Below, piece after piece: positions 1-64,000 of a DNA stretch of 64,000 nt. The stretch is from Frankia casuarinae (GTDB lineage: Bacteria; Actinomycetota; Actinomycetes; Frankiales; Frankiaceae). The notes below the pieces were generated by a model. That model searched no databases. It was not told the origin of the DNA and saw only the letters and a list, made by a program, of their open reading frames with translations. Both the position numbers and the translations under genes were made by a program. The stretch's first letter is position 1. Every line of letters begins with the position of its first letter. The DNA is taken from the NCBI RefSeq assembly GCF_000013345.1, contig NC_007777.1, positions 2,356,001 through 2,420,000 on the forward strand, written 5' to 3'.

Positions 1-228
1 TTGGCGGTGATAAAGATCATTATAGACCCTTTCCGAGCTCATGGCTCTTGCTGTGGGCGACGGACCGCCTGGGGTACCGAGCTCCAATGACTGTCTCCAC
101 ACCATCGACGACGGGTGGCCCCCACGCTCGGCACCTCGCCCATGGTCGTAGCAGTCACAGCCGCCACGGGCAGTCTCGATTTGAGAAATTTCGGGGTCTG
201 CCGCGGGTTCGTGATCAGGGCTCGATGC

Positions 229-260
229 GCTGGGTGGCAGGGACGCTGGGTGGCAGGGAC
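229..260. repeat. 16-bp perfect tandem duplication
   Basis: The unit GCTGGGTGGCAGGGAC occurs twice head to tail (229-244 and 245-260), followed by the first bases of a third copy. It lies 80 bp upstream of the dehydrogenase gene, in non-coding DNA. Confidence 0.85.
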
Positions 261-303
261 GCCGTAGGGCAGCCGAGGTGTCACGACGCAGTGTGGGCGA
301 ATG

Positions 304-309
304 TATACT
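304..309 (+). promoter_or_regulatory. Probable extended -10 element (TATACT)
   Basis: TATACT preceded by ATG/TG resembles an extended -10 hexamer. Transcription would start near 316, ahead of the purine-rich Shine-Dalgarno sequence (about 329-340) and the ATG at 343. It rules against using the earlier in-frame ATG at 301, which would lie upstream of the transcript start. TGTATAC here also resembles the core of FCD-type GntR operators, so the downstream GntR protein could bind here; that is inference. Confidence 0.4.
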
Positions 310-342
310 TGTCAGACTTTCCTTGTCCGGGGAGGGCAGGCA

Positions 343-3210
343 ATGAGTCTTGAGGGGCGTCCCACCGGCGCGGAGGTAGCGGGGAGCCGCGGCGGACCTG
401 GCCAGGGGCCGGCCGTGGCAGGCAGCCCGGTCCTGCGCTACGCGATGGCGCGGGATGCGTCGCACTATCACCTGGTGCCCTCCGCGGTGGAACGTGTTGC
501 CGGCGTGGGCGATGTGGCGGGGCTGTTTGCGAGATGCCGGCGGAGTGGTTCGTACCTGACGTTCCGCTCGGGCGGAACGAGCCTCAGCGGCCAGGGCGTC
601 ACCGACGGGATCCTGGTCGACGTGCGACACGGTTTTCAGTCGGCCGAGGTGCTCGACGGTGGTCACCGTTTGCGCGCCGAGCCTGGCGTGACCGTCCGTG
701 CGGCCAACGCGCGGCTGCGTCCGTACGGGCGGAAGCTCGGCCCCGACCCAGCGAGTGAGGTCGCCTGCACCCTGGGTGGAGTCATTGCCAATAATTCCAG
801 CGGAATGGCCTGCGGCACCGGGCAGAACGCCTACCAGACGCTTGAGGCGATGACCGTGGTGCTACCCAGCGGATCCGTGATTGACACCGGTGCGCCGGAC
901 GCGGATGAACGGCTGCGCGCACTGGAACCCGATCTGTATGCGGGCTTGCTGCGGCTCCGCGAGCGGATCTGCCGCAACCCGGCGTCCGTGGCGACGCTGC
1001 GTCGGCAGTTCTCAATGAAGAACACGATGGGCTACAGTCTCAACTCGTTTCTCGACTACGAGCGTCCCGTCGAGATCCTGGCCCATCTGATGGTCGGTAG
1101 CGAAGGCACGCTCGGGTTCGTCGCCTCGGCCACGTTCCGGACGGTGGAGCTCTTTCCCCACGCCTCGACCGGCTTGGCGGTGTTTCGTGACCTCGCCACC
1201 GCGACCGCCGCGTTGCCCGAGCTGGTCGACGTGGGGTTCGCGACGATCGAACTGATGGACGCTCGGTCCCTTGCCGTTGCGCAGACCCTCGGCGCGACAC
1301 CGGCTGAGATCGGCTCGCTGGAGGTGCGTGACCATGTTGCGCTCCTGGTGGAGCTGCAGGCAGCGACCACCGAGGAGCTTGCCGACAAGGTGTCCGGGGC
1401 CGGCGGCGTGTGCGATGGGCTCGAGATCGAGTCGCCCCTGGAGTTGACCTCGGACCCGTGGCGCCGAAAGGACCTGTGGCATGTGCGCAAGGGTCTCTAT
1501 ACGGCCGTCGCGGGAGCGCGCCAGGCGGGGACCACGGCGTTGCTGGAGGATGTGGCGGTTCCGGTGCCGCACCTGCGGGCAGCGTGCCAGGAACTCACGA
1601 AGCTGTTCGACGCGCACGGCTATCAGAACAGTGTCATCTTCGGCCATGCCAAGGACGGCAATATCCATTTTATGCTCACCGAGACCTTCCGGGATCCCGC
1701 GCGGTTGGAACGCTACCACGCATTCACCGAGAAAATGGTTGAGCTGGTGCTCGAGCACAAGGGGACGCTCAAGGCGGAGCATGGCACCGGCCGGATCATG
1801 GCGGGGTATGTCCGTCGCCAGTACGGCGATGAACTGTATGACGTCATGACGGAGGTGAAGCGGCTGTTCGACCCGCTGGGAATCCTCAACCCGGGGGTCG
1901 TGCTGTCCGACGATCCTCGCTCCTATCTGCGCAATCTCAAGGATGTGCCGACGGTCGGCTACGGCGCGGACATGTGCGTGGAGTGCGGGTACTGCGAACC
2001 GGTCTGCCCGAGCCGGACGCTGACCCTGACTCCTCGGCAGCGGATCGCCCTGCTGCGGGAGCGTGAGGCCGCGCGGCGGGAGGGAGACGAGGGGCTCGCC
2101 GATGAGCTGTCCGCGGCCTACCGCTATGACGTGGTCGACACCTGCGCGGTCGACGGTATGTGCCAGACCGCTTGCCCTGTGCAGATCAACACCGGATCAC
2201 TCGTGCGAGAGCTGCGCGCCGAGAGGGTGAACAAGGCCGAGGACGCGCTGTGGCGCTCGGCGGCCCGCCACTGGGGGGCGACCACCACACTGGCTGGGAA
2301 GGCGCTTTCTGCCGCCGCCGCACTGCCGCCGACGTTGCCGACAGCCGCGGCCTCCCTGGCCCGCAGAACGTTGGGCACCGACAGGATGCCTCAGTATGAC
2401 GCCTCGCTGCCCCGCGGTGGGTACCGGCGCCGGGCGGTCGCGGCTGCCGCAGAGGCGTGCGCCGTGTACTTCCCGGCGTGCGTCGGGGCCATGTTCGGCT
2501 CGTCGTCATCCAGCGGCGGGGTCATGCCCGCGATGCTGACGCTGTGCGCGCGTGCCGGGGTAGCGGTACGGGTACCCAGGGGTATCGCGTCGATGTGTTG
2601 CGGTATGCCGTGGAAGTCGAAGGGTCTCAGGGGTGGCCACGAGGTCATCGGGGCCAAGGTCCTGCCGGCGCTGCTCGCGGCGACTGACGGCGGCCGCCTG
2701 CCGGTCGTGTGCGACGCGGCGTCATGTACAGAAGGTCTGGAGGAGCTTCGCGCCGAGGCAAAGCGGCTTGGCGGCGCCTACGAGGCACTTCGTTTCGTGG
2801 ACGCGCTCGAATTCGTGCGCGCCGAAGTCGTGGGCCGCCTCTCGGTGACCCGCCGGGTGGCGTCCCTGGTACTGCACCCTACGTGCTCGACCGAGCGGCG
2901 GGGCACCACGACTTTACTCAGGGAACTCGCCGAGCTGGTCAGCGACGAGGTGGTCGTGCCGCTGGACTGGAATTGCTGCGCGTTCGCCGGTGATCGCGGA
3001 CTTCTGCATCCCGAGCTGACTGCGGCGGCGACGCTGAACGAGGCACGTGAGGTCAACTCCCGCGCCTTCGAGGTGCATGCGTCGGCCAACCGGACCTGCG
3101 AGATCGGAATGTCACGCGCAACGGGGCGCGAATACGTCCACATTGTCGAGGCGCTGGAGTACGCGACTCGCCCGATCCGTGATTCTGCCCATCCAGGCGG
3201 TGCCGGCTGA
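343..3210 (+). CDS. FAD-linked dehydrogenase with C-terminal Fe-S domains (D-lactate/glycolate dehydrogenase, GlcD-GlcF fusion type)
   Basis: This 955-aa protein probably oxidises a 2-hydroxy acid such as D-lactate or glycolate and passes electrons to the membrane quinone pool. An N-terminal FAD_binding_4 (PCMH) domain (about residues 45-190, with the RSGGTSLSGQG loop) is followed by a FAD-oxidase C domain (about 250-525). Next come two 4Fe-4S cysteine clusters (CVECGYCEPVCP near 545; CAVDGMCQTACP near 600) and CCG-type cysteine motifs (CCGMP near 750; CCAFAGDRG near 877). This is the layout of GlcD fused to GlcF, as in actinobacterial and yeast Dld-type enzymes. The ATG at 343 follows a GGGGAGGGCAGG ribosome site; an ATG at 301 is also in frame but overlaps the promoter. 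The neighbouring GntR/FCD gene is likely its regulator. The substrate cannot be told from sequence. Confidence 0.9.
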   Translation: MSLEGRPTGAEVAGSRGGPGQGPAVAGSPVLRYAMARDASHYHLVPSAVERVAGVGDVAGLFARCRRSGSYLTFRSGGTSLSGQGVTDGILVDVRHGFQSAEVLDGGHRLRAEPGVTVRAANARLRPYGRKLGPDPASEVACTLGGVIANNSSGMACGTGQNAYQTLEAMTVVLPSGSVIDTGAPDADERLRALEPDLYAGLLRLRERICRNPASVATLRRQFSMKNTMGYSLNSFLDYERPVEILAHLMVGSEGTLGFVASATFRTVELFPHASTGLAVFRDLATATAALPELVDVGFATIELMDARSLAVAQTLGATPAEIGSLEVRDHVALLVELQAATTEELADKVSGAGGVCDGLEIESPLELTSDPWRRKDLWHVRKGLYTAVAGARQAGTTALLEDVAVPVPHLRAACQELTKLFDAHGYQNSVIFGHAKDGNIHFMLTETFRDPARLERYHAFTEKMVELVLEHKGTLKAEHGTGRIMAGYVRRQYGDELYDVMTEVKRLFDPLGILNPGVVLSDDPRSYLRNLKDVPTVGYGADMCVECGYCEPVCPSRTLTLTPRQRIALLREREAARREGDEGLADELSAAYRYDVVDTCAVDGMCQTACPVQINTGSLVRELRAERVNKAEDALWRSAARHWGATTTLAGKALSAAAALPPTLPTAAASLARRTLGTDRMPQYDASLPRGGYRRRAVAAAAEACAVYFPACVGAMFGSSSSSGGVMPAMLTLCARAGVAVRVPRGIASMCCGMPWKSKGLRGGHEVIGAKVLPALLAATDGGRLPVVCDAASCTEGLEELRAEAKRLGGAYEALRFVDALEFVRAEVVGRLSVTRRVASLVLHPTCSTERRGTTTLLRELAELVSDEVVVPLDWNCCAFAGDRGLLHPELTAAATLNEAREVNSRAFEVHASANRTCEIGMSRATGREYVHIVEALEYATRPIRDSAHPGGAG

Positions 3211-3284
3211 GAACGTGACGTGTCGGAGAACGCCGATCGACGACTTCCCGTGACCTTGATGGATGCGCGACCCGAGCGAACGTG

Positions 3285-3983
3285 TCACCCGCGCGCCGTC
3301 GCGGCTTCGTACGCGAAGTCCGCCTCCGGGCCCGGTTCGGCGCCGAAAGCGCCCGCGAGTCTCTCTCGCGCGCGGGAGAGGTGTTTGTGGAGTAAGATCG
3401 TTGCCGCGTCCTGATCGCCGGTCACGATCAGCTCAAGCAGGCGAGCGTGCTCGCCGTAGATTGATTCCGCGCTCAGCAGCGCCCGACCCTGCACCTGCGA
3501 CATGCACAGCCGGACTTCACCGGCGAGTTTGTGGTACATGCCGCTGATGCGGGGGCTGGACATCGAGTCGACGAGGCTGATGTGAAACCGCATGTCGGGC
3601 TCGACGATCGCGATCTGAGGGCCATTGATCACCGACTTGATCTCGTCATTGGCCATCTGGGCCTGCGCGGGAACGCGGCGGGCCGCGGCGAGCAGCCGGA
3701 GTGGCTCGCGCTCGAGGCAGTAGCGCGTGTTGTAGATGTCGCGAACGTCGTCCGGGCCGAGCTCGGGGACCCGGGCGACCTTGTGACTGCCGCGGACAAG
3801 GAGACCGGCCGCGACCAGCTTCTCGATTGCCGCCTTCGCGGTCGGGCGAGCGACATCGTACTGGGTGGCGACGCCTACTTCGGTCAGCGCCTGGTTGCTG
3901 CCGATAGTGCCGCTGAACAGCTCGGTGCGAAGATTTTCGACCACCGCGTCTATGAGCGATACCGGCTGTACAGGGCGGCGCAT
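3285..3983 (-). CDS. GntR-family transcriptional regulator, FCD subfamily
   Basis: This is a DNA-binding repressor or activator that senses a small carboxylate. An N-terminal winged helix (about residues 8-70, with ARPTAKAAIEKLVAAGLL as the recognition region) precedes an all-helical FCD ligand domain, with metal-ligand-type residues in DMRFHISLVD and YGEHARLLELI. I chose the ATG at 3983 because GGAAGG lies 10 nt upstream. An in-frame ATG at 4034 adds 17 residues but has no recognisable ribosome site. The gene converges on the 2-hydroxy-acid dehydrogenase, and FCD regulators such as LldR and GlcC commonly control this enzyme class, so a local target is plausible. Confidence 0.85.
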   Translation of the reverse strand: MRRPVQPVSLIDAVVENLRTELFSGTIGSNQALTEVGVATQYDVARPTAKAAIEKLVAAGLLVRGSHKVARVPELGPDDVRDIYNTRYCLEREPLRLLAAARRVPAQAQMANDEIKSVINGPQIAIVEPDMRFHISLVDSMSSPRISGMYHKLAGEVRLCMSQVQGRALLSAESIYGEHARLLELIVTGDQDAATILLHKHLSRARERLAGAFGAEPGPEADFAYEAATARG

Positions 3984-4184
3984 CACCCAGTCACCTTCCA
4001 GTACATGCGAGTCAGGCGGGTTGGTGACCCTCATGGAATCAACACGAGCTAGCCGAGATTACAACCGTCGGTCGTCGTAGCCCCGCGCGGTCTCGACCTC
4101 GGTGGGCGCACCTCACGGCGGGCCGCATCGGCCAGCAGCGCCGTGAACCGGACCAACCCATGAGGGCCGGGGCCTGTCAGGGCT

Positions 4185-4220
4185 GAACCGCCCCGGGCTC
4201 TTGAGAGCCCGGGGCGGTTC
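4185..4220 (-). terminator. Perfect 16-bp hairpin terminator of ctaD
   Basis: Arms 4185-4200 and 4205-4220 are perfectly complementary (GAACCGCCCCGGGCTC) around a TTGA loop. It sits 24 bp past the ctaD stop codon. There is no clear T-tract, as is common for actinobacterial terminators. Confidence 0.85.
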
Positions 4221-4243
4221 ACCCGCCCACGTGAGCCGCGTTC

Positions 4244-5959
4244 TCAGGTATTCAGCTCCGGGGTGTCGTGGGTCGGGGTGAGCTCGGGGGTGGCGTGGTA
4301 GTCGACCGCGCCGGCCGCCTGCGGGTAGTGCAGGTCGAAGGCGGGCCGCTCGGAGCAGATCCGCGGTAGCGAGGTGAAGTTGTGCCGCGGCGGTGGGCAG
4401 GACGTCGCCCATTCCAGCGAGTTGCCGAAGCCCCACGGGTCGTCCACCGTCACGATCCGACCCTTCCGGTACGACCACCACAGGTTGTACAGCAGCGGCA
4501 GGGTCGACAGCGCAAGCAGGGAGCTGCCAGCGGTGGCGATGGTGTTCAGCGTGGTGAAGCCGTCGTCCGGGCCGTAGTCGGCGTATCGGCGCGGCATGCC
4601 CTTGACGCCGAGCCAGTGATCCACCAGGAAGGTCAGGTGGAAGCCGAAGAACATCGTCCAGAAGTGCACCTTCGCGAGCCGCTCGTTCAACATCCGGCCG
4701 GTGACCTTCGGGAACCAGAAGTACACCCCGCCGAAGCCGGCGAACAACAGGCCGGCGACGACGTAGTGGAAGTGGCCGACGACGAAGTAGCTGTCCGAGA
4801 CGTGGAAGTCGATCGGCGGGCTGGCCAGCAGGACACCGGTCAGACCACCGAACAGGAACGTCACCAGGAAGCCGACGGCGAACAACATCGGCGCCTCGAA
4901 GGTGAGCTGTCCGCGCCACATCGTGCCAATCCAGTTGAAGAACTTGACCCCGGTTGGCACCGCGATCAGGAACGTCAGGAAAGCGAAGAACGGCAGCAGC
5001 GCCGCGCCGGTGACGTACATGTGATGCGCCCACACGGCGATCGCCAACGCCCCGATGCCGATGGTCGCGTAGACCAGTCCCTTGTAGCCGAACAACGGCT
5101 TGCGGGAGAACACCGGGATGATCTCCGTTATCATCCCGAAGAAGGGCAGGGCGATGATGTACACCTCGGGATGCCCGAAGAACCAGAACAGGTGTTGCCA
5201 GAGGACTGCGCCGCCGTTACCCGGGTCGAAGATGTGCGCGCCGAACCGGCGGTCGAACTCCAGGGCGAGCAGCGCGGCCGCGAGCACCGGGAAGGCGACC
5301 AGAACCAGGATCGAGGTCACCAGCAGGTTCCAGCAGAAGATCGGCAGCCGGAACATCGTCATGCCGGGCGCCCGCAGGCAAAGGATCGTCGTGATGAAGT
5401 TGACCGCGCCCAGGATGGTACCCAGACCGGAGACGGTCAGACCCAGCACCCACAGGTCACTGCCGATGCCCGGCGAGTAGGCAGCGTTCGACAGCGGCGT
5501 ATAGGCGAACCAGCCGAAGGAGGCGGCGCCGTTCGGCGTAAGGAAGCCCGCGGTGACCGTCAGGCTGCCGAACAGGAACAGCCAGAACGACAACGCGTTC
5601 AGCCGTGGAAAGGCCACGTCAGGCGAGCCGATCTGCAGCGGGATCAGGTAGTTCGCGAACGCGAACGCGATCGGCGTCGCGAACATCAGCAGCATCAGCG
5701 TGCCGTGCATCGTGAACACCTGATTGTACTGCTCGTTCGACAGGTACTGCAGGCCCGGTCGGGCGAGCTCGGCCCGGATGAGCATCGCCAGGATTCCAGC
5801 GAACGCGAAGAATACCAGCGAGGTCATGAAGTACAGCAGCGCGATGTCCTTGTGCGACGTCGTCCGCAGGTACTGCGCCAGGGTTTTCACAACCCTGGGC
5901 GGGAGCTCGCCCGCCGGCGGGTCCGTGTGCCCGGCCGGCCTATCGTGCACAAGTGTCAC
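4244..5959 (-). CDS. ctaD: Cytochrome c oxidase subunit I (aa3 type)
   Basis: This 571-aa polytopic membrane protein is the catalytic subunit of the aa3-type terminal oxidase, reducing O2 at the heme a3-CuB site and pumping protons. About twelve hydrophobic helices are visible. Key motifs are the heme-ligand region TMHGTLMLL near residue 85, HPEVY near 262 (CuB histidine cross-linked to tyrosine), HHMY near 311 and HFHYV near 396 (CuB and heme histidines). Length is typical for the family. The gene stands alone: no ctaC, ctaE or ctaF lies next to it, so this may be a second or unlinked copy, as is common in actinomycetes. It is followed by a perfect hairpin. Confidence 0.95.
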
Positions 5960-6668
5960 ATTCCGCTCCCGATGGTGTTGCCGCTGCCAGCGGTGGTGCG
6001 CGCGGCCCCGGCGTCGGGTGTCACGACCGCCGCCGGGCAGCCAACAGTGAATGTGTCATTACCGTCGGCGCGGACGGGTCCGCCGAATAGACGGCCCCAC
6101 GCCGCGCGGCTCGGCGCACCGGCCGAGGAACCTGCCGGCACTAGTCACGTTATCCGCGCATCGGCCGCCGCGGCCCGGTCTGACGTCCTACATCCAGAGG
6201 CACTCCGGCACCCGGAGCGGGCGCAGAACGTCCTGCCCAGGCGGGTCCACCATTGGTGGAATCACCTTCTCGGCCGAGGCCGCCGCCACAGCGAAGGCCG
6301 CCCTGGCCACCAGTATGAGCGGCCGGGGCATCGCGTTCGGCATCCCGGTGGATCTCCCCGAGCTCCGTGCGCCACTCGTCGAGGTAGCGCAGGCCTCCGG
6401 GAAAGCCTCAGCCCGAAGCCGGCGGAGGTGAATCCCCGCCTGGTACCTGCGGTCCGCGTCGCGCAGGAAGGCGGTCCACCCAGTGGACCGACGTCTTACG
6501 CGACGCAGATCGCGAGCGTACTTTTGGGCGACGGGCTCTCGCGCGAACACCGCGAACACCGCGAACACCGCAACGTCGCGAACACCGCAACGTCGCATTC
6601 CCCAATGGCCGGGCCCCGAACATTCCCATCACCACAGTCCAACATTCCCGCTATCACAGGAGGAAGAC
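5960..6668. other. Intergenic region, no confident gene
   Basis: This 709-bp gap separates the divergent ctaD and LGFP-protein genes. I see no open frame with convincing protein features. One short minus-strand reading around 6330-6420 (GLRYLDEWRTELGEIH) looks protein-like and may be a fragment of a lost gene, but I cannot name it. The right end carries short tandem repeats (6543-6596). Confidence 0.4.
6543..6596. repeat. Short tandem repeats GCGAACACC / GCAACGTC
   Basis: GCGAACACC occurs three times in a row from 6543. GCAACGTC, GCGAACACC and GCAACGTC follow alternately. The array lies in the 5' region of the secreted LGFP protein, about 70 bp before its start. Confidence 0.8.
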
Positions 6669-7229
6669 ATGTCCCTCGTCAGACGGATCCTCGTCATGCT
6701 GCTCGCGACGGCGGCAGCGGCGATCACCGTGGCCGGGCTCGGAACCACCGCCGCGTCCGCGGCCCCCGCCTGCAACCCGAAGCTGGCACCCTACGGACTC
6801 ATCGGCGCACGCTGGAACCAGCTCGGCGGCCCCCGCAGTTACCTGGCCTGTCCGACCAGCGGCGAGCGCGACGTCTACTTCACCAACGGTGAATGGGCTG
6901 GCCGGCGGCAGAGGTTTCAGGGTGGGGAAATCACCTGGTCTCCCCGACAGGGGAAGCGGATGGTGATCACTGCGTGGGAGGCGAACGGTTACGCCCACGT
7001 GAGTTGGGGGCCCACCGACCCGTACCACTACGACAAGTTCATCGTCCGCTGGACCGCGTACGGCAACACCTGGCAGCGGGACGTGACCGGAGGGACATCC
7101 GGGCAGTTCCGCGTCGTGAGTGAGACCAACGGCGGCTACCAGTTCCTCATTGAGGGCTGTGACAACGGCGGCATCGGCGGGTCGAAGTGCCGCCAGGGCT
7201 GGACCCTGCCCACAGCCACCCGCCGTTAG
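6669..7229 (+). CDS. Secreted LGFP-repeat protein
   Basis: This 186-aa exported protein has a clear Sec signal peptide: MSLVRR, then a hydrophobic core, with likely cleavage after TAASA near residue 31. The mature part opens with an LGFP-type module (YGLIGARWNQLGG...LACPTSGE), a repeat known from cell-wall-associated actinobacterial proteins. A mostly beta C-terminal region with CDNGG and SKCRQGW cysteines follows. The ATG at 6669 is set by AGGAGG at 6658-6663. Only one LGFP unit is visible, where most family members have several. Function is unknown; cell-envelope binding is inferred from the family. Confidence 0.75.
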   Translation: MSLVRRILVMLLATAAAAITVAGLGTTAASAAPACNPKLAPYGLIGARWNQLGGPRSYLACPTSGERDVYFTNGEWAGRRQRFQGGEITWSPRQGKRMVITAWEANGYAHVSWGPTDPYHYDKFIVRWTAYGNTWQRDVTGGTSGQFRVVSETNGGYQFLIEGCDNGGIGGSKCRQGWTLPTATRR

Positions 7230-7254
7230 CCACCGCAGGCCGCTGCCGGGCCGC

Positions 7255-7304
7255 GTGTCCGCGCCCATTGCCGTGTCCGCGCCCATTGCCGTGTCCGCGC
7301 CCAT
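7255..7304. repeat. 18-bp tandem repeat, about 2.8 copies
   Basis: The unit GTGTCCGCGCCCATTGCC is repeated at 7255-7272 and 7273-7290, with a partial third copy to about 7304. It lies between the LGFP protein gene and the IclR gene. Confidence 0.9.
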
Positions 7305-7518
7305 ACAAACACCTGTGCTTCGATTGATGTCCTCCGGGTATCCGTCGACTTTGCTTGATGATCGAACGCGAAACTGCTCGGGCACTCCCGCCGGACGTCG
7401 GCTTCACGACATCGGGGAGCCGCATGAAGTCGTGAGACCAGCCGATCAAGTCTGGATAAAATCCGACGGAAGGCGAGGTTTTCCTCACTCAGGCAGCTAC
7501 GTCATCGGGGGTGACCGG

Positions 7519-8508
7519 ATGTCCGGATCCGGCGGACTGGTGGCGCGAACGCGCTCGCGTGGACCTGACGAGTGCACGGCCGAGGGGGCCCATGACCGGG
7601 CCCAGGACCGGACCAACTCGGCTGGTTCACCACAGGCGGCAGGTTCCGCCGAGCCCGCCGAGCATAGTGCGGCACCGCGCGCCGCTGCCGCTCGCGGGCC
7701 GGCGGCGCCCCGGGGACGCGGGGTACTCGAAGGCGCCTTCGACATTCTCGACGCTCTGTCCTGGTTCGACTCCGTCGGCCTGTCGGAACTCGCCAGGACC
7801 GCCGGGCTGCCCAAGACGACGGTACATCGGCTGGTCGAGCAGATGTGCGCGCTCGGGGTAGTCGATCGGGACAGCGGCGGCTACCGGATCGGCTCCGGCC
7901 TGCGCCGGCTGGCAGCCCCGGACCGTTCCCTGCACCGGCTGGCACGGATCGCCCGAGACCCGGTCGCCTCGCTCAGCGCGGCCACCCGTACGGCGATCGC
8001 CTTGGTCGTCCTGCGGGAGAGGCGGCTGGTGCTGGCCACCAGCGCCGCTGGGGACCGTGGGATCGACCTGCGGGGCAGCACGAGTTCGCTACGGCTCGAC
8101 ACCGCCGCCGGCCAGATGCTGCTTGCCTGCCAGCCGGAGCTGGTGCCGCCGCCCTCGATGTCCGAGCGGGAGTGGAAGCGGGCCCGTGCTGTCATCCGGC
8201 GCGAGGAGGCGGCGTTCGACCAGCAGGATCTTGTGGATGGGATCTGCTGCGTGTCGGTGCCGGTGCGTAGCCGTGACGGGGTTGTGGTGGCCGCGCTCAC
8301 CGCCTTGGTAGTGGCCCAGCGCATCCCCGCCGGCCTGGTCGGGCGGATCCGGCACGCCGCGGGGCGGCTTGGCGGACGCCTCACCGGTCCGTTGGAGGGG
8401 CGTCCGCTTCCGTGTGGCGCGACTGACGACAAGCGGGCACGAGGCCGGCTGGTCCTGGTCGAGGACCGGTCGGACGTCCCCGGCGGGCAGGGACCGGGCG
8501 TAGCCTAG
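7519..8508 (+). CDS. IclR-family transcriptional regulator
   Basis: This 329-aa regulator has an N-terminal winged helix (about residues 70-130: SVGLSELARTAGLPKTTVHRLVEQM is the helix-turn-helix) and a C-terminal IclR effector domain ending around CCVSVPVRSRDGVVVAALTALV. The first 65 residues are Ala/Pro/Arg-rich and probably disordered. The frame is open far upstream, through the 18-bp repeats. I chose ATG 7519 because GGGGGTGA lies just before it. A start nearer the HTH is possible. No target gene is obvious next door. Confidence 0.8.
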   Translation: MSGSGGLVARTRSRGPDECTAEGAHDRAQDRTNSAGSPQAAGSAEPAEHSAAPRAAAARGPAAPRGRGVLEGAFDILDALSWFDSVGLSELARTAGLPKTTVHRLVEQMCALGVVDRDSGGYRIGSGLRRLAAPDRSLHRLARIARDPVASLSAATRTAIALVVLRERRLVLATSAAGDRGIDLRGSTSSLRLDTAAGQMLLACQPELVPPPSMSEREWKRARAVIRREEAAFDQQDLVDGICCVSVPVRSRDGVVVAALTALVVAQRIPAGLVGRIRHAAGRLGGRLTGPLEGRPLPCGATDDKRARGRLVLVEDRSDVPGGQGPGVA

Positions 8509-8581
8509 ACTCGGACAGGTTCGGTAACCAGGGCTCCGGCAAAGTTGCTGGTTAGCAACTGAAGTTCATGATTGTCTGTAG

Positions 8582-9106
<525 letters not shown>

Positions 9107-9196
9107 CTCGGCCGGGGCGTGCACGACATCCGTCGTGTGGGACCCGGCCGGAATCCTTGTAGATTCACGTGGTCGACGACCGGCGTTTCCGGCGGG

Positions 9197-10768
9197 CTAC
9201 TCCACCACCGCTACCGGTTCGCGCTGCGGGGCCGCCGGCTGGGCGTTCGCGGGGCCGTGCGCCACGGTGGCAGCGGGGCGGCCGGGGAGGAAGAGGCTGG
9301 CGACGAAGCCGACGGCGGTCAGGGCGACGACCCACCAGAACGTCACGCCGAACGCCTCGGCGACCTTGTCGGCGACAGGGCCGGGAAGCTTCACCCCCGC
9401 CGACTCGGCGAGCGCACCCTCGCCACCGACGCCCGGCAGCCGGCTGGCGATGGCGTGCTGCAGTTCGACGGCGACCAGCGCGGTGGCCAGCGACCCGCCG
9501 ACCCGCTGCAGGATGTTCAGCGTCGTGGTCGCGCGCGGCACCGCCGCCTGCCCGAGCGTCGCATAGGCGGCGCCCATCGCGGGCATCATCGTCGCCCCGA
9601 AGCCCAGACCGCGCACGAACAGCGAGAACGCCAGCAGCACCTCATTGGTGTGCGCGTCGACCTGGGTGAACAGCAGCGTGCCGAGCAGGGCGAGGACCAT
9701 GCCGAGCGGGACGACCGACCGGGCGCCGCGGCGGTCGGAGACCCGTCCCGCGATCGCCATGGAGATCATTGCGCCCAGTCCCTGTGGCGCCATGAGCAGG
9801 CCGGCGTCACTGGCGCTCTGCCCGCGCGCGACCTGGTAGTAGAGCGGAAGCAGGAACATCGCACCGAACAGCATGGCGCCGATCACGAAGGTCGTGACGC
9901 TCGCGATGCTGAACACCCGGTCGCCGAACAGCCGCATGTCGAGCAGGGCGCCGTCGCGGCGCAGGGCGTGCACGACGAAGCCGGCCAGCAGCACTACGCC
10001 GACGGCGATGCTGACCTGCACCTTCGCAGCCCCGAAGCCGCCGCCGTTGCCCGCCTCGGACAGGCCGTAGACGAGCGCCGCCAGCCCCGGCGAGATCAGC
10101 GCCAGGCCGGGCAGGTCGAGCCGGTGGTGCGCCGAGCCGCGGTCATCGCGTGGCAGCACCCGCCAGGACAGGAACAGGGCGAGCACGCCGATCGGCACGT
10201 TCACGTAGAAGATCCAGCGCCAGCTGAGGTGGTCGACGATCAGTCCGCCGATGACCGGGCCGAGCACCGGCGCGATGAGCATCGGGACGCCGATGATGCT
10301 CATGACCCGGCCGATCCGCTGCGGGCCCGCGGCCTGGGCGAGCAGGGTCATGCAGATCGGCATGATCATGCCGCCGCCGAGGCCCTGCAGGACCCGGAAG
10401 GCGATCAGCGTCCCTGCCGACCAGGCGAGGCCGCACAGGGCACTGCCGGCGACGAACAGCGCCAGCGAGATGTTCCACATCCGCGTCGCGCCGAACCGCT
10501 CGACCGACCAGCCGGCCAGCGGGATCACGACGGCCAGCGCCAGCAGATAACCGGTGGTGACCCAGGAGATCGTGGACAGCGACGTGTGGAACTCGTTACC
10601 GAGCGCGTGGATGGCGACCGAGACGATCGTCGTGTCGAGGATCACCATGATCGCGCCGAGCATCACTGTGGCGGACAGTCGGATCAGCGCCGGGTCCAGC
10701 TTGGCGGCCGAGGCGGGCCCGGGCGCGGCGGTGGCGGGCGGCGAGGCCGCGTTGGGTTGGTCAGGCAC
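9197..10768 (-). CDS. MFS drug exporter, DHA2 (EmrB/QacA) family
   Basis: This 523-aa integral membrane protein with about 14 predicted helices is a proton-driven exporter. The DHA2 signatures are visible: DTTIVSVAIHALG in helix 1, LAGWSVERFGATRMW (motif A), FRVLQGLGGGMIMP (motif B), and APVLGPVIGGLIVDHLSWRW (motif C) in helix 5. It is transcribed divergently from a MarR-type gene 175 bp away, the usual arrangement for a drug-responsive efflux pump and its repressor. The substrate is unknown. Confidence 0.9.
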   Translation of the reverse strand: MPDQPNAASPPATAAPGPASAAKLDPALIRLSATVMLGAIMVILDTTIVSVAIHALGNEFHTSLSTISWVTTGYLLALAVVIPLAGWSVERFGATRMWNISLALFVAGSALCGLAWSAGTLIAFRVLQGLGGGMIMPICMTLLAQAAGPQRIGRVMSIIGVPMLIAPVLGPVIGGLIVDHLSWRWIFYVNVPIGVLALFLSWRVLPRDDRGSAHHRLDLPGLALISPGLAALVYGLSEAGNGGGFGAAKVQVSIAVGVVLLAGFVVHALRRDGALLDMRLFGDRVFSIASVTTFVIGAMLFGAMFLLPLYYQVARGQSASDAGLLMAPQGLGAMISMAIAGRVSDRRGARSVVPLGMVLALLGTLLFTQVDAHTNEVLLAFSLFVRGLGFGATMMPAMGAAYATLGQAAVPRATTTLNILQRVGGSLATALVAVELQHAIASRLPGVGGEGALAESAGVKLPGPVADKVAEAFGVTFWWVVALTAVGFVASLFLPGRPAATVAHGPANAQPAAPQREPVAVVE

Positions 10769-10872
10769 GTTGATCTCCGTGGCAAAGGCGGCAGACGCCG
10801 GGGGCGGTCGGTCGCGTTCGGACCTGCGGCGACCGGACGGGACAAAGCTGGTCGCCGCCCAGCATCCGACGC

Positions 10873-10909
10873 TCGTTGAGTTGTGTCAAATATATCGTCG
10901 TGACAACGA
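10873..10909. promoter_or_regulatory. Possible MarR operator between divergent genes
   Basis: An imperfect dyad (TCGTTG at 10873-10878 and CAACGA at 10904-10909, with TTGTGTCA...TGACAA inside) lies in the only AT-rich stretch between the MFS and MarR genes. Both promoters must fall here. The dyad is weak evidence by itself. Confidence 0.3.
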
Positions 10910-10943
10910 GACGTTCGCGGCGGCTTGCCGATACGATCGACGC

Positions 10944-11561
10944 ATGATCGAAGCCGCTCGGGAGGCCGCCGGGGAGGCGACTGCCCGAGATGCGACCGCC
11001 CGGGACGCGACCGCCCGGGACGCGGGCACTCGCGAGGCGGGCACTCGCGAGGCGGGCACTCGCGAGGCGGGCACTCGCGAGGCGGGCACTCGCGAGGCGA
11101 CAGCTCGCGAGGCGTGGCGCGCCATGCTGGCGCTGACCTTCAGCGGCGAGGCGCCCAGCCGGATGCACACCGTCTGCCAGGCGTTTGATCTCACGCCGGC
11201 CGCTTTGAAGATCCTTCTGGTGCTGTCGGGGGGCCCGCGCCCGATGCGCGAGCTCGTCGAGATGTTCCGCCACGACCCGAGCTACCTGACCAGCGTCGTC
11301 GACCTGCTCGAGCGCCGCGGCGTCGCCCGGCGCGAGCCGCACCCGACCGACCGGCGGGCCAAGACGGTCGCGATGACCGAGGAGGGCCGACGCGTTCTGG
11401 CCCAGGCCCAGGAGATGCTGTCCGTTCCCCCGGCGTCGCTGCAGGTGCTCTCGCCGGATGAGCAGCAGCAGCTGCTGCGCCTGCTCATCCGCGTCGTCGA
11501 CGCGGAGCCCACTATTCCCACGGCGCTGCGCCCGCGTCCCGTCACGTCCCCATCTGACTGA
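10944..11561 (+). CDS. MarR-family regulator with an N-terminal pentapeptide-repeat extension
   Basis: This 205-aa protein has a MarR winged helix at about residues 75-150 (DLTPAALKILLVLSGGPRPMRELVEMF, then SYLTSVVDLLERRGVARRE and the DRRAKTV wing). The first 55 residues are unusual: a run of (T/A)R(E/D)A(G/T) pentapeptides, charged and probably helical, encoded by 15-bp tandem repeats. ATG 10944 is the first plausible start; the frame is open upstream but runs into the MFS gene. It probably represses the divergent exporter. Confidence 0.85.
   Translation: MIEAAREAAGEATARDATARDATARDAGTREAGTREAGTREAGTREAGTREATAREAWRAMLALTFSGEAPSRMHTVCQAFDLTPAALKILLVLSGGPRPMRELVEMFRHDPSYLTSVVDLLERRGVARREPHPTDRRAKTVAMTEEGRRVLAQAQEMLSVPPASLQVLSPDEQQQLLRLLIRVVDAEPTIPTALRPRPVTSPSD
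11026..11100 (+). repeat. 15-bp coding tandem repeat, five copies
   Basis: Five head-to-tail copies of GCACTCGCGAGGCGG lie in the MarR gene; the fifth ends in GA. Degenerate copies of the same period precede (from about 10978) and follow it. The unit length is a multiple of three, so copy-number change keeps the reading frame. Confidence 0.95.
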
Positions 11562-11757
11562 TCGGTTACGCTTCTGCTCCTACTGACCGAGTGACCCCGT
11601 CTTCGCTGTCCACAAAAGCGGGATCGTTCCACTGGCGGCGGCGGTCGCCTCGTCGGCAGCGGCCTGGGTGACCGGGCTGGTGAGATGGCTGGGCATGATC
11701 TGAGAGATCATCGTGCCGCCGCCGTGGCCGGCCCGCGGACGACCGAGCAGCGCTGGT

Positions 11758-12990
11758 TCAGAACTCGTACTTCTGCTTGAGCTCGGCGAGCGTGTCGAGG
11801 AAGCCGTCCAGGTGTTCGTCGGACAGCCGGTTGTTCACCATCAGCCGGATCACGGTCTGGTTCTTGTTCACCGCCGGGTAGCCGAACATCGGTACCAGAT
11901 ACCCGCGATCGAGGAAGTCCTGCCGGACGCGTACGGCGGTGTGGTTCGAGCCCACCGAGATCGATGTGACGTAGGTCGGCGTGGCGTTGATGGTGCAGCC
12001 GATCCCGAGCAGTCGCTCCCGCAGCCGGTCGACTCGGTCGAGGTAGCGTTCCATCACGGACGGGTCTTGTCTCATCCGGCGCAGCACATGGACGATGGCG
12101 CCGGCGGTCGGCGGCTGAATGTTGGTGGTGAACACCGACGTGCCCGACAGGAAGCGGAACGCATCAAGAGCGTCGGCCGGTCCCGCGAGGGCGCCACCGC
12201 CCAAGCCGATGGACTTGCCGAACGACACCATCAGGAAAGTCGCCCGGCGCAGCTCCTCGTATTCAGCGGCGAACCGGTGGCCGCCGTTGCCGTAGACCAT
12301 GAAGCCGTTCGCGTCGTCGACGAAGCTGACCGCGCCGAACTCGTCGCACAGGTCGAGGATCTCGCCGACCGGAGCCATCGAGCCGTCGGAGTACACGGTC
12401 AAGAATCCGACAACGACCCGCCGGCCGCGGAGGTTTTCCAGCACCTGCCTGAGATCGGCAATGTCATTGTGGCGGAAGTTGATCAGGTTACGTCCGAACT
12501 TGAATCGTTCAACGGCCTTCCACATGCTCCAGTGGCTGTCCCGGTCGAGCACGAACACCGTGTCGGCGTTGTCCACGCCGGGCTGGTCGTTGAACGAGAA
12601 CCTGGCGCTCATCGCGTGCACGAACCCGACGTTGGCCAGCAGCCCGGTGGCGTAGGTGAGCGCCTTCTGCCGGCCGGTGATCTCGGCGACCAGCGCCTCC
12701 AGTTCCAGGTGTGGCCGGGCGACGCCCTGAACCACTCGGGAGCCGCCGACGACCAGGCCATAGTTCATCGCCGTCTCGACGAAGACGTTGCGCACGTCCG
12801 GGTCGTGTTGCCATCCGAGGATGCCGATGCCGGCGAAGTTGACCACTTTTCTGCCGTTGATGCTTATGACCGCGTCGTTGCGGTCGTCAAGCTCGGGAGT
12901 CGCGATCAGTTCACCGCTTCGCCTCGCGCTTTCGACCCATTCGGAGAAACCCCAGCGGGCCAGCGCCGGCTCCGCGGACAAGGCAGTCAT
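11758..12990 (-). CDS. PLP-dependent alpha-oxoamine synthase-like protein (aminotransferase class I/II fold)
   Basis: This 410-aa protein has the fold-type-I PLP architecture of 8-amino-7-oxononanoate synthase, KBL and serine palmitoyltransferase. These enzymes condense an amino acid with an acyl-thioester and lose CO2. The PLP lysine is in SFGKSIGLGGG near residue 258, and the aspartate motif is FVDDANGF. The usual DEAH-type sequence is replaced by DDAN, so the histidine that stacks on PLP in classical members appears changed. It stands directly downstream of a sulfotransferase gene on the same strand. The substrate is not predictable. Confidence 0.8.
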   Translation of the reverse strand: MTALSAEPALARWGFSEWVESARRSGELIATPELDDRNDAVISINGRKVVNFAGIGILGWQHDPDVRNVFVETAMNYGLVVGGSRVVQGVARPHLELEALVAEITGRQKALTYATGLLANVGFVHAMSARFSFNDQPGVDNADTVFVLDRDSHWSMWKAVERFKFGRNLINFRHNDIADLRQVLENLRGRRVVVGFLTVYSDGSMAPVGEILDLCDEFGAVSFVDDANGFMVYGNGGHRFAAEYEELRRATFLMVSFGKSIGLGGGALAGPADALDAFRFLSGTSVFTTNIQPPTAGAIVHVLRRMRQDPSVMERYLDRVDRLRERLLGIGCTINATPTYVTSISVGSNHTAVRVRQDFLDRGYLVPMFGYPAVNKNQTVIRLMVNNRLSDEHLDGFLDTLAELKQKYEF

Positions 12991-13158
12991 GATCGTCCCT
13001 CATTTCGGCGAGTTAGGCCCAGGAGTGTTGGCGTCTTCTCGTTGCTCGGTGGTGGAAGGGCAAATGCGAGACCGCTGGACGGCGCAAACAGAGCAGGCCG
13101 AGACCAGGTCAGCCCACGACGGGGCCACCGAGTTCGGAGCCACCGAGTTCCGGTCGGT

Positions 13159-14286
13159 TCAGAGCAGGGTGCCGAGTCGGGAGTCGACTTCCTCGGCGCT
13201 GATGCCGAATTGGGCCAGGTCGTAGCGGTGCGAACGGAGGCGTGCGTCTTCGGCCAGCACGGCCGACATGGCCGGGCGGACCTCGTTGGCCAGGTCCCAT
13301 CCGAGGTGGCGGTAGATGTCGGCGACGACCGCCAGCGGGTCGGCGGTGAACTCGTCGAATTCGACGTCGTAGAATCTGGCCTGGTCGTGTTTGGCCCGCT
13401 CCGTGGCGAATCGCGCAAGAGTGCGAGTGGCGAGTGCGAGCAGGGTAGGGCCGATCACCTCGCCCTGGAAAACTGAGGACATGCCCGCGGCAAGCTTGCT
13501 CGCCATGCTGCACGCCGATCCCAGTACCGTACTAGCGGGTCTGCGGTGGGTCTGGATCACCATTGCGTCGGGGTAGGTCGCCAGCAGGGCATCCAGACAG
13601 GGCATGTGACTGGAGGACTTGAGTACCCAGCGTCGCCCGGGGTCATGCAGCCCGATCAGTTGGAGGTTGCGGCGATGCCGCCGGTACGCTTCGGTCGAGT
13701 CCCGGCCTGCCAGCCACGCGGAGTACGTCGGCACGTACCCGGTGAACTCGAAATACGGCGAGACCATCGACTGGCGGGTCAACAGCCAGCACTCCTCGAC
13801 CTCGCCGGCTTTGCGATTGTGGATGCCCAGGTAGCCGGGATGTTGCTCGACAAACTTGTCGACGCCCCCCTGGACCATCTGGAAGATCGGGTTGGTAGGC
13901 CAGGTCGAGCGTGCGGGCCGGGGCTGGGGAGCGTAGCCCAGCCACAGTTCGAGCCCTTGGTTGGCCGAGTCGGCGGTGAGTAGCCGGTGCAGGGTGGTGG
14001 TGCCGGTCCGCGGCATACCGACGATGAACACCGGCCTCTCGATCGGGACCTGGGCGTGCTCGGGATGTCTCTGCCACCCGGCCTCACTGAACAGGCGGGC
14101 CATCAGGATGCCGCACAACTCGTCCTGGACCAGCTGGACGCCGTGCGGCGTCAGGCTCGCCTCTTCCTGATAGGAGGCCAGGAGCACCTCGAGCCCTTCC
14201 AGATAGTCCGCCGGGCCGAAGTCGGTGAGTCCGGTGAGATCGGATGCCGTGGTGTGTAGCTCCTCGATTGTTTGGATCTTGTCCAC
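13159..14286 (-). CDS. Sulfotransferase-family protein
   Basis: This 375-aa PAPS-dependent sulfotransferase-like protein has the 5'-phosphosulfate loop GMPRTGTTTLHRLL near residue 90 and a WVLKSSSHM strand-loop with a distal 3'-phosphate motif around QTHRRPASTVLGSACS. Proteins of this branch (Sulfotransfer_3) act on small molecules or lipids. The gene is on the same strand as, and 168 bp upstream of, the oxoamine-synthase-like gene. A shared pathway such as a sulfated sphingoid-like lipid is possible but inferred. Confidence 0.8.
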   Translation of the reverse strand: MDKIQTIEELHTTASDLTGLTDFGPADYLEGLEVLLASYQEEASLTPHGVQLVQDELCGILMARLFSEAGWQRHPEHAQVPIERPVFIVGMPRTGTTTLHRLLTADSANQGLELWLGYAPQPRPARSTWPTNPIFQMVQGGVDKFVEQHPGYLGIHNRKAGEVEECWLLTRQSMVSPYFEFTGYVPTYSAWLAGRDSTEAYRRHRRNLQLIGLHDPGRRWVLKSSSHMPCLDALLATYPDAMVIQTHRRPASTVLGSACSMASKLAAGMSSVFQGEVIGPTLLALATRTLARFATERAKHDQARFYDVEFDEFTADPLAVVADIYRHLGWDLANEVRPAMSAVLAEDARLRSHRYDLAQFGISAEEVDSRLGTLL

Positions 14287-14985
14287 TGAGTACGCTCCTC
14301 TGGTCCGTCAGCAGACGGCTTCAACAAATTCTCGAGATACAACGACCGGTTCCTCCCTGAGGGGCAGCAGGTGGAACCGGCCTTTTCGCGGAGCGTACGG
14401 AGGGTGTATAGGGGTCTCCGCGGCTGGCCAGCCGGAAAACATCCAGTTTCCCAGGCCGGCTCTGGACGCCGTGCCCGATGCCGCTCCTGATTTATCCGCG
14501 CCGGCGGGTCCCGGTGCAAGATATGGCCGTCGATCCGGATGACAATGCGAACGTCATGACCGCGTCCCTTCCGCAACTGTCGCGAACGTCCTGGTAGGCC
14601 ATCGGCGGCACCCGTTCGCCGGGTGCGGCAGTCTGGGCAGCTGAACATGCCGGCGAAATACTGGTCTCCACTGACTTCGAGCCAATCATAGCCGATACGA
14701 GTGGGTGATCGACGTTCTGCGCCCGGGGCCAGCCATCGACAATTGAGATCGGCTGATACGAACATCAGAGCCAGCACGGCCGTGGGTTGATACCCCGCTG
14801 CTTCGGGCCCATACTTCCTGCCTCGCGGCAACCGAGGTCGCCACGGTCGCATCACGCCACCCATCCCCCGCCGTTGACAACCTGATGGCCGCGCCTGAAG
14901 TGACAACGGCGGGCCCGGCCAGGCGCGTGGATGTCCGGGCATAGAACGGCGGGTAACATTTTATCGCGAACGGGTTACGGCTATA
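14287..14985. other. Intergenic region, no confident gene
   Basis: About 700 bp upstream of the sulfotransferase. A minus-strand frame spans part of it (with a CPDCRTRRTG dicysteine segment near 14650), but its composition is arginine-rich and I recognise no domain. It probably contains the promoter of the sulfotransferase gene and decayed sequence. Confidence 0.4.
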
Positions 14986-15080
14986 GGTCAGCGCGGACTT
15001 GCTGGCCGCGTAAACGCTGCCACCCGGCTCGGGGATCCGGTCGGCGGCGTTACTGCCGATGGTGATGATCCGACCGCCCG
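14986..15080 (-). pseudogene. Short-chain dehydrogenase fragment
   Basis: The minus strand reads GGRIITIGSNAADR followed by SVYAASKSALT, the central active-site segment of a classical SDR, with the catalytic Tyr and Lys of YxxxK. The fragment is only about 30 residues; the NAD-binding N-terminus and the C-terminus are absent. It directly precedes the promoter-distal end of the NAD(P)-binding reductase gene. Confidence 0.65.
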
Positions 15081-15098
15081 CTGGTCATGGATCGGCAC

Positions 15099-15719
15099 CT
15101 ACTGGACGCTGACGGTGGCGCGGTGGTGGCGCGGTTCCTCGATCTCGTCGAGCAGCGCGATCGCGAAGTCCGCGTACCCGATCCGGCTGGCCGGGTCGCC
15201 GTGCTCGGCGACCCGGTACCGGCCGGTGCGCGCCCCGTCGTGGTCGAAGTCCCCAGCGGGAGCGACGTACACCCAGTCGAGTTCGCAGGCGCGCAGCACG
15301 TCGAGGCCCGCCGCGTGGCCGAGGAAGAAGGAACGGTACTCGTTCGGGTAGCCGGGCTCGTCCATCAACGCGGCGCCAGATGCCCCCGGCAGGATCGAGG
15401 AGAGGCCGACGACCACCAGGCGGCGCACGCCCGCCCTGGCCAGCCCGGTGGCCAAGGCGCGGGACGACGCGGTGAAGAAGTCGTGCGCCGGCGTGGACAG
15501 GTCGACCGCGGCGCTGATCGCCGCGTCCTGTCCGGCCGCCGCACGCTCGACACTTACCGCATCAGTGACATCACCCGCAACCACCCGGGCGTCGGACGGC
15601 AGGTCGCCATGACGTGCGGGGTCGCGCATCACGGCGGTGACCCGGTGGCCGCGGCGACCTGCTTCGGCGAGAACCTGCCGCCCCGCACGCCCGCCCGCGC
15701 CGAACACCACAATGTTCAC
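15099..15719 (-). CDS. NAD(P)H-binding reductase (atypical SDR, NmrA/SDR_a5-like)
   Basis: This 206-aa Rossmann-fold protein has the nucleotide-binding loop GAGGRAGRQV at residues 7-16 and MRDPARH, which is typical of NADP binding. The C-terminal half resembles the NAD(P)H-binding family related to NmrA and flavin reductases. It lies head-to-head with an HxlR-type regulator, which probably controls it. HxlR/oxidoreductase pairs are common and often respond to electrophiles or redox signals. Confidence 0.85.
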   Translation of the reverse strand: MNIVVFGAGGRAGRQVLAEAGRRGHRVTAVMRDPARHGDLPSDARVVAGDVTDAVSVERAAAGQDAAISAAVDLSTPAHDFFTASSRALATGLARAGVRRLVVVGLSSILPGASGAALMDEPGYPNEYRSFFLGHAAGLDVLRACELDWVYVAPAGDFDHDGARTGRYRVAEHGDPASRIGYADFAIALLDEIEEPRHHRATVSVQ

Positions 15720-15815
15720 GGCAACCCCTCTCCCCGTATGCCGGTGCCCTTGCGCCTGCCGGTGCGCGGACGCTATCGGGGATGGCGGTTACCGCGGGGA
15801 TACCGGCTGGCTGGC

Positions 15816-15821
15816 TATCGT
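15816..15821 (+). promoter_or_regulatory. -10 element (TATCGT) of a leaderless transcript
   Basis: TATCGT fits the actinobacterial TANNNT -10 consensus and ends 6 bp before the GTG at 15828. The mRNA would begin at or next to the start codon. Confidence 0.4.
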
Positions 15822-15827
15822 GAAGCG

Positions 15828-16217
15828 GTGAGGAAGCCCCTGCCCGCCGACATGTTCGACGAGCTGTGCCCGTCCTCGCTCAACCCGATCCGCTTCGGCG
15901 ACAAGTGGGCAGCGCTCATCATCCGCTGCCTTGAGGACGGGCCGCGCCGGTTCTCCGAGCTGCGCGTGCCGCTGAGCCGGGTCACTCCCAAGGTGCTCAC
16001 CCAGTCGCTGCGTTCCCTTGAACGGGACGGCCTGATCACCCGCACCGTCCTGGATGCCAGGGCCACCGCCCATGTCGAGTACGAGCTGACCGCGCTGGGC
16101 CGCAGCATGCTGGAGCCGATGGCGGTCGCCTGCGCCTGGGTCGCCGAGCACTGGGACCAGCTCCTCGACGCCCGCGAGGCGTATGACCGCGCCCTCCGCC
16201 TCGACCGCGCCGGATGA
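15828..16217 (+). CDS. HxlR-family winged-helix regulator
   Basis: This 129-aa protein is almost entirely an HxlR domain: PIRFGDKWAALIIRCLEDGPRRFSEL, then the recognition helix RVTPKVLTQSLRSLERDGLI and the wing RTVLDARATAHVEYELTALG. A cysteine (DELCPSSLNP) lies near the N-terminus, at the position that senses electrophiles or redox in some family members. The frame is open far upstream, but homology starts here and a -10 element sits just before GTG 15828. It is divergent from the NAD(P)-binding reductase. Confidence 0.85.
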   Translation: MRKPLPADMFDELCPSSLNPIRFGDKWAALIIRCLEDGPRRFSELRVPLSRVTPKVLTQSLRSLERDGLITRTVLDARATAHVEYELTALGRSMLEPMAVACAWVAEHWDQLLDAREAYDRALRLDRAG

Positions 16218-16460
16218 GGCGGCGTGGCTATCGCCGACGCGCCGCACAGTTCTGGACACATACCGAAACGTGCGGAGCGACGCCGATCCAGCCGAGCGAG
16301 ACCCACAGCGTGACCGCTACCTCGGCCGTTTCCAGTTCGACACCGGGACCCTCGCCATCTTCGACCAGCGCCCCGACGTCCCCCGCCATCGGCGAACGCA
16401 CCGGCGTCACCACGACCGCCGGTCCCGCCGGCCGCGCGATCACTCTGCTTCGCGGGTGAC

Positions 16461-16493
16461 GTGCCTGCCCGCATCGTGCATACGGGCGGGCAC
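16461..16493 (+). terminator. Hairpin downstream of the HxlR gene
   Basis: GTGCCTGCCCG (16461-16471) pairs with CGGGCGGGCAC (16483-16493), leaving one G-T pair and an 11-nt loop. It has no T-tract. It could terminate the HxlR transcript, although it lies 240 bp past the stop. Confidence 0.35.
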
Positions 16494-16663
16494 GGGGCGG
16501 ACCGGGCAGGCCGTCGGTACCGGAGGCGGCTCCGGCCGGTGGCGGCGCCTGTGTCCCGCCCGCGCGGCCGGTCGAAGGCCGGTGAAACCGGCGTGCAGGG
16601 GCGGTGATACCGCCGTTGTCTAGCGTTCTGGCCAGCTCATCCGACGCCTCCCTCGACCCGACG

Positions 16664-16705
16664 CCCCCGTTGTCGATCCCCCGTTGTCGATCCCCCGTTG
16701 TCGCG
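16664..16705. repeat. 14-bp tandem repeat, three copies
   Basis: CCCCCGTTGTCGAT occurs at 16664-16677 and 16678-16691. A third copy, with its last two bases changed, is at 16692-16705. The array ends 9 bp before the Shine-Dalgarno sequence of the ABC ATPase gene, so it must be in the 5' leader or promoter. Confidence 0.95.
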
Positions 16706-16727
16706 ACACCCCACGGAAGGAAGACGG

Positions 16728-17807
16728 ATGACAGCCATGCCCGCGGTCCAGGCCGGTGGTCTGGTCAAGAGATTCGGCGATTTTCACGCCGTCGACCACA
16801 TCGATCTCGAGGTGCACCACGGCGAGATCTTCGGCGTGCTCGGGCCCAACGGCGCCGGCAAGACGACGATGCTGAAGATGCTGGCCACGCTGTTGGCGAT
16901 CGACGACGGCCGGGCCGAGATCTTCGGCGTCGACGTCGCCGCCCAGCCGCACCGGGTCCGTCAGCTCATCGGCGTGACCGGCCAGTACGCCTCCGTGGAC
17001 GAGGACCTCACCGCCACCGAGAACCTGTGGCTGTTCGGCCGGCTCCAGGGCCTGCGCTCGGCTGACGCGCGCGCCACCGCGCGCCGGCTGCTGGAGCAGT
17101 TCGGTCTCGAGGAGGCCGCCGAACGACAGATCTCGGCGTTCTCCGGCGGGATGCGCCGCCGCCTCGATCTTGCCGCGTCCCTCATCACCCGGCCACCGTT
17201 GATCTTCCTGGACGAGCCGACGACCGGCCTCGACCCGCGTACCCGCGGCCAGATGTGGGACACCATCCGCGAGCTCGTCAACGACGGCTGCACCGTCCTG
17301 CTCACCACGCAGTACCTGGACGAGGCCGACCAGCTCGCCGACCGGGTCTGCGTGATCGACCACGGGCGCAAGGTCGCCGAGGGCACGCCGGACGAGCTCA
17401 AGACCCAGGTCGGCGACTCGACGCTGCAGCTTCAGCTCGCCCCCGGCGCTGACCAGGAGCGCGCCCGCGAGGTGGTGCTGCGGGTGCTCGGCGAGGAGCC
17501 GGTCACCACGCCCGAGTCCGGCCGGCTCAACGTCCCGCTCGACGTCGCCGACCGGGCCGCCGACGTGCTGATCGCGCTGCGCGGGGCCGCCGTCGCGATC
17601 GCCTCGGTCAGTGTCGCCAAACCGACCCTCGACGAGGTCTTCTTCGCCCTCACCGGCCACGGCGCCGGTCCCGGCCACGGCGGCCCGGGCGACGCCGGCG
17701 ACCCGGGCGACGCCGGCGACCCGCAGACCGCCGGCGGCCCGACCGGAGCGGTACCCGACCAGGACGCGACCGGCCCCGACGACCACGCCACGGAGGTAAC
17801 TCGATGA
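16728..17807 (+). CDS. ABC transporter ATP-binding protein, DrrA type
   Basis: This 359-aa cytoplasmic ATPase belongs to a two-gene exporter of the daunorubicin-resistance (DrrAB) class. It has Walker A GPNGAGKTT near residues 40-48, the signature FSGGMRRRLDLA, Walker B LIFLDEPTTGLDP near 157, and the H-loop-bearing TTQYLDEAD. The C-terminal DUF4162-like region ends in a Gly/Asp/Pro-rich tail containing GDAGDPGDAGDP repeats. ATG 16728 follows GGAAGG; an in-frame ATG at 16698 lies in the tandem repeats. Its stop overlaps the permease start by 4 nt (ATGA), so the two are translationally coupled. Confidence 0.9.
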   Translation: MTAMPAVQAGGLVKRFGDFHAVDHIDLEVHHGEIFGVLGPNGAGKTTMLKMLATLLAIDDGRAEIFGVDVAAQPHRVRQLIGVTGQYASVDEDLTATENLWLFGRLQGLRSADARATARRLLEQFGLEEAAERQISAFSGGMRRRLDLAASLITRPPLIFLDEPTTGLDPRTRGQMWDTIRELVNDGCTVLLTTQYLDEADQLADRVCVIDHGRKVAEGTPDELKTQVGDSTLQLQLAPGADQERAREVVLRVLGEEPVTTPESGRLNVPLDVADRAADVLIALRGAAVAIASVSVAKPTLDEVFFALTGHGAGPGHGGPGDAGDPGDAGDPQTAGGPTGAVPDQDATGPDDHATEVTR

Positions 17808-18673
17808 ACACCGTTCTCGCCGGGCCGTCGGCCGGGCCGGCCGCAGGCGCGCCGCGGCCGGCCTCGGCCGTCGACCCGGCAGCCGCCGTTGCCCGTACCC
17901 GGGCCCGCGCCGGGGTGGGGGACACCCTTACCCAGAGCTTCGCGATGGCCTGGCGAGCGCTGAAGAAGATGCGCCGCAACCCGGAACAGTTCTTCGACGT
18001 GGCGCTCCAGCCGCTGCTGTTCACCGCGATGTTCGCCTACGTGTTCGGCGGCGCGATCTCCGGCGACGTCCACAGCTACCTGCCGCTGCTCATCCCCGGC
18101 ATCGTCGCCCAGACCGTGCTCACCACCTGCATGGCCACCGGTACGCAGCTGCGGGAGGACATGGACAAGGGGGTCTTCGACCGGTTCCGGTCCCTGCCGA
18201 TGTCCCGGATCGCGCCGCTGGCCGGGCCGATGATCGCCGACCTGGTCCGCTACCTGATCGCGGCGAGCCTGACCTACCTGATGGGCCTGATCCTCGGCTA
18301 CCGGCCCGGCGGCGGCGTGCCCGGCGTGCTCGGCGCGATCGTGCTCGCGGTCCTGACCGGCTGGGCGATCGCGTGGGCGTTCACCTGGATCGGCACGGTC
18401 GCCCGCAGCGCCCGCAGCGTGCAGGGAATCTCGATGATGATCCTGTTTCCGCTGACCTTCCTGTCCAACGCGTTCGTGCCGGCGAAGACGCTGCCGGGCT
18501 GGCTGGAGACCTTCACCAGGGTCAATCCGGTGTCACACCTGGTCTCCGCCACGCGGGACCTGGCCAACAACGGCGTGCTCACCGGGCAGGTCGGCTGGAC
18601 GCTGCTCACCGGTCTCGCCGTGATCGTGATCTTCCTGCCGATGTCGGTCGTCAGCTACAAGCGGCACCTGTAG
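17804..18673 (+). CDS. ABC-2 type permease, DrrB type
   Basis: This 289-aa membrane partner of the preceding ATPase has a roughly 35-residue cytoplasmic Ala/Pro-rich N-terminus followed by six hydrophobic segments. Typical DrrB features are RNPEQFFDVALQPLLFT, REDMDKGVFDRFRSLPMSR (the coupling-helix region) and FLSNAFVPAKTLPGWLETF near the end. With the ATPase it would export a hydrophobic compound or lipid. Its last 141 bp are also read on the opposite strand by the end of the SARP-like regulator. Confidence 0.9.
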   Translation: MNTVLAGPSAGPAAGAPRPASAVDPAAAVARTRARAGVGDTLTQSFAMAWRALKKMRRNPEQFFDVALQPLLFTAMFAYVFGGAISGDVHSYLPLLIPGIVAQTVLTTCMATGTQLREDMDKGVFDRFRSLPMSRIAPLAGPMIADLVRYLIAASLTYLMGLILGYRPGGGVPGVLGAIVLAVLTGWAIAWAFTWIGTVARSARSVQGISMMILFPLTFLSNAFVPAKTLPGWLETFTRVNPVSHLVSATRDLANNGVLTGQVGWTLLTGLAVIVIFLPMSVVSYKRHL

Positions 18674-21600
18674 CCCGTGCCCCGGCGATGCCCCGTCGCG
18701 GCCCGGTGGTAGATCGGCCAGCCGCTCGGCCAGCCGTTCGACGAGGATGCACGCCTCGTCGAACAGCTGTGCCGGGCGCCGGGCCTCGGCGTCCGACCGG
18801 GCTGCCGGGAGTGCGCCGGGTGCCCGGCGCTCGGCGAGCGCCTCGACCCGGGCCCACCCCAGCGACGGGATCGTCGCGATGTAGGAGAAACGCTTCGCCA
18901 GCGCGAGCAGCTGGACCGCCTCCCGCACTGTCATCCCGGCCGGCATCCCGGCCGGCCGGCCGTCGCGAAGGCCCCAGACGCCGAACGCGAACAGCAGCGT
19001 CCCGCACGCCGGATAGTCGATCGTGGCCCGGCTGCGTCGCAACGCGTCGGCACACCGGACGAGACTGGCGCGAAACAGGTCGTGGCCGGTGGCGAGGTCG
19101 TCGGCGCTGGCCGCGTGCCAGGCGAAGGCGGCGAGCGCCACCGCGTCGCCGGCCAGCACCCAGGGCTCGACGCCGGTCGTTGCGACGCCGGGCCATCGCA
19201 ACGCCCGCATCCCCGCTGCCGCGTCCAGATGCTGGCGCAGGCCCACAGCCGTGTCGCCGCGCACGATCGCGAGCTCGGCCCGGCCGATCGCCGCCATCAT
19301 CGGGCCGCCGTACACGGCCCCGTCCGACGGGTCGATCTGGGCGAGATACTCCTCGGCCGCGTCGAGCCGGCCGCCGTTGACGGCGTCGAACGCCAGCAGC
19401 ACCCGCAGCTGTGCGACGTCGTCGCGGGCACCGAGCCGTTCCAGGACCGGCAGGGCCGCCTGGGCGTGGGAACGGGCGACGGCGAAATCTCCGCGCCGCA
19501 TCGTCAGCTCGGCCAGCCGGGTGTGCACCATGGCCGTCAGCCACGGCCCTTCCCGCGGTGTGGCCAGGGCCAGCGTCTGCTCGGCGGCTGCCGCCGAGGC
19601 CAGTGCCTCACCGGCGTTCTCGTGCAGATGGGCCAGCCACACCAGACAGACCAGGCGCAGGTGCCGGTCGGCGCCGTCCGCCAGCCGCACGAGCTGTGTC
19701 TCGGTGTCCGTGGGCTGTGCCGGGTCGAGGGCGAGCAGCACCCGCGCCGTGTTGGCCAGCCACGGGTCGCCCGCAGCCTCGGGGCCGAGCCGCTCCAGCA
19801 GCTCGCGGATCGGCGCCGGGAGAAGCCCGTCCCCCACGAAGATCGCGACCGTCGCCATCGCGGTCCCGGCAGCCACGGCCGCCTGAGCCGCGGCGGGCTG
19901 CGGTGTCCAGCCGGACAGCATCGCGGTGACCGCGTCGATCAGCACCGACATCCGGAGGTGCTCGCCGCGGATCGCCCAGAACATACCGAGCACCGCCAGC
20001 AGCCGCACGACCGTCTCGGTGTCGCCGTCGGCCACCGCGTCACGCAACTCGTCGGCGAGGTTCGTCTCCTCGGCCGCGATCGCGTCGATCGCCGCGAACT
20101 GCCGCTCCGTGACCAGACCCACGCCGTGCCGGGTGGCGTAGCCGACCGCCCAGTCCCGCTGGGCCCGTCGCGCCGCGACCTGCTCGCCGGATTCGGCCAG
20201 CCGCAGCCGGCCGAACTCCCGGACCGTCTCCAACATCCGATAACGCACTCCGCCGGCCGGCTCGCGCACGCTCAGCAACGACTGTTCGACGAGGTTCTGC
20301 ACCGCGTCGACCGCGTTGACGGGATCGGAACCCGCTGCCTCGTCGGCGGGGCCGGGGGCGGCGAGGATCTCCTCCGCCGCCTCCAGGGTAAAACCGTCCG
20401 GGAACAGCGCCAGCCGGCGCAGCGAGCGCCGTTCCGGCTCCGCCAGCAGGTTCCACGACCAGTCGATCACGGCGAGCAGCGTGCGGTGGCGGTCCGGGGC
20501 GGCGCGGTCTCCGCCGCGCAGCAAGGCGAACCGGTCCGCCAGCCGCCGGTCGACGTCCTCCACCGACATCGCCCGGACCCGAGCCGCCGCCAGCTCGATC
20601 GCCAGCGGAAGCCCGTCGAGCCGGTCGACGATCCGGCCGACCACCTCACGGTCGAGCCGGACGGTGGGGCGGGCCGCGGTGGCACGCTGGCTGAACAGCT
20701 CGACCGCGTCGGCGCGGACCAGCTCGCCGAGCAGGTAGACCCGCTCGGCACCGATCGCGAGCGGCGCCCGGCTCGTCGTGAGCACCCGCAGGTCGGCGGT
20801 GGCCGTGACGAGGAAGGCGACCAGCTCGGCGACCTCGGCGACAAGATGCTCGCAGTTGTCCAACAGCAGCAGGCCCGGCCCCCGCGCCAGTCGCGCGGCG
20901 ATCCGCGCGCGCAGGTCGGCGCGCTGCGCGGGGGTCAGCACCCGGCGGTCGCCGATCGAGTCGCGGACGCCGAGCGCGGAGCCGACCTCGCCGATCAGGT
21001 CCTCGGGCGCCGCCACCCCGACCAGGTGGACGACGTGCACCACCGGCAGCGTGCTGTCCCGGGCGAGCAGATGGGCCAGGCGGGTCTTCCCGAGGCCACC
21101 CGGCCCGACGATCGACACCACCCGCGACCGGTCCAGTAACGCCCGCAGCCGCTCGACGTCGTGCTGGCGGCCCAGCAGGGGAGTGGCGTCGTATCGGATC
21201 CCGCCCCGGACGGGCCGGTCGAGGGCGAGCAGATCGCGCTGGACCCGGGTGAGTGTCTCCCCGGGGCTGGTCCCCAGCCGTTCCCGCAGGTCCCGGCGGT
21301 AGCGCTCGAATCGTCCCAACGCCGCCGCGGGCCCGCGCACCGCGGCCTCGCTGCGTAGCAGGTCGACCAGCAGGTCCTCGTCGTCGGGCTGCTGCGCGTG
21401 CGCCGCCTCCAGGAGCCCGAGCGCCTTGGCATGCTCACCTGTACGACTCGTGGCCCGGGCCAACAGCAGTCGGGCCGCCGCCAGGTCGCGGCCGGCCGCC
21501 CGGCGCACGCCGGCGAGCGGCCCGGAGCCGTTCACCGGCACCGGCGGCAGCGCCGCGCCGAGGTCCAGCGCAGCGCGGGCCCGCTCGACGGCGGCCCGCG

Positions 21601-21934
21601 GATCGACAGCGACGAGTTCGGCGGCCTCGGCCACCAGCCGGCCCAGCAGACAGCTGTCGACCTGCGTCGGCAGGAGACCGAGCCGGTAGCCGTCACCGTC
21701 GCGCACCACCGCACCGGCACCGCACGCCGCCCTGGTCCGCGAGACGACCACCTGAAGGCCCTTGGCCGGGTTGGCCAACGACCCCTCGCCCCAGATCATC
21801 TCGGCCAGCCGCTGCGCCCGCACCGGCCGGCCGGGCTCGGATGCCAGCGCCGCCAGCAACGCCCGGGGGCGGTCGCCCATCACCGGGGTGCCCTCCCAGC
21901 GCACCCCGTCCAGGAGCATGAGGCTCACGACCAC
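18533..21934 (-). CDS. SARP/AfsR-like regulator (winged helix-BTAD-ATPase-TPR)
   Basis: This giant regulator of about 1133 aa has an OmpR-type winged helix (residues about 1-95, with DRPRALLAALASEPG) and a bacterial transcriptional activation domain. An NB-ARC/AAA-like ATPase follows (Walker A GPGGLGKTRLA near 276; Walker B LLLLDNCEHL near 351), then a long alpha-helical TPR-like C-terminus. Such proteins activate secondary-metabolite or transport genes. I chose the GTG at 21934 because TAGACT, a good -10, ends 7 bp upstream, giving a leaderless transcript; GTG 21928 and ATG 21919 are alternatives. The frame stays open to 22441, but that part lacks homology. The last 47 residues are antisense to the permease gene, so the original stop may have been lost. 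Confidence 0.8.
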   Translation of the reverse strand: MVVSLMLLDGVRWEGTPVMGDRPRALLAALASEPGRPVRAQRLAEMIWGEGSLANPAKGLQVVVSRTRAACGAGAVVRDGDGYRLGLLPTQVDSCLLGRLVAEAAELVAVDPRAAVERARAALDLGAALPPVPVNGSGPLAGVRRAAGRDLAAARLLLARATSRTGEHAKALGLLEAAHAQQPDDEDLLVDLLRSEAAVRGPAAALGRFERYRRDLRERLGTSPGETLTRVQRDLLALDRPVRGGIRYDATPLLGRQHDVERLRALLDRSRVVSIVGPGGLGKTRLAHLLARDSTLPVVHVVHLVGVAAPEDLIGEVGSALGVRDSIGDRRVLTPAQRADLRARIAARLARGPGLLLLDNCEHLVAEVAELVAFLVTATADLRVLTTSRAPLAIGAERVYLLGELVRADAVELFSQRATAARPTVRLDREVVGRIVDRLDGLPLAIELAAARVRAMSVEDVDRRLADRFALLRGGDRAAPDRHRTLLAVIDWSWNLLAEPERRSLRRLALFPDGFTLEAAEEILAAPGPADEAAGSDPVNAVDAVQNLVEQSLLSVREPAGGVRYRMLETVREFGRLRLAESGEQVAARRAQRDWAVGYATRHGVGLVTERQFAAIDAIAAEETNLADELRDAVADGDTETVVRLLAVLGMFWAIRGEHLRMSVLIDAVTAMLSGWTPQPAAAQAAVAAGTAMATVAIFVGDGLLPAPIRELLERLGPEAAGDPWLANTARVLLALDPAQPTDTETQLVRLADGADRHLRLVCLVWLAHLHENAGEALASAAAAEQTLALATPREGPWLTAMVHTRLAELTMRRGDFAVARSHAQAALPVLERLGARDDVAQLRVLLAFDAVNGGRLDAAEEYLAQIDPSDGAVYGGPMMAAIGRAELAIVRGDTAVGLRQHLDAAAGMRALRWPGVATTGVEPWVLAGDAVALAAFAWHAASADDLATGHDLFRASLVRCADALRRSRATIDYPACGTLLFAFGVWGLRDGRPAGMPAGMTVREAVQLLALAKRFSYIATIPSLGWARVEALAERRAPGALPAARSDAEARRPAQLFDEACILVERLAERLADLPPGRDGASPGHGLQVPLVADDRHRQEDHDHGETGEQRPADLPGEHAVVGQVPRGGDQV

Positions 21935-21941
21935 TCTGATC

Positions 21942-21947
21942 AGTCTA
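21942..21947 (-). promoter_or_regulatory. -10 element (TAGACT) of the SARP-like gene
   Basis: TAGACT on the minus strand matches TANNNT and is followed 7 bp later by the GTG at 21934, consistent with a leaderless mRNA. Confidence 0.4.
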
Positions 21948-22015
21948 GAACGGCAGCCAGGAACGATCCGTACGTCCCCAGGAGCGTTGCCAGGGCCGGT
22001 TCCGCGGTCGAGCGA

Positions 22016-22060
22016 CATGGTCCGGGCGACGGCATGGTCCGGGCGACGGCATGGTCCGGG
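22016..22060. repeat. 17-bp tandem repeat, about 2.6 copies
   Basis: CATGGTCCGGGCGACGG is repeated at 22016-22032 and 22033-22049, with a partial copy to 22060. It lies in the 311-bp gap between the divergent SARP-like and DUF2786 genes, which otherwise contains no gene. Confidence 0.9.
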
Positions 22061-22245
22061 GCTGGTTCGTTCGGGCCGCCCGCCGAGCACATCGCCATGA
22101 CGAACCTCAACGAGGTGAATAAGTGGATCATTCTGCCGTATGGCCGCGGAGTTGATCACCGAACCTGGGGTCGGTCCTTCTCGCTCCGGTCGACATGCGA
22201 TCCTTGGGGACGAGAGATCAGGACTCCCGCTGAGCGAGGTGATGG

Positions 22246-23649
22246 GTGGGCAGCCGGAACCGGGAACGACGCAAGGCAAAACAGAAGGCCCGCGCGAACC
22301 GTGTCCGCGCCCAGGCGCCGGAGTCCGGGGCAGGGGCCTTCTACCAGGAGGAGCGCGGCCAGCGGGAGATGTTTCGCCGGATCGCCGATCAGCTGGTCGC
22401 GGCGGCGCTGAACGCCCAGCTCGCCCGGGATGAGGCGGCACTGGCCGAGTACGTGGAGTTGCTCGTCGCCGCGCCGGGCGGGCCGGCCGGACGCCGAGTT
22501 GTCAATCGGTCCCTGGCCGGGTGGTTCGACCGCACCGTCGAGGCCGCCTGGCAGCGCGGCTGGCAGCCGGCTGACGTGCACCGGATCGTGAACCGTCAGG
22601 CAGGCCAGCGCCAGGCGCGACTCGCCGTCGACGCCATCGCCGGCCAGATGCGGCAATACGCGGCCGCCACCGTCGACGAGCGGTGGAAGAACCAGCTGTA
22701 TGATCTTAACGCCGTTCTGTGGTGGGAGGATGACGGCACCTGGCTGGACGCCTGGGGTGACCGGGAGGGCCGGGACCGGGCGGAGGCGCTTGCCGACACC
22801 CTTGGTCTGCTCACCCTTCTGCACACCCTTCCCGCGATCGAATCCCTGTGCCCCCCGCCAGGCACCACACGACGCGACCCACCAGGTCGCCCCGCGGGAC
22901 GCGGCCACGGCCAGGCGGACCCGGGCCACCGGGCCGGGGCCGGCCGGAGCGCCGACCCACGCATCCTCGACAAGGTCCGGGCGCTGCTGGCGAAGGCCGA
23001 ATCAACCGGGTTCGCGGACGAGGCTGAGGCGCTGACCGCCAAGGCACAGCAGCTCATGGCCCGGCACAGCATCGACGAGGCGCTGCTCGCGGCGCGGGAG
23101 GGAACCCGCGACGAGCCGGCCGGCCGCCGGGTCGGCGTCGACAGCCCTTACGAGGCGGCCAAGGCCAGCCTGCTCGACGTGGTCGCCGGTGCAAACCGAT
23201 GCCGTTCGGTGTGGACAAAGAACCTCGGGTTCGCCACGGTGATCGGTTTCCAGCCTGACCTCGACGCCGTCGAACTGCTGTACACCTCGCTCCTGGTCCA
23301 GGCGACCGCGGCGATGATGCAGGCCGGGTCCCGCCACGGGCGGTCCCGCACCCGGTCGTTCCGCCAGTCGTTCCTCGCCTCGTTCGCGGTCCGGATCGGC
23401 CAACGCCTGACGGCCGCTACCGAGCAGGCCAGTGAACAGGCCGCGGTCGAGGCGGGCGAGAGCCGGCTGCTGCCTGTGCTCGCCGCCCGTGGCGACGCCG
23501 TGAAGGAGGCAGCCGAGACGATGTTCCCGCAGGTCGTCGCCCGGGCGGTGAACGCGACCGACGGCGAGGGGTGGGCGTCCGGCCGGGCCGCCGCTGACCT
23601 CGCCTCCCTGCACACCTACGGCGAGGTGACCACCGCCCGGTCCCGATAG
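22246..23649 (+). CDS. DUF2786-domain protein
   Basis: This 467-aa protein of unknown function starts with a very basic helix (GSRNRERRKAKQKARANR). The DUF2786 domain lies at about residues 236-276 (ILDKVRALLAKAESTGFADEAEALTAKAQQL). Long helical regions and a proline/arginine-rich linker (about 205-235) surround it. GTG 22246 is preceded by GAGGTGATG. DUF2786 proteins are frequent in actinobacteria and phages, but no activity is established. It is divergent from the SARP-like regulator. Confidence 0.85.
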   Translation: MGSRNRERRKAKQKARANRVRAQAPESGAGAFYQEERGQREMFRRIADQLVAAALNAQLARDEAALAEYVELLVAAPGGPAGRRVVNRSLAGWFDRTVEAAWQRGWQPADVHRIVNRQAGQRQARLAVDAIAGQMRQYAAATVDERWKNQLYDLNAVLWWEDDGTWLDAWGDREGRDRAEALADTLGLLTLLHTLPAIESLCPPPGTTRRDPPGRPAGRGHGQADPGHRAGAGRSADPRILDKVRALLAKAESTGFADEAEALTAKAQQLMARHSIDEALLAAREGTRDEPAGRRVGVDSPYEAAKASLLDVVAGANRCRSVWTKNLGFATVIGFQPDLDAVELLYTSLLVQATAAMMQAGSRHGRSRTRSFRQSFLASFAVRIGQRLTAATEQASEQAAVEAGESRLLPVLAARGDAVKEAAETMFPQVVARAVNATDGEGWASGRAAADLASLHTYGEVTTARSR

Positions 23650-23767
23650 CCATGGCGCCGGAGCCGGCCCTCGCCTCACCGGTCACGCGATCATCCTGTT
23701 CGGGGCGGGACAGGCCCGCGTGCGGGCGCACCTCGCGCATCCGCTGGGAGTGAAGGGCTTCGCCGTC

Positions 23768-23950
23768 TCATGTGGGGGGTGGGAGTTTCTTCCGGCAGGT
23801 GATCGTGGCGGCCAGAGTGAGGAACCCGAGGAAGTTCCGGCCATCGCGTTCGTAGCGGATGGTCAACCGGCGGTAGCCATCCAGCCAGGAGATCGTTCTC
23901 TCGCCTTTCCACCGATGCCGGCCGAGACGTTCGGTGCTGTCCACCGTCGT
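23768..23950 (-). pseudogene. C-terminal fragment of an IS5-type transposase
   Basis: The minus strand encodes VDSTERLGRHRWKGERTISW and a tail ending FLTLAATITCRKKLPPPT. It is closely similar to the end of the intact transposase at 24169-24992 (which has WKVERTLAWLGGYRRLTIRY) but inverted relative to it. Only the last 60 or so residues, including the catalytic Glu region, remain. It is a decayed relative of the neighbouring element. Confidence 0.85.
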
Positions 23951-24126
23951 GTTCACACTGCCCGCCGGAGACGCACCCACCTGGCTGGACGCGCGTCAGG
24001 GCTGTTCGCCGCGCGCTGGATCATCGACATACCCGGGGGGAGCTCACTCGTCGAGTTCGTAATCGAACCAAATGTGGTGGGTGTCGTCGGAGTCGATCTC
24101 CATGCCGCCGGTGCCGCGGATGCCGG
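23951..24126. other. Short stretch between IS remnant and intact IS
   Basis: The minus strand reads a short acidic peptide tail (MEIDSDDTHHIWFDYELDE, stop at about 24049) immediately left of the IS. If the element is excised, this frame joins sequence just past the nitrobindin-like gene stop. It may be a tiny gene or a remnant; I cannot name it. Confidence 0.25.
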
Positions 24127-24168
24127 TAAGAGCGTGTCTCGCGTGGCCGCTCCGGGTACATATCGATC

Positions 24169-24992
24169 ATGGATGTGTTGGGGAGCAGCCTCGCCGGGCG
24201 GCTGGTCCCGGACGAGTTGTGGGAGCTGGTGGAACCGCTGCTGCCCCGGTTCGAGGCCCGCTGGCAGGGCGGTGGGACTGCCCCGATCGAGGATCGGGCG
24301 GTGTTTACCGCGGTGGTCTACGTGCTGACCTCGGGGTGTGCTTGGCGGCATCTGCCGTCCGAGTTCGGGGTGTCGGTACCCACGGCGCACCGTCGGTTCC
24401 AGGCGTGGACCCGGGCGGGTGTCTGGCCTCGACCGCACCGCAAGATCTTGGATCTGCACGGTGTGGCCGGACGGGTCGACTGGTCATCGGCGATCGTGGA
24501 CGCGGCCAGCCTGCGAGCGAAAAAGGGGGAAGCCTGACCGGTCCGAACCCGGTCGACCGCGGCAAACCGGGCTCGAAGATCCATGTCCTGACCGACGCGG
24601 GCGGGCTGCCGCTGGTCGTGGCGGTCTCCCCGGCGAACCCGCACGACAGCGGGGCCTTCGTCCCGCTGGTGGCCAGCATCCCGGCGATCCGTTCCCGCCG
24701 TGGACCGCGGCGGCGCCACCCGGCCAAGCTGCGTGCGGACAAGGCCTACGATCAGCCGGAACGACGGCGTTTCCTGCGCCGGCGCGGTATCGCGGTGCGG
24801 ATCGCCCGCCGTGGTGTGGACAGTACCGAACGCCTCGGCCGGCACCGGTGGAAAGTCGAGAGAACCCTGGCCTGGCTCGGTGGCTACCGCCGTCTCACCA
24901 TCCGCTACGAACGCAACGGCTACAACTTCCTCGGGTTCCTCTGCCTGGCTGCCGCGATCACCTGCTGGAAGAAGCTCCCGCACTCGACGTGA
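24169..24992 (+). CDS. IS5-family transposase (two frames joined by -1 frameshift)
   Basis: The first frame (24169-24537, 122 aa) carries the N-terminal DUF4096 domain (LVPDELWELVEPLLPRF, SGCAWRHLPSEFG) and the first catalytic Asp region (IVDAASLRAKKG). The second frame, one base back, covers the rest of the DDE domain: KIHVLTDAGGLPL, LRADKAYD with the second Asp, and GRHRWKVERTLAWL with the Glu, ending in KKLPHST. A slippery A-AAG-GGG at 24522-24528 would join them into one DDE transposase of about 274 aa, the normal size. Confidence 0.85.
24522..24528 (+). promoter_or_regulatory. Probable -1 ribosomal frameshift site
   Basis: The heptamer A-AAG-GGG in the frame of the upstream ORF fits X-XXY-YYZ. 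It lies three codons before that frame's stop and inside the overlap with the second frame. Several IS5-family elements use such programmed slippage to make full transposase. Confidence 0.6.
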
Positions 24993-25013
24993 GACACGCT
25001 CTAAGCCGGGCGG

Positions 25014-25622
25014 CTAAGCGTCGGACAGGCGCCGCAGCACATTGCGGTCCGTATGGGCGACCGGGTCGGACACCCGCTCGTGATCGATGGTGGTCGTGGA
25101 GGTGTAGGCGAAGCTCCCGTTGCCGGTGACGGTGATGCTCACCTCGTAGCGGATACTGTTCGCAGCGCGCGCCAGGTAGGGGTTGGACAGGATGCCGTAC
25201 GTGGGGGAGCCGGCCTGCGCCCGCAGGGTGAAGTCGGTCGCGTCCGGCGCCACGGCACCACCGGCGATCAGGACCGCACCGCGGGGCACCATGAAGCACC
25301 GCATGACGTGGCCGAGATTGGCGTCCCACAGCCAGTAGCCGATCTCAGTGTGGAACGCCTTCTCCTCGCCAGCCCGCCACGCGGCCATGTGGTAGTCGAG
25401 GCCGTAGAGACACTGCGGGCCGTTGTCCACGGGACCGAAGGGCTTGAAGGTGACCCTCTCGCGGTACGGGGTCTCGATAATCGTGCCCTCGGCGTTGCCG
25501 AAGGCAACGTCCACCCCCTGGTCGCCCTCCCACGCACCGGCCAGGGCCGCCAACGGACCGAACTCCGGGCCGACTTTTCCCGCCTTCTCCGTCTTCCCTG
25601 GCTTTCCTGTCGTTTTCGTCAC
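25014..25622 (-). CDS. Nitrobindin-like (heme-binding beta-barrel, FABP-like) protein
   Basis: This 202-aa protein resembles the nitrobindin/THAP4-type family: GPLAALAGAWEGDQGVD at the start of the barrel, a GYWLWDANLGHVMRCFMVPRG strand pair and a short C-terminal His region (DHERVSDPVAHTD). Known nitrobindins bind ferric heme and handle NO or peroxynitrite. The classical proximal His is near the C-terminus, and a His is present there. GTG 25622 has AAGGAGGA 7 nt upstream, which decides the start over an ATG at 25676. The first 17 residues form a Lys/Gly-rich tail. It lies downstream of nifJ on the same strand. Confidence 0.65.
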   Translation of the reverse strand: MTKTTGKPGKTEKAGKVGPEFGPLAALAGAWEGDQGVDVAFGNAEGTIIETPYRERVTFKPFGPVDNGPQCLYGLDYHMAAWRAGEEKAFHTEIGYWLWDANLGHVMRCFMVPRGAVLIAGGAVAPDATDFTLRAQAGSPTYGILSNPYLARAANSIRYEVSITVTGNGSFAYTSTTTIDHERVSDPVAHTDRNVLRRLSDA

Positions 25623-25843
25623 CGCAAATCCTCCTTGAACGAGGAACCACCTACAGGTGGCACAATTCCGGAACATGCCCGGAACATCTCGACATTACTG
25701 TCAAATTCCTGCAAGCCGCTGTTGCGCGACTCTCAAGCCGCGCCGGACGGCACATTCACCGTGCTCACGGGCTCGCCCTCAAGATCGAACATTTCGCCGG
25801 TCTGTGGGCACGGCGCTTTGGTGGGTACGGCGCCGCTTCAGTC

Positions 25844-28800
25844 TTACGTGGTGGTGTGGCGGGGGTGGGCGGCTTCGTGTTCGTAGGTCTGCCAGCGCCC
25901 GAGGATGTCGCGTTGGGCGAGTGCCGCGAGCTCGTCGGCTTCGTCGGGGTTGACGGTGTTGAGGAGGGTGAACCGGGATTCGGTGGCGGCGAACTCGCTG
26001 AAGGGGATGGACGGTGCCCGCGAGTCGAGGGAGAACGGCCTTTCCGCGCGGGGGTCGACCCGGTAGAGCGGCCAGTATCCCGATTTCACCGCGGCTTTCT
26101 GGTGGGCCAGGCCGTCGGTCATGGTGATGCCGTGGGCGATGCAGTGGCTGTAGGCGACAATGAGGGACGGGCCGTGCCAGCTGGCCGCCTCGTTGAAGGC
26201 TTTCACCGTGTGCTGGTCGTTGGCGCCGAGGGCGACCTGCGCGACGTACACGTCGCCGTAGGCGGCGGCGAGCAGCCCGAGGTCTTTCTTGCGGGTCCGT
26301 TTGCCGCCGCCGGCGAACTTCGCGACCGCGGCGCGCGGCGTCGACTTCGACGCCTGCCCACCGGTGTTGGAGTACACCTCGGTATCGAGGACGAGCACGT
26401 TGACATCGCGTCCCGACGCGAGCACGTGGTCGAGGCCGCCGAAGCCGATGTCGTACGCCCACCCGTCCCCACCGATGATCCACACGCTTTTGTCGACGAG
26501 GTCGTCGAGGACAGCGTCGAGGGTGGTGTCGTGGTCGACGGTGGCCAGCCGCCGGCGTAGTTCGGCCACCCGCTGGCGTTGGTCGAGGATGCCGGCCTCG
26601 GTCGACTGGTCGGCGGTGAGCAGCGCCTCGACGAGCGTGCCGCCGACCGTCGCGGTCTGTGCGCGCAGCAGTCGGCGGGCCTCGCGGGCCCGGCTGTCGA
26701 GCGCGAGGCGTATCCCGAGCCCGAACTCGGCGTTGTCCTCGAACAGCGAGTTCGCCCAGGCCGGGCCGCGGCCGTCGGTGCCCGCCGACCAGGGTGTGGT
26801 CGGCAGGTTGCCGCCGTAGATGGACGAGCATCCCGTGGCGTTGGCGACGATGATGCGGTCACCGAACAGCTGCGTGAGCAGTTTGAGGTAGGGCGACTCC
26901 CCGCAGCCGGCGCAGGCGCCGGAGAACTCGAACAGCGGCTCCCGTAGCTGCGAGCCGCGGACCGTGTCCGGTGGGGCGAGCGCCGGTGGGACCGCCGGCA
27001 GCGTTTCGCGGAACGCCCATCCGGCACGTTCCTCCTCGAAGCGGGGTGCGGCGTCGACCATGTCCAGGGCGCGATGGCCCTCGATCTCCCGGCTCTTCGC
27101 CGGGCAGGCCTCGACGCAGATGCCGCAGCCGGTGCAGTCGTCCGGTGCCACCTGCACCGCGAGCCGGAACGCCGCGAGGGTGCGGTCCTTCGGCTTTTTG
27201 TGCCGGAACGACGCCGGCGCGTCGGCGAGCCGCGCCGGGTCGAACAACGTCATCCGGATGGCGGCGTGCGGGCAGGAAATCGCGCACTTGCCGCAGTCGA
27301 TGCACAGGTCCGCATCCCACACCGGAAGCTCGCGGGTCAGGCCGCGTTTCTCGTACCGGGCCGTCCCGACGGGGAAGGTGCCGTCAGCCGGTAGTGCGCT
27401 GACGGGAAGCAGGTTCCCCTCCCCTGCCATGATCCGCGCCGTCACCTGCCGGACGAATGCGGGCGCCTCGCCGAGCAGCTGCCGGCGCGCCTGGCCCGTG
27501 ACCACACGAGCCTGCAGGTCGACCTCGTGCAGGGCGTCGAGCGCGGCATCGATGGCGGCGAAGTTACGCTGCAGCACGGCGTCACCGCGTTTGCCGCGGG
27601 CGGCGCGGACCCCGTCCTTGACCGCCGCGATCGCCTCGTCGCGGTCCAGCAGACCGGACAGCGCCAGGAAACAGGTCTGCAGCACCGGGCTTACGATCCC
27701 GGGCATGCCGGCCTGCTTCGCCACCCGGTCGGCGTCGACGACGAACAGGCGCGCATCCCGGTCGAGCAGGTGCCGCTGCGCGTCGGCCGGCAGATGCTCC
27801 CACACCTTCTCCGGCGCATGCGGGCTGTTGAGCAGCACGGTGGCACCCGGCGCGGCCACGGCGAGCACGTCCACCCGTTCCAGCAGCGAGGACTGATGAC
27901 AGCCCACGTACTGGGCGTTCTGGATAAGCCACGGGGAGTCGACCGGTCGTGGCGACAGCCGCAGATGCGAGACCGTCATCGACCCCGACTTCTTGGAGTC
28001 GAACACGAAGTACGCCTGCGCGTGCAGCGGCGTGCGAGCTGCGACGATACCGGCCGTTGCCCGCGTGGCACCCACCGTGCCGTCGCTACCGAGCCCGTAG
28101 AACACCGCCCGCAGCACGTCATCCGGCTCCGGGACACGGTCGTCGTCCACCTCGAGCGACAGGTCCGTGACGTCGTCGCGGATACCCACCGTCACCTCCC
28201 GGCGCGGCGCCGCGCCGGCCAGCTCGTCGAACACCGCCGCCGCCATCGCCGGGGTGAACTCCTTCGACGCCAACCCGTAACGGACACCGATCACCCGCGG
28301 CATCCGCTCGGGCCGTTCCGCGAACGCGGCGACGACATCCAGCCGCAACGGCTCACCCGACGCGCCCGGCTCCTTCGTCCGGTCCAGGACCGCGACCGAC
28401 CGCACCGTCGAGGGCAGGCACGCGAGCAACGCCCGGCCGTCGAAGGGACGGAACAAACGAACCTGGACGAACCCGACCCGCTCGCCTCGCTCGACCAGCC
28501 GGGTGACCGCCTCCCGCACCGCCGACCGACCCGACCCCATGACGACCACAACCCGCTCGGCCTCGGGATGACCCTGATACTCAAACAGACGGTAGGCCCG
28601 GCCCGTCGCCGCGGCCAGCCGGTCCATCACCCCCTGCACAATCCCGGGAACCGCGGCGTAGAACGTGTTCGACGCCTCCCGGGCCTGGAAGAACGTGTCG
28701 GGATCCTGGGTGGTGCCCCGGATCACCGGACGGTCGGGGGACAACGCCCGGCGGCGATGGGCATCGATATGCCCGGCAGCCAGCAGACCACCCAGCGTGC

Positions 28801-29359
28801 CGTCGTCGAGCAACGCCACCTCGTTCAGCTCGTGCGACGTGCGGAAACCGTCGAAGAAGTGCAGGAACGGTACCCGCGACTCGAGCGTTGCCGCATGCGC
28901 CACCGCGGCCAGGTCATGCGCCTCCTGCGGCGACGCCGAACACAGCATGGCGAAACCGGTCGACCTCGCCGCCATCACATCACTGTGATCACCAAAGATC
29001 GACAGTGCGTGCGTGGCCACGGTCCGGGCCGCGACGTGAAGAACCATCGGCGTGAGCTCGCCGGCGATCTTGAACATGTTGGGCAGCATCAGCAGGAGAC
29101 CCTGCGAGGCGGTGAACGTCGTCGACAGCGCACCCGCCTGCAACGCCCCGTGCACAGTGCCGGCGGCACCACCCTCACTCTGCAGCTGGACGACCTCGGG
29201 CACCGCACCCCACAGGTTCGGGCGGCCCTTCGCCGCCCACGCATCGGCCAGCTCCCCCATAGCCGACGCCGGGGTGATCGGATAGATCGCGATCACCTCG
29301 CTCGCCAGGTAGGCCACCAACGCGGCGGCCTCGTTCCCATCGATCGTCTTCTGACCCAT
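25844..29359 (-). CDS. nifJ: Pyruvate:ferredoxin/flavodoxin oxidoreductase, single-chain
   Basis: This large enzyme of about 1171 aa converts pyruvate and CoA to acetyl-CoA and CO2 while reducing ferredoxin or flavodoxin. Domains run in the canonical order: POR N-terminal TPP domain (AIYPITPASAMGELADAW near residue 25), CoA-binding domain II, gamma domain, two 4Fe-4S clusters (CIDCGKCAISCP near 685; CTGCGICVEACP near 738), then the TPP/Mg and third-cluster part (CAGCGESPY near 811; GDGWAYDIGFGGLDH near 960). The homology begins at MGQKTIDGNEAAAL, so I use ATG 29359; the frame opens at 29431. In diazotrophs NifJ feeds electrons to nitrogenase; no nif genes are in this window. Confidence 0.95.
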   Translation of the reverse strand: MGQKTIDGNEAAALVAYLASEVIAIYPITPASAMGELADAWAAKGRPNLWGAVPEVVQLQSEGGAAGTVHGALQAGALSTTFTASQGLLLMLPNMFKIAGELTPMVLHVAARTVATHALSIFGDHSDVMAARSTGFAMLCSASPQEAHDLAAVAHAATLESRVPFLHFFDGFRTSHELNEVALLDDGTLGGLLAAGHIDAHRRRALSPDRPVIRGTTQDPDTFFQAREASNTFYAAVPGIVQGVMDRLAAATGRAYRLFEYQGHPEAERVVVVMGSGRSAVREAVTRLVERGERVGFVQVRLFRPFDGRALLACLPSTVRSVAVLDRTKEPGASGEPLRLDVVAAFAERPERMPRVIGVRYGLASKEFTPAMAAAVFDELAGAAPRREVTVGIRDDVTDLSLEVDDDRVPEPDDVLRAVFYGLGSDGTVGATRATAGIVAARTPLHAQAYFVFDSKKSGSMTVSHLRLSPRPVDSPWLIQNAQYVGCHQSSLLERVDVLAVAAPGATVLLNSPHAPEKVWEHLPADAQRHLLDRDARLFVVDADRVAKQAGMPGIVSPVLQTCFLALSGLLDRDEAIAAVKDGVRAARGKRGDAVLQRNFAAIDAALDALHEVDLQARVVTGQARRQLLGEAPAFVRQVTARIMAGEGNLLPVSALPADGTFPVGTARYEKRGLTRELPVWDADLCIDCGKCAISCPHAAIRMTLFDPARLADAPASFRHKKPKDRTLAAFRLAVQVAPDDCTGCGICVEACPAKSREIEGHRALDMVDAAPRFEEERAGWAFRETLPAVPPALAPPDTVRGSQLREPLFEFSGACAGCGESPYLKLLTQLFGDRIIVANATGCSSIYGGNLPTTPWSAGTDGRGPAWANSLFEDNAEFGLGIRLALDSRAREARRLLRAQTATVGGTLVEALLTADQSTEAGILDQRQRVAELRRRLATVDHDTTLDAVLDDLVDKSVWIIGGDGWAYDIGFGGLDHVLASGRDVNVLVLDTEVYSNTGGQASKSTPRAAVAKFAGGGKRTRKKDLGLLAAAYGDVYVAQVALGANDQHTVKAFNEAASWHGPSLIVAYSHCIAHGITMTDGLAHQKAAVKSGYWPLYRVDPRAERPFSLDSRAPSIPFSEFAATESRFTLLNTVNPDEADELAALAQRDILGRWQTYEHEAAHPRHTTT

Positions 29360-29577
29360 ACATCCCAGACTCAGGCGTCCGGAGGCGGATCGAGGAGGGA
29401 CTTCCTTCCCGTCCCCGAAGGCGGAAGTCACCAGTATCCGACTCCCGACGACGTTACCGATCCAGAAACAGCCGTAGTCTGCTGGTGAACCGGACGCGGA
29501 AGCATTGCGGGTCCGGCCGAGGAGACACGACGTCCCTCCGCCGCCGGGCGGAGCGCGCGACCGGGAGCGAGGATGCG

Positions 29578-30546
29578 GTGAAGGCCGTGGCGATCGCCAG
29601 CTACAAGGGCGGGGTAGGCAAGACCACGCTCACCGCAAACATCGGCGCCGCGATCGCCCGGCTGGGGAGACGGGTACTGATGATCGACCTGGACCCGCAG
29701 GCGAACCTGACCTTCTCCTTTTACCGACCCGAGACCTGGCGGACGGACCTCGCCGACCACCGGAGAACCGTCAAGGCGTGGTTCGAGTCGTGGCGGCCGG
29801 AGACCACCCCACCGCCCCTCGCGGGGTACGTGACCACACCATCGGTCGTCAACGCCGCCGTCGCCGCGGGCGGCGGCACGTTGGACCTGCTCGCGTCGCA
29901 CCTCTCACTCGGCGACATCGAGATGGACCTCACCGCCAGGCTGGGCGGGGCGCGGGCCCACCGGTCCACCAGGTACTACTTCGACGTCTACCAGCGGCTG
30001 GCCACCGGGCTGGCGTCCTTCTCCACGTACGACTACGACCTTGTGCTCATCGACTGCCCGCCGAACTTCGGAGTCATCACCCGGGCCGCGATCGCAGCCT
30101 GCGACCACCTGCTCATCCCGGCCCGGCCGGACAACCTGTCGACGCTGGGCATCGAACATCTGATGAGCAGACTGGGCCGGTTCGTCTGGGAGTACAACAG
30201 GGTCGCGGGGTTGCAGTCCGGGATGCATCCGGCCGTGAAACGACTCGAACCGCGGGTGCTCGGTGTTGTTCTCATGATGGTCCAGTACTACGGCGGTCGG
30301 CCGACCAGCTTCCTGCGGCCCTACATCCACCAGGCATCTGGTCTCGGACTCCCGGTGTTCGAGTCGATGCTCCGCGTGAGTAACCGGAGCTTCGCTGGAG
30401 CGGCTGGAACCCAACTGCCGGCGGTGCTGTCCGCGGATCTCCCGCCCGAGGTGGCCCGGGAGCTGATCAGCCTGGTCGAGGAGTTCCTCCGACGGGTCGG
30501 GGCGGCCAGCCGCATGGCGGGCCCGTCGCATAGGCCCGTCGCGTAG
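29578..30546 (+). CDS. ParA/MinD-like P-loop ATPase
   Basis: This 322-aa cytoplasmic ATPase has the deviant Walker A KGGVGKTT at residues 10-17, VLMIDLDPQANLTF as the A' motif and DYDLVLIDCPPNFG as Walker B. ParA relatives position plasmids, chromosomes or protein complexes. No parB gene or parS-like site is seen alongside, so it is an orphan. GTG 29578 starts right at the conserved first strand; an in-frame GTG at 29485 would add 31 Arg-rich residues. It is divergent from nifJ. Confidence 0.85.
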   Translation: MKAVAIASYKGGVGKTTLTANIGAAIARLGRRVLMIDLDPQANLTFSFYRPETWRTDLADHRRTVKAWFESWRPETTPPPLAGYVTTPSVVNAAVAAGGGTLDLLASHLSLGDIEMDLTARLGGARAHRSTRYYFDVYQRLATGLASFSTYDYDLVLIDCPPNFGVITRAAIAACDHLLIPARPDNLSTLGIEHLMSRLGRFVWEYNRVAGLQSGMHPAVKRLEPRVLGVVLMMVQYYGGRPTSFLRPYIHQASGLGLPVFESMLRVSNRSFAGAAGTQLPAVLSADLPPEVARELISLVEEFLRRVGAASRMAGPSHRPVA

Positions 30547-30760
30547 GCGAGGCCCAGAGGCCCCGGCGTCCGGCCAGTCATGATCGACATCCCCCGGGGT
30601 GCACCTCAAGTAATGATCATACTGCTTCTCGTTCTCGTCGAAGCGGGCCAGAACTCGCAAGTCGGGACTTGATCGTCTGATGGTCGGGGGTAGCGACAAG
30701 CACCCCCTTGGAGCGTGTAGCATCGCAGTCGTTCGCGGGTGAGACATCCGCGAACCACCT

Positions 30761-30845
30761 GTCCGGGTGGCGGAATGGCAGACGCGCTAGCTTGAGGTGC
30801 TAGTGCCCTTTAACGGGCGTGGGGGTTCAAGTCCCCCCTCGGACA
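30761..30845 (+). tRNA. tRNA-Leu (GAG anticodon)
   Basis: This 85-nt tRNA has acceptor arms GTCCGGG and CTCGGAC, a D-loop with GGAATGGCAG, an anticodon stem CTAGC/GCTAG around loop TTGAGGT (anticodon GAG, codon CUC), a long variable arm and the T-arm GGGGGTTCAAGTCCCCC. Discriminator A is at 30845. CCA is not encoded. The long variable arm marks it as class II. Confidence 0.95.
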
Positions 30846-31256
30846 CTCTCGTTCGTACATGATCCCTTGAGGCTTGGCCTCGGCGATCACTCGGTGGGCT
30901 CCTGGTTCGTAGGTGAGTTGCAGGCCGAGTTGGGTGTAGATCTCGGCTTTATCGGCCGGGTCGGCTTCGGTGAGAACGGCGACGATGTCGCCCACGGCGG
31001 TGACCATGTCGTGGATCTCCTGTTCGGTCATGGGGGCTGCGCCGTCCGGGTCGAGGCCGGCGCGGGCGGCGTGGGCGTTGATGTGGTTCGCGGCCTGCGT
31101 CTGGGTCCAGCCGCGGGCGTGGCGATGGGCGGCGCGGGGGCGGTAGTGGTAGCGGCGGGCGAACTCGATCGCGATCTCGTCGTGACTCATCCCGACCGCG
31201 CGCATCCGCGCCCGCAACTCGTCCTGCTCTACCCGCTGGCTTGGCTTGGCCGTCAC
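30810..31256 (-). pseudogene. XRE-like N-terminus fused to serine-integrase C-terminus, reading into tRNA-Leu
   Basis: The first 75 residues (ARMRAVGMSHDEIAIEFARR, then RPRAAHRHARGWTQTQAANH) match the N-terminus of actinobacterial XRE/TPR regulators. From about MTEQEIHDM the protein matches the C-terminal tail of large serine recombinases (VLTEADPADKAEIYTQLGLQ, then CPRGDLNPHA). That last motif is the translation of the tRNA 3' half on the opposite strand. Neither protein is complete, so this is a recombination chimera. It marks the end of an element that integrated at the tRNA gene. Confidence 0.75.
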
Positions 31257-31388
31257 GACGGGCTAGATCCCCTCGGAAATCCGGTGGTCGATCTTCCGGT
31301 GGTTCCTGACTGGAACCATTCTCACGGTAGTCCTTCTGTCACGGACCGAGCGGTACGGGATGACGTCGGTCCTCGGCCGACCTGTTGT

Positions 31389-32540
31389 TCAGCTTGTCGC
31401 TGTTGTGCACTCGCAGTGCCTGGCGTGGCGTCCGAGACATCCACGTAGCTGATCTTCGGCGAACTTCACCGTCTCCATCAAATCGCCGTACAGCGATTCC
31501 GGGATGCTTCCGGCATCGAGCCCGGCGGCGCGGAAGACATCGGCCAGGGTTTGGCGCTGCGTCGTCGTCATCGACTCCCGGAGGCGGTGCGCGAGCGTGT
31601 CGCGGGCCGTGTACGCGTCCTTGAACGTACCTGCGATCAGCGCCCGGCGTAGTACGTCGATGCGCGGATGGTCGTGGCCGTCGGCGAGGTCGAGCGCGAT
31701 CATGCCTGCTCGGGCACGGAAGACCATGGTCGAGAGGTCGGGCTGCCGCATCAGGGTGAGCGCGGTGGCGAGGAGCGGGGCGATCTGCGGGCCGGTGTCG
31801 GCGCCAGCCTGTCGCAGACAGTGCACCCGCAGGATTGTTTGGATCGCCTGTTCCCACGGTTCGGGGGTGGCGCTCTGGTCGACCAGCGCTGCTGCCTGCT
31901 CGGTGTGCCCGGCCTGGGCGAGTGCCAGGACGGTCGCCTGTCGGCCGTCGAGCAGTCGGCGGCCGACTCCGCGGTGGGCCGCGGCTTGTTCGGCGGCTTC
32001 GTGCCAGCGCCCGGCCCGTGCCAGTGCCCGGACTCCGTCCGCCAGGAGCGCCGTCCAGGTCAGGGTGCGCATGGTCCGATGGTCGTCGGAGGCGCAGGTG
32101 ACGTTGTGGAGACTGACGGACCGTCCGTCGATCAGTGCGCTGGTCTGCGTGCGCGCGGCCTCGTGCAGGGCCTGGAGGATCGCGTGAGCGCGGTTGCCGT
32201 CACCATCGCGGATCAGTTGGCGCGGGAGGTTGAGCACCGGTTGGAGGGCGAGTTCGGCGGCTGAGGCGGGCAGGGGCCGCGCCTGATCGAACAGCGTGTG
32301 TTGGCGCCAGCACAGGTCTTGGGCGAGGTCTGGTTGTCCGCAGTCGGAGGCGATCAGCGCCGCCTTGTTGCAGACTTCGGCCGCTCGGAGGAGCGGGAGA
32401 CCGTCCGATGTCCGTGCGGCCAGGTCGTGCAGCTGTCTGACTCGGTCTTCGAGGGGGAGGCCGGGTGGTCGGGGGCGTTGGACCAGCGGGAACCAGGCGA
32501 GCAGGTTCTCGTCGGCCGGGTCTGTTCCGACGTTCGTCAT
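31389..32540 (-). CDS. TPR-like protein of the FxLD lanthipeptide cluster
   Basis: This 383-aa, almost all-helical protein has repeated Ala/Leu-rich helix pairs of TPR type (AALIASDCGQPDLAQDLCW; LADGVRALARAGRWHEAAEQ; ALAQAGHTEQAAALVDQ). It resembles the C-terminal parts of XRE/TPR regulators but has no helix-turn-helix. Its ATG overlaps the stop of the preceding SpaB_C-like gene (ATGA), so it is the last gene of the lanthipeptide operon. A scaffolding or regulatory role is inferred. Confidence 0.6.
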   Translation of the reverse strand: MTNVGTDPADENLLAWFPLVQRPRPPGLPLEDRVRQLHDLAARTSDGLPLLRAAEVCNKAALIASDCGQPDLAQDLCWRQHTLFDQARPLPASAAELALQPVLNLPRQLIRDGDGNRAHAILQALHEAARTQTSALIDGRSVSLHNVTCASDDHRTMRTLTWTALLADGVRALARAGRWHEAAEQAAAHRGVGRRLLDGRQATVLALAQAGHTEQAAALVDQSATPEPWEQAIQTILRVHCLRQAGADTGPQIAPLLATALTLMRQPDLSTMVFRARAGMIALDLADGHDHPRIDVLRRALIAGTFKDAYTARDTLAHRLRESMTTTQRQTLADVFRAAGLDAGSIPESLYGDLMETVKFAEDQLRGCLGRHARHCECTTATS

Positions 32541-33382
32541 GCCGGTTCCCGATCGTGCGGCTGGTGATCGGAGGCGGGGTCGTGCCCGAACACGACGGTC
32601 TTGGCGGTGTGCGCGAGGACGGCTTGCGCCGTGTGGGGAAGGCCGTGCCGGTTCCAGGCGAAGATGATGTGGTGGGCGAGGACGGCGCGTAGGCCGCGGC
32701 GTAGCCGGCCGTCGGTGGCCAGGGCGGCCAGTTCGGTGCCGGCGGCGGCGAAGTCGCTGGTCCAATCGGTGAAGGCCGGCGGCAGGGTGTCCTTGGCCAG
32801 GCTGTCGGTGTCGATGCTCATCAGGCGCCGCAGGCCGTCACGCAGGGTGCGGAGCCTGTCGTCGGGGGTGCGCTCAGGTGGTTGCCGGTGCTCGGCGACT
32901 CGCGCCCACACGTCTCCTTCCTCGTACCAGTCGAGCCCGGCGGCGCGTAGCAGGTGCGAGCACAGCAGGACCGACAGTTCACGGCGGCGCCGGTCGGCCG
33001 GTTTGTGGCTGGTGCTGTTCAGGTAGGTGAGCAGGTGTCGGCTGTCGAGGTGGAAGAGCCGGTGGGCGGTGTCCATGCCTTCGGCGCCGCCGAAGGCATG
33101 GCTTTCTGGTTCGTAGAGGGTGGACGTGGCGTCCTCGATGCGGCGTGTCTCCCGGAGATCGGCGAGACGGGTGTGGATGTACGCCTTGGCCTCTCCTGTC
33201 GTCTGGCGGGGCAGGTAGCGGATGCGCCAGCAGGGCGCCTTGCGTACGAAGAACCAGGAGGTGATGAGCCCGTCGGTCTCGGCGGTGTCCAGCAGAGGGG
33301 CGAGGTGGTCCACGGCGGTGCCCTCGGCGTTCGCCCAGTCGGGGAAGGTGACGTTGACCTGGTGCCAGGTGCGGGTGTCCAT
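32537..33382 (-). CDS. Thiopeptide-type bacteriocin biosynthesis protein (stand-alone SpaB_C/elimination domain)
   Basis: This 281-aa protein matches the SpaB_C domain: it opens WHQVNVTFPDWANAEGTAVD, then GLITSWFFVRKAPCWRIRYL and a C-terminal AHHIIFAWNRHGLPHTAQA. In split LanB systems this domain removes glutamate from glutamylated Ser/Thr to give dehydroamino acids. Here the upstream LanB already carries its own C-terminal domain of this family, so this is an additional copy. It lies 12 bp downstream of lanC and overlaps the TPR gene. Confidence 0.85.
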   Translation of the reverse strand: MDTRTWHQVNVTFPDWANAEGTAVDHLAPLLDTAETDGLITSWFFVRKAPCWRIRYLPRQTTGEAKAYIHTRLADLRETRRIEDATSTLYEPESHAFGGAEGMDTAHRLFHLDSRHLLTYLNSTSHKPADRRRRELSVLLCSHLLRAAGLDWYEEGDVWARVAEHRQPPERTPDDRLRTLRDGLRRLMSIDTDSLAKDTLPPAFTDWTSDFAAAGTELAALATDGRLRRGLRAVLAHHIIFAWNRHGLPHTAQAVLAHTAKTVVFGHDPASDHQPHDREPA

Positions 33383-33394
33383 GTCGGCTCCTGA

Positions 33395-34633
33395 TCAGGC
33401 CAGCAGGAGGAAGGCGTCCCAGCCCGACGTCGGGGCGGCGCCGGTGCCGGCGGTGTGCAGGGCGAGGGCGGCGCCGGCGGCGCCGTCGAGAAGTTCGGGG
33501 TCGCGCACGGTTGTGCCCATCTGTGCGATCAGCCTGGCTGACAGGCCGGGGAGTTCGGCGGTGAGCTGGGGATGGTGGGAGTCGGCCGCCATGCGCCAGG
33601 CGGACTGGAGTAGCCCGGCGGTGCCGTGACACAGGCCGATCTCGGTGAGCTGGTCGAGTTGCGCCTCATCGCGAAGTGCCGCGAGGAGCGCGTTCTCGGC
33701 GGCTTGCTGGCGTGCGGTGTCGCGCAGGGCCATGCCGGCGAGCTGTTGGGCGCGGGCGGTGCCGCTGACGCCGTAACACCAGGAGGGGCGGGGCCGCAGG
33801 GTTGCGGCGACCTTGCCTTCACGGACCTGGCGGAGGGTGATGAATCCGGGCCACCAGGGGCCGGTGTCGCCGTGCTGGCACCAGCGGTCGGTCCAGGCGC
33901 AGATCCGTGCGATCGCGTCGTCGGCGCCACGGACCGGCAGGCCGCGCAGGTGGGCCAGGGCAAGCAGGGCGAGGACGGCGCTGATGCCGTGCGCGAGGCC
34001 GACGTTGCCGTGTCCTTGGGGGAATTCGGGGCTGGGTTCGCCGTTGGGTGCAGAGTCCGTCCACCAGGGTGGGAGGTCGTCTCTTCCGGCCAGTGGTTCG
34101 GTCAGTCTGACCAGGTACGACAGCAGTTCGCCGGTGATCGGGTGATCGGGGTGGCGGCGCAGGTGGTAGACGCCGAGTCCGGTCAGGCCCCGGATCAGGT
34201 CGAACTCCTTCATCGCGGGCCGCCGGCTCTGTTCGATGCGTGTGTGGGCCGCGGCGAGTCGGGTGCGGGTCATGGCGACGACGGCCTGATCCAGATGGGC
34301 GAGGGCACGGTGGTACCGGCCTGATGGTCCGGCTGCGGTGTGCAGGGTGAAGGCCAGGGCCGGAGCGCCCAGGTACAGGCCCGCGTTGGCCGCCGCGGTC
34401 AGGGCGTCGGACGCGGCGGCGGACAGCCAGGCGTGCACGGTGCTCCAGTCGCCGTACCCGGAGCGGGCACGTTCGATGTGCAGCAGGGCGATGCCCGCCG
34501 CGCCGCCGGCGAGCGACTGCGGCCACGCCCTTCCCCCGGTCGGTCGGTGGGCGGCCCAGGCGGTGTGCGGGTCGGCTAGTGCTTCGGCAACAGTGTTCGC
34601 GGCGGCGAGCGCGTCCGGATCGGAGCTGGTCAT
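33395..34633 (-). CDS. lanC: Lanthionine synthetase C-like cyclase
   Basis: This 412-aa LanC-family alpha,alpha-barrel protein is the zinc enzyme that adds Cys thiols to dehydrated Ser/Thr to make (methyl)lanthionine. The zinc ligands are visible: WCYGVSG near residue 283 (Cys) and GLCHGTAG near 331 (Cys-His), with the repeat-type GLAHGISAVLALLAL before them. Its ATG overlaps the stop of the dehydratase gene by 4 nt, so dehydratase and cyclase are translationally coupled. Confidence 0.9.
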   Translation of the reverse strand: MTSSDPDALAAANTVAEALADPHTAWAAHRPTGGRAWPQSLAGGAAGIALLHIERARSGYGDWSTVHAWLSAAASDALTAAANAGLYLGAPALAFTLHTAAGPSGRYHRALAHLDQAVVAMTRTRLAAAHTRIEQSRRPAMKEFDLIRGLTGLGVYHLRRHPDHPITGELLSYLVRLTEPLAGRDDLPPWWTDSAPNGEPSPEFPQGHGNVGLAHGISAVLALLALAHLRGLPVRGADDAIARICAWTDRWCQHGDTGPWWPGFITLRQVREGKVAATLRPRPSWCYGVSGTARAQQLAGMALRDTARQQAAENALLAALRDEAQLDQLTEIGLCHGTAGLLQSAWRMAADSHHPQLTAELPGLSARLIAQMGTTVRDPELLDGAAGAALALHTAGTGAAPTSGWDAFLLLA

Positions 34634-37600
34634 GATGGGTTCCTCGTGCGCGCGGTCCAGCTCAGTGCGGCGGCGCGAGCCAGGTGCAGGCAGGCGCGTT
34701 CCCCGGCCAGGCTGACTCCGGCCATGCGGACATGGTGGAGATGCAGAAGATCAGGCAGCAGGGAGGTGGGGGCCTCCGCGCGGGTTTCCTGGAGGACGTG
34801 TCGGTAGGCGGTGAGTGCCTCGCGCCGGTGCGCCCAGCAGGAGAGGACGTGCTCGCCTCCGGGCTGTGCGGCCAGCGCGCGTGGGTCGGCCGGGTTCGCC
34901 AGGGCGACGGTCTGCTGGTACAGCGCGCGGGCTGGGGCGGACGGCTCCGTCCGGGTGTGGCTGATGAGCCAGCTCGTCGCCTCGGCGGTGTCGCCGATCA
35001 GGCCGGTCACGATGGCGAGCATGCTGGCGGCGGTCAGCGCGCGACGGTCGGGCCCGCTCTTCTCCCTGGAGGCGGCGAGCTGGGCGAGGGCCGCCGCTGA
35101 GTCGGCGGCGAAGTACGCCTCCGCGGCGTCCATCGCGGCGGTGCCCCCGAAGCGTGAGGTCTCGGGGAAGTAGGTGTCCCACTGCGCGCGGGAGATCAGG
35201 CCGGCGCGGCGGAGCCGCTGGGTCCAGGCACCGATCCGGTCGGCGGTCGGCGCCACACCGTCGGCGGTGACCGCGAGCCGCAGGCGCAGATGGTCGTCGG
35301 GGTCGTGGTAGCGCAGGAACCACCAGCGCGCCTCGCCCGCGGCCTGCTGCCCGTTCAGCTCGTGGACGAGGTGCGGCAGATGGCGGGTGAGGATGTCGTC
35401 CTGGCAACCGAGGCCGGCGTAGATCTTGACTGAGAACCGTGCGTCGCAGCCCGGAAGATGCCCATGATCGCGGCCAACGACCTGCGCCCGGCTGAACCAG
35501 CCCGGTGTCGCCGCCGGCGCGGCGACCGCTGCCAGGGGGACGACGATCTCGTGGGCATGCCCGCTGACCCAGCCGGCCGCGTCGGTGTCGGGGGCGGCGC
35601 GCAGCAGCGCGGCGCCGGAGCGGTCGAGGTGGGAGCGCAGCAGTACCCGGTGGGCCGGCTCAGACAGGTCCAGTCCGATGCGCTGGTCACCGTCGCCGAG
35701 GTAGACCGCCGAGGGGAGGTTGACCTGCTCCCGCCAGCTGGCCAGGGCACGGTCCCACTCCGTCCAGCCGGCCGCGGAGCCGGGCAGGTCCGCGGTCCCC
35801 AGCAGCCAGCGCGCTGGTGAGAGGACTGTTCGTCCATGCCGCAGCGCCGGCAGGAACGGTAGCTGGGCCGCGACCCCCCAGTCGAAGGGGGCGCAGGGAA
35901 CGCTCAGCGCGGCCGGCGCCTCGGCGAGGAAACGCGCCAGCGGATGCGCGCGTCGCACCGGCTCCACCGCGTTGAGCGCCACCGGTTCCACCAGTTGGCG
36001 GCGGGAGAGCGAGAGCAGATAGATCCGGTGCACATCGGCCGTCACCACGATGTCGTCCAGAGGCAGCGAGTCCCCGTCCTCGCTGTCGTCGTACTCGCCG
36101 AGGGAGAGCCGGTGCGCCATGATCTGGGGGGCGCGTCCCACCGTGTCGGTGTTCGTGTAGCGAGCGGGCGCGGAGATCTGCACGCTCAGCGCGTCGCGGC
36201 TCGCGGTGGGAAGACCCGCGTACAGCGCGCGCATCCGCGCACTGTCCTTCGCGTCGAAGAGGTCGAGGAGTCGTCCGGTCGTGGTGCCGGCTCTGCGTGA
36301 CACCCCGACGACCGCGAGGGTGAACGCGCCATCGTCGAGCGAGCGGGTGCTCGTGGCGTGGACGCGCAGGGTGAGTTCCGTGGTGGGCTGAACGTGGGCG
36401 TCCTGGTCGACGACCGTAAGGTCGCTGATCATCCTGTCGTCGAGGACGATCTCCCGTTCGCGGCGCAGCGCGGCGTTCTGCGCCAACGCCAACAGCTTCG
36501 CGTCCCGATCGGTGAACGTCACGCCCGCGGGTGCGGGACTGCCGGCGTAGCCGGCGGGATAACCCAGTCCGATCTCGGGGTCGACCGCGTCGAAAACGGG
36601 AACCAGAGCGCACGGCCCGTACCGTTCGAGGAACCGGCCATGCCAGGCGTCCCAGCCGGAGCTGAGCGTCGAGCGCCGCGCCAGGCGCACCAGCACGCCC
36701 GCCGCCGCTGCGGCCTCGACCGCGACCGCGCGGGGCACAGCCAGCGCCCAGTCCATCCGCAGATCAACCCGGAGTGCCGGCTCCGCCGAAGGGTGGACCT
36801 CAGCCATGTCCTCGCCGAGGCGCTCGCGGCTGCTGCGCGCGACGGTCCAACTCGACGCGCTGTCGTGGCTCCGCAGCCCATCGACAATCCCGTTCAGGCG
36901 TTCGGCGACCCAGGCCGCCTCGACGGTGACCGGCCCGCCATTTAGGGTCGTCTGGAGCACACCCACGACATGACGGAGAGGATCGCTCGCCGTCATCGGA
37001 GGCCGCAGGTTCGTGAGCAGGAACCGCTGCGCCACCAGATCGGCCAGAAGTCTGTCGACGACGTCGGCAGGGACCGGAGCGAACTCGGACGCGAGCCTGG
37101 CCGCGAGGTCGGAGAACCGCACCGAGCGGCGGCCGATACCCATCGCGGCGCGGACCGGTGCGTGCGCCCGCACCTGCACGCGCGTAGGAACACCGTCGGT
37201 GCCTCCTGCGGCACGGTGCTCCAGCACCAGATGGCCGTCCCGCTCGAACACGAGGTTGTTCGCCACCACATCCAGCCGCGCTCGGACGACCGGATCGGCT
37301 TCCAACCGGTCGACCACCGCGCAGAGCCAGCCAGCCTCGACCCGCGCGACGGCACGGTGCGCCACGCCTGCGCGCACCGAGGCGTGGTCAGCGACACGCA
37401 CCGGCGCGACCCCCGCGAACAGGCCGAACGGTGTCGCCCGTCCCGACGCGCGAAGCCGGTAACGCATCACCGACAGCACTGCCCGCCGCACCCCGGCCTG
37501 GGGCACTTGGCGTCCGTCGCGGATCTCCCGAACGCGGCGAGCGAGCACAGGGCTGGCCTGCTCCAGCGCCATCTCGAAGGCGCGATTCTGCATCACCTCC

Positions 37601-37725
37601 CGTAACCAGAGGCGCCAGGACTCTGGTGTGGCCGCCGGTCCGACCAGGTCGGGCCATCGCTCGGCCACGTCCACGGGCGGGTTCACCGCGGCACGCACCA
37701 CCAGGGAGTCGAGATGCTGATACAC
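34630..37725 (-). CDS. lanB: Lantibiotic dehydratase (LanB, full length)
   Basis: This 1031-aa class I dehydratase uses glutamyl-tRNA(Glu) to activate Ser/Thr of the precursor and then eliminates glutamate. The N-terminal Lant_dehydr_N region spans about residues 1-650 (RYRLRASGRATPFGLFAGVA is the hallmark). The C-terminal SpaB_C domain starts near SVKIYAGLGCQDD and includes ARWWFLRYHDPDDHLRLRL. The GTG start at 37725 follows GGAG. A strong hairpin lies between it and the precursor gene. It overlaps lanC. Confidence 0.92.
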   Translation of the reverse strand: MYQHLDSLVVRAAVNPPVDVAERWPDLVGPAATPESWRLWLREVMQNRAFEMALEQASPVLARRVREIRDGRQVPQAGVRRAVLSVMRYRLRASGRATPFGLFAGVAPVRVADHASVRAGVAHRAVARVEAGWLCAVVDRLEADPVVRARLDVVANNLVFERDGHLVLEHRAAGGTDGVPTRVQVRAHAPVRAAMGIGRRSVRFSDLAARLASEFAPVPADVVDRLLADLVAQRFLLTNLRPPMTASDPLRHVVGVLQTTLNGGPVTVEAAWVAERLNGIVDGLRSHDSASSWTVARSSRERLGEDMAEVHPSAEPALRVDLRMDWALAVPRAVAVEAAAAAGVLVRLARRSTLSSGWDAWHGRFLERYGPCALVPVFDAVDPEIGLGYPAGYAGSPAPAGVTFTDRDAKLLALAQNAALRREREIVLDDRMISDLTVVDQDAHVQPTTELTLRVHATSTRSLDDGAFTLAVVGVSRRAGTTTGRLLDLFDAKDSARMRALYAGLPTASRDALSVQISAPARYTNTDTVGRAPQIMAHRLSLGEYDDSEDGDSLPLDDIVVTADVHRIYLLSLSRRQLVEPVALNAVEPVRRAHPLARFLAEAPAALSVPCAPFDWGVAAQLPFLPALRHGRTVLSPARWLLGTADLPGSAAGWTEWDRALASWREQVNLPSAVYLGDGDQRIGLDLSEPAHRVLLRSHLDRSGAALLRAAPDTDAAGWVSGHAHEIVVPLAAVAAPAATPGWFSRAQVVGRDHGHLPGCDARFSVKIYAGLGCQDDILTRHLPHLVHELNGQQAAGEARWWFLRYHDPDDHLRLRLAVTADGVAPTADRIGAWTQRLRRAGLISRAQWDTYFPETSRFGGTAAMDAAEAYFAADSAAALAQLAASREKSGPDRRALTAASMLAIVTGLIGDTAEATSWLISHTRTEPSAPARALYQQTVALANPADPRALAAQPGGEHVLSCWAHRREALTAYRHVLQETRAEAPTSLLPDLLHLHHVRMAGVSLAGERACLHLARAAALSWTARTRNPS

Positions 37726-37743
37726 CAGCCGCTCCGTAGTCGG

Positions 37744-37786
37744 GCGGCGTCCGTCCGGCCGCCGAGGCCGGCCGTACGGACGCCGC
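37744..37786 (-). terminator. 18-bp stem-loop between precursor gene and lanB
   Basis: Arms 37744-37761 and 37769-37786 (GCGGCGTCCGT...GGCCG type) pair over 18 bp with one mismatch and a 7-nt loop. Such hairpins in RiPP operons act as partial terminators or processing sites that keep precursor mRNA above enzyme mRNA. Confidence 0.6.
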
Positions 37787-37810
37787 GTTCTCAGGTCGTC
37801 GGGGCGCTGG

Positions 37811-38005
37811 TTACGGGCAGGTGGTCGAGCAGGCCGTCTCGCACGTCGTGCCGCAGCCGTCGTCGGTCATCCGGATGAGCCGGTCAGCGGCCGGTCCGGA
37901 CTCGACGATCGAGATGTCCAGGTCCCATGTGGTGAAGTCCTCCTCCTGGTCTCGTCCCGCCTGCGGGGGCACGGCCAACACCGGGTCATCGAGCTGGATG
38001 GACAT
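37811..38005 (-). CDS. FxLD-family lanthipeptide precursor
   Basis: This 64-aa precursor peptide has an acidic leader with F24...WDLDIS (residues 27-32), a W-variant of the FxLD recognition motif that gives the family its name. The core is about residues 46-64, beginning TDDGCGTTC and ending in Pro. Cysteines at 51, 55, 59 and 63 are spaced every four residues, and seven Ser/Thr sit between or before them, enough for four (methyl)lanthionine rings. AGGAGG lies 5 nt before ATG 38005. An Asp-Asp-Gly at 48-50 is a candidate target of the neighbouring PCMT-like enzyme. Confidence 0.9.
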   Translation of the reverse strand: MSIQLDDPVLAVPPQAGRDQEEDFTTWDLDISIVESGPAADRLIRMTDDGCGTTCETACSTTCP

Positions 38006-38075
38006 GAAGACCTCCTGGGTTGTGATGGTGGTGGTGCATTCCGGCTCCCGAGCATCCGTTCGGGAGCGCGGAAAC

Positions 38076-39302
38076 TCAGGGCCAGCGGACAGCGACAGCG
38101 CCGTGCCGTTTCGGCACCAGCCCCACGGACGGCGCCGGCGTCCCCGCGGCCTTCGGGACGTATCGGATGTGGGCGGCACCGGAACGGCGGTGATCGCTGG
38201 CCCACCGGCGGAGCAGTTCCACGTAGTGCTCGGCGACGCGATCGGCGTCGGGACCGTGCGCGACGACGCCGCTCTCGAATCCGCCGGTCTTCTCGTTCGG
38301 GCGCTTGGTGCGGTAGGCGAAACTGCCACCGCTGACCAGCGTGGGCACACCTCTGGCGGCCGAGGGCGCGAAGCGGCCGTTCTGGACCTGCGTCTCGTCC
38401 ACATGCAGGTGCGCGACCTGGGCCAGATTCGTGACGAGGAAGAACTCCAACTCGTCAGGAAGATCGAAGGCCGCTCCGGACCAGCGTTCCAGCCTCGGCG
38501 TGGCCAGCGCGTCGCGCAGCCCCTCGACGTCGAACTCCTGGGACGGGTCGTCGACCCGAAGCACGACCTCGTCGGTAATAGGGACGAGCCTTTCGCGGAA
38601 CGTCCCGATGCCCTGCATCGGGACGAATCCGCACAGGCGATAGCTGCGGCTGACCAGACCGACGTCACCGTCCTCGTCGACCCGGTCGAACGCGATCGAC
38701 CGGGTCAGCCCTCGTAGCCGGAGCGGCACAACGAGCCTGCCGCCGTTCGTGAGCTGCTCCTGCCAGGCTGGTGGGATGTCCCAGGCCCCTGCGGTCACGA
38801 TAATCCGGTCGTAGGGTGCTTTTTCGGGTACGCCGGCCTCGGCGTCGGCCGCCACGACTTCAACATTTCGATAGCCGGCCGCGTCCAGACAGGCGCGGGC
38901 CCGGCTCACGATCTCCTGGTCGATGTCGACGGACGTCACCGAGCCTCCGTCGCCGACCATCTCCTGGATGAGGGCGGCGTTGTAGCCGCCCGAGCCAACC
39001 TCCAGGACACGCATTCCCGGTTCAAGTTCGGCCTGCTCCAACATGACCGCCTGAATGTGCGCGGCGGACAGCGAGCTGAGCGCCGCACCATTCCCATCGC
39101 GTTTAATCACAAGTGCTTTGTTTGCGGCGTAGACCGCCTCCAGCGGTTCGTCGGGTGCGAAAAGGTGCCGAGGCACCCTGCCCACAGCCGCAGCCACCTG
39201 CCCAGTCTTGATCGCGTCCCCCGTGGTGCGAAGCTCGTCCACCATCGCGGCACGCAACGTGGCCGCACTGTCGGTGGCGCTCGAATCTTGGACTGAAGTC
39301 AT
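38076..39302 (-). CDS. FxLD-system methyltransferase (protein-L-isoaspartate O-methyltransferase-like)
   Basis: This 408-aa SAM-dependent methyltransferase has a PCMT fold in the first 220 residues (RVPRHLFAPDEPLEAVY is PCMT-typical; the SAM loop VLEVGSGGYNAAL is near residue 99). The roughly 180-residue C-terminal extension is characteristic of the FxLD-system branch. PCMT relatives in other lanthipeptide clusters methylate Asp to form succinimide/isoaspartate. ATG 39302 has AAGGTG upstream. The frame stays open to 39848 without homology. It is the first gene of the cluster, 70 bp before the precursor. Confidence 0.88.
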   Translation of the reverse strand: MTSVQDSSATDSAATLRAAMVDELRTTGDAIKTGQVAAAVGRVPRHLFAPDEPLEAVYAANKALVIKRDGNGAALSSLSAAHIQAVMLEQAELEPGMRVLEVGSGGYNAALIQEMVGDGGSVTSVDIDQEIVSRARACLDAAGYRNVEVVAADAEAGVPEKAPYDRIIVTAGAWDIPPAWQEQLTNGGRLVVPLRLRGLTRSIAFDRVDEDGDVGLVSRSYRLCGFVPMQGIGTFRERLVPITDEVVLRVDDPSQEFDVEGLRDALATPRLERWSGAAFDLPDELEFFLVTNLAQVAHLHVDETQVQNGRFAPSAARGVPTLVSGGSFAYRTKRPNEKTGGFESGVVAHGPDADRVAEHYVELLRRWASDHRRSGAAHIRYVPKAAGTPAPSVGLVPKRHGAVAVRWP

Positions 39303-40438
39303 TTTTCGACACCTTAATGAGACGGGAAATGGCAGTCTAGGTCGCTCCTCTGACCCAGAATATGGAAGTGGCGATGAGCTAGGTGAAGGGAATGCTCCGA
39401 TGATGTGTCGGCGGCAATGTCGAGTACGGCCGGGTGAGTACGACGCGACTGCGCCCCTGTCCAGCGCCAGCTCTTCCAGACGCCGACTCTCACGAATGGT
39501 TCGATCGGGAAGATGTACCGCGCCGGGGAAGATGCGGCTGGCCCCGGCCGCACCGGCGGATCTGGTCGGCCATCCGCTTCGCGGCCACGGCCACGCTGGG
39601 TCCGTAGGTAGTGCAGGTGATGTGCTCGAAGCCGGTACCGGCCCCATCGACCCGACGCGGCTCCCCGGTCGGCCAGGGCTGGCCGTCGGCGAACGCCGGT
39701 CGCCCCAGCGCTGGGGGGGAACGGCGAGACGCGCGCACGCGGACCGGGCGCGAACGCGACACAAGGACATGATCATCTCGCTTCCCTCGGGTGGTACGGC
39801 CCGCGCACCGATCAAGATCGGTGGATGCCGCGTATGGCGCCACACCACGATGGCTGGAGCCCGGGGGGCAAGTCATTCCCACCACGACGAAGCTTCTCTT
39901 CGGCTCCCGAGAGACACCTGACCTGCGCAGACAGTGGTGTCAGGGTGCATCTATCCGGCGCGATCATGCCGATTCGTTCGGCAGGCCCGCCGGCCTCGGC
40001 CTCGATCACCTGTCTGGGACCACGGCGACCTGAACCTGCTACCGCGTTCCGACGGCGTCTGGTCCGGCTCCACCGACGATGCGGCTCCTTCGCGCGACCC
40101 GCGGCGCCTCTCTCCCGGCTGATCCTGAGCGGACGGCTGTCGGTGACAGACGGCTACGGACTCGGCCGGCAGCGGGAGGCTGCGGCCTCCGAAGCTGATC
40201 GACTGCCGGTGTCTGCCGCGTCAGGGCAGGCACGCGCTGCCCTCGGCTGCGGCGGCTGGGTGTGCGCTTGCGCCTTGGTCTGGCGACATGTGCCGGGCGG
40301 CTACGGCGTTGGGCCAGGGGCTCCGCCGACCCGCGTCCGGACTGGCGGCAGGTCGCCTCTCCTTCGCAGTGTCCGCGACATCGACGATCACACGGAAGCG
40401 CCGGCCGCACAGGAAAGTCCTTTTGAGACGATTGCGCC
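39303..40438. other. Intergenic region, no confident gene
   Basis: This 1136-bp stretch upstream of the lanthipeptide operon has several long open frames on both strands, but none with recognisable domains. A minus-strand segment near 39600-39660 (HITCTTYGPSVAVAAKRMAD) looks protein-like and may be a decayed gene. The promoter of the lanthipeptide operon must lie at its left end. Confidence 0.4.
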
Positions 40439-41497
40439 ATGCGCCTGCTGATCCTGGGAGGAACCTGGTTCGTCGGCCGTGTCCTGGCTGAGGACGCGGT
40501 GGGCCGTGGCTGGGCGGTCACGACGTTCAACCGGGGTAGGTCCGGACCGGATGTCGCAGGGGTCCACCCGTTGCGCGGCGACCGAACCGACGTCCAGGAT
40601 CTTGAACGCCTCGCGGCGGCGGGGCCGTGGGATGCCGTGGTGGACGTCGGCGGAGCGGAGCCCCGCTCGGTCGGCCTGGCCGCTCAGGTTCTGGGCGCGC
40701 AGGCCGGTCGGTACGTGTTCGTGTCGACCGTCTCGGTGTATCGCGACTGGCCCGCGTCCCCGGTCGACGAATCCTCACCTCTACATCCGGGAAACCCCGA
40801 TCTTGTGGTGGAAGATCCTCGCTGGGACGCGGTGCGGTACGGCCCCCACAAGGCCGGGTGTGAGGCCGCGGTCCGGCGGAGCGTTTCCCCGGATCGGCTG
40901 CTCATGGTGCGGCCGGGGGTGGTTCTCGGCCCGTACGAGTACGTCGGACGGTTGCCGTGGTGGCTTCGGCGGATGGCGCGCGGCGGGCGGGTGCTGGCCC
41001 CCGCACCCGCCGACAGGCCGATCCAGCCTGTGGACGTGCGTGACCTCGCGTCGTTCCTGCTCGACCTGATCGGGCGGTCGGCCAGCGGCATCTTCAACGT
41101 CGCGGCGCCCACCGGCCACGCGACCTACGGCCGGATGCTGGACGCGTGCGCTGCGGCGACGCGGGACGTCCGAGGCGCAGATGAGATCGAGGTTGTCTGG
41201 GCGGAACCCGATTGGTTGGTCGAACAGGGGGTGCGTCAGTGGACGGAGATCCCGCTGTGGCGGGTGCAGCCAGGGACATGGCGCCTGGATGCGACCCGCG
41301 CGGCGGCGGCGGGCCTGCGTTGCCGGCCGATCGAGAAGACGGTCCTGGCCACGTGGGCGTGGCTGGCGGCCGGTGGCGCTCCGGTCCGGCATGAACGTCA
41401 GGACGAGCACGGTTTCGACCCCGACAGAGAGCGCCGCCTCGTCGACCTGTGGGAGTGCCGGTCACAGGCCGCCTCCGGCGAGAAGGGCCTGGTGTGA
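40439..41497 (+). CDS. NAD-dependent epimerase/dehydratase-family protein (extended SDR)
   Basis: This 352-aa extended SDR has the Rossmann loop GGTWFVG at residues 7-13, the FVSTVSVY strand with Ser, and the catalytic Tyr134-xxx-Lys138 in RYGPHKAG. The mid region PVDVRDLASFLLDLI and GIFNVAAPTGHATYG is typical of sugar-nucleotide or small-molecule reductases of the NAD_binding_4/Epimerase families. The start has no good ribosome site. Its TGA stop codon (41495-41497) is exactly the target duplicated by the adjacent IS, so the protein seems to be intact. Confidence 0.85.
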   Translation: MRLLILGGTWFVGRVLAEDAVGRGWAVTTFNRGRSGPDVAGVHPLRGDRTDVQDLERLAAAGPWDAVVDVGGAEPRSVGLAAQVLGAQAGRYVFVSTVSVYRDWPASPVDESSPLHPGNPDLVVEDPRWDAVRYGPHKAGCEAAVRRSVSPDRLLMVRPGVVLGPYEYVGRLPWWLRRMARGGRVLAPAPADRPIQPVDVRDLASFLLDLIGRSASGIFNVAAPTGHATYGRMLDACAAATRDVRGADEIEVVWAEPDWLVEQGVRQWTEIPLWRVQPGTWRLDATRAAAAGLRCRPIEKTVLATWAWLAAGGAPVRHERQDEHGFDPDRERRLVDLWECRSQAASGEKGLV

Positions 41498-41526
41498 GTG
41501 GGCGTTCTGCACGCTTTCGTCGGGCC

Positions 41527-41979
41527 TCAGCTTGAGTTGATCTCTGGGGTGGCCGGTGGGTCGGGCTGGGGCAGGACGAACAGGCCGGGATCGGGCTCGG
41601 TGAGAACACCCCGCTCTACCAGCCGTTTCAGCCGGGCCCGCATGCTCTCGACATGCCGGGGCTCGGTGCCGCCACCCAGCGCCCGGCACACGTCCTTGGC
41701 GTGCAGCCCGTTCCCGCCCCGGGTGAACACGGCCAGCACCTCCCGATACCCCGGCGGCAGCGGCTCGGCCGGTGCGGCGTCGTTCTCGGCGGCCAGGTCC
41801 AGCACCGTCTCCCGGGTGATCTCCAACCGTTCCAGGGCACGTTCAGCGGCGGCGAGCTGCCCGGTGAGCCGGGCGATCTCCTCCCGCAGCTTTTCGACGG
41901 CCCGCCCGGCGCGGGCCCGCCGAGCCTCGATCTGTTCCAGCACCTCCCGCACCGGCACTCCGCTCGTCATTCCCGACAC
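41527..41979 (-). CDS. IS passenger protein with coiled coil and winged-helix-like tail
   Basis: This 150-aa protein lies 9 bp after the transposase and ends inside the left inverted repeat. The first 65 residues are a strong coiled coil (VLEQIEARRARAGRAVEKLR, then LAAAERALERLEITRETVLD). Residues 70-140 look like a winged helix (LHAKDVCRALGGGTEPRHVE, MRARLKRLVERGVLTEPDPG). The combination suggests a DNA-binding dimer helping or regulating transposition; I know no described function. Confidence 0.7.
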   Translation of the reverse strand: MSGMTSGVPVREVLEQIEARRARAGRAVEKLREEIARLTGQLAAAERALERLEITRETVLDLAAENDAAPAEPLPPGYREVLAVFTRGGNGLHAKDVCRALGGGTEPRHVESMRARLKRLVERGVLTEPDPGLFVLPQPDPPATPEINSS

Positions 41980-41988
41980 TCCCGCCGG

Positions 41989-42825
41989 TCAGACCGGCGG
42001 GTCACGCCAGGTCGGGGTGGCCGCCCCGGTCAGCCGGCGGGCCATCACCTCCACCATCGACCAGTGGATCATCGCTACCGCGCTGGCCGGTTTCGCCTCG
42101 TAGTCCCGGGCCAGCCGCCGGTGCAGCATCAACGTGCCCAGGGTCTGCTCAACCCGCCACCGCTTCGGGAGCGGGGTGAACCCCCGCGCTCCCGGCTCGC
42201 GTCCGACGACCTCGACATCGATGCCCAGACCGGCGCCGTGCTCGACGACGGTGGTCTTGAACCCGGCGTCCACCCACGCCTTGCGCACCGGCGGGGCGGC
42301 GGCGGCGACCCGGTCCAGCAGGGCGGTGCCGATGGTGTTGTCGTGCACGCTGGCCGCGACCACGACCACGGCGATGAGCAGTCCCAACGTGTCGACGGCG
42401 ATCCCGCGTTTACGGCCCGGGCTTTTCTTTCCCGGGTCCAGGCCGGTCGTGCCCTTCGGGGCGTTGGTGGAGGACCGGACGGTCTGGGAGTCCAGCACGA
42501 CCGCGCTCGGGTCGGCTTTCCTGCGGTGGTGCTCACGGACCAGCCAGCGCAGCAGGTCGTGGATCGTCTCGGTGGTGCCGTCGTCGCGCCACTGGCCGAA
42601 GTAGTAGTACACCGCGGACGTCGGGGGCAGGTCGTGGGGCAGGTAGCGCCACTGGCAGCCGGTCCGGGCCTGGTAGAGGACCGCGTTCACGATCTCCCGC
42701 ATGTCGTAGCCACCCTCGTGCCCGCTAGCCGAGGGATGCCGGGCCTTCCACGCGGTGAGGACCGGGCGGATCAGGTCCCACGCCTCATCGGACAGGTCAC
42801 TGGGGTACGGCTTGCGTTCTGCCAT
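41989..42825 (-). CDS. IS5-family transposase
   Basis: This 278-aa DDE transposase has an N-terminal DUF4096 domain (YPSDLSDEAWDLIRPVLTAW, TGCQWRYLPHDLPP). The catalytic Asp residues lie in VVLDSQTVRSS and WVDAGFK, and the Glu in KRWRVEQTLGTLMLHRRL. Uninterrupted frame and intact element ends suggest it is functional. GGAAGAC precedes ATG 42825. Confidence 0.92.
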   Translation of the reverse strand: MAERKPYPSDLSDEAWDLIRPVLTAWKARHPSASGHEGGYDMREIVNAVLYQARTGCQWRYLPHDLPPTSAVYYYFGQWRDDGTTETIHDLLRWLVREHHRRKADPSAVVLDSQTVRSSTNAPKGTTGLDPGKKSPGRKRGIAVDTLGLLIAVVVVAASVHDNTIGTALLDRVAAAAPPVRKAWVDAGFKTTVVEHGAGLGIDVEVVGREPGARGFTPLPKRWRVEQTLGTLMLHRRLARDYEAKPASAVAMIHWSMVEVMARRLTGAATPTWRDPPV

Positions 42826-42931
42826 GTCTTCCAGCAGAACGCGCCAGCCGGCGAACGCAAGACGATCAACTCCGCACCCCAGAGATCAACTCAAGCTGAG
42901 ACCCGGCGAAAGCGTGCAGAACGCCCACTGA

Positions 42932-43580
42932 CAACAGGATCAGCGTGCCGGTCGACCACTATCCAGACGGGCTGCCTGCGGCCGGCAGCCCGGTCCGGTG
43001 CGACGACAGAGAGGGCCGCCGCGCGAGACCTGGTGACGGTGCGCCTGGACATGGAGGCGTTCGTGTCCGAGACGAACCTCGGACGGCCCCTGAAGGGAGC
43101 GACGACGGCCCGCGCGGAGCAATGGTGATCCCTCGCCCCCGGTCGAGGCAGGGCCGGGCGCGACCAGGCCGCCAGGCCGCACCTGCCGGCCTGGTCGCGC
43201 CCACGGCGGCGGCACGCATAGACCCTGCGCAGGAACGAGCGTTCCGAGCCAGGACCAGCCAGGCCGCCGCCCTCTACGCCTGGTACGAGGACGCGCTTCG
43301 ACAGCTACACCGCCACGGACCGGGCCACCGGTCTGGCCCCTTCCCCTGTCCAGAGACGGAGCCGGAGTGCGGCACGCCGGCTAGCTCGGCTTCCCGCACG
43401 CCGCCCAGGCGATCAGTCATCCGCCGGCGCCGAGTGCAGGGCCGCGGACCCAGCAGGGAGACGGTCTACGCGATCATCGACCACCCATCGAAAGCGCTAG
43501 CCCCGCCGCTCTCGCCGCGCACGTCCGCCGACGCTGGGCCATCGAGGTGCGACATGAAGTCGCACTGTCTGTCAGGCGGG
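42932..43580. other. Remnant-rich region right of the IS
   Basis: No complete gene. The plus strand shows protein-like scraps in different frames: one ending near 43128 (DLVTVRLDMEAFVSETNLGR), one near 43215-43310 (RTSQAAALYAWYEDALRQLH), and one near 43450-43520 (RETVYAIIDHPSKAL) that resembles an XRE helix-turn-helix. Together they suggest a decayed XRE-type regulator or neighbours of the interrupted locus. The evidence is weak. Confidence 0.3.
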
Positions 43581-44405
43581 TTAGCCCGCGGGCACGGGCT
43601 CGTCGCCGGGACAGAGCCGAGATCCCTCGACGGCCAGGGCGATGCCGGTCCACAGCTGGTTGCGGGCACGCAGCGCGTCCATCGTGGTTCGGGTGCATTC
43701 CGCCCACAAACGGTCGTCTTGGCCGCAGAGGTCGACCAGCATCTGCATCGCCATAGGGGTATGCTCCTCGCCGTCCACCTGGATGTGGCGGACGAGGTAG
43801 TCCCGGAAGGTGCGCAGCCGTGGCTCATCGGCGTTGGCGCGGATGACGTGGTCGAACATGTCCGGGATGAGGTCCTCCCGGCCGAAAGCGAACGCGGCGG
43901 CCTGGCTGTGGGCCGGGGCGTTGGTAACGAGATCCCAGGTCCAGCGAACGAAACCGGCGGCCGGAGCGGGGGCCTCGGCGGCGACCAGCGCGGCAGGCAC
44001 CTCGGTCCCGTCCGAGATCAGCTGAAGGAACTCCTTGATCCGCGAGGTGTCGGCACCGGCCTCCTCCATCGCGCCAAGGTAGAGCTCGAAGTGGCTGGTG
44101 AAGCCGCCGAGGAGCTCGTCGCTCTCCTCGACCAGGACGATGTCGTTGATGAGCCGCCGGCCGGCGGCCCGGCCCCGGGGAACCCACGGGATATCCACGC
44201 AGGTGAGCTCTGCCTGGAGCGACTTGAGCAACGACATGAAGTCCCAGACGGCGAACACATGGCTTTCCATGAAGACCTGCACGTCGTCCAGCGTCCGCAT
44301 GCAGCTGTAGATGGGATGGTCGATGATCCCCGACCGCTCTTTGTCGATCTTTCGACGAATCTCCTCGATCCTAGGGTCGATGAGATCCCAGTTATAGCGC
44401 GACAT
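43581..44405 (-). CDS. DUF3050 protein (heme-oxygenase-like fold)
   Basis: This 274-aa all-helical protein matches DUF3050: [58 protein letters not shown], and [16 protein letters not shown] near the end. Conserved His and Glu residues in FMESH, EESDE, HFELY and EEHTP are placed like the metal ligands of heme-oxygenase-like diiron enzymes, several of which act in natural-product pathways. Whether it binds iron is inference. It lies on the same strand as the acyl-ligase operon but about 1.8 kb past its last gene. Confidence 0.8.
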
Positions 44406-44556
44406 GCGTCCACCTTATCTCGGTCGGTGCCCGGGCGGATTGAGCCCTCGCGGGCCCGGTCCTTGCCACGAGTCATGAGAGATCGGGCGGTGGAGCTGGA
44501 AATCGCTCTCGCCGACCCGGTGTTCCGTTTTCCGTGATCCCGTCCCCGCGCCGGGC

Positions 44557-44965
44557 GTGATGGTGAAGATTTTCGTCTCCGGGCTAGCCGGCCCACGCGA
44601 GATGCCGCGAGAGATTCTCGCCGCCGATATCTACAGCGTTGTGCCGGCGAACCGGCACGGACTTCCCGTTCGTAACCTGGTCGCTGGCGACCGTGAGGCA
44701 GCCGACCTGCGGCAGGAAATCTACGGCATCAGTGGCCCGCTCGTGGTCAACACGGCAATCAGACCTCTCCTGGCGTCGGAGGAGCGCATGGTCGCGCGCC
44801 TTGGCGGAGCTCCGTCAGCGCTATTTCGGGATTCGGTACGAGGAACCGAAGCGCAGACCTGTCGCACCTGACGAGCTACCGGAACAGTTTCCCTTGCAAC
44901 TTCGCGAACTCATTGAGGTTGTTCCCGGAGATGGGGCTGTCCGCGAACAATGGCGAATGCTCTAA
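44557..44965 (+). pseudogene. Possible frameshifted gene of unknown function
   Basis: One frame reads a protein-like N-terminal part (MVKIFVSGLAGPREMPREIL ... EIYGISGPLVVNTAIRPLLA). Near 44770-44800 the good composition shifts to another frame (WSRALAELRQRYFGIRYEEP ... LPLQLRELIEVVPGDGAVRE), ending in TAA after WRML. Neither half matches a family I recognise. A single frameshift in a roughly 130-aa gene is the simplest reading. Confidence 0.35.
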
Positions 44966-45559
44966 CATCAGCACTCGACGGACTTTCAGGACCGCCGCCC
45001 GGCGCAACTCTAGCACGCGAGGCGACGATGTCCAGCGGCGAATCGAACAGGCGTGGCCGACAGAAGCTCGTGAAACTGCCACTATTTTTTTCGGAACTCG
45101 AACGCGTGCACCCGCTGACCTGCGGGTTCTTTACCGGACCTGAACCGGGGCGTCGGGTGCGATCAGGCCGGCGCCCGGCGCGGACGCGACGGCTGGCCAG
45201 GTCACGGCGCTGCTGGAGGCCTGGGGTGCTGTCGCCCTGGCGACATGGAGAGAGCGGCGCCCTGCCGCGCGGATGGTCTCGGGGGCGGGCAGCCACGACC
45301 GGTGGCGATCATCCGGGAGGCAGGCAGGACCCCACAGTGCATGCGGCCCGGCGTCCTCGGCGGGCAGGTCGTGCGGGGCCGGGGCGGCACGGAGGCGGGC
45401 TGCGGAGCGGCGGGGACCCTGGACATGTAATGTCCAGGGTGTACACACGGGCGCTGGCCGGTCACGCGACAGAGTCCGCGCAGCGTTGAGCGCGCTCGGA
45501 CTGATTCGCCTGTGCGCCTGCCTGACGCCCCCGCTCACCGGACCGGCTCGTGCCGCCCC
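44966..45559. other. Intergenic region, no confident gene
   Basis: About 590 bp without a supported gene. The main object is the perfect palindrome at 45416-45440, 120 bp upstream of the AhpD-like gene. Confidence 0.45.
45416..45440. promoter_or_regulatory. Perfect 11-bp inverted repeat (operator or hairpin)
   Basis: ACCCTGGACAT (45416-45426) and ATGTCCAGGGT (45430-45440) flank a GTA spacer. The AT-containing inner half-sites and short spacer look more like a dimeric repressor's operator than a terminator. No T-tract follows. Confidence 0.55.
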
Positions 45560-46066
45560 ATGGATAGTTCCTGGATGTTTTCGACTAAGGATGTGAATAA
45601 AATCAAGGCGCGAATGGACCTCCGTGCGACCGCTGGCGATGGTCTGCGGGCGTTGTCCGCTCTGGAATCCTACATCAATGCGAGCGATATCTCCCGTGGC
45701 GTTCTGGACCTGGTCCGGCTGCGGGTGAGCCAGATCAACGGATGCGCCTTCTGTGTCGACCTGCACGCCTACGACCTGAAGCAAGCGGGTGAGAGCGACG
45801 AGCGGATCTGGGCGCTCGCTGCCTGGCGGGACGCCCCGTACTATTCCGAGGCGGAGCGGGCGGCACTGGCGTTGGCGGAGACGGCGACCCGACTGCACGA
45901 CAACCCGAACGGTGTCATGGAGCCGGTGTGGGACCTTGCCGCCATGTATTATCCCGAGGGCCAGCTCGCGGTCCTGGTACTGGCGATCGCTTCCATCAAC
46001 GCGTGGAACCGGATCAACGTGGCCAACCGGCAGGTGGCCGGCGCGGCCCGGCACGCAGGCCCCTGA
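45560..46066 (+). CDS. Carboxymuconolactone decarboxylase/AhpD-like protein
   Basis: This protein of about 168 aa has the CMD/AhpD core: LVRLRVSQINGCAFCVDLHAYDLKQ contains the CxxC pair and the following His of the peroxidase-associated active site, then DERIWALAAWRDAPYYSEAE and AERAALALAETATRL. Such proteins reduce peroxides or act as disulfide carriers. The start is unclear: ATG 45560, 45575 and 45591 are in frame, and none has a strong ribosome site. The palindrome at 45416-45440 may regulate it. Confidence 0.85.
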   Translation: MDSSWMFSTKDVNKIKARMDLRATAGDGLRALSALESYINASDISRGVLDLVRLRVSQINGCAFCVDLHAYDLKQAGESDERIWALAAWRDAPYYSEAERAALALAETATRLHDNPNGVMEPVWDLAAMYYPEGQLAVLVLAIASINAWNRINVANRQVAGAARHAGP

Positions 46067-46254
46067 CCTCCCAGCGACCGACAGCCTCCCCGAGGCGGAC
46101 GTCGGCATGCTCGACGGTGATCGGTGGCGTTCGCCGGCGCGGCTGGCCGGCGTCCGCGCATGGTCGTGCACAGGCCGAGGGCAGGCGGCCGGCGTGGCCG
46201 TCAGGCGACCACTGAGCGACTGAGCGCTGCCCGCCGCCACCGGGAGACCTGGCT

Positions 46255-46515
46255 TCATACGAACAGCTCCGAGGCCCGGAAGAAACGGTCGATCCGCTTG
46301 ATCATTCCGACCCCCAGCCCCTGTGTCACCAAGGCCTCGACGAGCCGCTCGATTTCGCCGGGCTCGTCGGTCAGGGTTCTCGCTAGCAGGAGCACCTCGC
46401 CCGCCTCCGCGGTTTGGTACTGCTCCCGCACGCCGTTCACGGATGCGATCCGTTCGCACAGATCCGCGAGCGGGACAGCGCCAGCACGCCCGATGATGAT
46501 ATAGTTGGCGGTCAC
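46255..46515 (-). CDS. Small Lrp/AsnC-like alpha-beta domain protein
   Basis: This 86-aa protein has the alternating pattern of a ferredoxin-like alpha/beta domain: TANYIIIGRAG strand, DLCERIASVNGVREQYQTAE, EVLLLARTLTDEPGEIERLV, VGMIKRIDRFF. That resembles the stand-alone AsnC/RAM effector domain. It has no DNA-binding part. GTG 46515 is preceded by AAAGGAG. As the last gene of the operon it might bind a small product or intermediate, but this is a guess. Confidence 0.55.
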   Translation of the reverse strand: MTANYIIIGRAGAVPLADLCERIASVNGVREQYQTAEAGEVLLLARTLTDEPGEIERLVEALVTQGLGVGMIKRIDRFFRASELFV

Positions 46516-46678
46516 CCCTAACTCCTTTCGGACGGTATGCACCCGTCCAGCTCTCGCAATCTCTCCCGATCGGTCCAAGCCGGCGGCCCGAGTGCCCCGC
46601 GCTGCCGGTGCGAGGTGGCGGCCGCGCCGGGCCGGCGTCGCTCAGGAGACGCCCGTCCGCCCACCCCGCACCGGGCCA

Positions 46679-47941
46679 CTACGCCAGCAGCACGGGGACG
46701 GAGGAGTAACTGTGCGGATTGAGATGCCGACCAAGCTGTGGTTCGCCGCTCAGCCTGAGCTGCGGGTACCTGGTGAACAGACCACCGACGACGGCCCGGA
46801 GCTGGATCCTGGCCAGGGCCGCGCCCAGGCAATAGTGAGGCCCGGAGCCGAACGCCAACGACGACCCCGCGGCGCGGGTTGGGTCTATCTGGTTCGGCTC
46901 CGGAAACATCGCGGGATCGCGCAGCGCGGCGCCGAGCAGAAGAACGACGTGGGCGCCCGCCGGAACCTCGTGACCCGCGACGACAGTGCCCGACTCGAGC
47001 GCTCTGCGCCCGACGATGTGGATCGGTGCCGCGAGCCGGATCACCTCCTCCACGAATGGCGTGGAGTCGGGCCCCCTGAGATCGCCGAAATCGGTGCCTC
47101 TGGGGTCCCGCAATATTTCCACCACGGCGTTAGCGATCAGGCCGATCGTAGTCTCGACCCCGGCGACCACGACCGCGACCAGGGTGGCCAGCACATCGCT
47201 CGTGTCCAGCCCGCCCGCGTCGGCTGAGGCGAGCAGCCGATGGACTAGACCGTGTTCCCATCGCGCACCCAGCCGCGCCGCAAGCTCCGACCGCTGTTCG
47301 ATGATCCTCTTGAAGAACGCTACGAGCGTGCGGCTGGCCTCGGCCGCGTGCTTAGCGTCGTCGGCCGAGTGCCACATCAGGGGGCTGCCCAGCACGACGA
47401 GTCGCGGCATCAGGCCCGGCAGGAAATCCAGCTCTCCAGGGCCGACTCCGAGGAAGGTGCTCAGCGTGTACAGCTGGAGCGGCCAGGCGACGTCATGGCA
47501 CACATCAATCGCCTCGCCGGCTTTGGCGGCGCCGGCCAACGCGCCGAGGACCTCGTCGGTGGCCGTCTCCAGACCCTCCTCAAGCAGCCGCAGCGCCCGG
47601 GGCACGAGCAGGCTCTGCGCGACCGTCTTGACGGCGCGATGATCTGCGCCGTTCAGGAAGAGAAGCGAGTCGAAGAAGGGCGACCATGCCTCGTCGGCCC
47701 AGCCCGGACGATGACGGGCCCGCAGCGCGGCATCCTCCACCGCCAGGCGAGGGTCCCGCAGAGATTCCGAACAGCGGGCGTGGCTCACCAGGTACACAGT
47801 GCCCAGGGGAGATCGGAACGATTCGCCCTGCTGATGGAGCTCCGCGTAGAGGGGGAACGGATCCGGCCGGGGAAGGGTGGCAAGTAGCGTGGTCAGCAAC
47901 TGGTTCGGGCCCTTGGACGCTCGCGGTGCGGTGTTCCTCAC
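46679..47941 (-). CDS. Cytochrome P450
   Basis: This 420-aa soluble bacterial P450 has an I-helix VVVAGVETT (near residues 250-258; the acid-Thr pair is Glu-Thr), a K-helix EEVIRL (ExxR, near 297) and the heme loop FGSGPHYCLGAALAR with Cys near 369. It would hydroxylate or oxidatively modify the pathway product with reductant from ferredoxin. No ferredoxin gene is adjacent. GTG 47941 overlaps the stop of the FAD-monooxygenase gene (GTGA), placing it in the same operon. Confidence 0.92.
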   Translation of the reverse strand: MRNTAPRASKGPNQLLTTLLATLPRPDPFPLYAELHQQGESFRSPLGTVYLVSHARCSESLRDPRLAVEDAALRARHRPGWADEAWSPFFDSLLFLNGADHRAVKTVAQSLLVPRALRLLEEGLETATDEVLGALAGAAKAGEAIDVCHDVAWPLQLYTLSTFLGVGPGELDFLPGLMPRLVVLGSPLMWHSADDAKHAAEASRTLVAFFKRIIEQRSELAARLGARWEHGLVHRLLASADAGGLDTSDVLATLVAVVVAGVETTIGLIANAVVEILRDPRGTDFGDLRGPDSTPFVEEVIRLAAPIHIVGRRALESGTVVAGHEVPAGAHVVLLLGAALRDPAMFPEPNQIDPTRAAGSSLAFGSGPHYCLGAALARIQLRAVVGGLFTRYPQLRLSGEPQLGRHLNPHSYSSVPVLLA

Positions 47942-49377
47942 CAGGGCCCTCGCTCCAGGTCGGCCGCGGCAATGGCACCCACTCGTCCGGCGAGCCGTTG
48001 TCCCTCGGCCCAGTCGAGGTCGTCGGAATGAACCCGGAGGTCCACGTATCGGGTACCGCACAGGACGTCCCGCTCCGTCACGGCCTCCAGGACCGCGACA
48101 AGCTCCACCCGGCTGCTGGCGTCGAGCTTTCCCGGCCGGATCGACAAGGGCAGGCCGCCTCCCGGCGGGGGGGCCGGAACCGAGGAGTTGGCGGGCAACG
48201 GCGACCAGGGGTGCGCGTCCCGGCGAACTGTCGGCGTCCGGCGCGCGGCCGCAGCGGAGATGAGCTCGTACCACGCCCCGTCCTGGGCCTTCAGCCGAGA
48301 CGCCGTGCCCTGTCCGGTACGGGTGGCAAGTGACCAGGCGAGTTCGGGGGTCGAGAGCTCGTTCCAGCGGTTCGTGACGGTTGACAACCATTCGGCGCTA
48401 CGGCTCGCTAGTCGCTGCGCCCGCCGGGTCCGCACCTGCCGCACTTCGTCGAACGAGACGATGGCTTCTCTCGGGTCGCGGCATTTCGCGACGTGGTCGC
48501 CGAGAACGATGCCGTCCTCGATCGCCAGGCTGGTGCCGAGCCCGACCGAGAAATGCACCGGGTGGGCCCGGTCCCCGACCTGAACGGACTTCCGTGTCGG
48601 ATCTTCCGGGTAACCGGTCTTCCGGAATCGTTGCACTGTAGGCGAGGCATCGTCGAGCGCGTGGCCGGCGAGCACGTCGGCGAACAGACGCTCGCAGACG
48701 GTCCGCACCCACGCGTCAGCCGGGGCGGTCTCGTCGGGTGCGAGGCGCCGCGCCGCCCGCCATGCCGCCGCGGCGCCTTCGACGATGAATGCCGAGTGGC
48801 CTAGGCGATAGGTGTAGGCATGGGCGGTCAGAAGGTGCCCGTCGACCTCCGCGAAGGCGAAGGTGAGGCAGTCGAAGGCGCGGCGCGTACTGAGCCAGAC
48901 GAACAGATCATCCGAGTCGCGGACCAGAGCGCTCGACACGTCCGGCACGCGATCGTGCCGCGCGCCGCGCGCGTCGATCACGAGGTCGGCGTCGTCGAGG
49001 TCCGCTGGCGCCGCCGGCCGGCCACAGGTGATCTCGCAACCAAGCGACTCCGCCTCCGCCCGAAGCTCGCTGATCAGGACGGACCGCGCGATCGCCCATC
49101 CAGGATGGCCCGACAGCGTAACGGAACCCTGACCCCTACCGAAGACGGAGATGCCGTTCCAGCGCACGAATCTGCGGAACACGCGGCTCGCCCAGGCGAA
49201 TCCGCCGGCCGAGTGGCCGGCGACGACGAATGGATTGAGAAGGATGCCGAAGCCCTCATCGTGGAGACTCTTCCTCCGCTCGACGACGGTGACGGCGGCG
49301 GAACGGGCCGACCGTCGCCTGATGGCGACCGCCGCGGCGAGCCCGGCCGGGCCAGCGCCCAGCACGATGCATTTCAT
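47938..49377 (-). CDS. FAD-dependent monooxygenase-like oxidoreductase
   Basis: This 479-aa flavoprotein has the N-terminal dinucleotide loop VLGAGPAGLAAAVAIRRR, an ADLVIDARGARHDRVPD motif as in group A flavin monooxygenases, and the flavin-contact motif PVHFSVGLGTSLAIEDGIVLGDH, followed by the EAIVSFDEVRQVRTRR helix. It resembles aromatic or anthraniloyl-CoA-type hydroxylases. I start it at ATG 49377, with GGAGG 8 nt upstream; GTG 49383 is too close to that site. The C-terminal 80 residues look like an extra small domain. Confidence 0.8.
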   Translation of the reverse strand: MKCIVLGAGPAGLAAAVAIRRRSARSAAVTVVERRKSLHDEGFGILLNPFVVAGHSAGGFAWASRVFRRFVRWNGISVFGRGQGSVTLSGHPGWAIARSVLISELRAEAESLGCEITCGRPAAPADLDDADLVIDARGARHDRVPDVSSALVRDSDDLFVWLSTRRAFDCLTFAFAEVDGHLLTAHAYTYRLGHSAFIVEGAAAAWRAARRLAPDETAPADAWVRTVCERLFADVLAGHALDDASPTVQRFRKTGYPEDPTRKSVQVGDRAHPVHFSVGLGTSLAIEDGIVLGDHVAKCRDPREAIVSFDEVRQVRTRRAQRLASRSAEWLSTVTNRWNELSTPELAWSLATRTGQGTASRLKAQDGAWYELISAAAARRTPTVRRDAHPWSPLPANSSVPAPPPGGGLPLSIRPGKLDASSRVELVAVLEAVTERDVLCGTRYVDLRVHSDDLDWAEGQRLAGRVGAIAAADLERGPW

Positions 49378-49392
49378 GACCACGTCCTCCGG

Positions 49393-49806
49393 TCATCCCT
49401 TCGTGATGGCCTGCGTGACCGAGGCGGTAACGCACAGTTCGTCGCCCTGCCGGAGCTCGACGGCGAGGTCGACGATGCGGATGTTCGCTGACTGGATCGC
49501 GGTGCGGGCGCACAGGCGGCCCGGAAATACGGGCCGCAGGAACTTCACCGTGATCTCGGCGGTTGAGAAGGCGGACCGATCGCTGATGCTGTCCAGCGTC
49601 GCCACGGCTCCGAGGTGGTCTACCAGGCAGGCGAGCCAGCCTCCGAAGATGCTCTTGTTGCCGATGAAACGGTCACCAAGGTCGAACTCCGCACGGAAGG
49701 TGCCATCGGAGGCCCGGTCCACCGGAGGGAGGCCGAGGTTACGCGCCAGCGGTGTGTTCCACAGGACCGGCTGGCCGGATTCCGCCGGCTGGCTCAGGTC
49801 GTGCAT
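49393..49806 (-). CDS. Hotdog-fold acyl thioesterase (PaaI-like)
   Basis: This 137-aa single hotdog domain reads FRAEFDLGDRFIGNKSIFGG followed by LVDHLGAVATL on the central helix and TAEITVKFLRPVFPGRLCAR on the strands. Such enzymes release acyl groups from CoA or carrier proteins and could proofread or offload in this pathway. ATG 49806 follows AAAGGTG. It lies 15 bp upstream of the FAD-monooxygenase gene and 118 bp downstream of the exporter. Confidence 0.8.
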   Translation of the reverse strand: MHDLSQPAESGQPVLWNTPLARNLGLPPVDRASDGTFRAEFDLGDRFIGNKSIFGGWLACLVDHLGAVATLDSISDRSAFSTAEITVKFLRPVFPGRLCARTAIQSANIRIVDLAVELRQGDELCVTASVTQAITKG

Positions 49807-49924
49807 CCCGGCCGCACCTTTCCCCTCAGTACGGGTGCACCCGCCGTTTCGTCCGTGGTTCGGCCTGGTCGCTGGCCGGCCCGGAGGGTTGTTCCACCGA
49901 TCGGCGCGGACCGCCTGCCGAGAC

Positions 49925-51445
49925 TCACCGCGCCTGCCGCGGGCCGGCGCCACGGCGCTGGCTGGTGAGGGTGAACAGGGCCGCGACGAGGGCGAAAGCC
50001 GATGCCTCGTAGATCAGGCCATGTTCGATGCCGACTCTGAGCGACCCCAGATCGACCGAGGGGCTCAGGTGGATGGGGAAGAAGAGCCCGAACAGCAGAA
50101 TGCCGATCGCACCGCCGATCTGCTGGCCAGTGGAGAGCGCGCCGCCGACGGAGCCCGCTTCCTGGGGAGGTGCAAGCGCCAATACCAGCCGAAGCACGGT
50201 GGAGACCACGAGCCCCAGGCCCGCTCCGGTGACGATCAGCGCGGGGGCGGCCCCGGCCACCAGCCAGCCGCGGCTGAGGTGCGCCACCAGCAGGCAGGTG
50301 CCCAGCGAGCCCAACGCGCATAGCAGAGCGCCGCTGACGACGACGGTGCGGATGCTGGTGCGCGCCACGAGCCGGCTCGACGCCTTGGCTGTGATCGCGG
50401 CACCGATCCCGTAGGGGGCAAGGCTCAGACCAGCCGCGAGCGGGCTCGCACCGGCGCCTTCCTCGAGGAAGATCGAGAAGTACAGGAAGAAACAGGTGCT
50501 GGCCGCGAAGAACAGAAAATATGCGATCGCGGCCTGGAGGAGCTGCCTTTCCCTGAACGCGCTGACCGGGAAGGTGCAGGGCAGCTGCCGATCGTGGCGA
50601 AGACGCTGGTGCCAGGCATACAACACCGCGGCCGGTGCGGCACATACCAGCAGCAGCAGCGCCCACAGCGGCCACCCGAGCGAGCGTCCCAGGGTCAGCG
50701 GGAGCGCTATCGCGGTCACCAGTGCGGCGATTCCGAGCGCGCCGACGACGTCCAGCTGCCCGTTGAGCGAGGACCGGCCCCCGCTGGCCACTCGTGGGGT
50801 GCCGCTCCACGCCCACAGGCAGAACGGCACGTTGATCAGGAAGACCAGCCGCCAACTGAACGAGCTCGGAGCGCTGTAGACGATCACTCCGGCCACAATC
50901 GGCCCGACGACGGTGGCCAGACTCATAATCATGCTCATCGCCGCGACCAGACCGACCTGTCGATCCGCCACCGCGCCGCGGATGATTCCCAGAATCTGTG
51001 GGAAAAGGACACCCGCGGCTAGGCCCTGGACTACCCGGAAGGCGATGAGGCAGCCGATGTTTGGTGCCGCGGCGCAGGCGATCGAGGTCAGCGCGAAGGC
51101 CGCCAGTCCGATCCGAAAGGTCTCCGGGCGGCCTCGCCGGTCGCCGACGGCGCCGGCGGCTACGAGGACCGACGCGTAGCCGATCTGATAACCGGCGATG
51201 GCGAGCTGCAGGCTCCCGATGCTCGCGTTGAACTGATCCCGCATGACGGGGGAGACGACATTCAGGATCGACGTGTCCGCGAGGACCATGCCCGCGGCTA
51301 GGAGGATTCGCGGGTAGGCCGGCTCAGCCGCGGGGCCCGCGGCGGTTTGGCCAGGCGCGGCGACCGCTCCCGACCCGGCGCCAGACATGGCCGGGCGAGT
51401 GCGCGCCACGTCAGCGGACACCGTTCTCGAACTTTCGTAGCGCAC
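49925..51445 (-). CDS. MFS exporter, DHA2 family
   Basis: This 506-aa transporter with about 14 membrane helices has DTSILNVVSPVMRDQF in helix 1, GAVGDRRGRPETF (motif A), FRVVQGLAAGVLFPQ (motif B) and VVGPIVAGVIVYS (motif C). Embedded in the acyl-ligase operon, it probably exports the product and gives self-resistance. GTG 51445 overlaps the upstream ligase gene by 35 nt; an ATG at 51388 is an alternative without a ribosome site. Confidence 0.88.
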   Translation of the reverse strand: MRYESSRTVSADVARTRPAMSGAGSGAVAAPGQTAAGPAAEPAYPRILLAAGMVLADTSILNVVSPVMRDQFNASIGSLQLAIAGYQIGYASVLVAAGAVGDRRGRPETFRIGLAAFALTSIACAAAPNIGCLIAFRVVQGLAAGVLFPQILGIIRGAVADRQVGLVAAMSMIMSLATVVGPIVAGVIVYSAPSSFSWRLVFLINVPFCLWAWSGTPRVASGGRSSLNGQLDVVGALGIAALVTAIALPLTLGRSLGWPLWALLLLVCAAPAAVLYAWHQRLRHDRQLPCTFPVSAFRERQLLQAAIAYFLFFAASTCFFLYFSIFLEEGAGASPLAAGLSLAPYGIGAAITAKASSRLVARTSIRTVVVSGALLCALGSLGTCLLVAHLSRGWLVAGAAPALIVTGAGLGLVVSTVLRLVLALAPPQEAGSVGGALSTGQQIGGAIGILLFGLFFPIHLSPSVDLGSLRVGIEHGLIYEASAFALVAALFTLTSQRRGAGPRQAR

Positions 51446-52898
51446 GACGTAAGACCTTTCCGGAGGGCCCGACGGGCAACTCGGGGATGAAGATAACCTG
51501 CGTCGGGGTCTTGTAGCTGGCGAGCCGGCCCGCGCACCAGCCGACGATGTCGGCCTCGCTCGTGGAGCCCTGCTCGGTGGGGACGACGTACGCGACCGGT
51601 GTCTGGCCCCAAATGGTCGACGGTGCCGCGACGACCGCGGCGTCCCGCACTCCTGGCGCCGTGCGAACGACTGCTTCTACTTCGGCGGGGTAGACGTTCT
51701 GACCGCCACGAATGATCAGATCAGTGCGCCGGTCGAGGATCCAGTAGACGCCCTCGTCATCCTGGACCCCGACGTCGTGCGTGCGGAGCCAGCCGTCGAC
51801 GATCGACTGGGTGGTGGCTCCTGGGTCATGCCAGTACTGCGTCATCAGACCGTCTCCGCGCAGGGCGATCTCGCCCGCGTGGCCTGGCGGCGCCGGTCGT
51901 CCCTCGTCATCGAGGACCCGCGCGATCATCCCCTTCAGCGGAAAGCCAAGATATGTGGCGCCGGGGAACGGCCCGATGAGGCTCGGTGGGAGCGTGCCCA
52001 CGATTGCTGGTCCGCCGCCTTCGGTTATGCCGTAGACACTGAACAGATCGACCCCCAGCCGGTCGCGCGCCTCCTCGGCAAGCTTCGAGGGCATAGGAGC
52101 GGCGCCATGGGCCAGCAGCACGAGCGACTCGGTCTCCGACCGGTCCAGCTGCGACACCTTCATGAGAAGCGTGATCATCGATGGGACGAGAAAGCTGTGG
52201 CTGATCTGGTTCCTCTTGACGGCGCGAAGCCATGAACGAGGGTTGAAGCTCCGCATGATATGGACGGGGCGTCCGTTGCTGAGGTAGTCGAGCGCTATGA
52301 CGGAGCTGCCGTGGTAAAGCGGGCAGGCGCTGAGGAAACGTGCGTCCGGGTACCTCTCGAGAACATCGCCCTGCCATCCGACCGAGTTCGCCCGCAGGGA
52401 ACGCTCAGGGACCTGCACGCCCTTCGGCCGCCCGGTCGTCGCCGAGGTGAAAAAGATGACGGCGGGATCCTCCAGCCGCAGCAGGGCCGGGGCAGTCGGC
52501 CGGGCGTCGGGGACGTCATCGACGTCCCGGGCGCGAACCCAGTCCAGTTTGTCCACCAGAAGCGCCGCGGACTTGTCGGTGGCCGCCTCGTGGAAGACCA
52601 GCGAGGGCGTCACCAGACTGACCTGGTGAACAAGCTCGGGCGTGGTCAGGTTCGGATTCAGGGGAACGAAGGTCCGCCCGTTCATCGCGCATGCGAAGAG
52701 CAGCACGAAGTGTTCCGCGCGGCTGTGGCTGAGGAACGCCACGCGGGCGCCGCGGTCGGTCGAAGCGCAGATGAAGGCGCCGAGCCGGTCCACCTCGATG
52801 CTCAAGTCGCGCCAGGTGAGCTCCCTGGTGGCATCGGCCAGCGCCAGGGCGTCTGGAATCTCCTTGGCGTAGCGCCTCAGGGTGCGGGTAAGCCACAT
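51411..52898 (-). CDS. AMP-forming acyl/aryl acid ligase (ANL superfamily)
   Basis: This 495-aa adenylate-forming enzyme has the P-loop FTSATTGRPKG, YGITEGGGPA (A5), WLRTHDVGVQ (A7), DRRTDLIIRGGQNVYPAEVE (hinge/A8) and the catalytic Lys in LPVGPSGKVLRR. It would activate a carboxylic acid and probably load it onto one of the two neighbouring carrier proteins; CoA is the alternative acceptor. It starts 1 bp after the second carrier-protein gene ends. The substrate is not predictable by eye. Confidence 0.88.
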   Translation of the reverse strand: MWLTRTLRRYAKEIPDALALADATRELTWRDLSIEVDRLGAFICASTDRGARVAFLSHSRAEHFVLLFACAMNGRTFVPLNPNLTTPELVHQVSLVTPSLVFHEAATDKSAALLVDKLDWVRARDVDDVPDARPTAPALLRLEDPAVIFFTSATTGRPKGVQVPERSLRANSVGWQGDVLERYPDARFLSACPLYHGSSVIALDYLSNGRPVHIMRSFNPRSWLRAVKRNQISHSFLVPSMITLLMKVSQLDRSETESLVLLAHGAAPMPSKLAEEARDRLGVDLFSVYGITEGGGPAIVGTLPPSLIGPFPGATYLGFPLKGMIARVLDDEGRPAPPGHAGEIALRGDGLMTQYWHDPGATTQSIVDGWLRTHDVGVQDDEGVYWILDRRTDLIIRGGQNVYPAEVEAVVRTAPGVRDAAVVAAPSTIWGQTPVAYVVPTEQGSTSEADIVGWCAGRLASYKTPTQVIFIPELPVGPSGKVLRRALRKFENGVR

Positions 52899-52899
52899 G

Positions 52900-53133
52900 T
52901 CAGTGCGTACCGGAAAGGAGTGACGCCACGTCGCTGATGGATAACAGCGACGCGAGCTCGTCGTCGGTCAACGGTCTGCCGAGGAATTTCTCGCATTCCA
53001 GCGAGACGAGAATGATTTCTCCCGAGTTCACCCCGGCGCTGATCAGGTCCTCCTCGTCGCTGATCTCCGCCAGGAGGTGCGGTGCGTCCATGCACCGGGC
53101 CACGAGAGTGCGCGCTTCAACGCGAGAGTTCAT
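52900..53133 (-). CDS. Acyl/peptidyl carrier protein (second ACP)
   Basis: This 77-aa protein shows the four-helix carrier pattern: LLAEISDEEDLISAGVNSGE with Ser37 as the likely phosphopantetheine site (GVNSGE instead of the usual GxDSL), then LVSLECEKFLGRPLTDDELA on helices II-III and LLSISDVASLL at the end. The start overlaps the transglutaminase-like gene by 4 nt (ATGA). It probably carries the acyl unit made by one of the ligases. Confidence 0.75.
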   Translation of the reverse strand: MNSRVEARTLVARCMDAPHLLAEISDEEDLISAGVNSGEIILVSLECEKFLGRPLTDDELASLLSISDVASLLSGTH

Positions 53134-54137
53134 GGAGCGAATACTCCGTTTCGCAGAGGACTGGCGCTGACCGCGCAGGTCACCCATTGCGGGGCGAATC
53201 TCCCGGCCACCAGGATCAGCGGCTCCGCAGCCGACGTGCGGCAGGGCAGGAACCGGTTGAAACTCCACCCAAGGCACGCGTCCTGGAACTCCGCGTGAGG
53301 CTGGAAGCCGAGAGGCCTCAGCGCGTTCGTGGCGAGCACCGCGGCAACCGGGTCCAGCTGCTTCCAGCGTCCTCCCTCGAACACCTCGGTCCAAGCATGA
53401 TCGCTTCCGAGCAGCCCAAGCAGGTAGCCGCGCCGAGCGCGTGCGCGGTGGCCGATCGAGGTGAGCCGGTTCGCCAGCACCCTGCTGGCGACGACACAGT
53501 CGGCGACGCCGCTGTCCCAGGAGAGGTCGGGCTCCGCGCGCATCAGCTCGGGCACGGTCTGATACGACACCTGCTTCTCCACCAGCGCGGAGAAGACGCG
53601 CTGGTATTCGGACCTGACCGCCTCGCTGTCGATGGAGTCCTGCCGGCCGCGGAGACGGACCTGGTAGGAGACGCCACTGGGGCCCAAGTCGTAGTACTCG
53701 TCGTCGCCAGCGGCGCTCTGTTCCTGGGGATGGCCGCTTGCGTCGAGAACTTGGGGGGAGCCCGTGTCGAGTGCGCGTGCGCTGAGCGGCTGGCCCGCCG
53801 GGGGCACGATCGATACCCGCCAGGCGCGTTCCTCGATCCAGCGCTCTGGCTGTTCTGCGGCGAAGCGCATGAGGAAGCGAAGCCCCAGCTCGAAGACGCT
53901 CGTGCCCGTTCCCGCTGTGGCAGCCAGATTGTAGACGTCCGCGAACTCGTAACGGAGCTCTCCGTCTGGCCCCTGGCGGGACGGGATCCTGCCGTCCGCG
54001 AGTTCACGGAGTTCATCCGTGGTCAGCCGCAGCATGCGCGCCGCGAGACCTGCGGGGGTCCCGTATTCCGCGTATTCAGTGGGCACGACCTTGAATGTCG
54101 TCACCGGGTCGGACCGGTGCCTGACGGGGGGCGTCAT
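53130..54137 (-). CDS. Transglutaminase-like protein (possible AdmF-type amide synthase)
   Basis: This 335-aa protein has the transglutaminase-core triad: Cys near residue 212 in GVADCVVASRVLANRL, His near 245 in GSDHAWTEVF and Asp near 260 in WKQLDPVAAV. The region before residue 130 is unassigned. In the andrimid pathway a transglutaminase homologue (AdmF) forms an amide between two carrier-bound acyl groups. This gene sits between two carrier-protein genes and overlaps both by 4 nt, so the same chemistry is a strong hypothesis. Hydrolase or protease activity is the alternative. Confidence 0.8.
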   Translation of the reverse strand: MTPPVRHRSDPVTTFKVVPTEYAEYGTPAGLAARMLRLTTDELRELADGRIPSRQGPDGELRYEFADVYNLAATAGTGTSVFELGLRFLMRFAAEQPERWIEERAWRVSIVPPAGQPLSARALDTGSPQVLDASGHPQEQSAAGDDEYYDLGPSGVSYQVRLRGRQDSIDSEAVRSEYQRVFSALVEKQVSYQTVPELMRAEPDLSWDSGVADCVVASRVLANRLTSIGHRARARRGYLLGLLGSDHAWTEVFEGGRWKQLDPVAAVLATNALRPLGFQPHAEFQDACLGWSFNRFLPCRTSAAEPLILVAGRFAPQWVTCAVSASPLRNGVFAP

Positions 54138-54421
54138 CGCTGCGGATCCTCAGCGGAGCCTTGCGCGACCAGGAGGTCGACCAGCTCCGCGAGGCAGGTG
54201 ACCTGGTAGAGCACCCCATCGTTGATAAGGAGTCCAGAGCTCTCCTCGAGCGCCGCCACCGCCCGCAGGAAACGAACCGACTCCATGTTGGGCAGCTGGC
54301 CGAGCGGGACCTCCAGGTCAATCTCTCCGGCGTCCACCTCGAGGGCTTCCGCGAAACTGCTTCGCACCGACTTCTCGACGGCGGGATGACGAACATCTCG
54401 CACGTTCTCCGCGCGATTCAT
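54134..54421 (-). CDS. Acyl carrier protein (first ACP)
   Basis: This 95-aa protein fits a carrier domain: VEKSVRSSFAEALEVDAGEI (helix I), LGQLPNMESVRFLRAVAALE with Ser48 as the probable phosphopantetheine site, and VLYQVTCLAELVDLLV (helix IV). It lies 13 bp downstream of the FAAL gene, so the fatty-acyl adenylate is its likely donor. Its stop overlaps the start of the transglutaminase-like gene. Confidence 0.75.
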   Translation of the reverse strand: MNRAENVRDVRHPAVEKSVRSSFAEALEVDAGEIDLEVPLGQLPNMESVRFLRAVAALEESSGLLINDGVLYQVTCLAELVDLLVAQGSAEDPQR

Positions 54422-54434
54422 GATGGGTGCTCCT

Positions 54435-56078
54435 TCAGAGGTATCGTCCCGCCACGTCCGCCAGGGCAGCTCGGCGAATCTTCCCGGAGGTCGTGTGTGG
54501 AAGCTGGCGGTCAGGTAGTGCGACAACGGTCGCGCGGAATCCGCCGAGGGCCGCGGAGACCTGGTTGCGCACCAAGGTGACCGCCTCGCTCTGCTCCTCA
54601 TAAGTGCCCGAGTGCTCGAAGCAGATCAGAATGAACTCGCGGTCCTCTTCATCCATGCCGGCTGTGACCCCGCAGCGAACCTGGTCGCCGAGCGCGTCCC
54701 TTACCAGGTGTTCGAGGTCCTCGGCATAGACGTTCTGGCCATTGATGATTGCTACGTTCTTGGTCCTTCCTGTGATGAAGAGCTCGCCGTCGCTGAGGAA
54801 GCCGAGGTCCCCGGTTATCAGCCAGCCTTCGGATGTCACGGGTGCCTCGGCCGCCGGCCGGTCGAGATAGCCGGCCATCACGGTTGGGCTGCGCAGCTGG
54901 ATCTCGCCAAGATGGGCCTCGGGCAGCGGGTTCCCATGTGGGTCCGTTACCCGCAGACCGGTCCCGCGTAGCTGCCGTCCGCAGCCGACCACCGTTCGCG
55001 ATCCGGGGGCGCCCACCGCCGTGAAACGCACAGGTTCCCCCGGTGCGAGGTCCCCGCGTGCGACGGCGCGGGTGGTGAAGCCCAGGCCCGGCCTATGGAT
55101 CGCGGCCGGCAGCGTCGCCTCCGCCAGCCCGTAGGACGGCCACATCGCCGCTTCGTGGAAGCCCGCCGGCCGGAACGCCCTGGTGAAGCGTTCTATGGTG
55201 TCGGCCCGCACTGTCTCGGAACCATTGATCGCGACGCGCCAGGTGGACAGGTCGAGGTCAGCCGGCGTGCCTTCCTTGGCCGCCGCATCGGCCAGCTGGC
55301 TGTAGAAGAAATTGGGAGCCGCCGCCACGGTGCACCGGTTCTCGGCGAACTGGCGGAGCCAGGCCAGCGGGCGGCGCGCGGCCTGGCTTGGCGTCCACAG
55401 ATGCAGGCTGGACCCGTGGGTGAGCGCCGCCAAGGTCATGAAGAGCCCCATGTCATGAAAGAACGGCAGCCAGTTTCCCAGGGCGTCGGTAGGAGTGAGA
55501 AAGAAGTGCTCGGCCAGGATCGCGACCGCGGCCGAGATGTTGGCGGCGGTCAGGATGACGCCTTTGGGCCGTGATGTGCTGCCCGAGGTGAACTGAATGA
55601 TCCGTGGATCATCGGCCGCCTCGGTGACGCTGGCCGGCCGTGCTGTGGGCCAGCCTGAGATGTCGAGGAACTCGACCCCGTTCAGGCGGCTCCTGAGGGC
55701 GCGTACCGTCGGTGCGAGGTCTGCGGCATTGTATATGATCGCGTCGAGTCTGGCGGTGTCGGCCAAGAGGGAGATGTGGTCCATATACGCCTGCGGCCCG
55801 CCGAAGCCGCTCGGCAGTGGCAGCGGCACGCCCGCCGACCCGGCGGCCAGCGTGGTGATGAGCGCCTCCAACCAGGCGAGGCTGTTCGGCATGAGGATGC
55901 CGATCCGGAGCTGGCCCGTCTCGCCCTGCCGACCGGCGAGCGTGGAGGCATTGCTGAGCGCCGTGTCCAGCAGAGCGTCCAGTCCGACCCTGGTGTCCGC
56001 CGCATGGTCGTGGATGGTTGGGTCCCACCGCCCGGCCGCCTGGACCAAGCCGTGCACGACGCTGTTCTGGGCGCCCAT
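54435..56078 (-). CDS. Fatty acyl-AMP ligase (FAAL-like)
   Basis: This 547-aa adenylate-forming enzyme is close to fatty acyl-AMP ligases: IIQFTSGSTSRPKGVILT (P-loop), NWLPFFHDMGLFMTL (a FAAL hallmark), WPSYGLAEATLPA (A5), GWLITGDLGFLSDGELFITG (A7), TKNVAIINGQNVYAEDLEH and the C-terminal catalytic Lys in LPHTTSGKIRRAAL. FAALs make acyl-adenylates for transfer to carrier proteins, not CoA. ATG 56078 shares one base with the stop of the upstream ligase (TAATG). The upstream open frame lacks homology. Confidence 0.88.
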   Translation of the reverse strand: MGAQNSVVHGLVQAAGRWDPTIHDHAADTRVGLDALLDTALSNASTLAGRQGETGQLRIGILMPNSLAWLEALITTLAAGSAGVPLPLPSGFGGPQAYMDHISLLADTARLDAIIYNAADLAPTVRALRSRLNGVEFLDISGWPTARPASVTEAADDPRIIQFTSGSTSRPKGVILTAANISAAVAILAEHFFLTPTDALGNWLPFFHDMGLFMTLAALTHGSSLHLWTPSQAARRPLAWLRQFAENRCTVAAAPNFFYSQLADAAAKEGTPADLDLSTWRVAINGSETVRADTIERFTRAFRPAGFHEAAMWPSYGLAEATLPAAIHRPGLGFTTRAVARGDLAPGEPVRFTAVGAPGSRTVVGCGRQLRGTGLRVTDPHGNPLPEAHLGEIQLRSPTVMAGYLDRPAAEAPVTSEGWLITGDLGFLSDGELFITGRTKNVAIINGQNVYAEDLEHLVRDALGDQVRCGVTAGMDEEDREFILICFEHSGTYEEQSEAVTLVRNQVSAALGGFRATVVALPDRQLPHTTSGKIRRAALADVAGRYL

Positions 56079-57640
56079 TAGAGCCGGTCGAGCTTCGAGC
56101 GGAGAGAGGTTCGACGAACCTTCTTCGACCCGGTCATCGGGAGATCCGCGGGTAGCAGCCTGTGCAGCCTGATATTGGCGACTCCCCGGTCGCGAAGGGC
56201 ATTTTCCACGTCGTCGTCCTGAATTGTGGAGCCGGTCTTGACCGTGATGATCACGTCGACGGCGCCGTCGTCGGAGCCGAGAATGAGAGCCTCCTGGAGA
56301 GCAGGGAAGCGTGCCAGGAGAAGGTCCTCGAGCGCGAGGGTGCTGTCGATGCCCGGCACCTTGTCCACCAGCCGGTCGAGGAGCTCCAGGGTTCCGTCCG
56401 GCCTCACGCGACCGACATCGCCCATTCTCCACCAGCTATCGGTCACCGCCGGCGTGGGACGTCCGACGTAGCCCACCATCTGGGAGACGGACAGGCACTC
56501 GATGTGGCCTGCGGTGCCGAAGGGGACCGGTTTCCCGTCGTCCCCGACAATCCTGACCGTTCGGCCCGCCGCGGGGATGCCTATGACGCGGGTGTCGTGG
56601 TTGTAGACATCCGCGCGGGTGATCGGCCTGCCGGCGAGTGGGCCTGACTCCGTCTGGCCATAGGCCTGGAAGAAATAGGCGTCTTCGGCGTCCGATGCGT
56701 CGAGCATGGCCCGGACCGTCCTGGGGTGAATCGCATCGAAGGTGCTGCTGAATCGACTGATGGTTCGCATCGGACGTCGCGGATCCGATGCCAGGCCTTC
56801 CCAGGAGATGTAGGTGTTCGGATGAGTCTCGAGGCTCTCCGGGCCGTGACGGTGAAGAAAATCGGCGACCCTGGCGGGATCGTCATCGGTGATGCACCCG
56901 ATCGGCATTCCGATGAGGAGGCAGGTGATGATCGCGGACGAGGCTCGCGCATGGACGAACGAAATCGCCTTGGCCGAGAGCCGGTGCGTGCCGAAGCTGG
57001 TCATGAGACCGAGCTGGGGAACGACGTGTTGATAGATCGAGGCCGCGGAGTGGGCGACGAGCTTGGGCAGGTCCGTGGTCCCCGAGGTGTGGGTGATCAG
57101 CGCGACCTCGTCGTCCCGCAGGCGCTGGGCGTCCGGCGTGCCGGGAGCCGGGAGCTCCGGCAGGACTGCGGGCGGCTGGTCGCCGTCGTGCGCCCGTGTC
57201 CGCAGCACGCGCCCACGCGAGTTCCTGTCGATGGCCTCGCGGACGCGGGCAGAGAGCCGCGCCGCCACGGCGCTGTCGACGATCGTCCAGGTCGGGTGGA
57301 GTGCCTCCAACGTGCCCACCAGGTAGTCGTCGGGCATCGCTGAGGAGATGAGTGCGGGGATCGCGCCGATGCGATGGCAGGCGAAGGCAGCGAGCTGAAT
57401 CCGCGGATGGTTAGCGAAAACGATCGCGACCGTGGCCCTGGGCCGGACGCCCGCCGTCCACAGCCGCCCCGCCAGGTCGGTGACGGCGCGGTCGAAGGTC
57501 GCGAAGTCCGTGACAGGACCGGGCGCGGCCGGCCAGCCGTCGTCGGCGAAGAGTGCGACGTCGGGAGTGCGTTCGGCGGCACACGTGGTCAACGTGGCCA
57601 GTACCGGCGGCTGATCCGGAGCAGGCGGAACGTGCGGCAT
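56078..57640 (-). CDS. AMP-dependent acid ligase (ANL superfamily), first gene of the operon
   Basis: This 520-aa adenylate-forming enzyme has LITHTSGTTDLPKLVAH (P-loop), FFQAYGQTESGPLAG (A5), WWRMGDVGRVRPDGTLELLD (A7), DKVPGIDSTLALEDLLLA (hinge region, divergent) and a C-terminal Lys in LPMTGSKKVRRTSL. It may activate the amine-side or aromatic unit of the product. ATG 57640 follows AAAAGG and begins the operon; no gene on this strand lies immediately upstream. Confidence 0.85.
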   Translation of the reverse strand: MPHVPPAPDQPPVLATLTTCAAERTPDVALFADDGWPAAPGPVTDFATFDRAVTDLAGRLWTAGVRPRATVAIVFANHPRIQLAAFACHRIGAIPALISSAMPDDYLVGTLEALHPTWTIVDSAVAARLSARVREAIDRNSRGRVLRTRAHDGDQPPAVLPELPAPGTPDAQRLRDDEVALITHTSGTTDLPKLVAHSAASIYQHVVPQLGLMTSFGTHRLSAKAISFVHARASSAIITCLLIGMPIGCITDDDPARVADFLHRHGPESLETHPNTYISWEGLASDPRRPMRTISRFSSTFDAIHPRTVRAMLDASDAEDAYFFQAYGQTESGPLAGRPITRADVYNHDTRVIGIPAAGRTVRIVGDDGKPVPFGTAGHIECLSVSQMVGYVGRPTPAVTDSWWRMGDVGRVRPDGTLELLDRLVDKVPGIDSTLALEDLLLARFPALQEALILGSDDGAVDVIITVKTGSTIQDDDVENALRDRGVANIRLHRLLPADLPMTGSKKVRRTSLRSKLDRL

Positions 57641-58192
57641 GTCTGATACCTTTTCTCTTAGGTCGGTCGAACACCTGTATGCGTTCCGCCAGGTTCGCCT
57701 GGAGGTTGTGAGATATTTTATGGGGAAATCGCGGAACGCTGTGCCTCTCTTGTGGACCGGAGCCGGGAGCAGGCCTGGGCACGGCACGCCAAAGGCACCC
57801 GTGGCCGAAGGCGCGGATGAATTCTGCGAACGCCGTTTCATCGCGCCGGAGAACCGCTGGTGGCGGCGCGATGCGGACCACCTCCTCGTCAAACTCGAAT
57901 CCAACGTCCACGAGTAAATCAACAGCTGGAGCGGGCAGCAGAAACGGTTCATCGTAGCAAGCGCCGCCGACGATATCCTGGGGATTCGCGACCTGCTGGA
58001 CAGCAAGGTAGTGATTCGGTAGCGAATAGGATCCGGGACACCAGCGAGATATCTTACGGGCGCGTTGCTGTGCGCGGGAGCGAACTCCGAGCGGTGTTAG
58101 GTGAGTCTCCGAACGTGTCAGCAGCGTGGAGGCGCGGAATATGGGCGGCCTGCCGTTCTGGTTTTTATCCTCTCGCGGTGAGCAGGCTGACC
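57641..58192. other. Promoter region of the acyl-ligase operon plus an IS630-like scrap
   Basis: No complete gene. The plus strand at about 57876-58021 reads KLESNVHE, a stop, then INSWSGQQKRFIVASAADDI, which resembles the C-terminal tail of IS630-family transposases interrupted by a stop codon. The operon promoter should lie within the first 150 bp. Confidence 0.35.
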
Positions 58193-60112
58193 GTACGTAT
58201 TCGGAAATCCCGTTGGGGCATGATCGTGGGCGGCGTGACCGTGGGGCACTCCGCTGGGGTCTCGGGGGTCGGGGTCAGCCGGGAGGCTGTTGCCAGGTGG
58301 TGAGGTCCTCGGGGCTGGCGGCCCAGGGCAGGAACCGGTCGAGGTCGGCGCCGGTCGGCGGCTTGCCGCCGGCCCGGCCGCAGGCGTCGAGGTAGTTCTC
58401 CAGGTAGGTCAGCAGGTTCAGGTTGTGCATCGCGGCGGTCGCGGTGACCGTGAAGATCGTGGCGGCGTGGCGGGCGGTGTCCTCGGTGCGGGAGCCGCCG
58501 GCGTTGCGCCGGGTCACGACCGGGCCCCTGATCGCCCTTTCCGCCGGGTTGTTGTCCATGCCGATCATGGGGTAGTCGCGGTGGGCGACCAGCCCGTCCC
58601 ATTCCCGGTCCAGGGTCGCGAGCGCCTTGCGCGCGGGTTCCTGCAGGCCGGGCGAGGCCGTCTGCTCGCGGCGAACCGTGTCGATCACGGTGATCGCGGT
58701 GTCCCAGCCGGCGTACGCGGCGGCGAGCCGCTTCTCGGTGGCCGGCGACGGGGCCGCGGCGGCGGTGTGCCAGGCGGCGGCGAGCTCGCCGTGCGCGGTG
58801 TAGAGCGCGCGGATCCGCTCGACCCACTGGCGGGCCCAGATCCCGAGCTGGGCGGGGTTCGCGTCGCCGGCCCGCACGAAGTACCGCCGCGCGTGCGCCC
58901 AGCAGTACAGGTTGACCAGGCCATCGGCGCGGCGGCCGGCGGAGACGTACACGGTGTAGAAGTCCGACGACAGCACGAGGCGGCGCGGTCCGCCGTCGGC
59001 GTCGTCGGTCAGCTGGCCGCTGTCCGGGTCGAGGCCGACGTGTTCGGCGAGCACCGCCGTCGAGCGGGTCGCGTCCATCACGAAACAGACGCTGTCCGGC
59101 CCCAGGAACACCCACAGCCACCAGCGGGCCGGCCCGCCGCCGCCGGTCGGGGTGAACACCCGCCAGGTCGTCTCGTCGGCGTGCAGGTGCCACGACCCCC
59201 GCGACCGCCCGACGATCTGCTCGGCGAGTGGGGCGAGCAGGCCCGCGACCTGGGCGCACGCCCCGGTCAGCGTCGCCGGCGAGAGCTGGGCGCCGTGCCG
59301 GGCCAACCCGGTGACCAGCGAGTTCTGCGAACGGCCCGCGACATAGCGCTCCACGATCAGCATCGCGAGGAACCGGTGCGTGAACAGGCCCTTCCCGATC
59401 GCCTTCGACGGTCCCGGCGCGGTCACCGTCAACGACCCGCCACAGCGGCAGCCCCGCCGATACCGGCGCCGCCTCGACACCCGAACCCGCACCGTCACCA
59501 GCCAGTCGAGCTGCTCGACGACATGCTCGCCCCACGGCGTGAACGGCTGCCCACACGACAGGCAGCCATAGCCCCCGCCCTCGAAGTCGCAGTCGACCTC
59601 GTCGCGGGACAGATGGTCGTAGCTCCGCCGGCCCGAGCGCGCGCCCGGCCCCCGCCGCCGGCCTGCCGACCCGGCGGCCTCGCCCCGCGCCCCGTCGCCA
59701 CAACCGTCCCCGCCATCCGGCGAACCCACGGCCGGCGACCCGCCGCACTCCCGTTCCGACGACCGGCCGAACAGCATCCGCCGCAACGTCGCCAGCTCCG
59801 CCTGCAACGCCTCGAGCTGGAGACGCAGCTCCACCACCTCGGCCTCACGCGTCGCCTCCCGCGCGACCAGCCCGGCGATGTCCGTCAACAGCTCCGCGAC
59901 CCGGGCCCGCAGCCAGGCGTTCTCCGCCAGCAGCGCCGCGCCCTCGGCAACCTCACCGCTCGCGGCAGCGCCCGCCCCCGACTCGACAACCGTCACGCAC
60001 CGCAGCAAACCACCCCGACCGGCAGAACATCACCCACCACGACCATCAGGCCACACCCAGCCCCGAAGGCCGTCACCCCAAAAGATCAACAACGGGACTT
60101 CCGAATACGTAC
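58193..60112 (-). mobile_element. IS66-type insertion sequence (1920 bp)
   Basis: Imperfect terminal inverted repeats start GTACGTATTCGGAA, then R, then TCCCGTTG (22 of 23 match). GGCTGACC is present on both sides (58185-58192 and 60113-60120), a perfect 8-bp target duplication as expected for IS66. It carries only the large transposase (TnpC-like) gene, without tnpA and tnpB, as in the reduced ISBst12-like branch. Confidence 0.92.
58275..60008 (-). CDS. IS66-family transposase (TnpC-like)
   Basis: This 577-aa protein has a coiled-coil leucine-zipper-like N-terminus (LRARVAELLTDIAGLVAREA), an RMLFGRSSER signature, a zinc-finger domain (GCLSCGQPFTPWGEHVVEQL; RRGCRCGG) and the DDE_Tnp_IS66 catalytic core: HLHADETTWRVF (first Asp), VLSSDFYTVY (second Asp), CWAHARRYF and MDNNPAERAIRGPV (Glu). 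A C-terminal IS66_C region ends with TYLENYLDACGRAGG. Frame and ends are intact. Confidence 0.93.
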   Translation of the reverse strand: MLRCVTVVESGAGAAASGEVAEGAALLAENAWLRARVAELLTDIAGLVAREATREAEVVELRLQLEALQAELATLRRMLFGRSSERECGGSPAVGSPDGGDGCGDGARGEAAGSAGRRRGPGARSGRRSYDHLSRDEVDCDFEGGGYGCLSCGQPFTPWGEHVVEQLDWLVTVRVRVSRRRRYRRGCRCGGSLTVTAPGPSKAIGKGLFTHRFLAMLIVERYVAGRSQNSLVTGLARHGAQLSPATLTGACAQVAGLLAPLAEQIVGRSRGSWHLHADETTWRVFTPTGGGGPARWWLWVFLGPDSVCFVMDATRSTAVLAEHVGLDPDSGQLTDDADGGPRRLVLSSDFYTVYVSAGRRADGLVNLYCWAHARRYFVRAGDANPAQLGIWARQWVERIRALYTAHGELAAAWHTAAAAPSPATEKRLAAAYAGWDTAITVIDTVRREQTASPGLQEPARKALATLDREWDGLVAHRDYPMIGMDNNPAERAIRGPVVTRRNAGGSRTEDTARHAATIFTVTATAAMHNLNLLTYLENYLDACGRAGGKPPTGADLDRFLPWAASPEDLTTWQQPPG

Positions 60113-60120
60113 GGCTGACC

Positions 60121-60464
60121 GGCCCGGGAGTCGTCTACCCGGACACAATTTTCGCGAGTTCGAAAACTAAGGTGGCGCCGCCTGGGCACGCGCCTCGTGC
60201 GCTGGCGCTCCGCGACCACAGGTGTCGCCGGACCAATGCACCTCCCATTCAGTAATATGACACGGCTTGCTGGCGCTGGAGTTAGCGACCCGCCGAATTG
60301 GTGGGCAGCGTTACACGCAGTGCTGTCTCGCGGCCCCATGGAAGCTATACGGAACACAAGGAATGTGTCAATACTCTTACGCACTGTCACTATTGATCTC
60401 TCGTCTCGGAATACGCCACCCCGGATGGATGGCGCCGGCATCGCGAGTGCCCCTACCGCAAACG
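60121..60464. other. Gap between the IS66-type and ISAs1-type elements
   Basis: No gene recognised. Minus-strand promoter-like sequence is present at 60344-60371. The missing catalytic half of the truncated tyrosine recombinase on the far side of the ISAs1-type element is not found here. Confidence 0.5.
60344..60371 (-). promoter_or_regulatory. Sigma-70-like promoter
   Basis: On the minus strand a perfect TTGACA (60366-60371), a 16-bp spacer and TATAGC (60344-60349) point left, toward the IS66-type element. The transcript start would be near 60336. The short open frame that follows (from ATG near 60340) has no recognised domain. Confidence 0.5.
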
Positions 60465-62099
60465 CAGGGTGACCCGCAAAGTCTGTTTGTGCAGGTAGAC
60501 GGTGTGAGACGGGGTGCGGGGGGCTGGGGCCGGTGGTGGTGTGAGGATCCGGGCCCGGCTGCTGTTTCGTCGCTGTGAGTAGCGCGTGTGAGGGTGGGTT
60601 CCGGCGCCGGCGGAAACGCCACCGATGACGTTCTGTGACAGCCGGTGGGGTGGGTGGGGCGGTGGGGCCGTGGGGTCCGGGGGAACAACGGCGGGCCACC
60701 ACGGTGAGGGTGGCTGCGGTGAGGCAACGGGGTCCCGGTAGGACGGGGATTGCCTAGATCACCAGCCGTAGGGAGCCCCGTTGCCGGTCCAGTCTCGCAT
60801 GCCCGTCACTCCCACCGATCTCGGACAGGCCGGGTCGGGGCAGCTGGTCCGGATGCGGCGGTCGCTGCGGGTCCTGGGGGCGCACGGCGGTGAGGTGCAG
60901 GGGCTCGCCGACGTACTCGCCGGGGTGCCTGACCCGCGGGACCCGCGAGGGATACGTCACCGGCTCCCGGTGATCCTGGGACTGTCCGCCGCAGCGGTCG
61001 CCGCGGGGGAGAAGTCGGTGGAGGAGATCGCGGCCTGGGCTGCGCACGCCCCGACGCAGGTCCTGACCGCTCTCGGGGCGCGGGTCCATCCGGTGACCGG
61101 GCAGCCGCAGGCACCGTCGGTGGACACGATGATCCGGGTCCTGTCCGCGGTGGACAGCTCGGCGCTGGCGAGGGCGGTCGGGATGTTCGCCGCGGCCCGC
61201 GCCCGCCAGGCCCGTGGTGGTGGGCGGCGGGTGGTCGCGGTCGACGGGAAGACCCTGCGTGGCGCGGCTGGGCCTGAGGGGCGGGCACCGCACCTGCTCG
61301 CGGTCGCCGAACACGGCACGGGTGTGGTGCTCGCCGAGCATGAGGTCGGCGCGAAGACGAACGAGGTCACCGCGTTCGCACCGCTGCTCCGCGAACTGCA
61401 TTCCCATGATCCGCTGGATGGGGTGGTGGTGACCGCTGATGCGTTGCACACGACCCGCGCCCACGCCGACCTGATCGTCACCGAGCTGGGAGCGCACTTC
61501 GTGTTCACGGTGAAGGCGAACACCCCGGCGTTGTCGGTCGACTGCCACCAGGCGACCGACTGGACGAAGATCCCGATCGGGCACAGCGCCGAGGGCAGGG
61601 CCCATGGACGGTTCGAACGACGCACCATCCAGCTGGCCCAGGCCAGCGAGGCGATCCGTGCCCGCTATCCCCATGCCCGCACCGTGGCGCGGATCCGCCG
61701 TCATGTCCGGCGGACCGTGACCACCGGCACGGGCCGGGCCCGGGTCACCCGGACGATCCCGAGCACTGTCACGGTCCACGTCCTGACGAGCCTCACCCTC
61801 GACGCGGTCACACCCGCTGATCTCGCGGGCTACGCCCGAGGGCATTGGACGATCGAGAACAAGGTCCACTGGGTGCGCGATGTGACGTTCCGTGAGGATG
61901 CCTCGCGGGTTCGGACCGGCCCACTGCCCCGCATCATGACCACACTCCGTAACCTGATCATCGGGCTGATTCGCCTCGCTGGCCATAACCGCATCGCCCC
62001 GACCATCCGCAGAATCCGACACGACAACGCCCTGCTCCTGGCCATCCTCACTCTCGACAACCCCGCTGACCTGCATCAATGACTTTGCGGGTCACCCTG
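60465..62099 (+). mobile_element. ISAs1-type insertion sequence (1635 bp)
   Basis: Perfect 19-bp inverted ends CAGGGTGACCCGCAAAGTC (60465-60483 and 62081-62099) flank the transposase gene. I find no matching 8-10 bp duplication outside the ends (left ...ACCGCAAACG, right ACCGCGGCCC...). The flanking DNA seems to have been rearranged after insertion. Confidence 0.9.
60781..62082 (+). CDS. ISAs1-family transposase
   Basis: This 433-aa DDE transposase begins with the DUF4338/DDE_Tnp_1-associated region (VPDPRDPRGIRHRLPVILGL). The catalytic triad lies in VVAVDGKTLRGA (first Asp), VVVTADALHTTRAH (second Asp) and GHWTIENKVHWVRDVTFRED (Glu). It ends ALLLAILTLDNPADLHQ, right at the inverted repeat. 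TTG 60781 has GGGAG 5 nt upstream; an ATG at 60799 has none. The frame is intact. Confidence 0.92.
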   Translation: MPVQSRMPVTPTDLGQAGSGQLVRMRRSLRVLGAHGGEVQGLADVLAGVPDPRDPRGIRHRLPVILGLSAAAVAAGEKSVEEIAAWAAHAPTQVLTALGARVHPVTGQPQAPSVDTMIRVLSAVDSSALARAVGMFAAARARQARGGGRRVVAVDGKTLRGAAGPEGRAPHLLAVAEHGTGVVLAEHEVGAKTNEVTAFAPLLRELHSHDPLDGVVVTADALHTTRAHADLIVTELGAHFVFTVKANTPALSVDCHQATDWTKIPIGHSAEGRAHGRFERRTIQLAQASEAIRARYPHARTVARIRRHVRRTVTTGTGRARVTRTIPSTVTVHVLTSLTLDAVTPADLAGYARGHWTIENKVHWVRDVTFREDASRVRTGPLPRIMTTLRNLIIGLIRLAGHNRIAPTIRRIRHDNALLLAILTLDNPADLHQ

Positions 62100-62541
62100 A
62101 CCGCGGCCCCCACGTCGTCAGCAACTCGCCCAGATCCACGCCATGGCGCACCTGGTAGGCGTAGAACGCGGCCAACGCCGACAGCTTCCGGTTCACCGTC
62201 GACGCCGACACCGCCGGCTCCACCGACGGCAGCACCGCCACCCGCCCGTCCCGGCCCGCCGGCGACAGCCGCAACCAGGCCACGAACTCGCCGATGTCCT
62301 CCAGCCGCACCTCCCGCCAGTCCAGCCCCCGCCACCCCAGAAAGACCCAGTAGTCCTTCAGATCATGGGCGTAGGCCTTGACCGTGTTCGGAGACCGCTC
62401 GATATCGCTGAGATAGGCCAGATACCGCTCGACCGGTTCGACCGGAGCGTCGTCGACACCCAGGACAGTCCACGAATCCACCCGGGAACCGGGCAAGGCC
62501 ACCCGCTGGACATGCATCCGCTCCTCCTCCACCTCATCCAC
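62092..62541 (-). pseudogene. Tyrosine recombinase truncated by the ISAs1-type element
   Basis: The 149 residues cover only the SAM-like core-binding domain of a tyrosine integrase: VERYLAYLSDIERSPNTVKA, YAHDLKDYWVFLGWRGLDWR, VSASTVNRKLSALAAFYAYQ. The frame ends on a stop inside the right inverted repeat of the IS. The catalytic domain with R-H-R-Y is missing from both sides of the element, so it was deleted. It is inactive. Confidence 0.85.
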
Positions 62542-62634
62542 GTGCTGGACGAGGTGGAGATAACCATGTCCACAAGGCAGATCATCGGGCCTCGAACGCC
62601 CGTCCCGAACGCCGAGGACAGTGTTACGACAGCT

Positions 62635-62952
62635 TCAGATAACGCTGGAGAACACCAGCAGCCGCCGCGCCGGACGCAGCAGCTCCGCCGGAGCGCCCTG
62701 TAGCGCCAGCTGCCGCGTGCCCAGCAAAAGGCCCACCACGGACAAGTCGACCGCCGGAGCCACCAGCGGCGCGACCCAGACCGGCACTCCCAGACGCAAC
62801 CCGAGCTGGAACACGTTGCCGAACCCGAAGGCGAACGTGAGCCCGACAACCACAACCATGATCACCGTGACGAGGGTGACCGCCACGTCACTTCCTGCTG
62901 CTGACTGTGCTCCAGCCGGAGCGTCCATCACGGCGGCGCCATCAACGGCCAT
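62635..62952 (-). CDS. Membrane protein fragment, DUF2637/Spd-like
   Basis: This 105-aa protein has two hydrophobic segments (VTLVTVIMVVVVGLTFAFGF and WVAPLVAPAVDLSVVGLLLG) and ends shortly after ARRLLVFSSVI. It resembles the first half of actinobacterial DUF2637 or spread-type (Spd) membrane proteins of plasmids and integrative elements, which normally continue to 200 aa or more. It is probably truncated. Its position next to the integrase fragment suggests the same lost element. Confidence 0.45.
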   Translation of the reverse strand: MAVDGAAVMDAPAGAQSAAGSDVAVTLVTVIMVVVVGLTFAFGFGNVFQLGLRLGVPVWVAPLVAPAVDLSVVGLLLGTRQLALQGAPAELLRPARRLLVFSSVI

Positions 62953-63143
62953 CAGGCACCGCCCCCGGCCAGCGCCCGAGCCGCTACCGGCCGGGGTCGG
63001 TCACTGGGCGTGATAAGCGCAGGTACCCGAGCCGACACGACCAGGCTCGCCTTCGCCCGGTTCTGCGTGGATGCTGTCCGAGCCTCCCCGGAGGCACACT
63101 CTGCATAGCTATCTGATACTCATCGTAATGATTCGGGTATTTA

Positions 63144-63896
63144 TTGACGACGATATGTCACCTCATGCCATTGACTGACCACCTATGGCCACCAGATCCG
63201 GCGATGGCGGCCCGGCTGCGCGGCGAGGCGCGCGAGCGGTGGGGCGCGGGCCCCCACCATGGCTACTGCCGGCAGGTGGGGATCAGCAGCTGGGAGGGCC
63301 TCTGGCTCGACCCCGACCTTGCCGCAGGGCCGCCTGGATTCGCGGCGTGGATCATCCGGTACCAGCGGCAGGTGCGGGCACCCTACGATGACGCCAACAC
63401 CCTGGCCGAGGAGTATCGGTCACTGCGGGCGGAGTTCGCCACGCCCTACCCGGACGTGCCCGAGGCGCTGCGCAGGCTCGGCATCGACCACGAAATCTGG
63501 GTCGTCACCAACGGCGACGGCGAAGTCCAACGCCGCAAGCTTCGCCTGTCCGGTCTGGACGTCCTGGCGGATCGCGTGTTCGTGTCGGCGGACATCGGCG
63601 CGGCGAAACCCGATCCGGCGTCCTACGCGGCCGCGGAAGAAGCCCTGGCCGCCTCAGCGCTCCGCGTCGCACTGGTGATCGGGGACAGCGCCACCAAGGA
63701 CCTCGCGCCCGCCCTGGAACGCGGATGGCCCCTGCTCGGCGTCCGCCGTTCGCCGGCCTCCAGCGCTGCGCCGGACCGCGGGGTGACCTGGATCCCCGAT
63801 CTCAGCGGGATCGCCCCAAAACGCGGCCCGCAGCGCGTCGTCAACCAGCAGCTGGACGCAAGCTTCTTGATCGGCCGGGTGTCGAAGCGGTCCTGA
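63144..63896 (+). pseudogene. HAD-superfamily hydrolase lacking its N-terminal nucleophile motif
   Basis: The frame shows HAD motif II (IWVVTNGDGEVQRRKLRLSG), motif III (SADIGAAKPDPASYAAAEEA, with the Lys) and motif IV (VIGDSATKDLAPALERG). Upstream are cap-domain-like helices. Motif I (DxDxT), which carries the catalytic Asp, is absent. The best start is a TTG at 63144. It is therefore an N-terminally truncated gene, unless the first part lies in another frame that I could not find. Confidence 0.65.
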
Positions 63897-64000
63897 TCGA
63901 GGGCCGTGAACAGACCGCAGGCCCTCGCATGCCGATCGGCCGGCAGTGGGAGCTCGTCCGTGATGCTCGCCAGTGCCCCCTCGACGTCCTCCGCCGCATA
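63860..64000 (-). CDS. Possible partial gene entering from the right edge
   Basis: The minus strand is open from the window edge and reads YAAEDVEGALASITDELPLP, then ADRHARACGLFTALDQDRFD, a helical, protein-like composition. The frame continues to 63623 through sequence antisense to the HAD gene. I cannot assign a family. It overlaps the end of the HAD reading frame, so one of the two ends is wrong. Confidence 0.25.

Follow-up and report, generated by a model that had tools for sequence, protein, structure and literature searches.

The window, a 64,000-nucleotide stretch of Frankia casuarinae DNA, contains a six-gene cluster that by sequence is an ordinary, intact member of the widespread and already catalogued actinobacterial FxLD class I lanthipeptides (lanthimiditides). 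It includes a conserved pair of putative helpers, the stand-alone SpaB_C protein and its TPR-like partner. We consider it very likely that the six genes form an operon whose product is an FxLD-type class I lanthipeptide and reaches its final form as an aspartimide/isoAsp peptide (lanthimiditide); the family identity is established here by comparison with curated models, and every chemical step is proposed by analogy with characterized relatives.

Gene content and predicted product

The original prediction described a complete FxLD-type class I lanthipeptide cluster, and this assignment was borne out: methyltransferase, 64-aa precursor, full LanB, LanC, SpaB_C protein, and TPR-like protein follow one another within positions 31389 to 39302, all on the minus strand, and the modifying enzymes are all present by curated NCBI and Pfam models. 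The LanB and LanC genes overlap by 4 bases, as do the SpaB_C and TPR-like genes, and only 12 bases separate LanC from SpaB_C, so the arrangement is operon-like. All six frames are open, and each has a dN/dS below 1 against Parafrankia (0.157 to 0.694, from one pair and with no test against 1), the highest value belonging to the stand-alone SpaB_C gene. The same gene order is seen again in other clusters, and a methyltransferase scoring over 100 bits is encoded in the same stretch at 84 of 84 classifiable LanB loci.

The precursor peptide (64 aa; 37811..38005, minus strand) scored 58.1 bits against the FxLD family model TIGR04363 (E = 6.4e-16), well over the curated cut-off of 30. Its leader carries the motif WDLD at residues 27 to 30, and its core is TDDGCGTTCETACSTTCP. 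Two further features that had been predicted for this peptide also held on the translation, namely, an exact four-residue spacing of the cysteines (51, 55, 59, and 63) and an aromatic-x-Leu-Asp leader motif in which Trp replaces Phe. Read from the printed precursor segments, the Trp variant occurs in seven of the nine loci of one LanB clade, to which the window belongs, and at one other locus (L146); an automatic pattern gave counts that were too low (5/9 and 1/82) because in L056 and L070 it picked up a D-L-D that comes earlier. In these sequences, the variant is a feature of the lineage. A Shine-Dalgarno sequence, AGGAGG (38011..38016, minus strand; read from the upstream 30 bases), sits 5 bases before the ATG, and the precursor differs from its Parafrankia counterpart (L055) at three bases, one of which changes an amino acid (dN/dS 0.157, on these three differences only). 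On account of this upstream sequence and the single amino acid change among the three differences, the precursor frame looks translated.

The codons for T47-D48-D49-G50-C51 (TxDGC motif; 37853..37867, minus strand) are predicted, by analogy with OlvA (PMC13001092), to provide the first methyllanthionine ring and the methylation target Asp49. Class I precursors associated with a PIMT mostly have TxDGC in the core (PMC13001092, PMC10787088), and a [TS].[DN].C motif is present in 91 of 95 precursor segments in our comparison. From the Gly that follows and the motif itself, we infer that Asp49 would be methylated rather than Asp48.

The FxLD-system O-methyltransferase of the PIMT/PCMT family (FxlM/LanSA; 38076..39302, minus strand) matches TIGR04364 at 539.7 bits (cut-off 320; E = 4.2e-162). 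PF01135 spans residues 18 to 229 of its 408 residues, and a C-terminal extension of ∼180 aa follows; the cluster has both marks of lanthimiditides, a TxDGC core (here TDDGC) and a PIMT with a C-terminal extension of >100 aa. The LanB dehydratase (1031 aa; 34630..37725, minus strand) has a glutamylation domain (PF04738, residues 47 to 696; Lant_dehydr_N match, E = 7.3e-210) and an elimination domain (PF14028, residues 765 to 1019), and it retains the equivalents of NisB R784, R786, E823, and R826 together with the C-terminal His-rich motif. The LanC cyclase (33395..34633, minus strand; PF05147, LANC_like, E = 2.1e-36) carries, in alignment with NisC, the WCYG and CHG motifs that make up the zinc site. 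The cluster therefore has the class I gene set of a two-domain LanB and a separate LanC.

In the proposed pathway, the leader motif WDLDISIVES would dock on LanB, which would glutamylate core Thr and Ser residues from Glu-tRNA and eliminate glutamate to give dehydroamino acids. LanC would then form thioether rings at Cys51, Cys55, Cys59, and Cys63, of which the first would join Thr47 and Cys51; this ring topology is a proposal that goes beyond the sequence. Only after ring closure would the PIMT-like methyltransferase esterify Asp49, which precedes Gly50, and the ester would pass to aspartimide and mostly to isoAsp, a conversion demonstrated for OlvA/OlvSA (PMC13001092, PMC10787088).

The stand-alone SpaB_C protein and its TPR-like partner

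The stand-alone SpaB_C (Lant_dehydr_C) protein (281 aa; 32537..33382, minus strand) matches PF14028 (E = 3.3e-30) and TIGR03891 (234.9 bits). A NisB-type eliminase has Arg at the positions of both NisB R786 and R826, and the protein encoded in the window has Arg at the first and Ala (Ala96) at the second. Across 68 stand-alone SpaB_C proteins the R786 and E823 equivalents are present in every one, and the R826 equivalent is Arg in none (Ala in 61, Thr in 4, and Val in 3). Our NisB alignment reached residue 846, and the H961 position was compared via LanB; at this C-terminal His, MAFFT pairs His237-His238 with the His-His of LanB, and matching by the following Arg instead puts Ala there. An AlphaFold model of the protein, built from a two-row alignment, had a mean pLDDT of 43.5. 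An extra stand-alone SpaB_C protein, encoded on the other strand of locus L066 (2777-3712), has His, Asp, and Pro at the R786, E823, and R826 positions and was left out of the 68 as too distant from LanB.

The TPR-like protein (383 aa; 31389..32540, minus strand) had no match in Pfam or NCBIfam, and its label is based on 5 of 18 family members that match TPR_7 (best E = 8.4e-5). A profile of these 18 proteins recovered nothing among solved structures up to E = 1, and an AlphaFold model of the window's protein (two-row alignment) is all-helical but has a mean pLDDT of 46.5. The family is found almost only together with stand-alone SpaB_C, twice with both in one frame, and when loci fetched for their TPR gene are excluded, the gene is present at 34 of 55 loci with SpaB_C versus 0 of 15 without it, counts in which the loci are not independent events. 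The two proteins are probably one accessory unit acting on the same peptide, and because the window's LanB keeps the elimination residues examined, this unit is probably auxiliary in the present cluster.

Comparison across 84 FxLD clusters revealed that reciprocal losses in LanB, at R784/R786/E823, occur in 16, and that the elimination domain is absent in 9. The count of 84 follows removal of eight truncated rows in seven loci (L125 twice, L137, L138, L149, L150, L152, and L154); L061 was ambiguous in the classification, five loci yielded no LanB row (L062, L108, L115, L116, and L130), and L117, which holds only a partial LanB, was counted as domain-less and is absent from the tree. Intact LanBs, defined by Arg at the equivalents of both R786 and R826, number 58, including five whose C-terminal end is unreadable (L038, L042, L050, L053, and L151) and one (L043) with Ser for His. 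Stand-alone SpaB_C accompanies 16/16 of the LanBs that have lost R784/R786/E823 and 9/9 of the domain-less ones, versus 43/58 of the intact ones (p = 0.017 in a Fisher test relating LanB state to the presence of SpaB_C, with losses that are not independent events). We do not trust this p value, since on the LanB tree the R786-lost LanBs fall into a single clade and the domain-less LanBs into one or two clades. The pattern, behind which lie two or three evolutionary events, hints that SpaB_C participates in elimination. A heavier selective load on SpaB_C where LanB is defective did not show in the comparison: its identity excess over the LanB N-domain was 0.030 with intact, 0.028 with R786-lost, and 0.026 with domain-less LanBs.

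One reading, which we regard as a fair possibility and hold tentatively, is that stand-alone SpaB_C takes a functional part in glutamate elimination across FxLD clusters in general, acting as sole eliminase beside a domain-less LanB and jointly with a part-lost one. The invariant R786 and E823 equivalents and the presence of the protein beside every defective LanB are consistent with this role, and there is precedent for split LanBs whose elimination domain is a separate protein (PMC7268733), but the R826 equivalent is lost throughout, while the R826A substitution in NisB blocks elimination (PMC4979651). The few clades in which LanB losses fall, a SpaB_C conservation that is no higher where LanB is defective, and the intact kind of LanB in the window also argue against it.

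A different modification by SpaB_C, like that of thiopeptide relatives, with LanB responsible for all elimination, is in our view only slightly less probable; non-elimination chemistry was raised as a possibility in a 2020 survey (PMC7268733). The universal loss of the R826 equivalent would fit such a role, as would the match to TsrE, the one solved structure that the window's SpaB_C hit on its own (E = 0.0042), which likewise has no Arg there (Trp in the alignment); this reading would, however, leave 25 of the 84 clusters without any SpaB_C-type domain having R786, E823, and R826 together. A profile of the SpaB_C proteins, moreover, finds its best structure match in a LanB, entry 5ehk, which we take to be MibB. 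We think it improbable that the elimination site is shared in trans, with SpaB_C, held by the TPR-like protein, giving R784/R786/E823 and the C-terminal domain of LanB giving R826; such an arrangement, if true, would mean that a class I dehydratase can assemble its elimination site in trans, and one LanB clade could then lose its own first part.

Export, leader removal, and flanking genes

As predicted, no transporter or leader protease is encoded among the six genes. The 28 flanking ORFs scanned with Pfam include two MFS transporters and one ABC pair and no protease family, and we infer that export and leader removal use genes elsewhere; with neither a transporter nor a protease close by, production is not assured. 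A phmmer search with the ABC transporters beside two plasmid-borne FxLD clusters matched 7 of 95 FxLD stretches, the two sources included (two queries only, with 2 of the 5 other matches cut by the stretch end and some stretches short). By these matches, the missing transporter is not special among FxLD clusters.

The same six genes are present in Parafrankia sp. EUN1f (contig NZ_ADGX01000049.1, L074), where an alignment of 8,986 columns shows 91.3% identity at the DNA level. In that genome a 586-aa open frame for a helix-turn-helix protein lies downstream (L074 10222-11982; 24.3 bits against HTH_31, below the cut-off of 27), whereas the window has a remnant of this gene (30810..31256, minus strand), shortened and joined to a different tail, with DNA identity to Parafrankia ending at 31025, next to a tRNA-Leu. 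The truncated regulator beside a tRNA gene and the lack of a matching ABC transporter adjoining the cluster could be taken as signs of a nonfunctional leftover after horizontal transfer, but six open frames with dN/dS below 1 and the rarity of the matching transporter among FxLD stretches make this quite unlikely.

Relation to known systems

The Olv cluster of Streptomyces olivaceus NRRL B-3009 (OlvA/OlvSA lanthimiditide), as described in a review (PMC13001092), likewise comprises LanB, LanC, a PIMT-like methyltransferase, and a LanA whose core holds a conserved Asp, and by analogy the same Asp to aspartimide/isoAsp chemistry is expected in the window's cluster; Olv differs in host and peptide, and the likeness is one of described gene sets. 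Lantibiotic cluster IV of Frankia sp. CcI3 (Francci3_2033 LanB and Francci3_2032 LanC; Marsh 2010, PMC3091789) appears to be this very locus, the lower tag of LanC fitting the minus strand; the CcI3 genome has four full LanBs, one broken LanB, and one distant partial match. Table 2 of that study places cluster IV among those without lanA, whereas we find the precursor between MT and LanB. A 2013 study reported two or four such clusters in all but one of the Frankia genomes, with a precursor logo from twelve clusters (PMC3848822) that may already include the window's precursor.

Class I families I 1-4 of Walker 2020 (PMC7268733) are actinobacterial and have a conserved core Asp and a PF01135 methyltransferase, like the window's cluster, and the paper further describes class I clusters in which a full LanB is accompanied by an additional protein with an elimination domain; the terms "tetratricopeptide" and "TPR" are absent from its main text. 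What goes beyond the existing catalogue is the association of the TPR-like protein with SpaB_C and the pattern of R826 loss with reciprocal losses in LanB. Taken by itself, the cluster adds another member to a large catalogued family and calls for no particular attention. The comparison, on the other hand, makes testable the role of the extra elimination-domain protein in class I clusters, for which the 2020 survey raised only a possibility, as well as why the SpaB_C protein travels with an unnamed TPR-like protein.

Identity and predicted maturation of the FxLD cluster

The six minus-strand genes predicted at 31389-39302 lie at exactly those positions, and their reading as a class I FxLD lanthipeptide cluster stands. 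NCBIfam and Pfam place five of the six: an FxLD-type methyltransferase (TIGR04364, 539.7 bits; cut-off 320), the FxLD precursor at 37811-38005 (TIGR04363, 58.1 bits; cut-off 30), a LanB with both domains present, a separate LanC, and a stand-alone SpaB_C protein; the sixth, a TPR-like protein of 383 aa, has no NCBIfam or Pfam match of its own. Genes from LanB through the TPR-like gene are joined by four-base overlaps or a 12-base gap, a strong Shine-Dalgarno sequence precedes the precursor, and the precursor differs from its Parafrankia copy by 3 bases, 1 of which alters a residue. The cluster is an ordinary, well-formed member of a known, abundant kind.

By class I logic, LanB would glutamylate and then eliminate, and LanC would subsequently close the ring; the PIMT-like enzyme would then methylate the core Asp, which, by analogy with OlvA/OlvSA, would collapse to an aspartimide and mostly isoAsp. 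The available text of PMC13001092 describes that outcome of core Asp methylation as demonstrated for OlvA/OlvSA. The core of the window precursor, TDDGCGTTCETACSTTCP, contains the TxDGC motif, which the accessible portions of two papers report for most precursors among 1305 such clusters (PMC13001092, PMC10787088). A [TS].[DN].C motif occurs in 91 of the 95 FxLD precursor segments compared, TDDGC being its commonest form (30 segments). From residue 47 onward the window precursor has seven Thr/Ser and four Cys, and Thr47-Cys51 is the only predicted ring pairing that can be read from the sequence. Among the stretches around related FxLD loci (L-numbers), short-core precursors occur within one LanB clade (L044, 8796-9182; L050, 9010-9189; L073, 8767-8991), and their cores (TDDGCDTVRGSNC and similar), counted from the TxDxC motif onward, contain just two Cys, the second at the very end; L103 carries a tandem of three different FxLD precursors ahead of one LanB (16555-17196).

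Two ABC transporters annotated next to the plasmid FxLD clusters L117 and L118 were used to query 95 stretches and matched five others (L063, L071, L132, and, cut by the stretch end, L103 and L043), a lower bound given only two queries and some short stretches. In the window, a weak match (71 bits) fell on an ATPase of the DrrA type that is paired with an ABC-2 permease (16698-18673, plus strand), some 13 kb past the cluster end; a role for this pair as exporter is possible but unsupported. The FxLD cluster of L118 itself (Embleya linear plasmid NZ_CP108786.1; 4780-6816 and 7933-9984) has a 678-aa LanB from which the elimination domain is absent, and its SpaB_C shares a frame with the methyltransferase.

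Published Frankia clusters, distribution and probable transfer

A whole-genome profile search recovered four FxLD precursors above the cut-off in this genome, where LanBs comprise four full copies, one broken (4.22 Mb), and one distant partial match (5.01 Mb). The LanC gene of the FxLD cluster at 3.93 Mb (L036, genome positions 3921400-3939400) is split at ~2993-4646 of L036 by an insert of ~1.65 kb, whose open frame resembles an ISAs1-type transposase. At 5338399-5340386 a stand-alone SpaB_C gene adjoins an FxLD methyltransferase above the cut-off (442 bits); in genome-wide profile searches neither LanB nor an FxLD precursor matched in its vicinity.

We take Frankia sp. CcI3 to be a synonym of Frankia casuarinae. 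The available text of the Marsh 2010 survey (PMC3091789) lists five CcI3 clusters, I to III with lanA and IV and V without it, and gives cluster IV as Francci3_2033 (LanB) and 2032 (LanC) and cluster V as 3530 and 3531. From strand order, position and elimination, we infer that the window's cluster is cluster IV and that the gene at 37811-38005 is its lanA. A 2013 survey, in the part accessible, counts two or four clusters of this kind in every Frankia genome but one and draws its precursor logo from twelve clusters, so the window peptide may already have been seen (PMC3848822).

Within the family, 27 of 35 genomes have FxLD precursors above the cut-off. In a sample of 393 genomes from the class the number is 57, made up of 26 of 35 same-family genomes and 31 of 358 outside the family. 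Alignment of seven related loci with the window put L074 of Parafrankia sp. EUN1f (same contig as L055) nearest, with 91.3% DNA identity across 31025-39997; the same-genus locus L047 shares 73.4%, and the window's genome and EUN1f have 82% identity over a nearby housekeeping stretch of 3,001 bases encoding pyruvate:ferredoxin oxidoreductase. On this single housekeeping yardstick, transfer between Frankia and Parafrankia is the simplest reading. The downstream helix-turn-helix gene is a 586-aa frame in L074, whereas the window copy is cut at 31025, fused to a different tail, and adjoins a tRNA-Leu. The end of this truncated frame (30810-31256, minus strand) overlaps tRNA-Leu(gag) (30761-30846); its foreign tail, without a Pfam match, presumably looks like the final part of a site-specific recombinase, and the place may be an old integration site. 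Upstream of the cluster lie transposase genes of IS4/5-like, IS66 and DDE_Tnp_1 types (41989-42825, 58275-60008 and 60781-62082).

The stand-alone SpaB_C and TPR-like proteins

According to the available text of PMC4979651, the NisB variants R786A, R826A and H961A retain glutamylation and lose elimination. In our first set, the R826 equivalent was Arg in 38/38 LanB C-terminal domains versus 0/36 stand-alone SpaB_C proteins; a further such protein, on the other strand of L066, has His, Asp and Pro at R786, E823 and R826. An enlarged set of 84 classifiable loci contained 68 stand-alone SpaB_C proteins; all have the Arg of R786 and the Glu of E823, and none has the Arg of R826 (A 61, T 4, V 3). 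On whether H961 has a counterpart, two alignments give conflicting answers.

The LanBs fell into three kinds: kind 1 keeps both R786 and R826 (n = 58; 43 with SpaB_C, 15 without), kind 2 has lost R784, R786 and E823 and kept R826 (n = 16; SpaB_C in 16/16), and kind 3 lacks the elimination domain (n = 9; SpaB_C in 9/9). Therefore, wherever the elimination domain of LanB is defective or absent, the cluster also encodes a stand-alone SpaB_C protein; L061, of unclear LanB kind and without SpaB_C, is set aside here. In kind 2 clusters, the losses in LanB and SpaB_C are reciprocal. This pattern should not be overweighted, since in the LanB tree kind 2 is one clade and kind 3 one or two. SpaB_C conservation, compared across LanB kinds, was not raised where LanB is defective; defective elimination domains show much the same conservation as their own N-domains, and no SpaB_C protein accompanying a domain-less LanB has Arg at R826. 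The window's LanB is of kind 1, with R786 and R826 kept, and its stand-alone SpaB_C is therefore probably auxiliary, with which the dN/dS of that gene (0.694, the highest among the six) agrees.

A search of 197 genomes from the class (E up to 1e-8) found the TPR-like family in 21, and 5 of 18 aligned relatives of the window's protein match TPR_7 (Pfam). An FxLD precursor and LanB accompany it in 12 of 15 stretches fetched around its members; the others are L108, with SpaB_C and TPR only, L115, a lone fragment, and L116, a 3.2-kb contig with methyltransferase, TPR and SpaB_C pieces. SpaB_C and TPR lie in one stop-free frame in L108 and in L036 of the window's own genome. Among classified loci not fetched for the TPR-like gene, it is present in 34 of 55 with a stand-alone SpaB_C versus 0 of 15 without; across all 84, the counts are 47 of 68 versus 1 of 16 (L114). 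L062, with methyltransferase, precursor and TPR and no SpaB_C, lacks LanB and hence lies outside the 84. Annotated plasmid relatives are named hypothetical protein, and a literature search found no paper on the family among the titles listed. It is the paired SpaB_C and TPR accessory proteins, rather than the cluster itself, that are worth an experiment.
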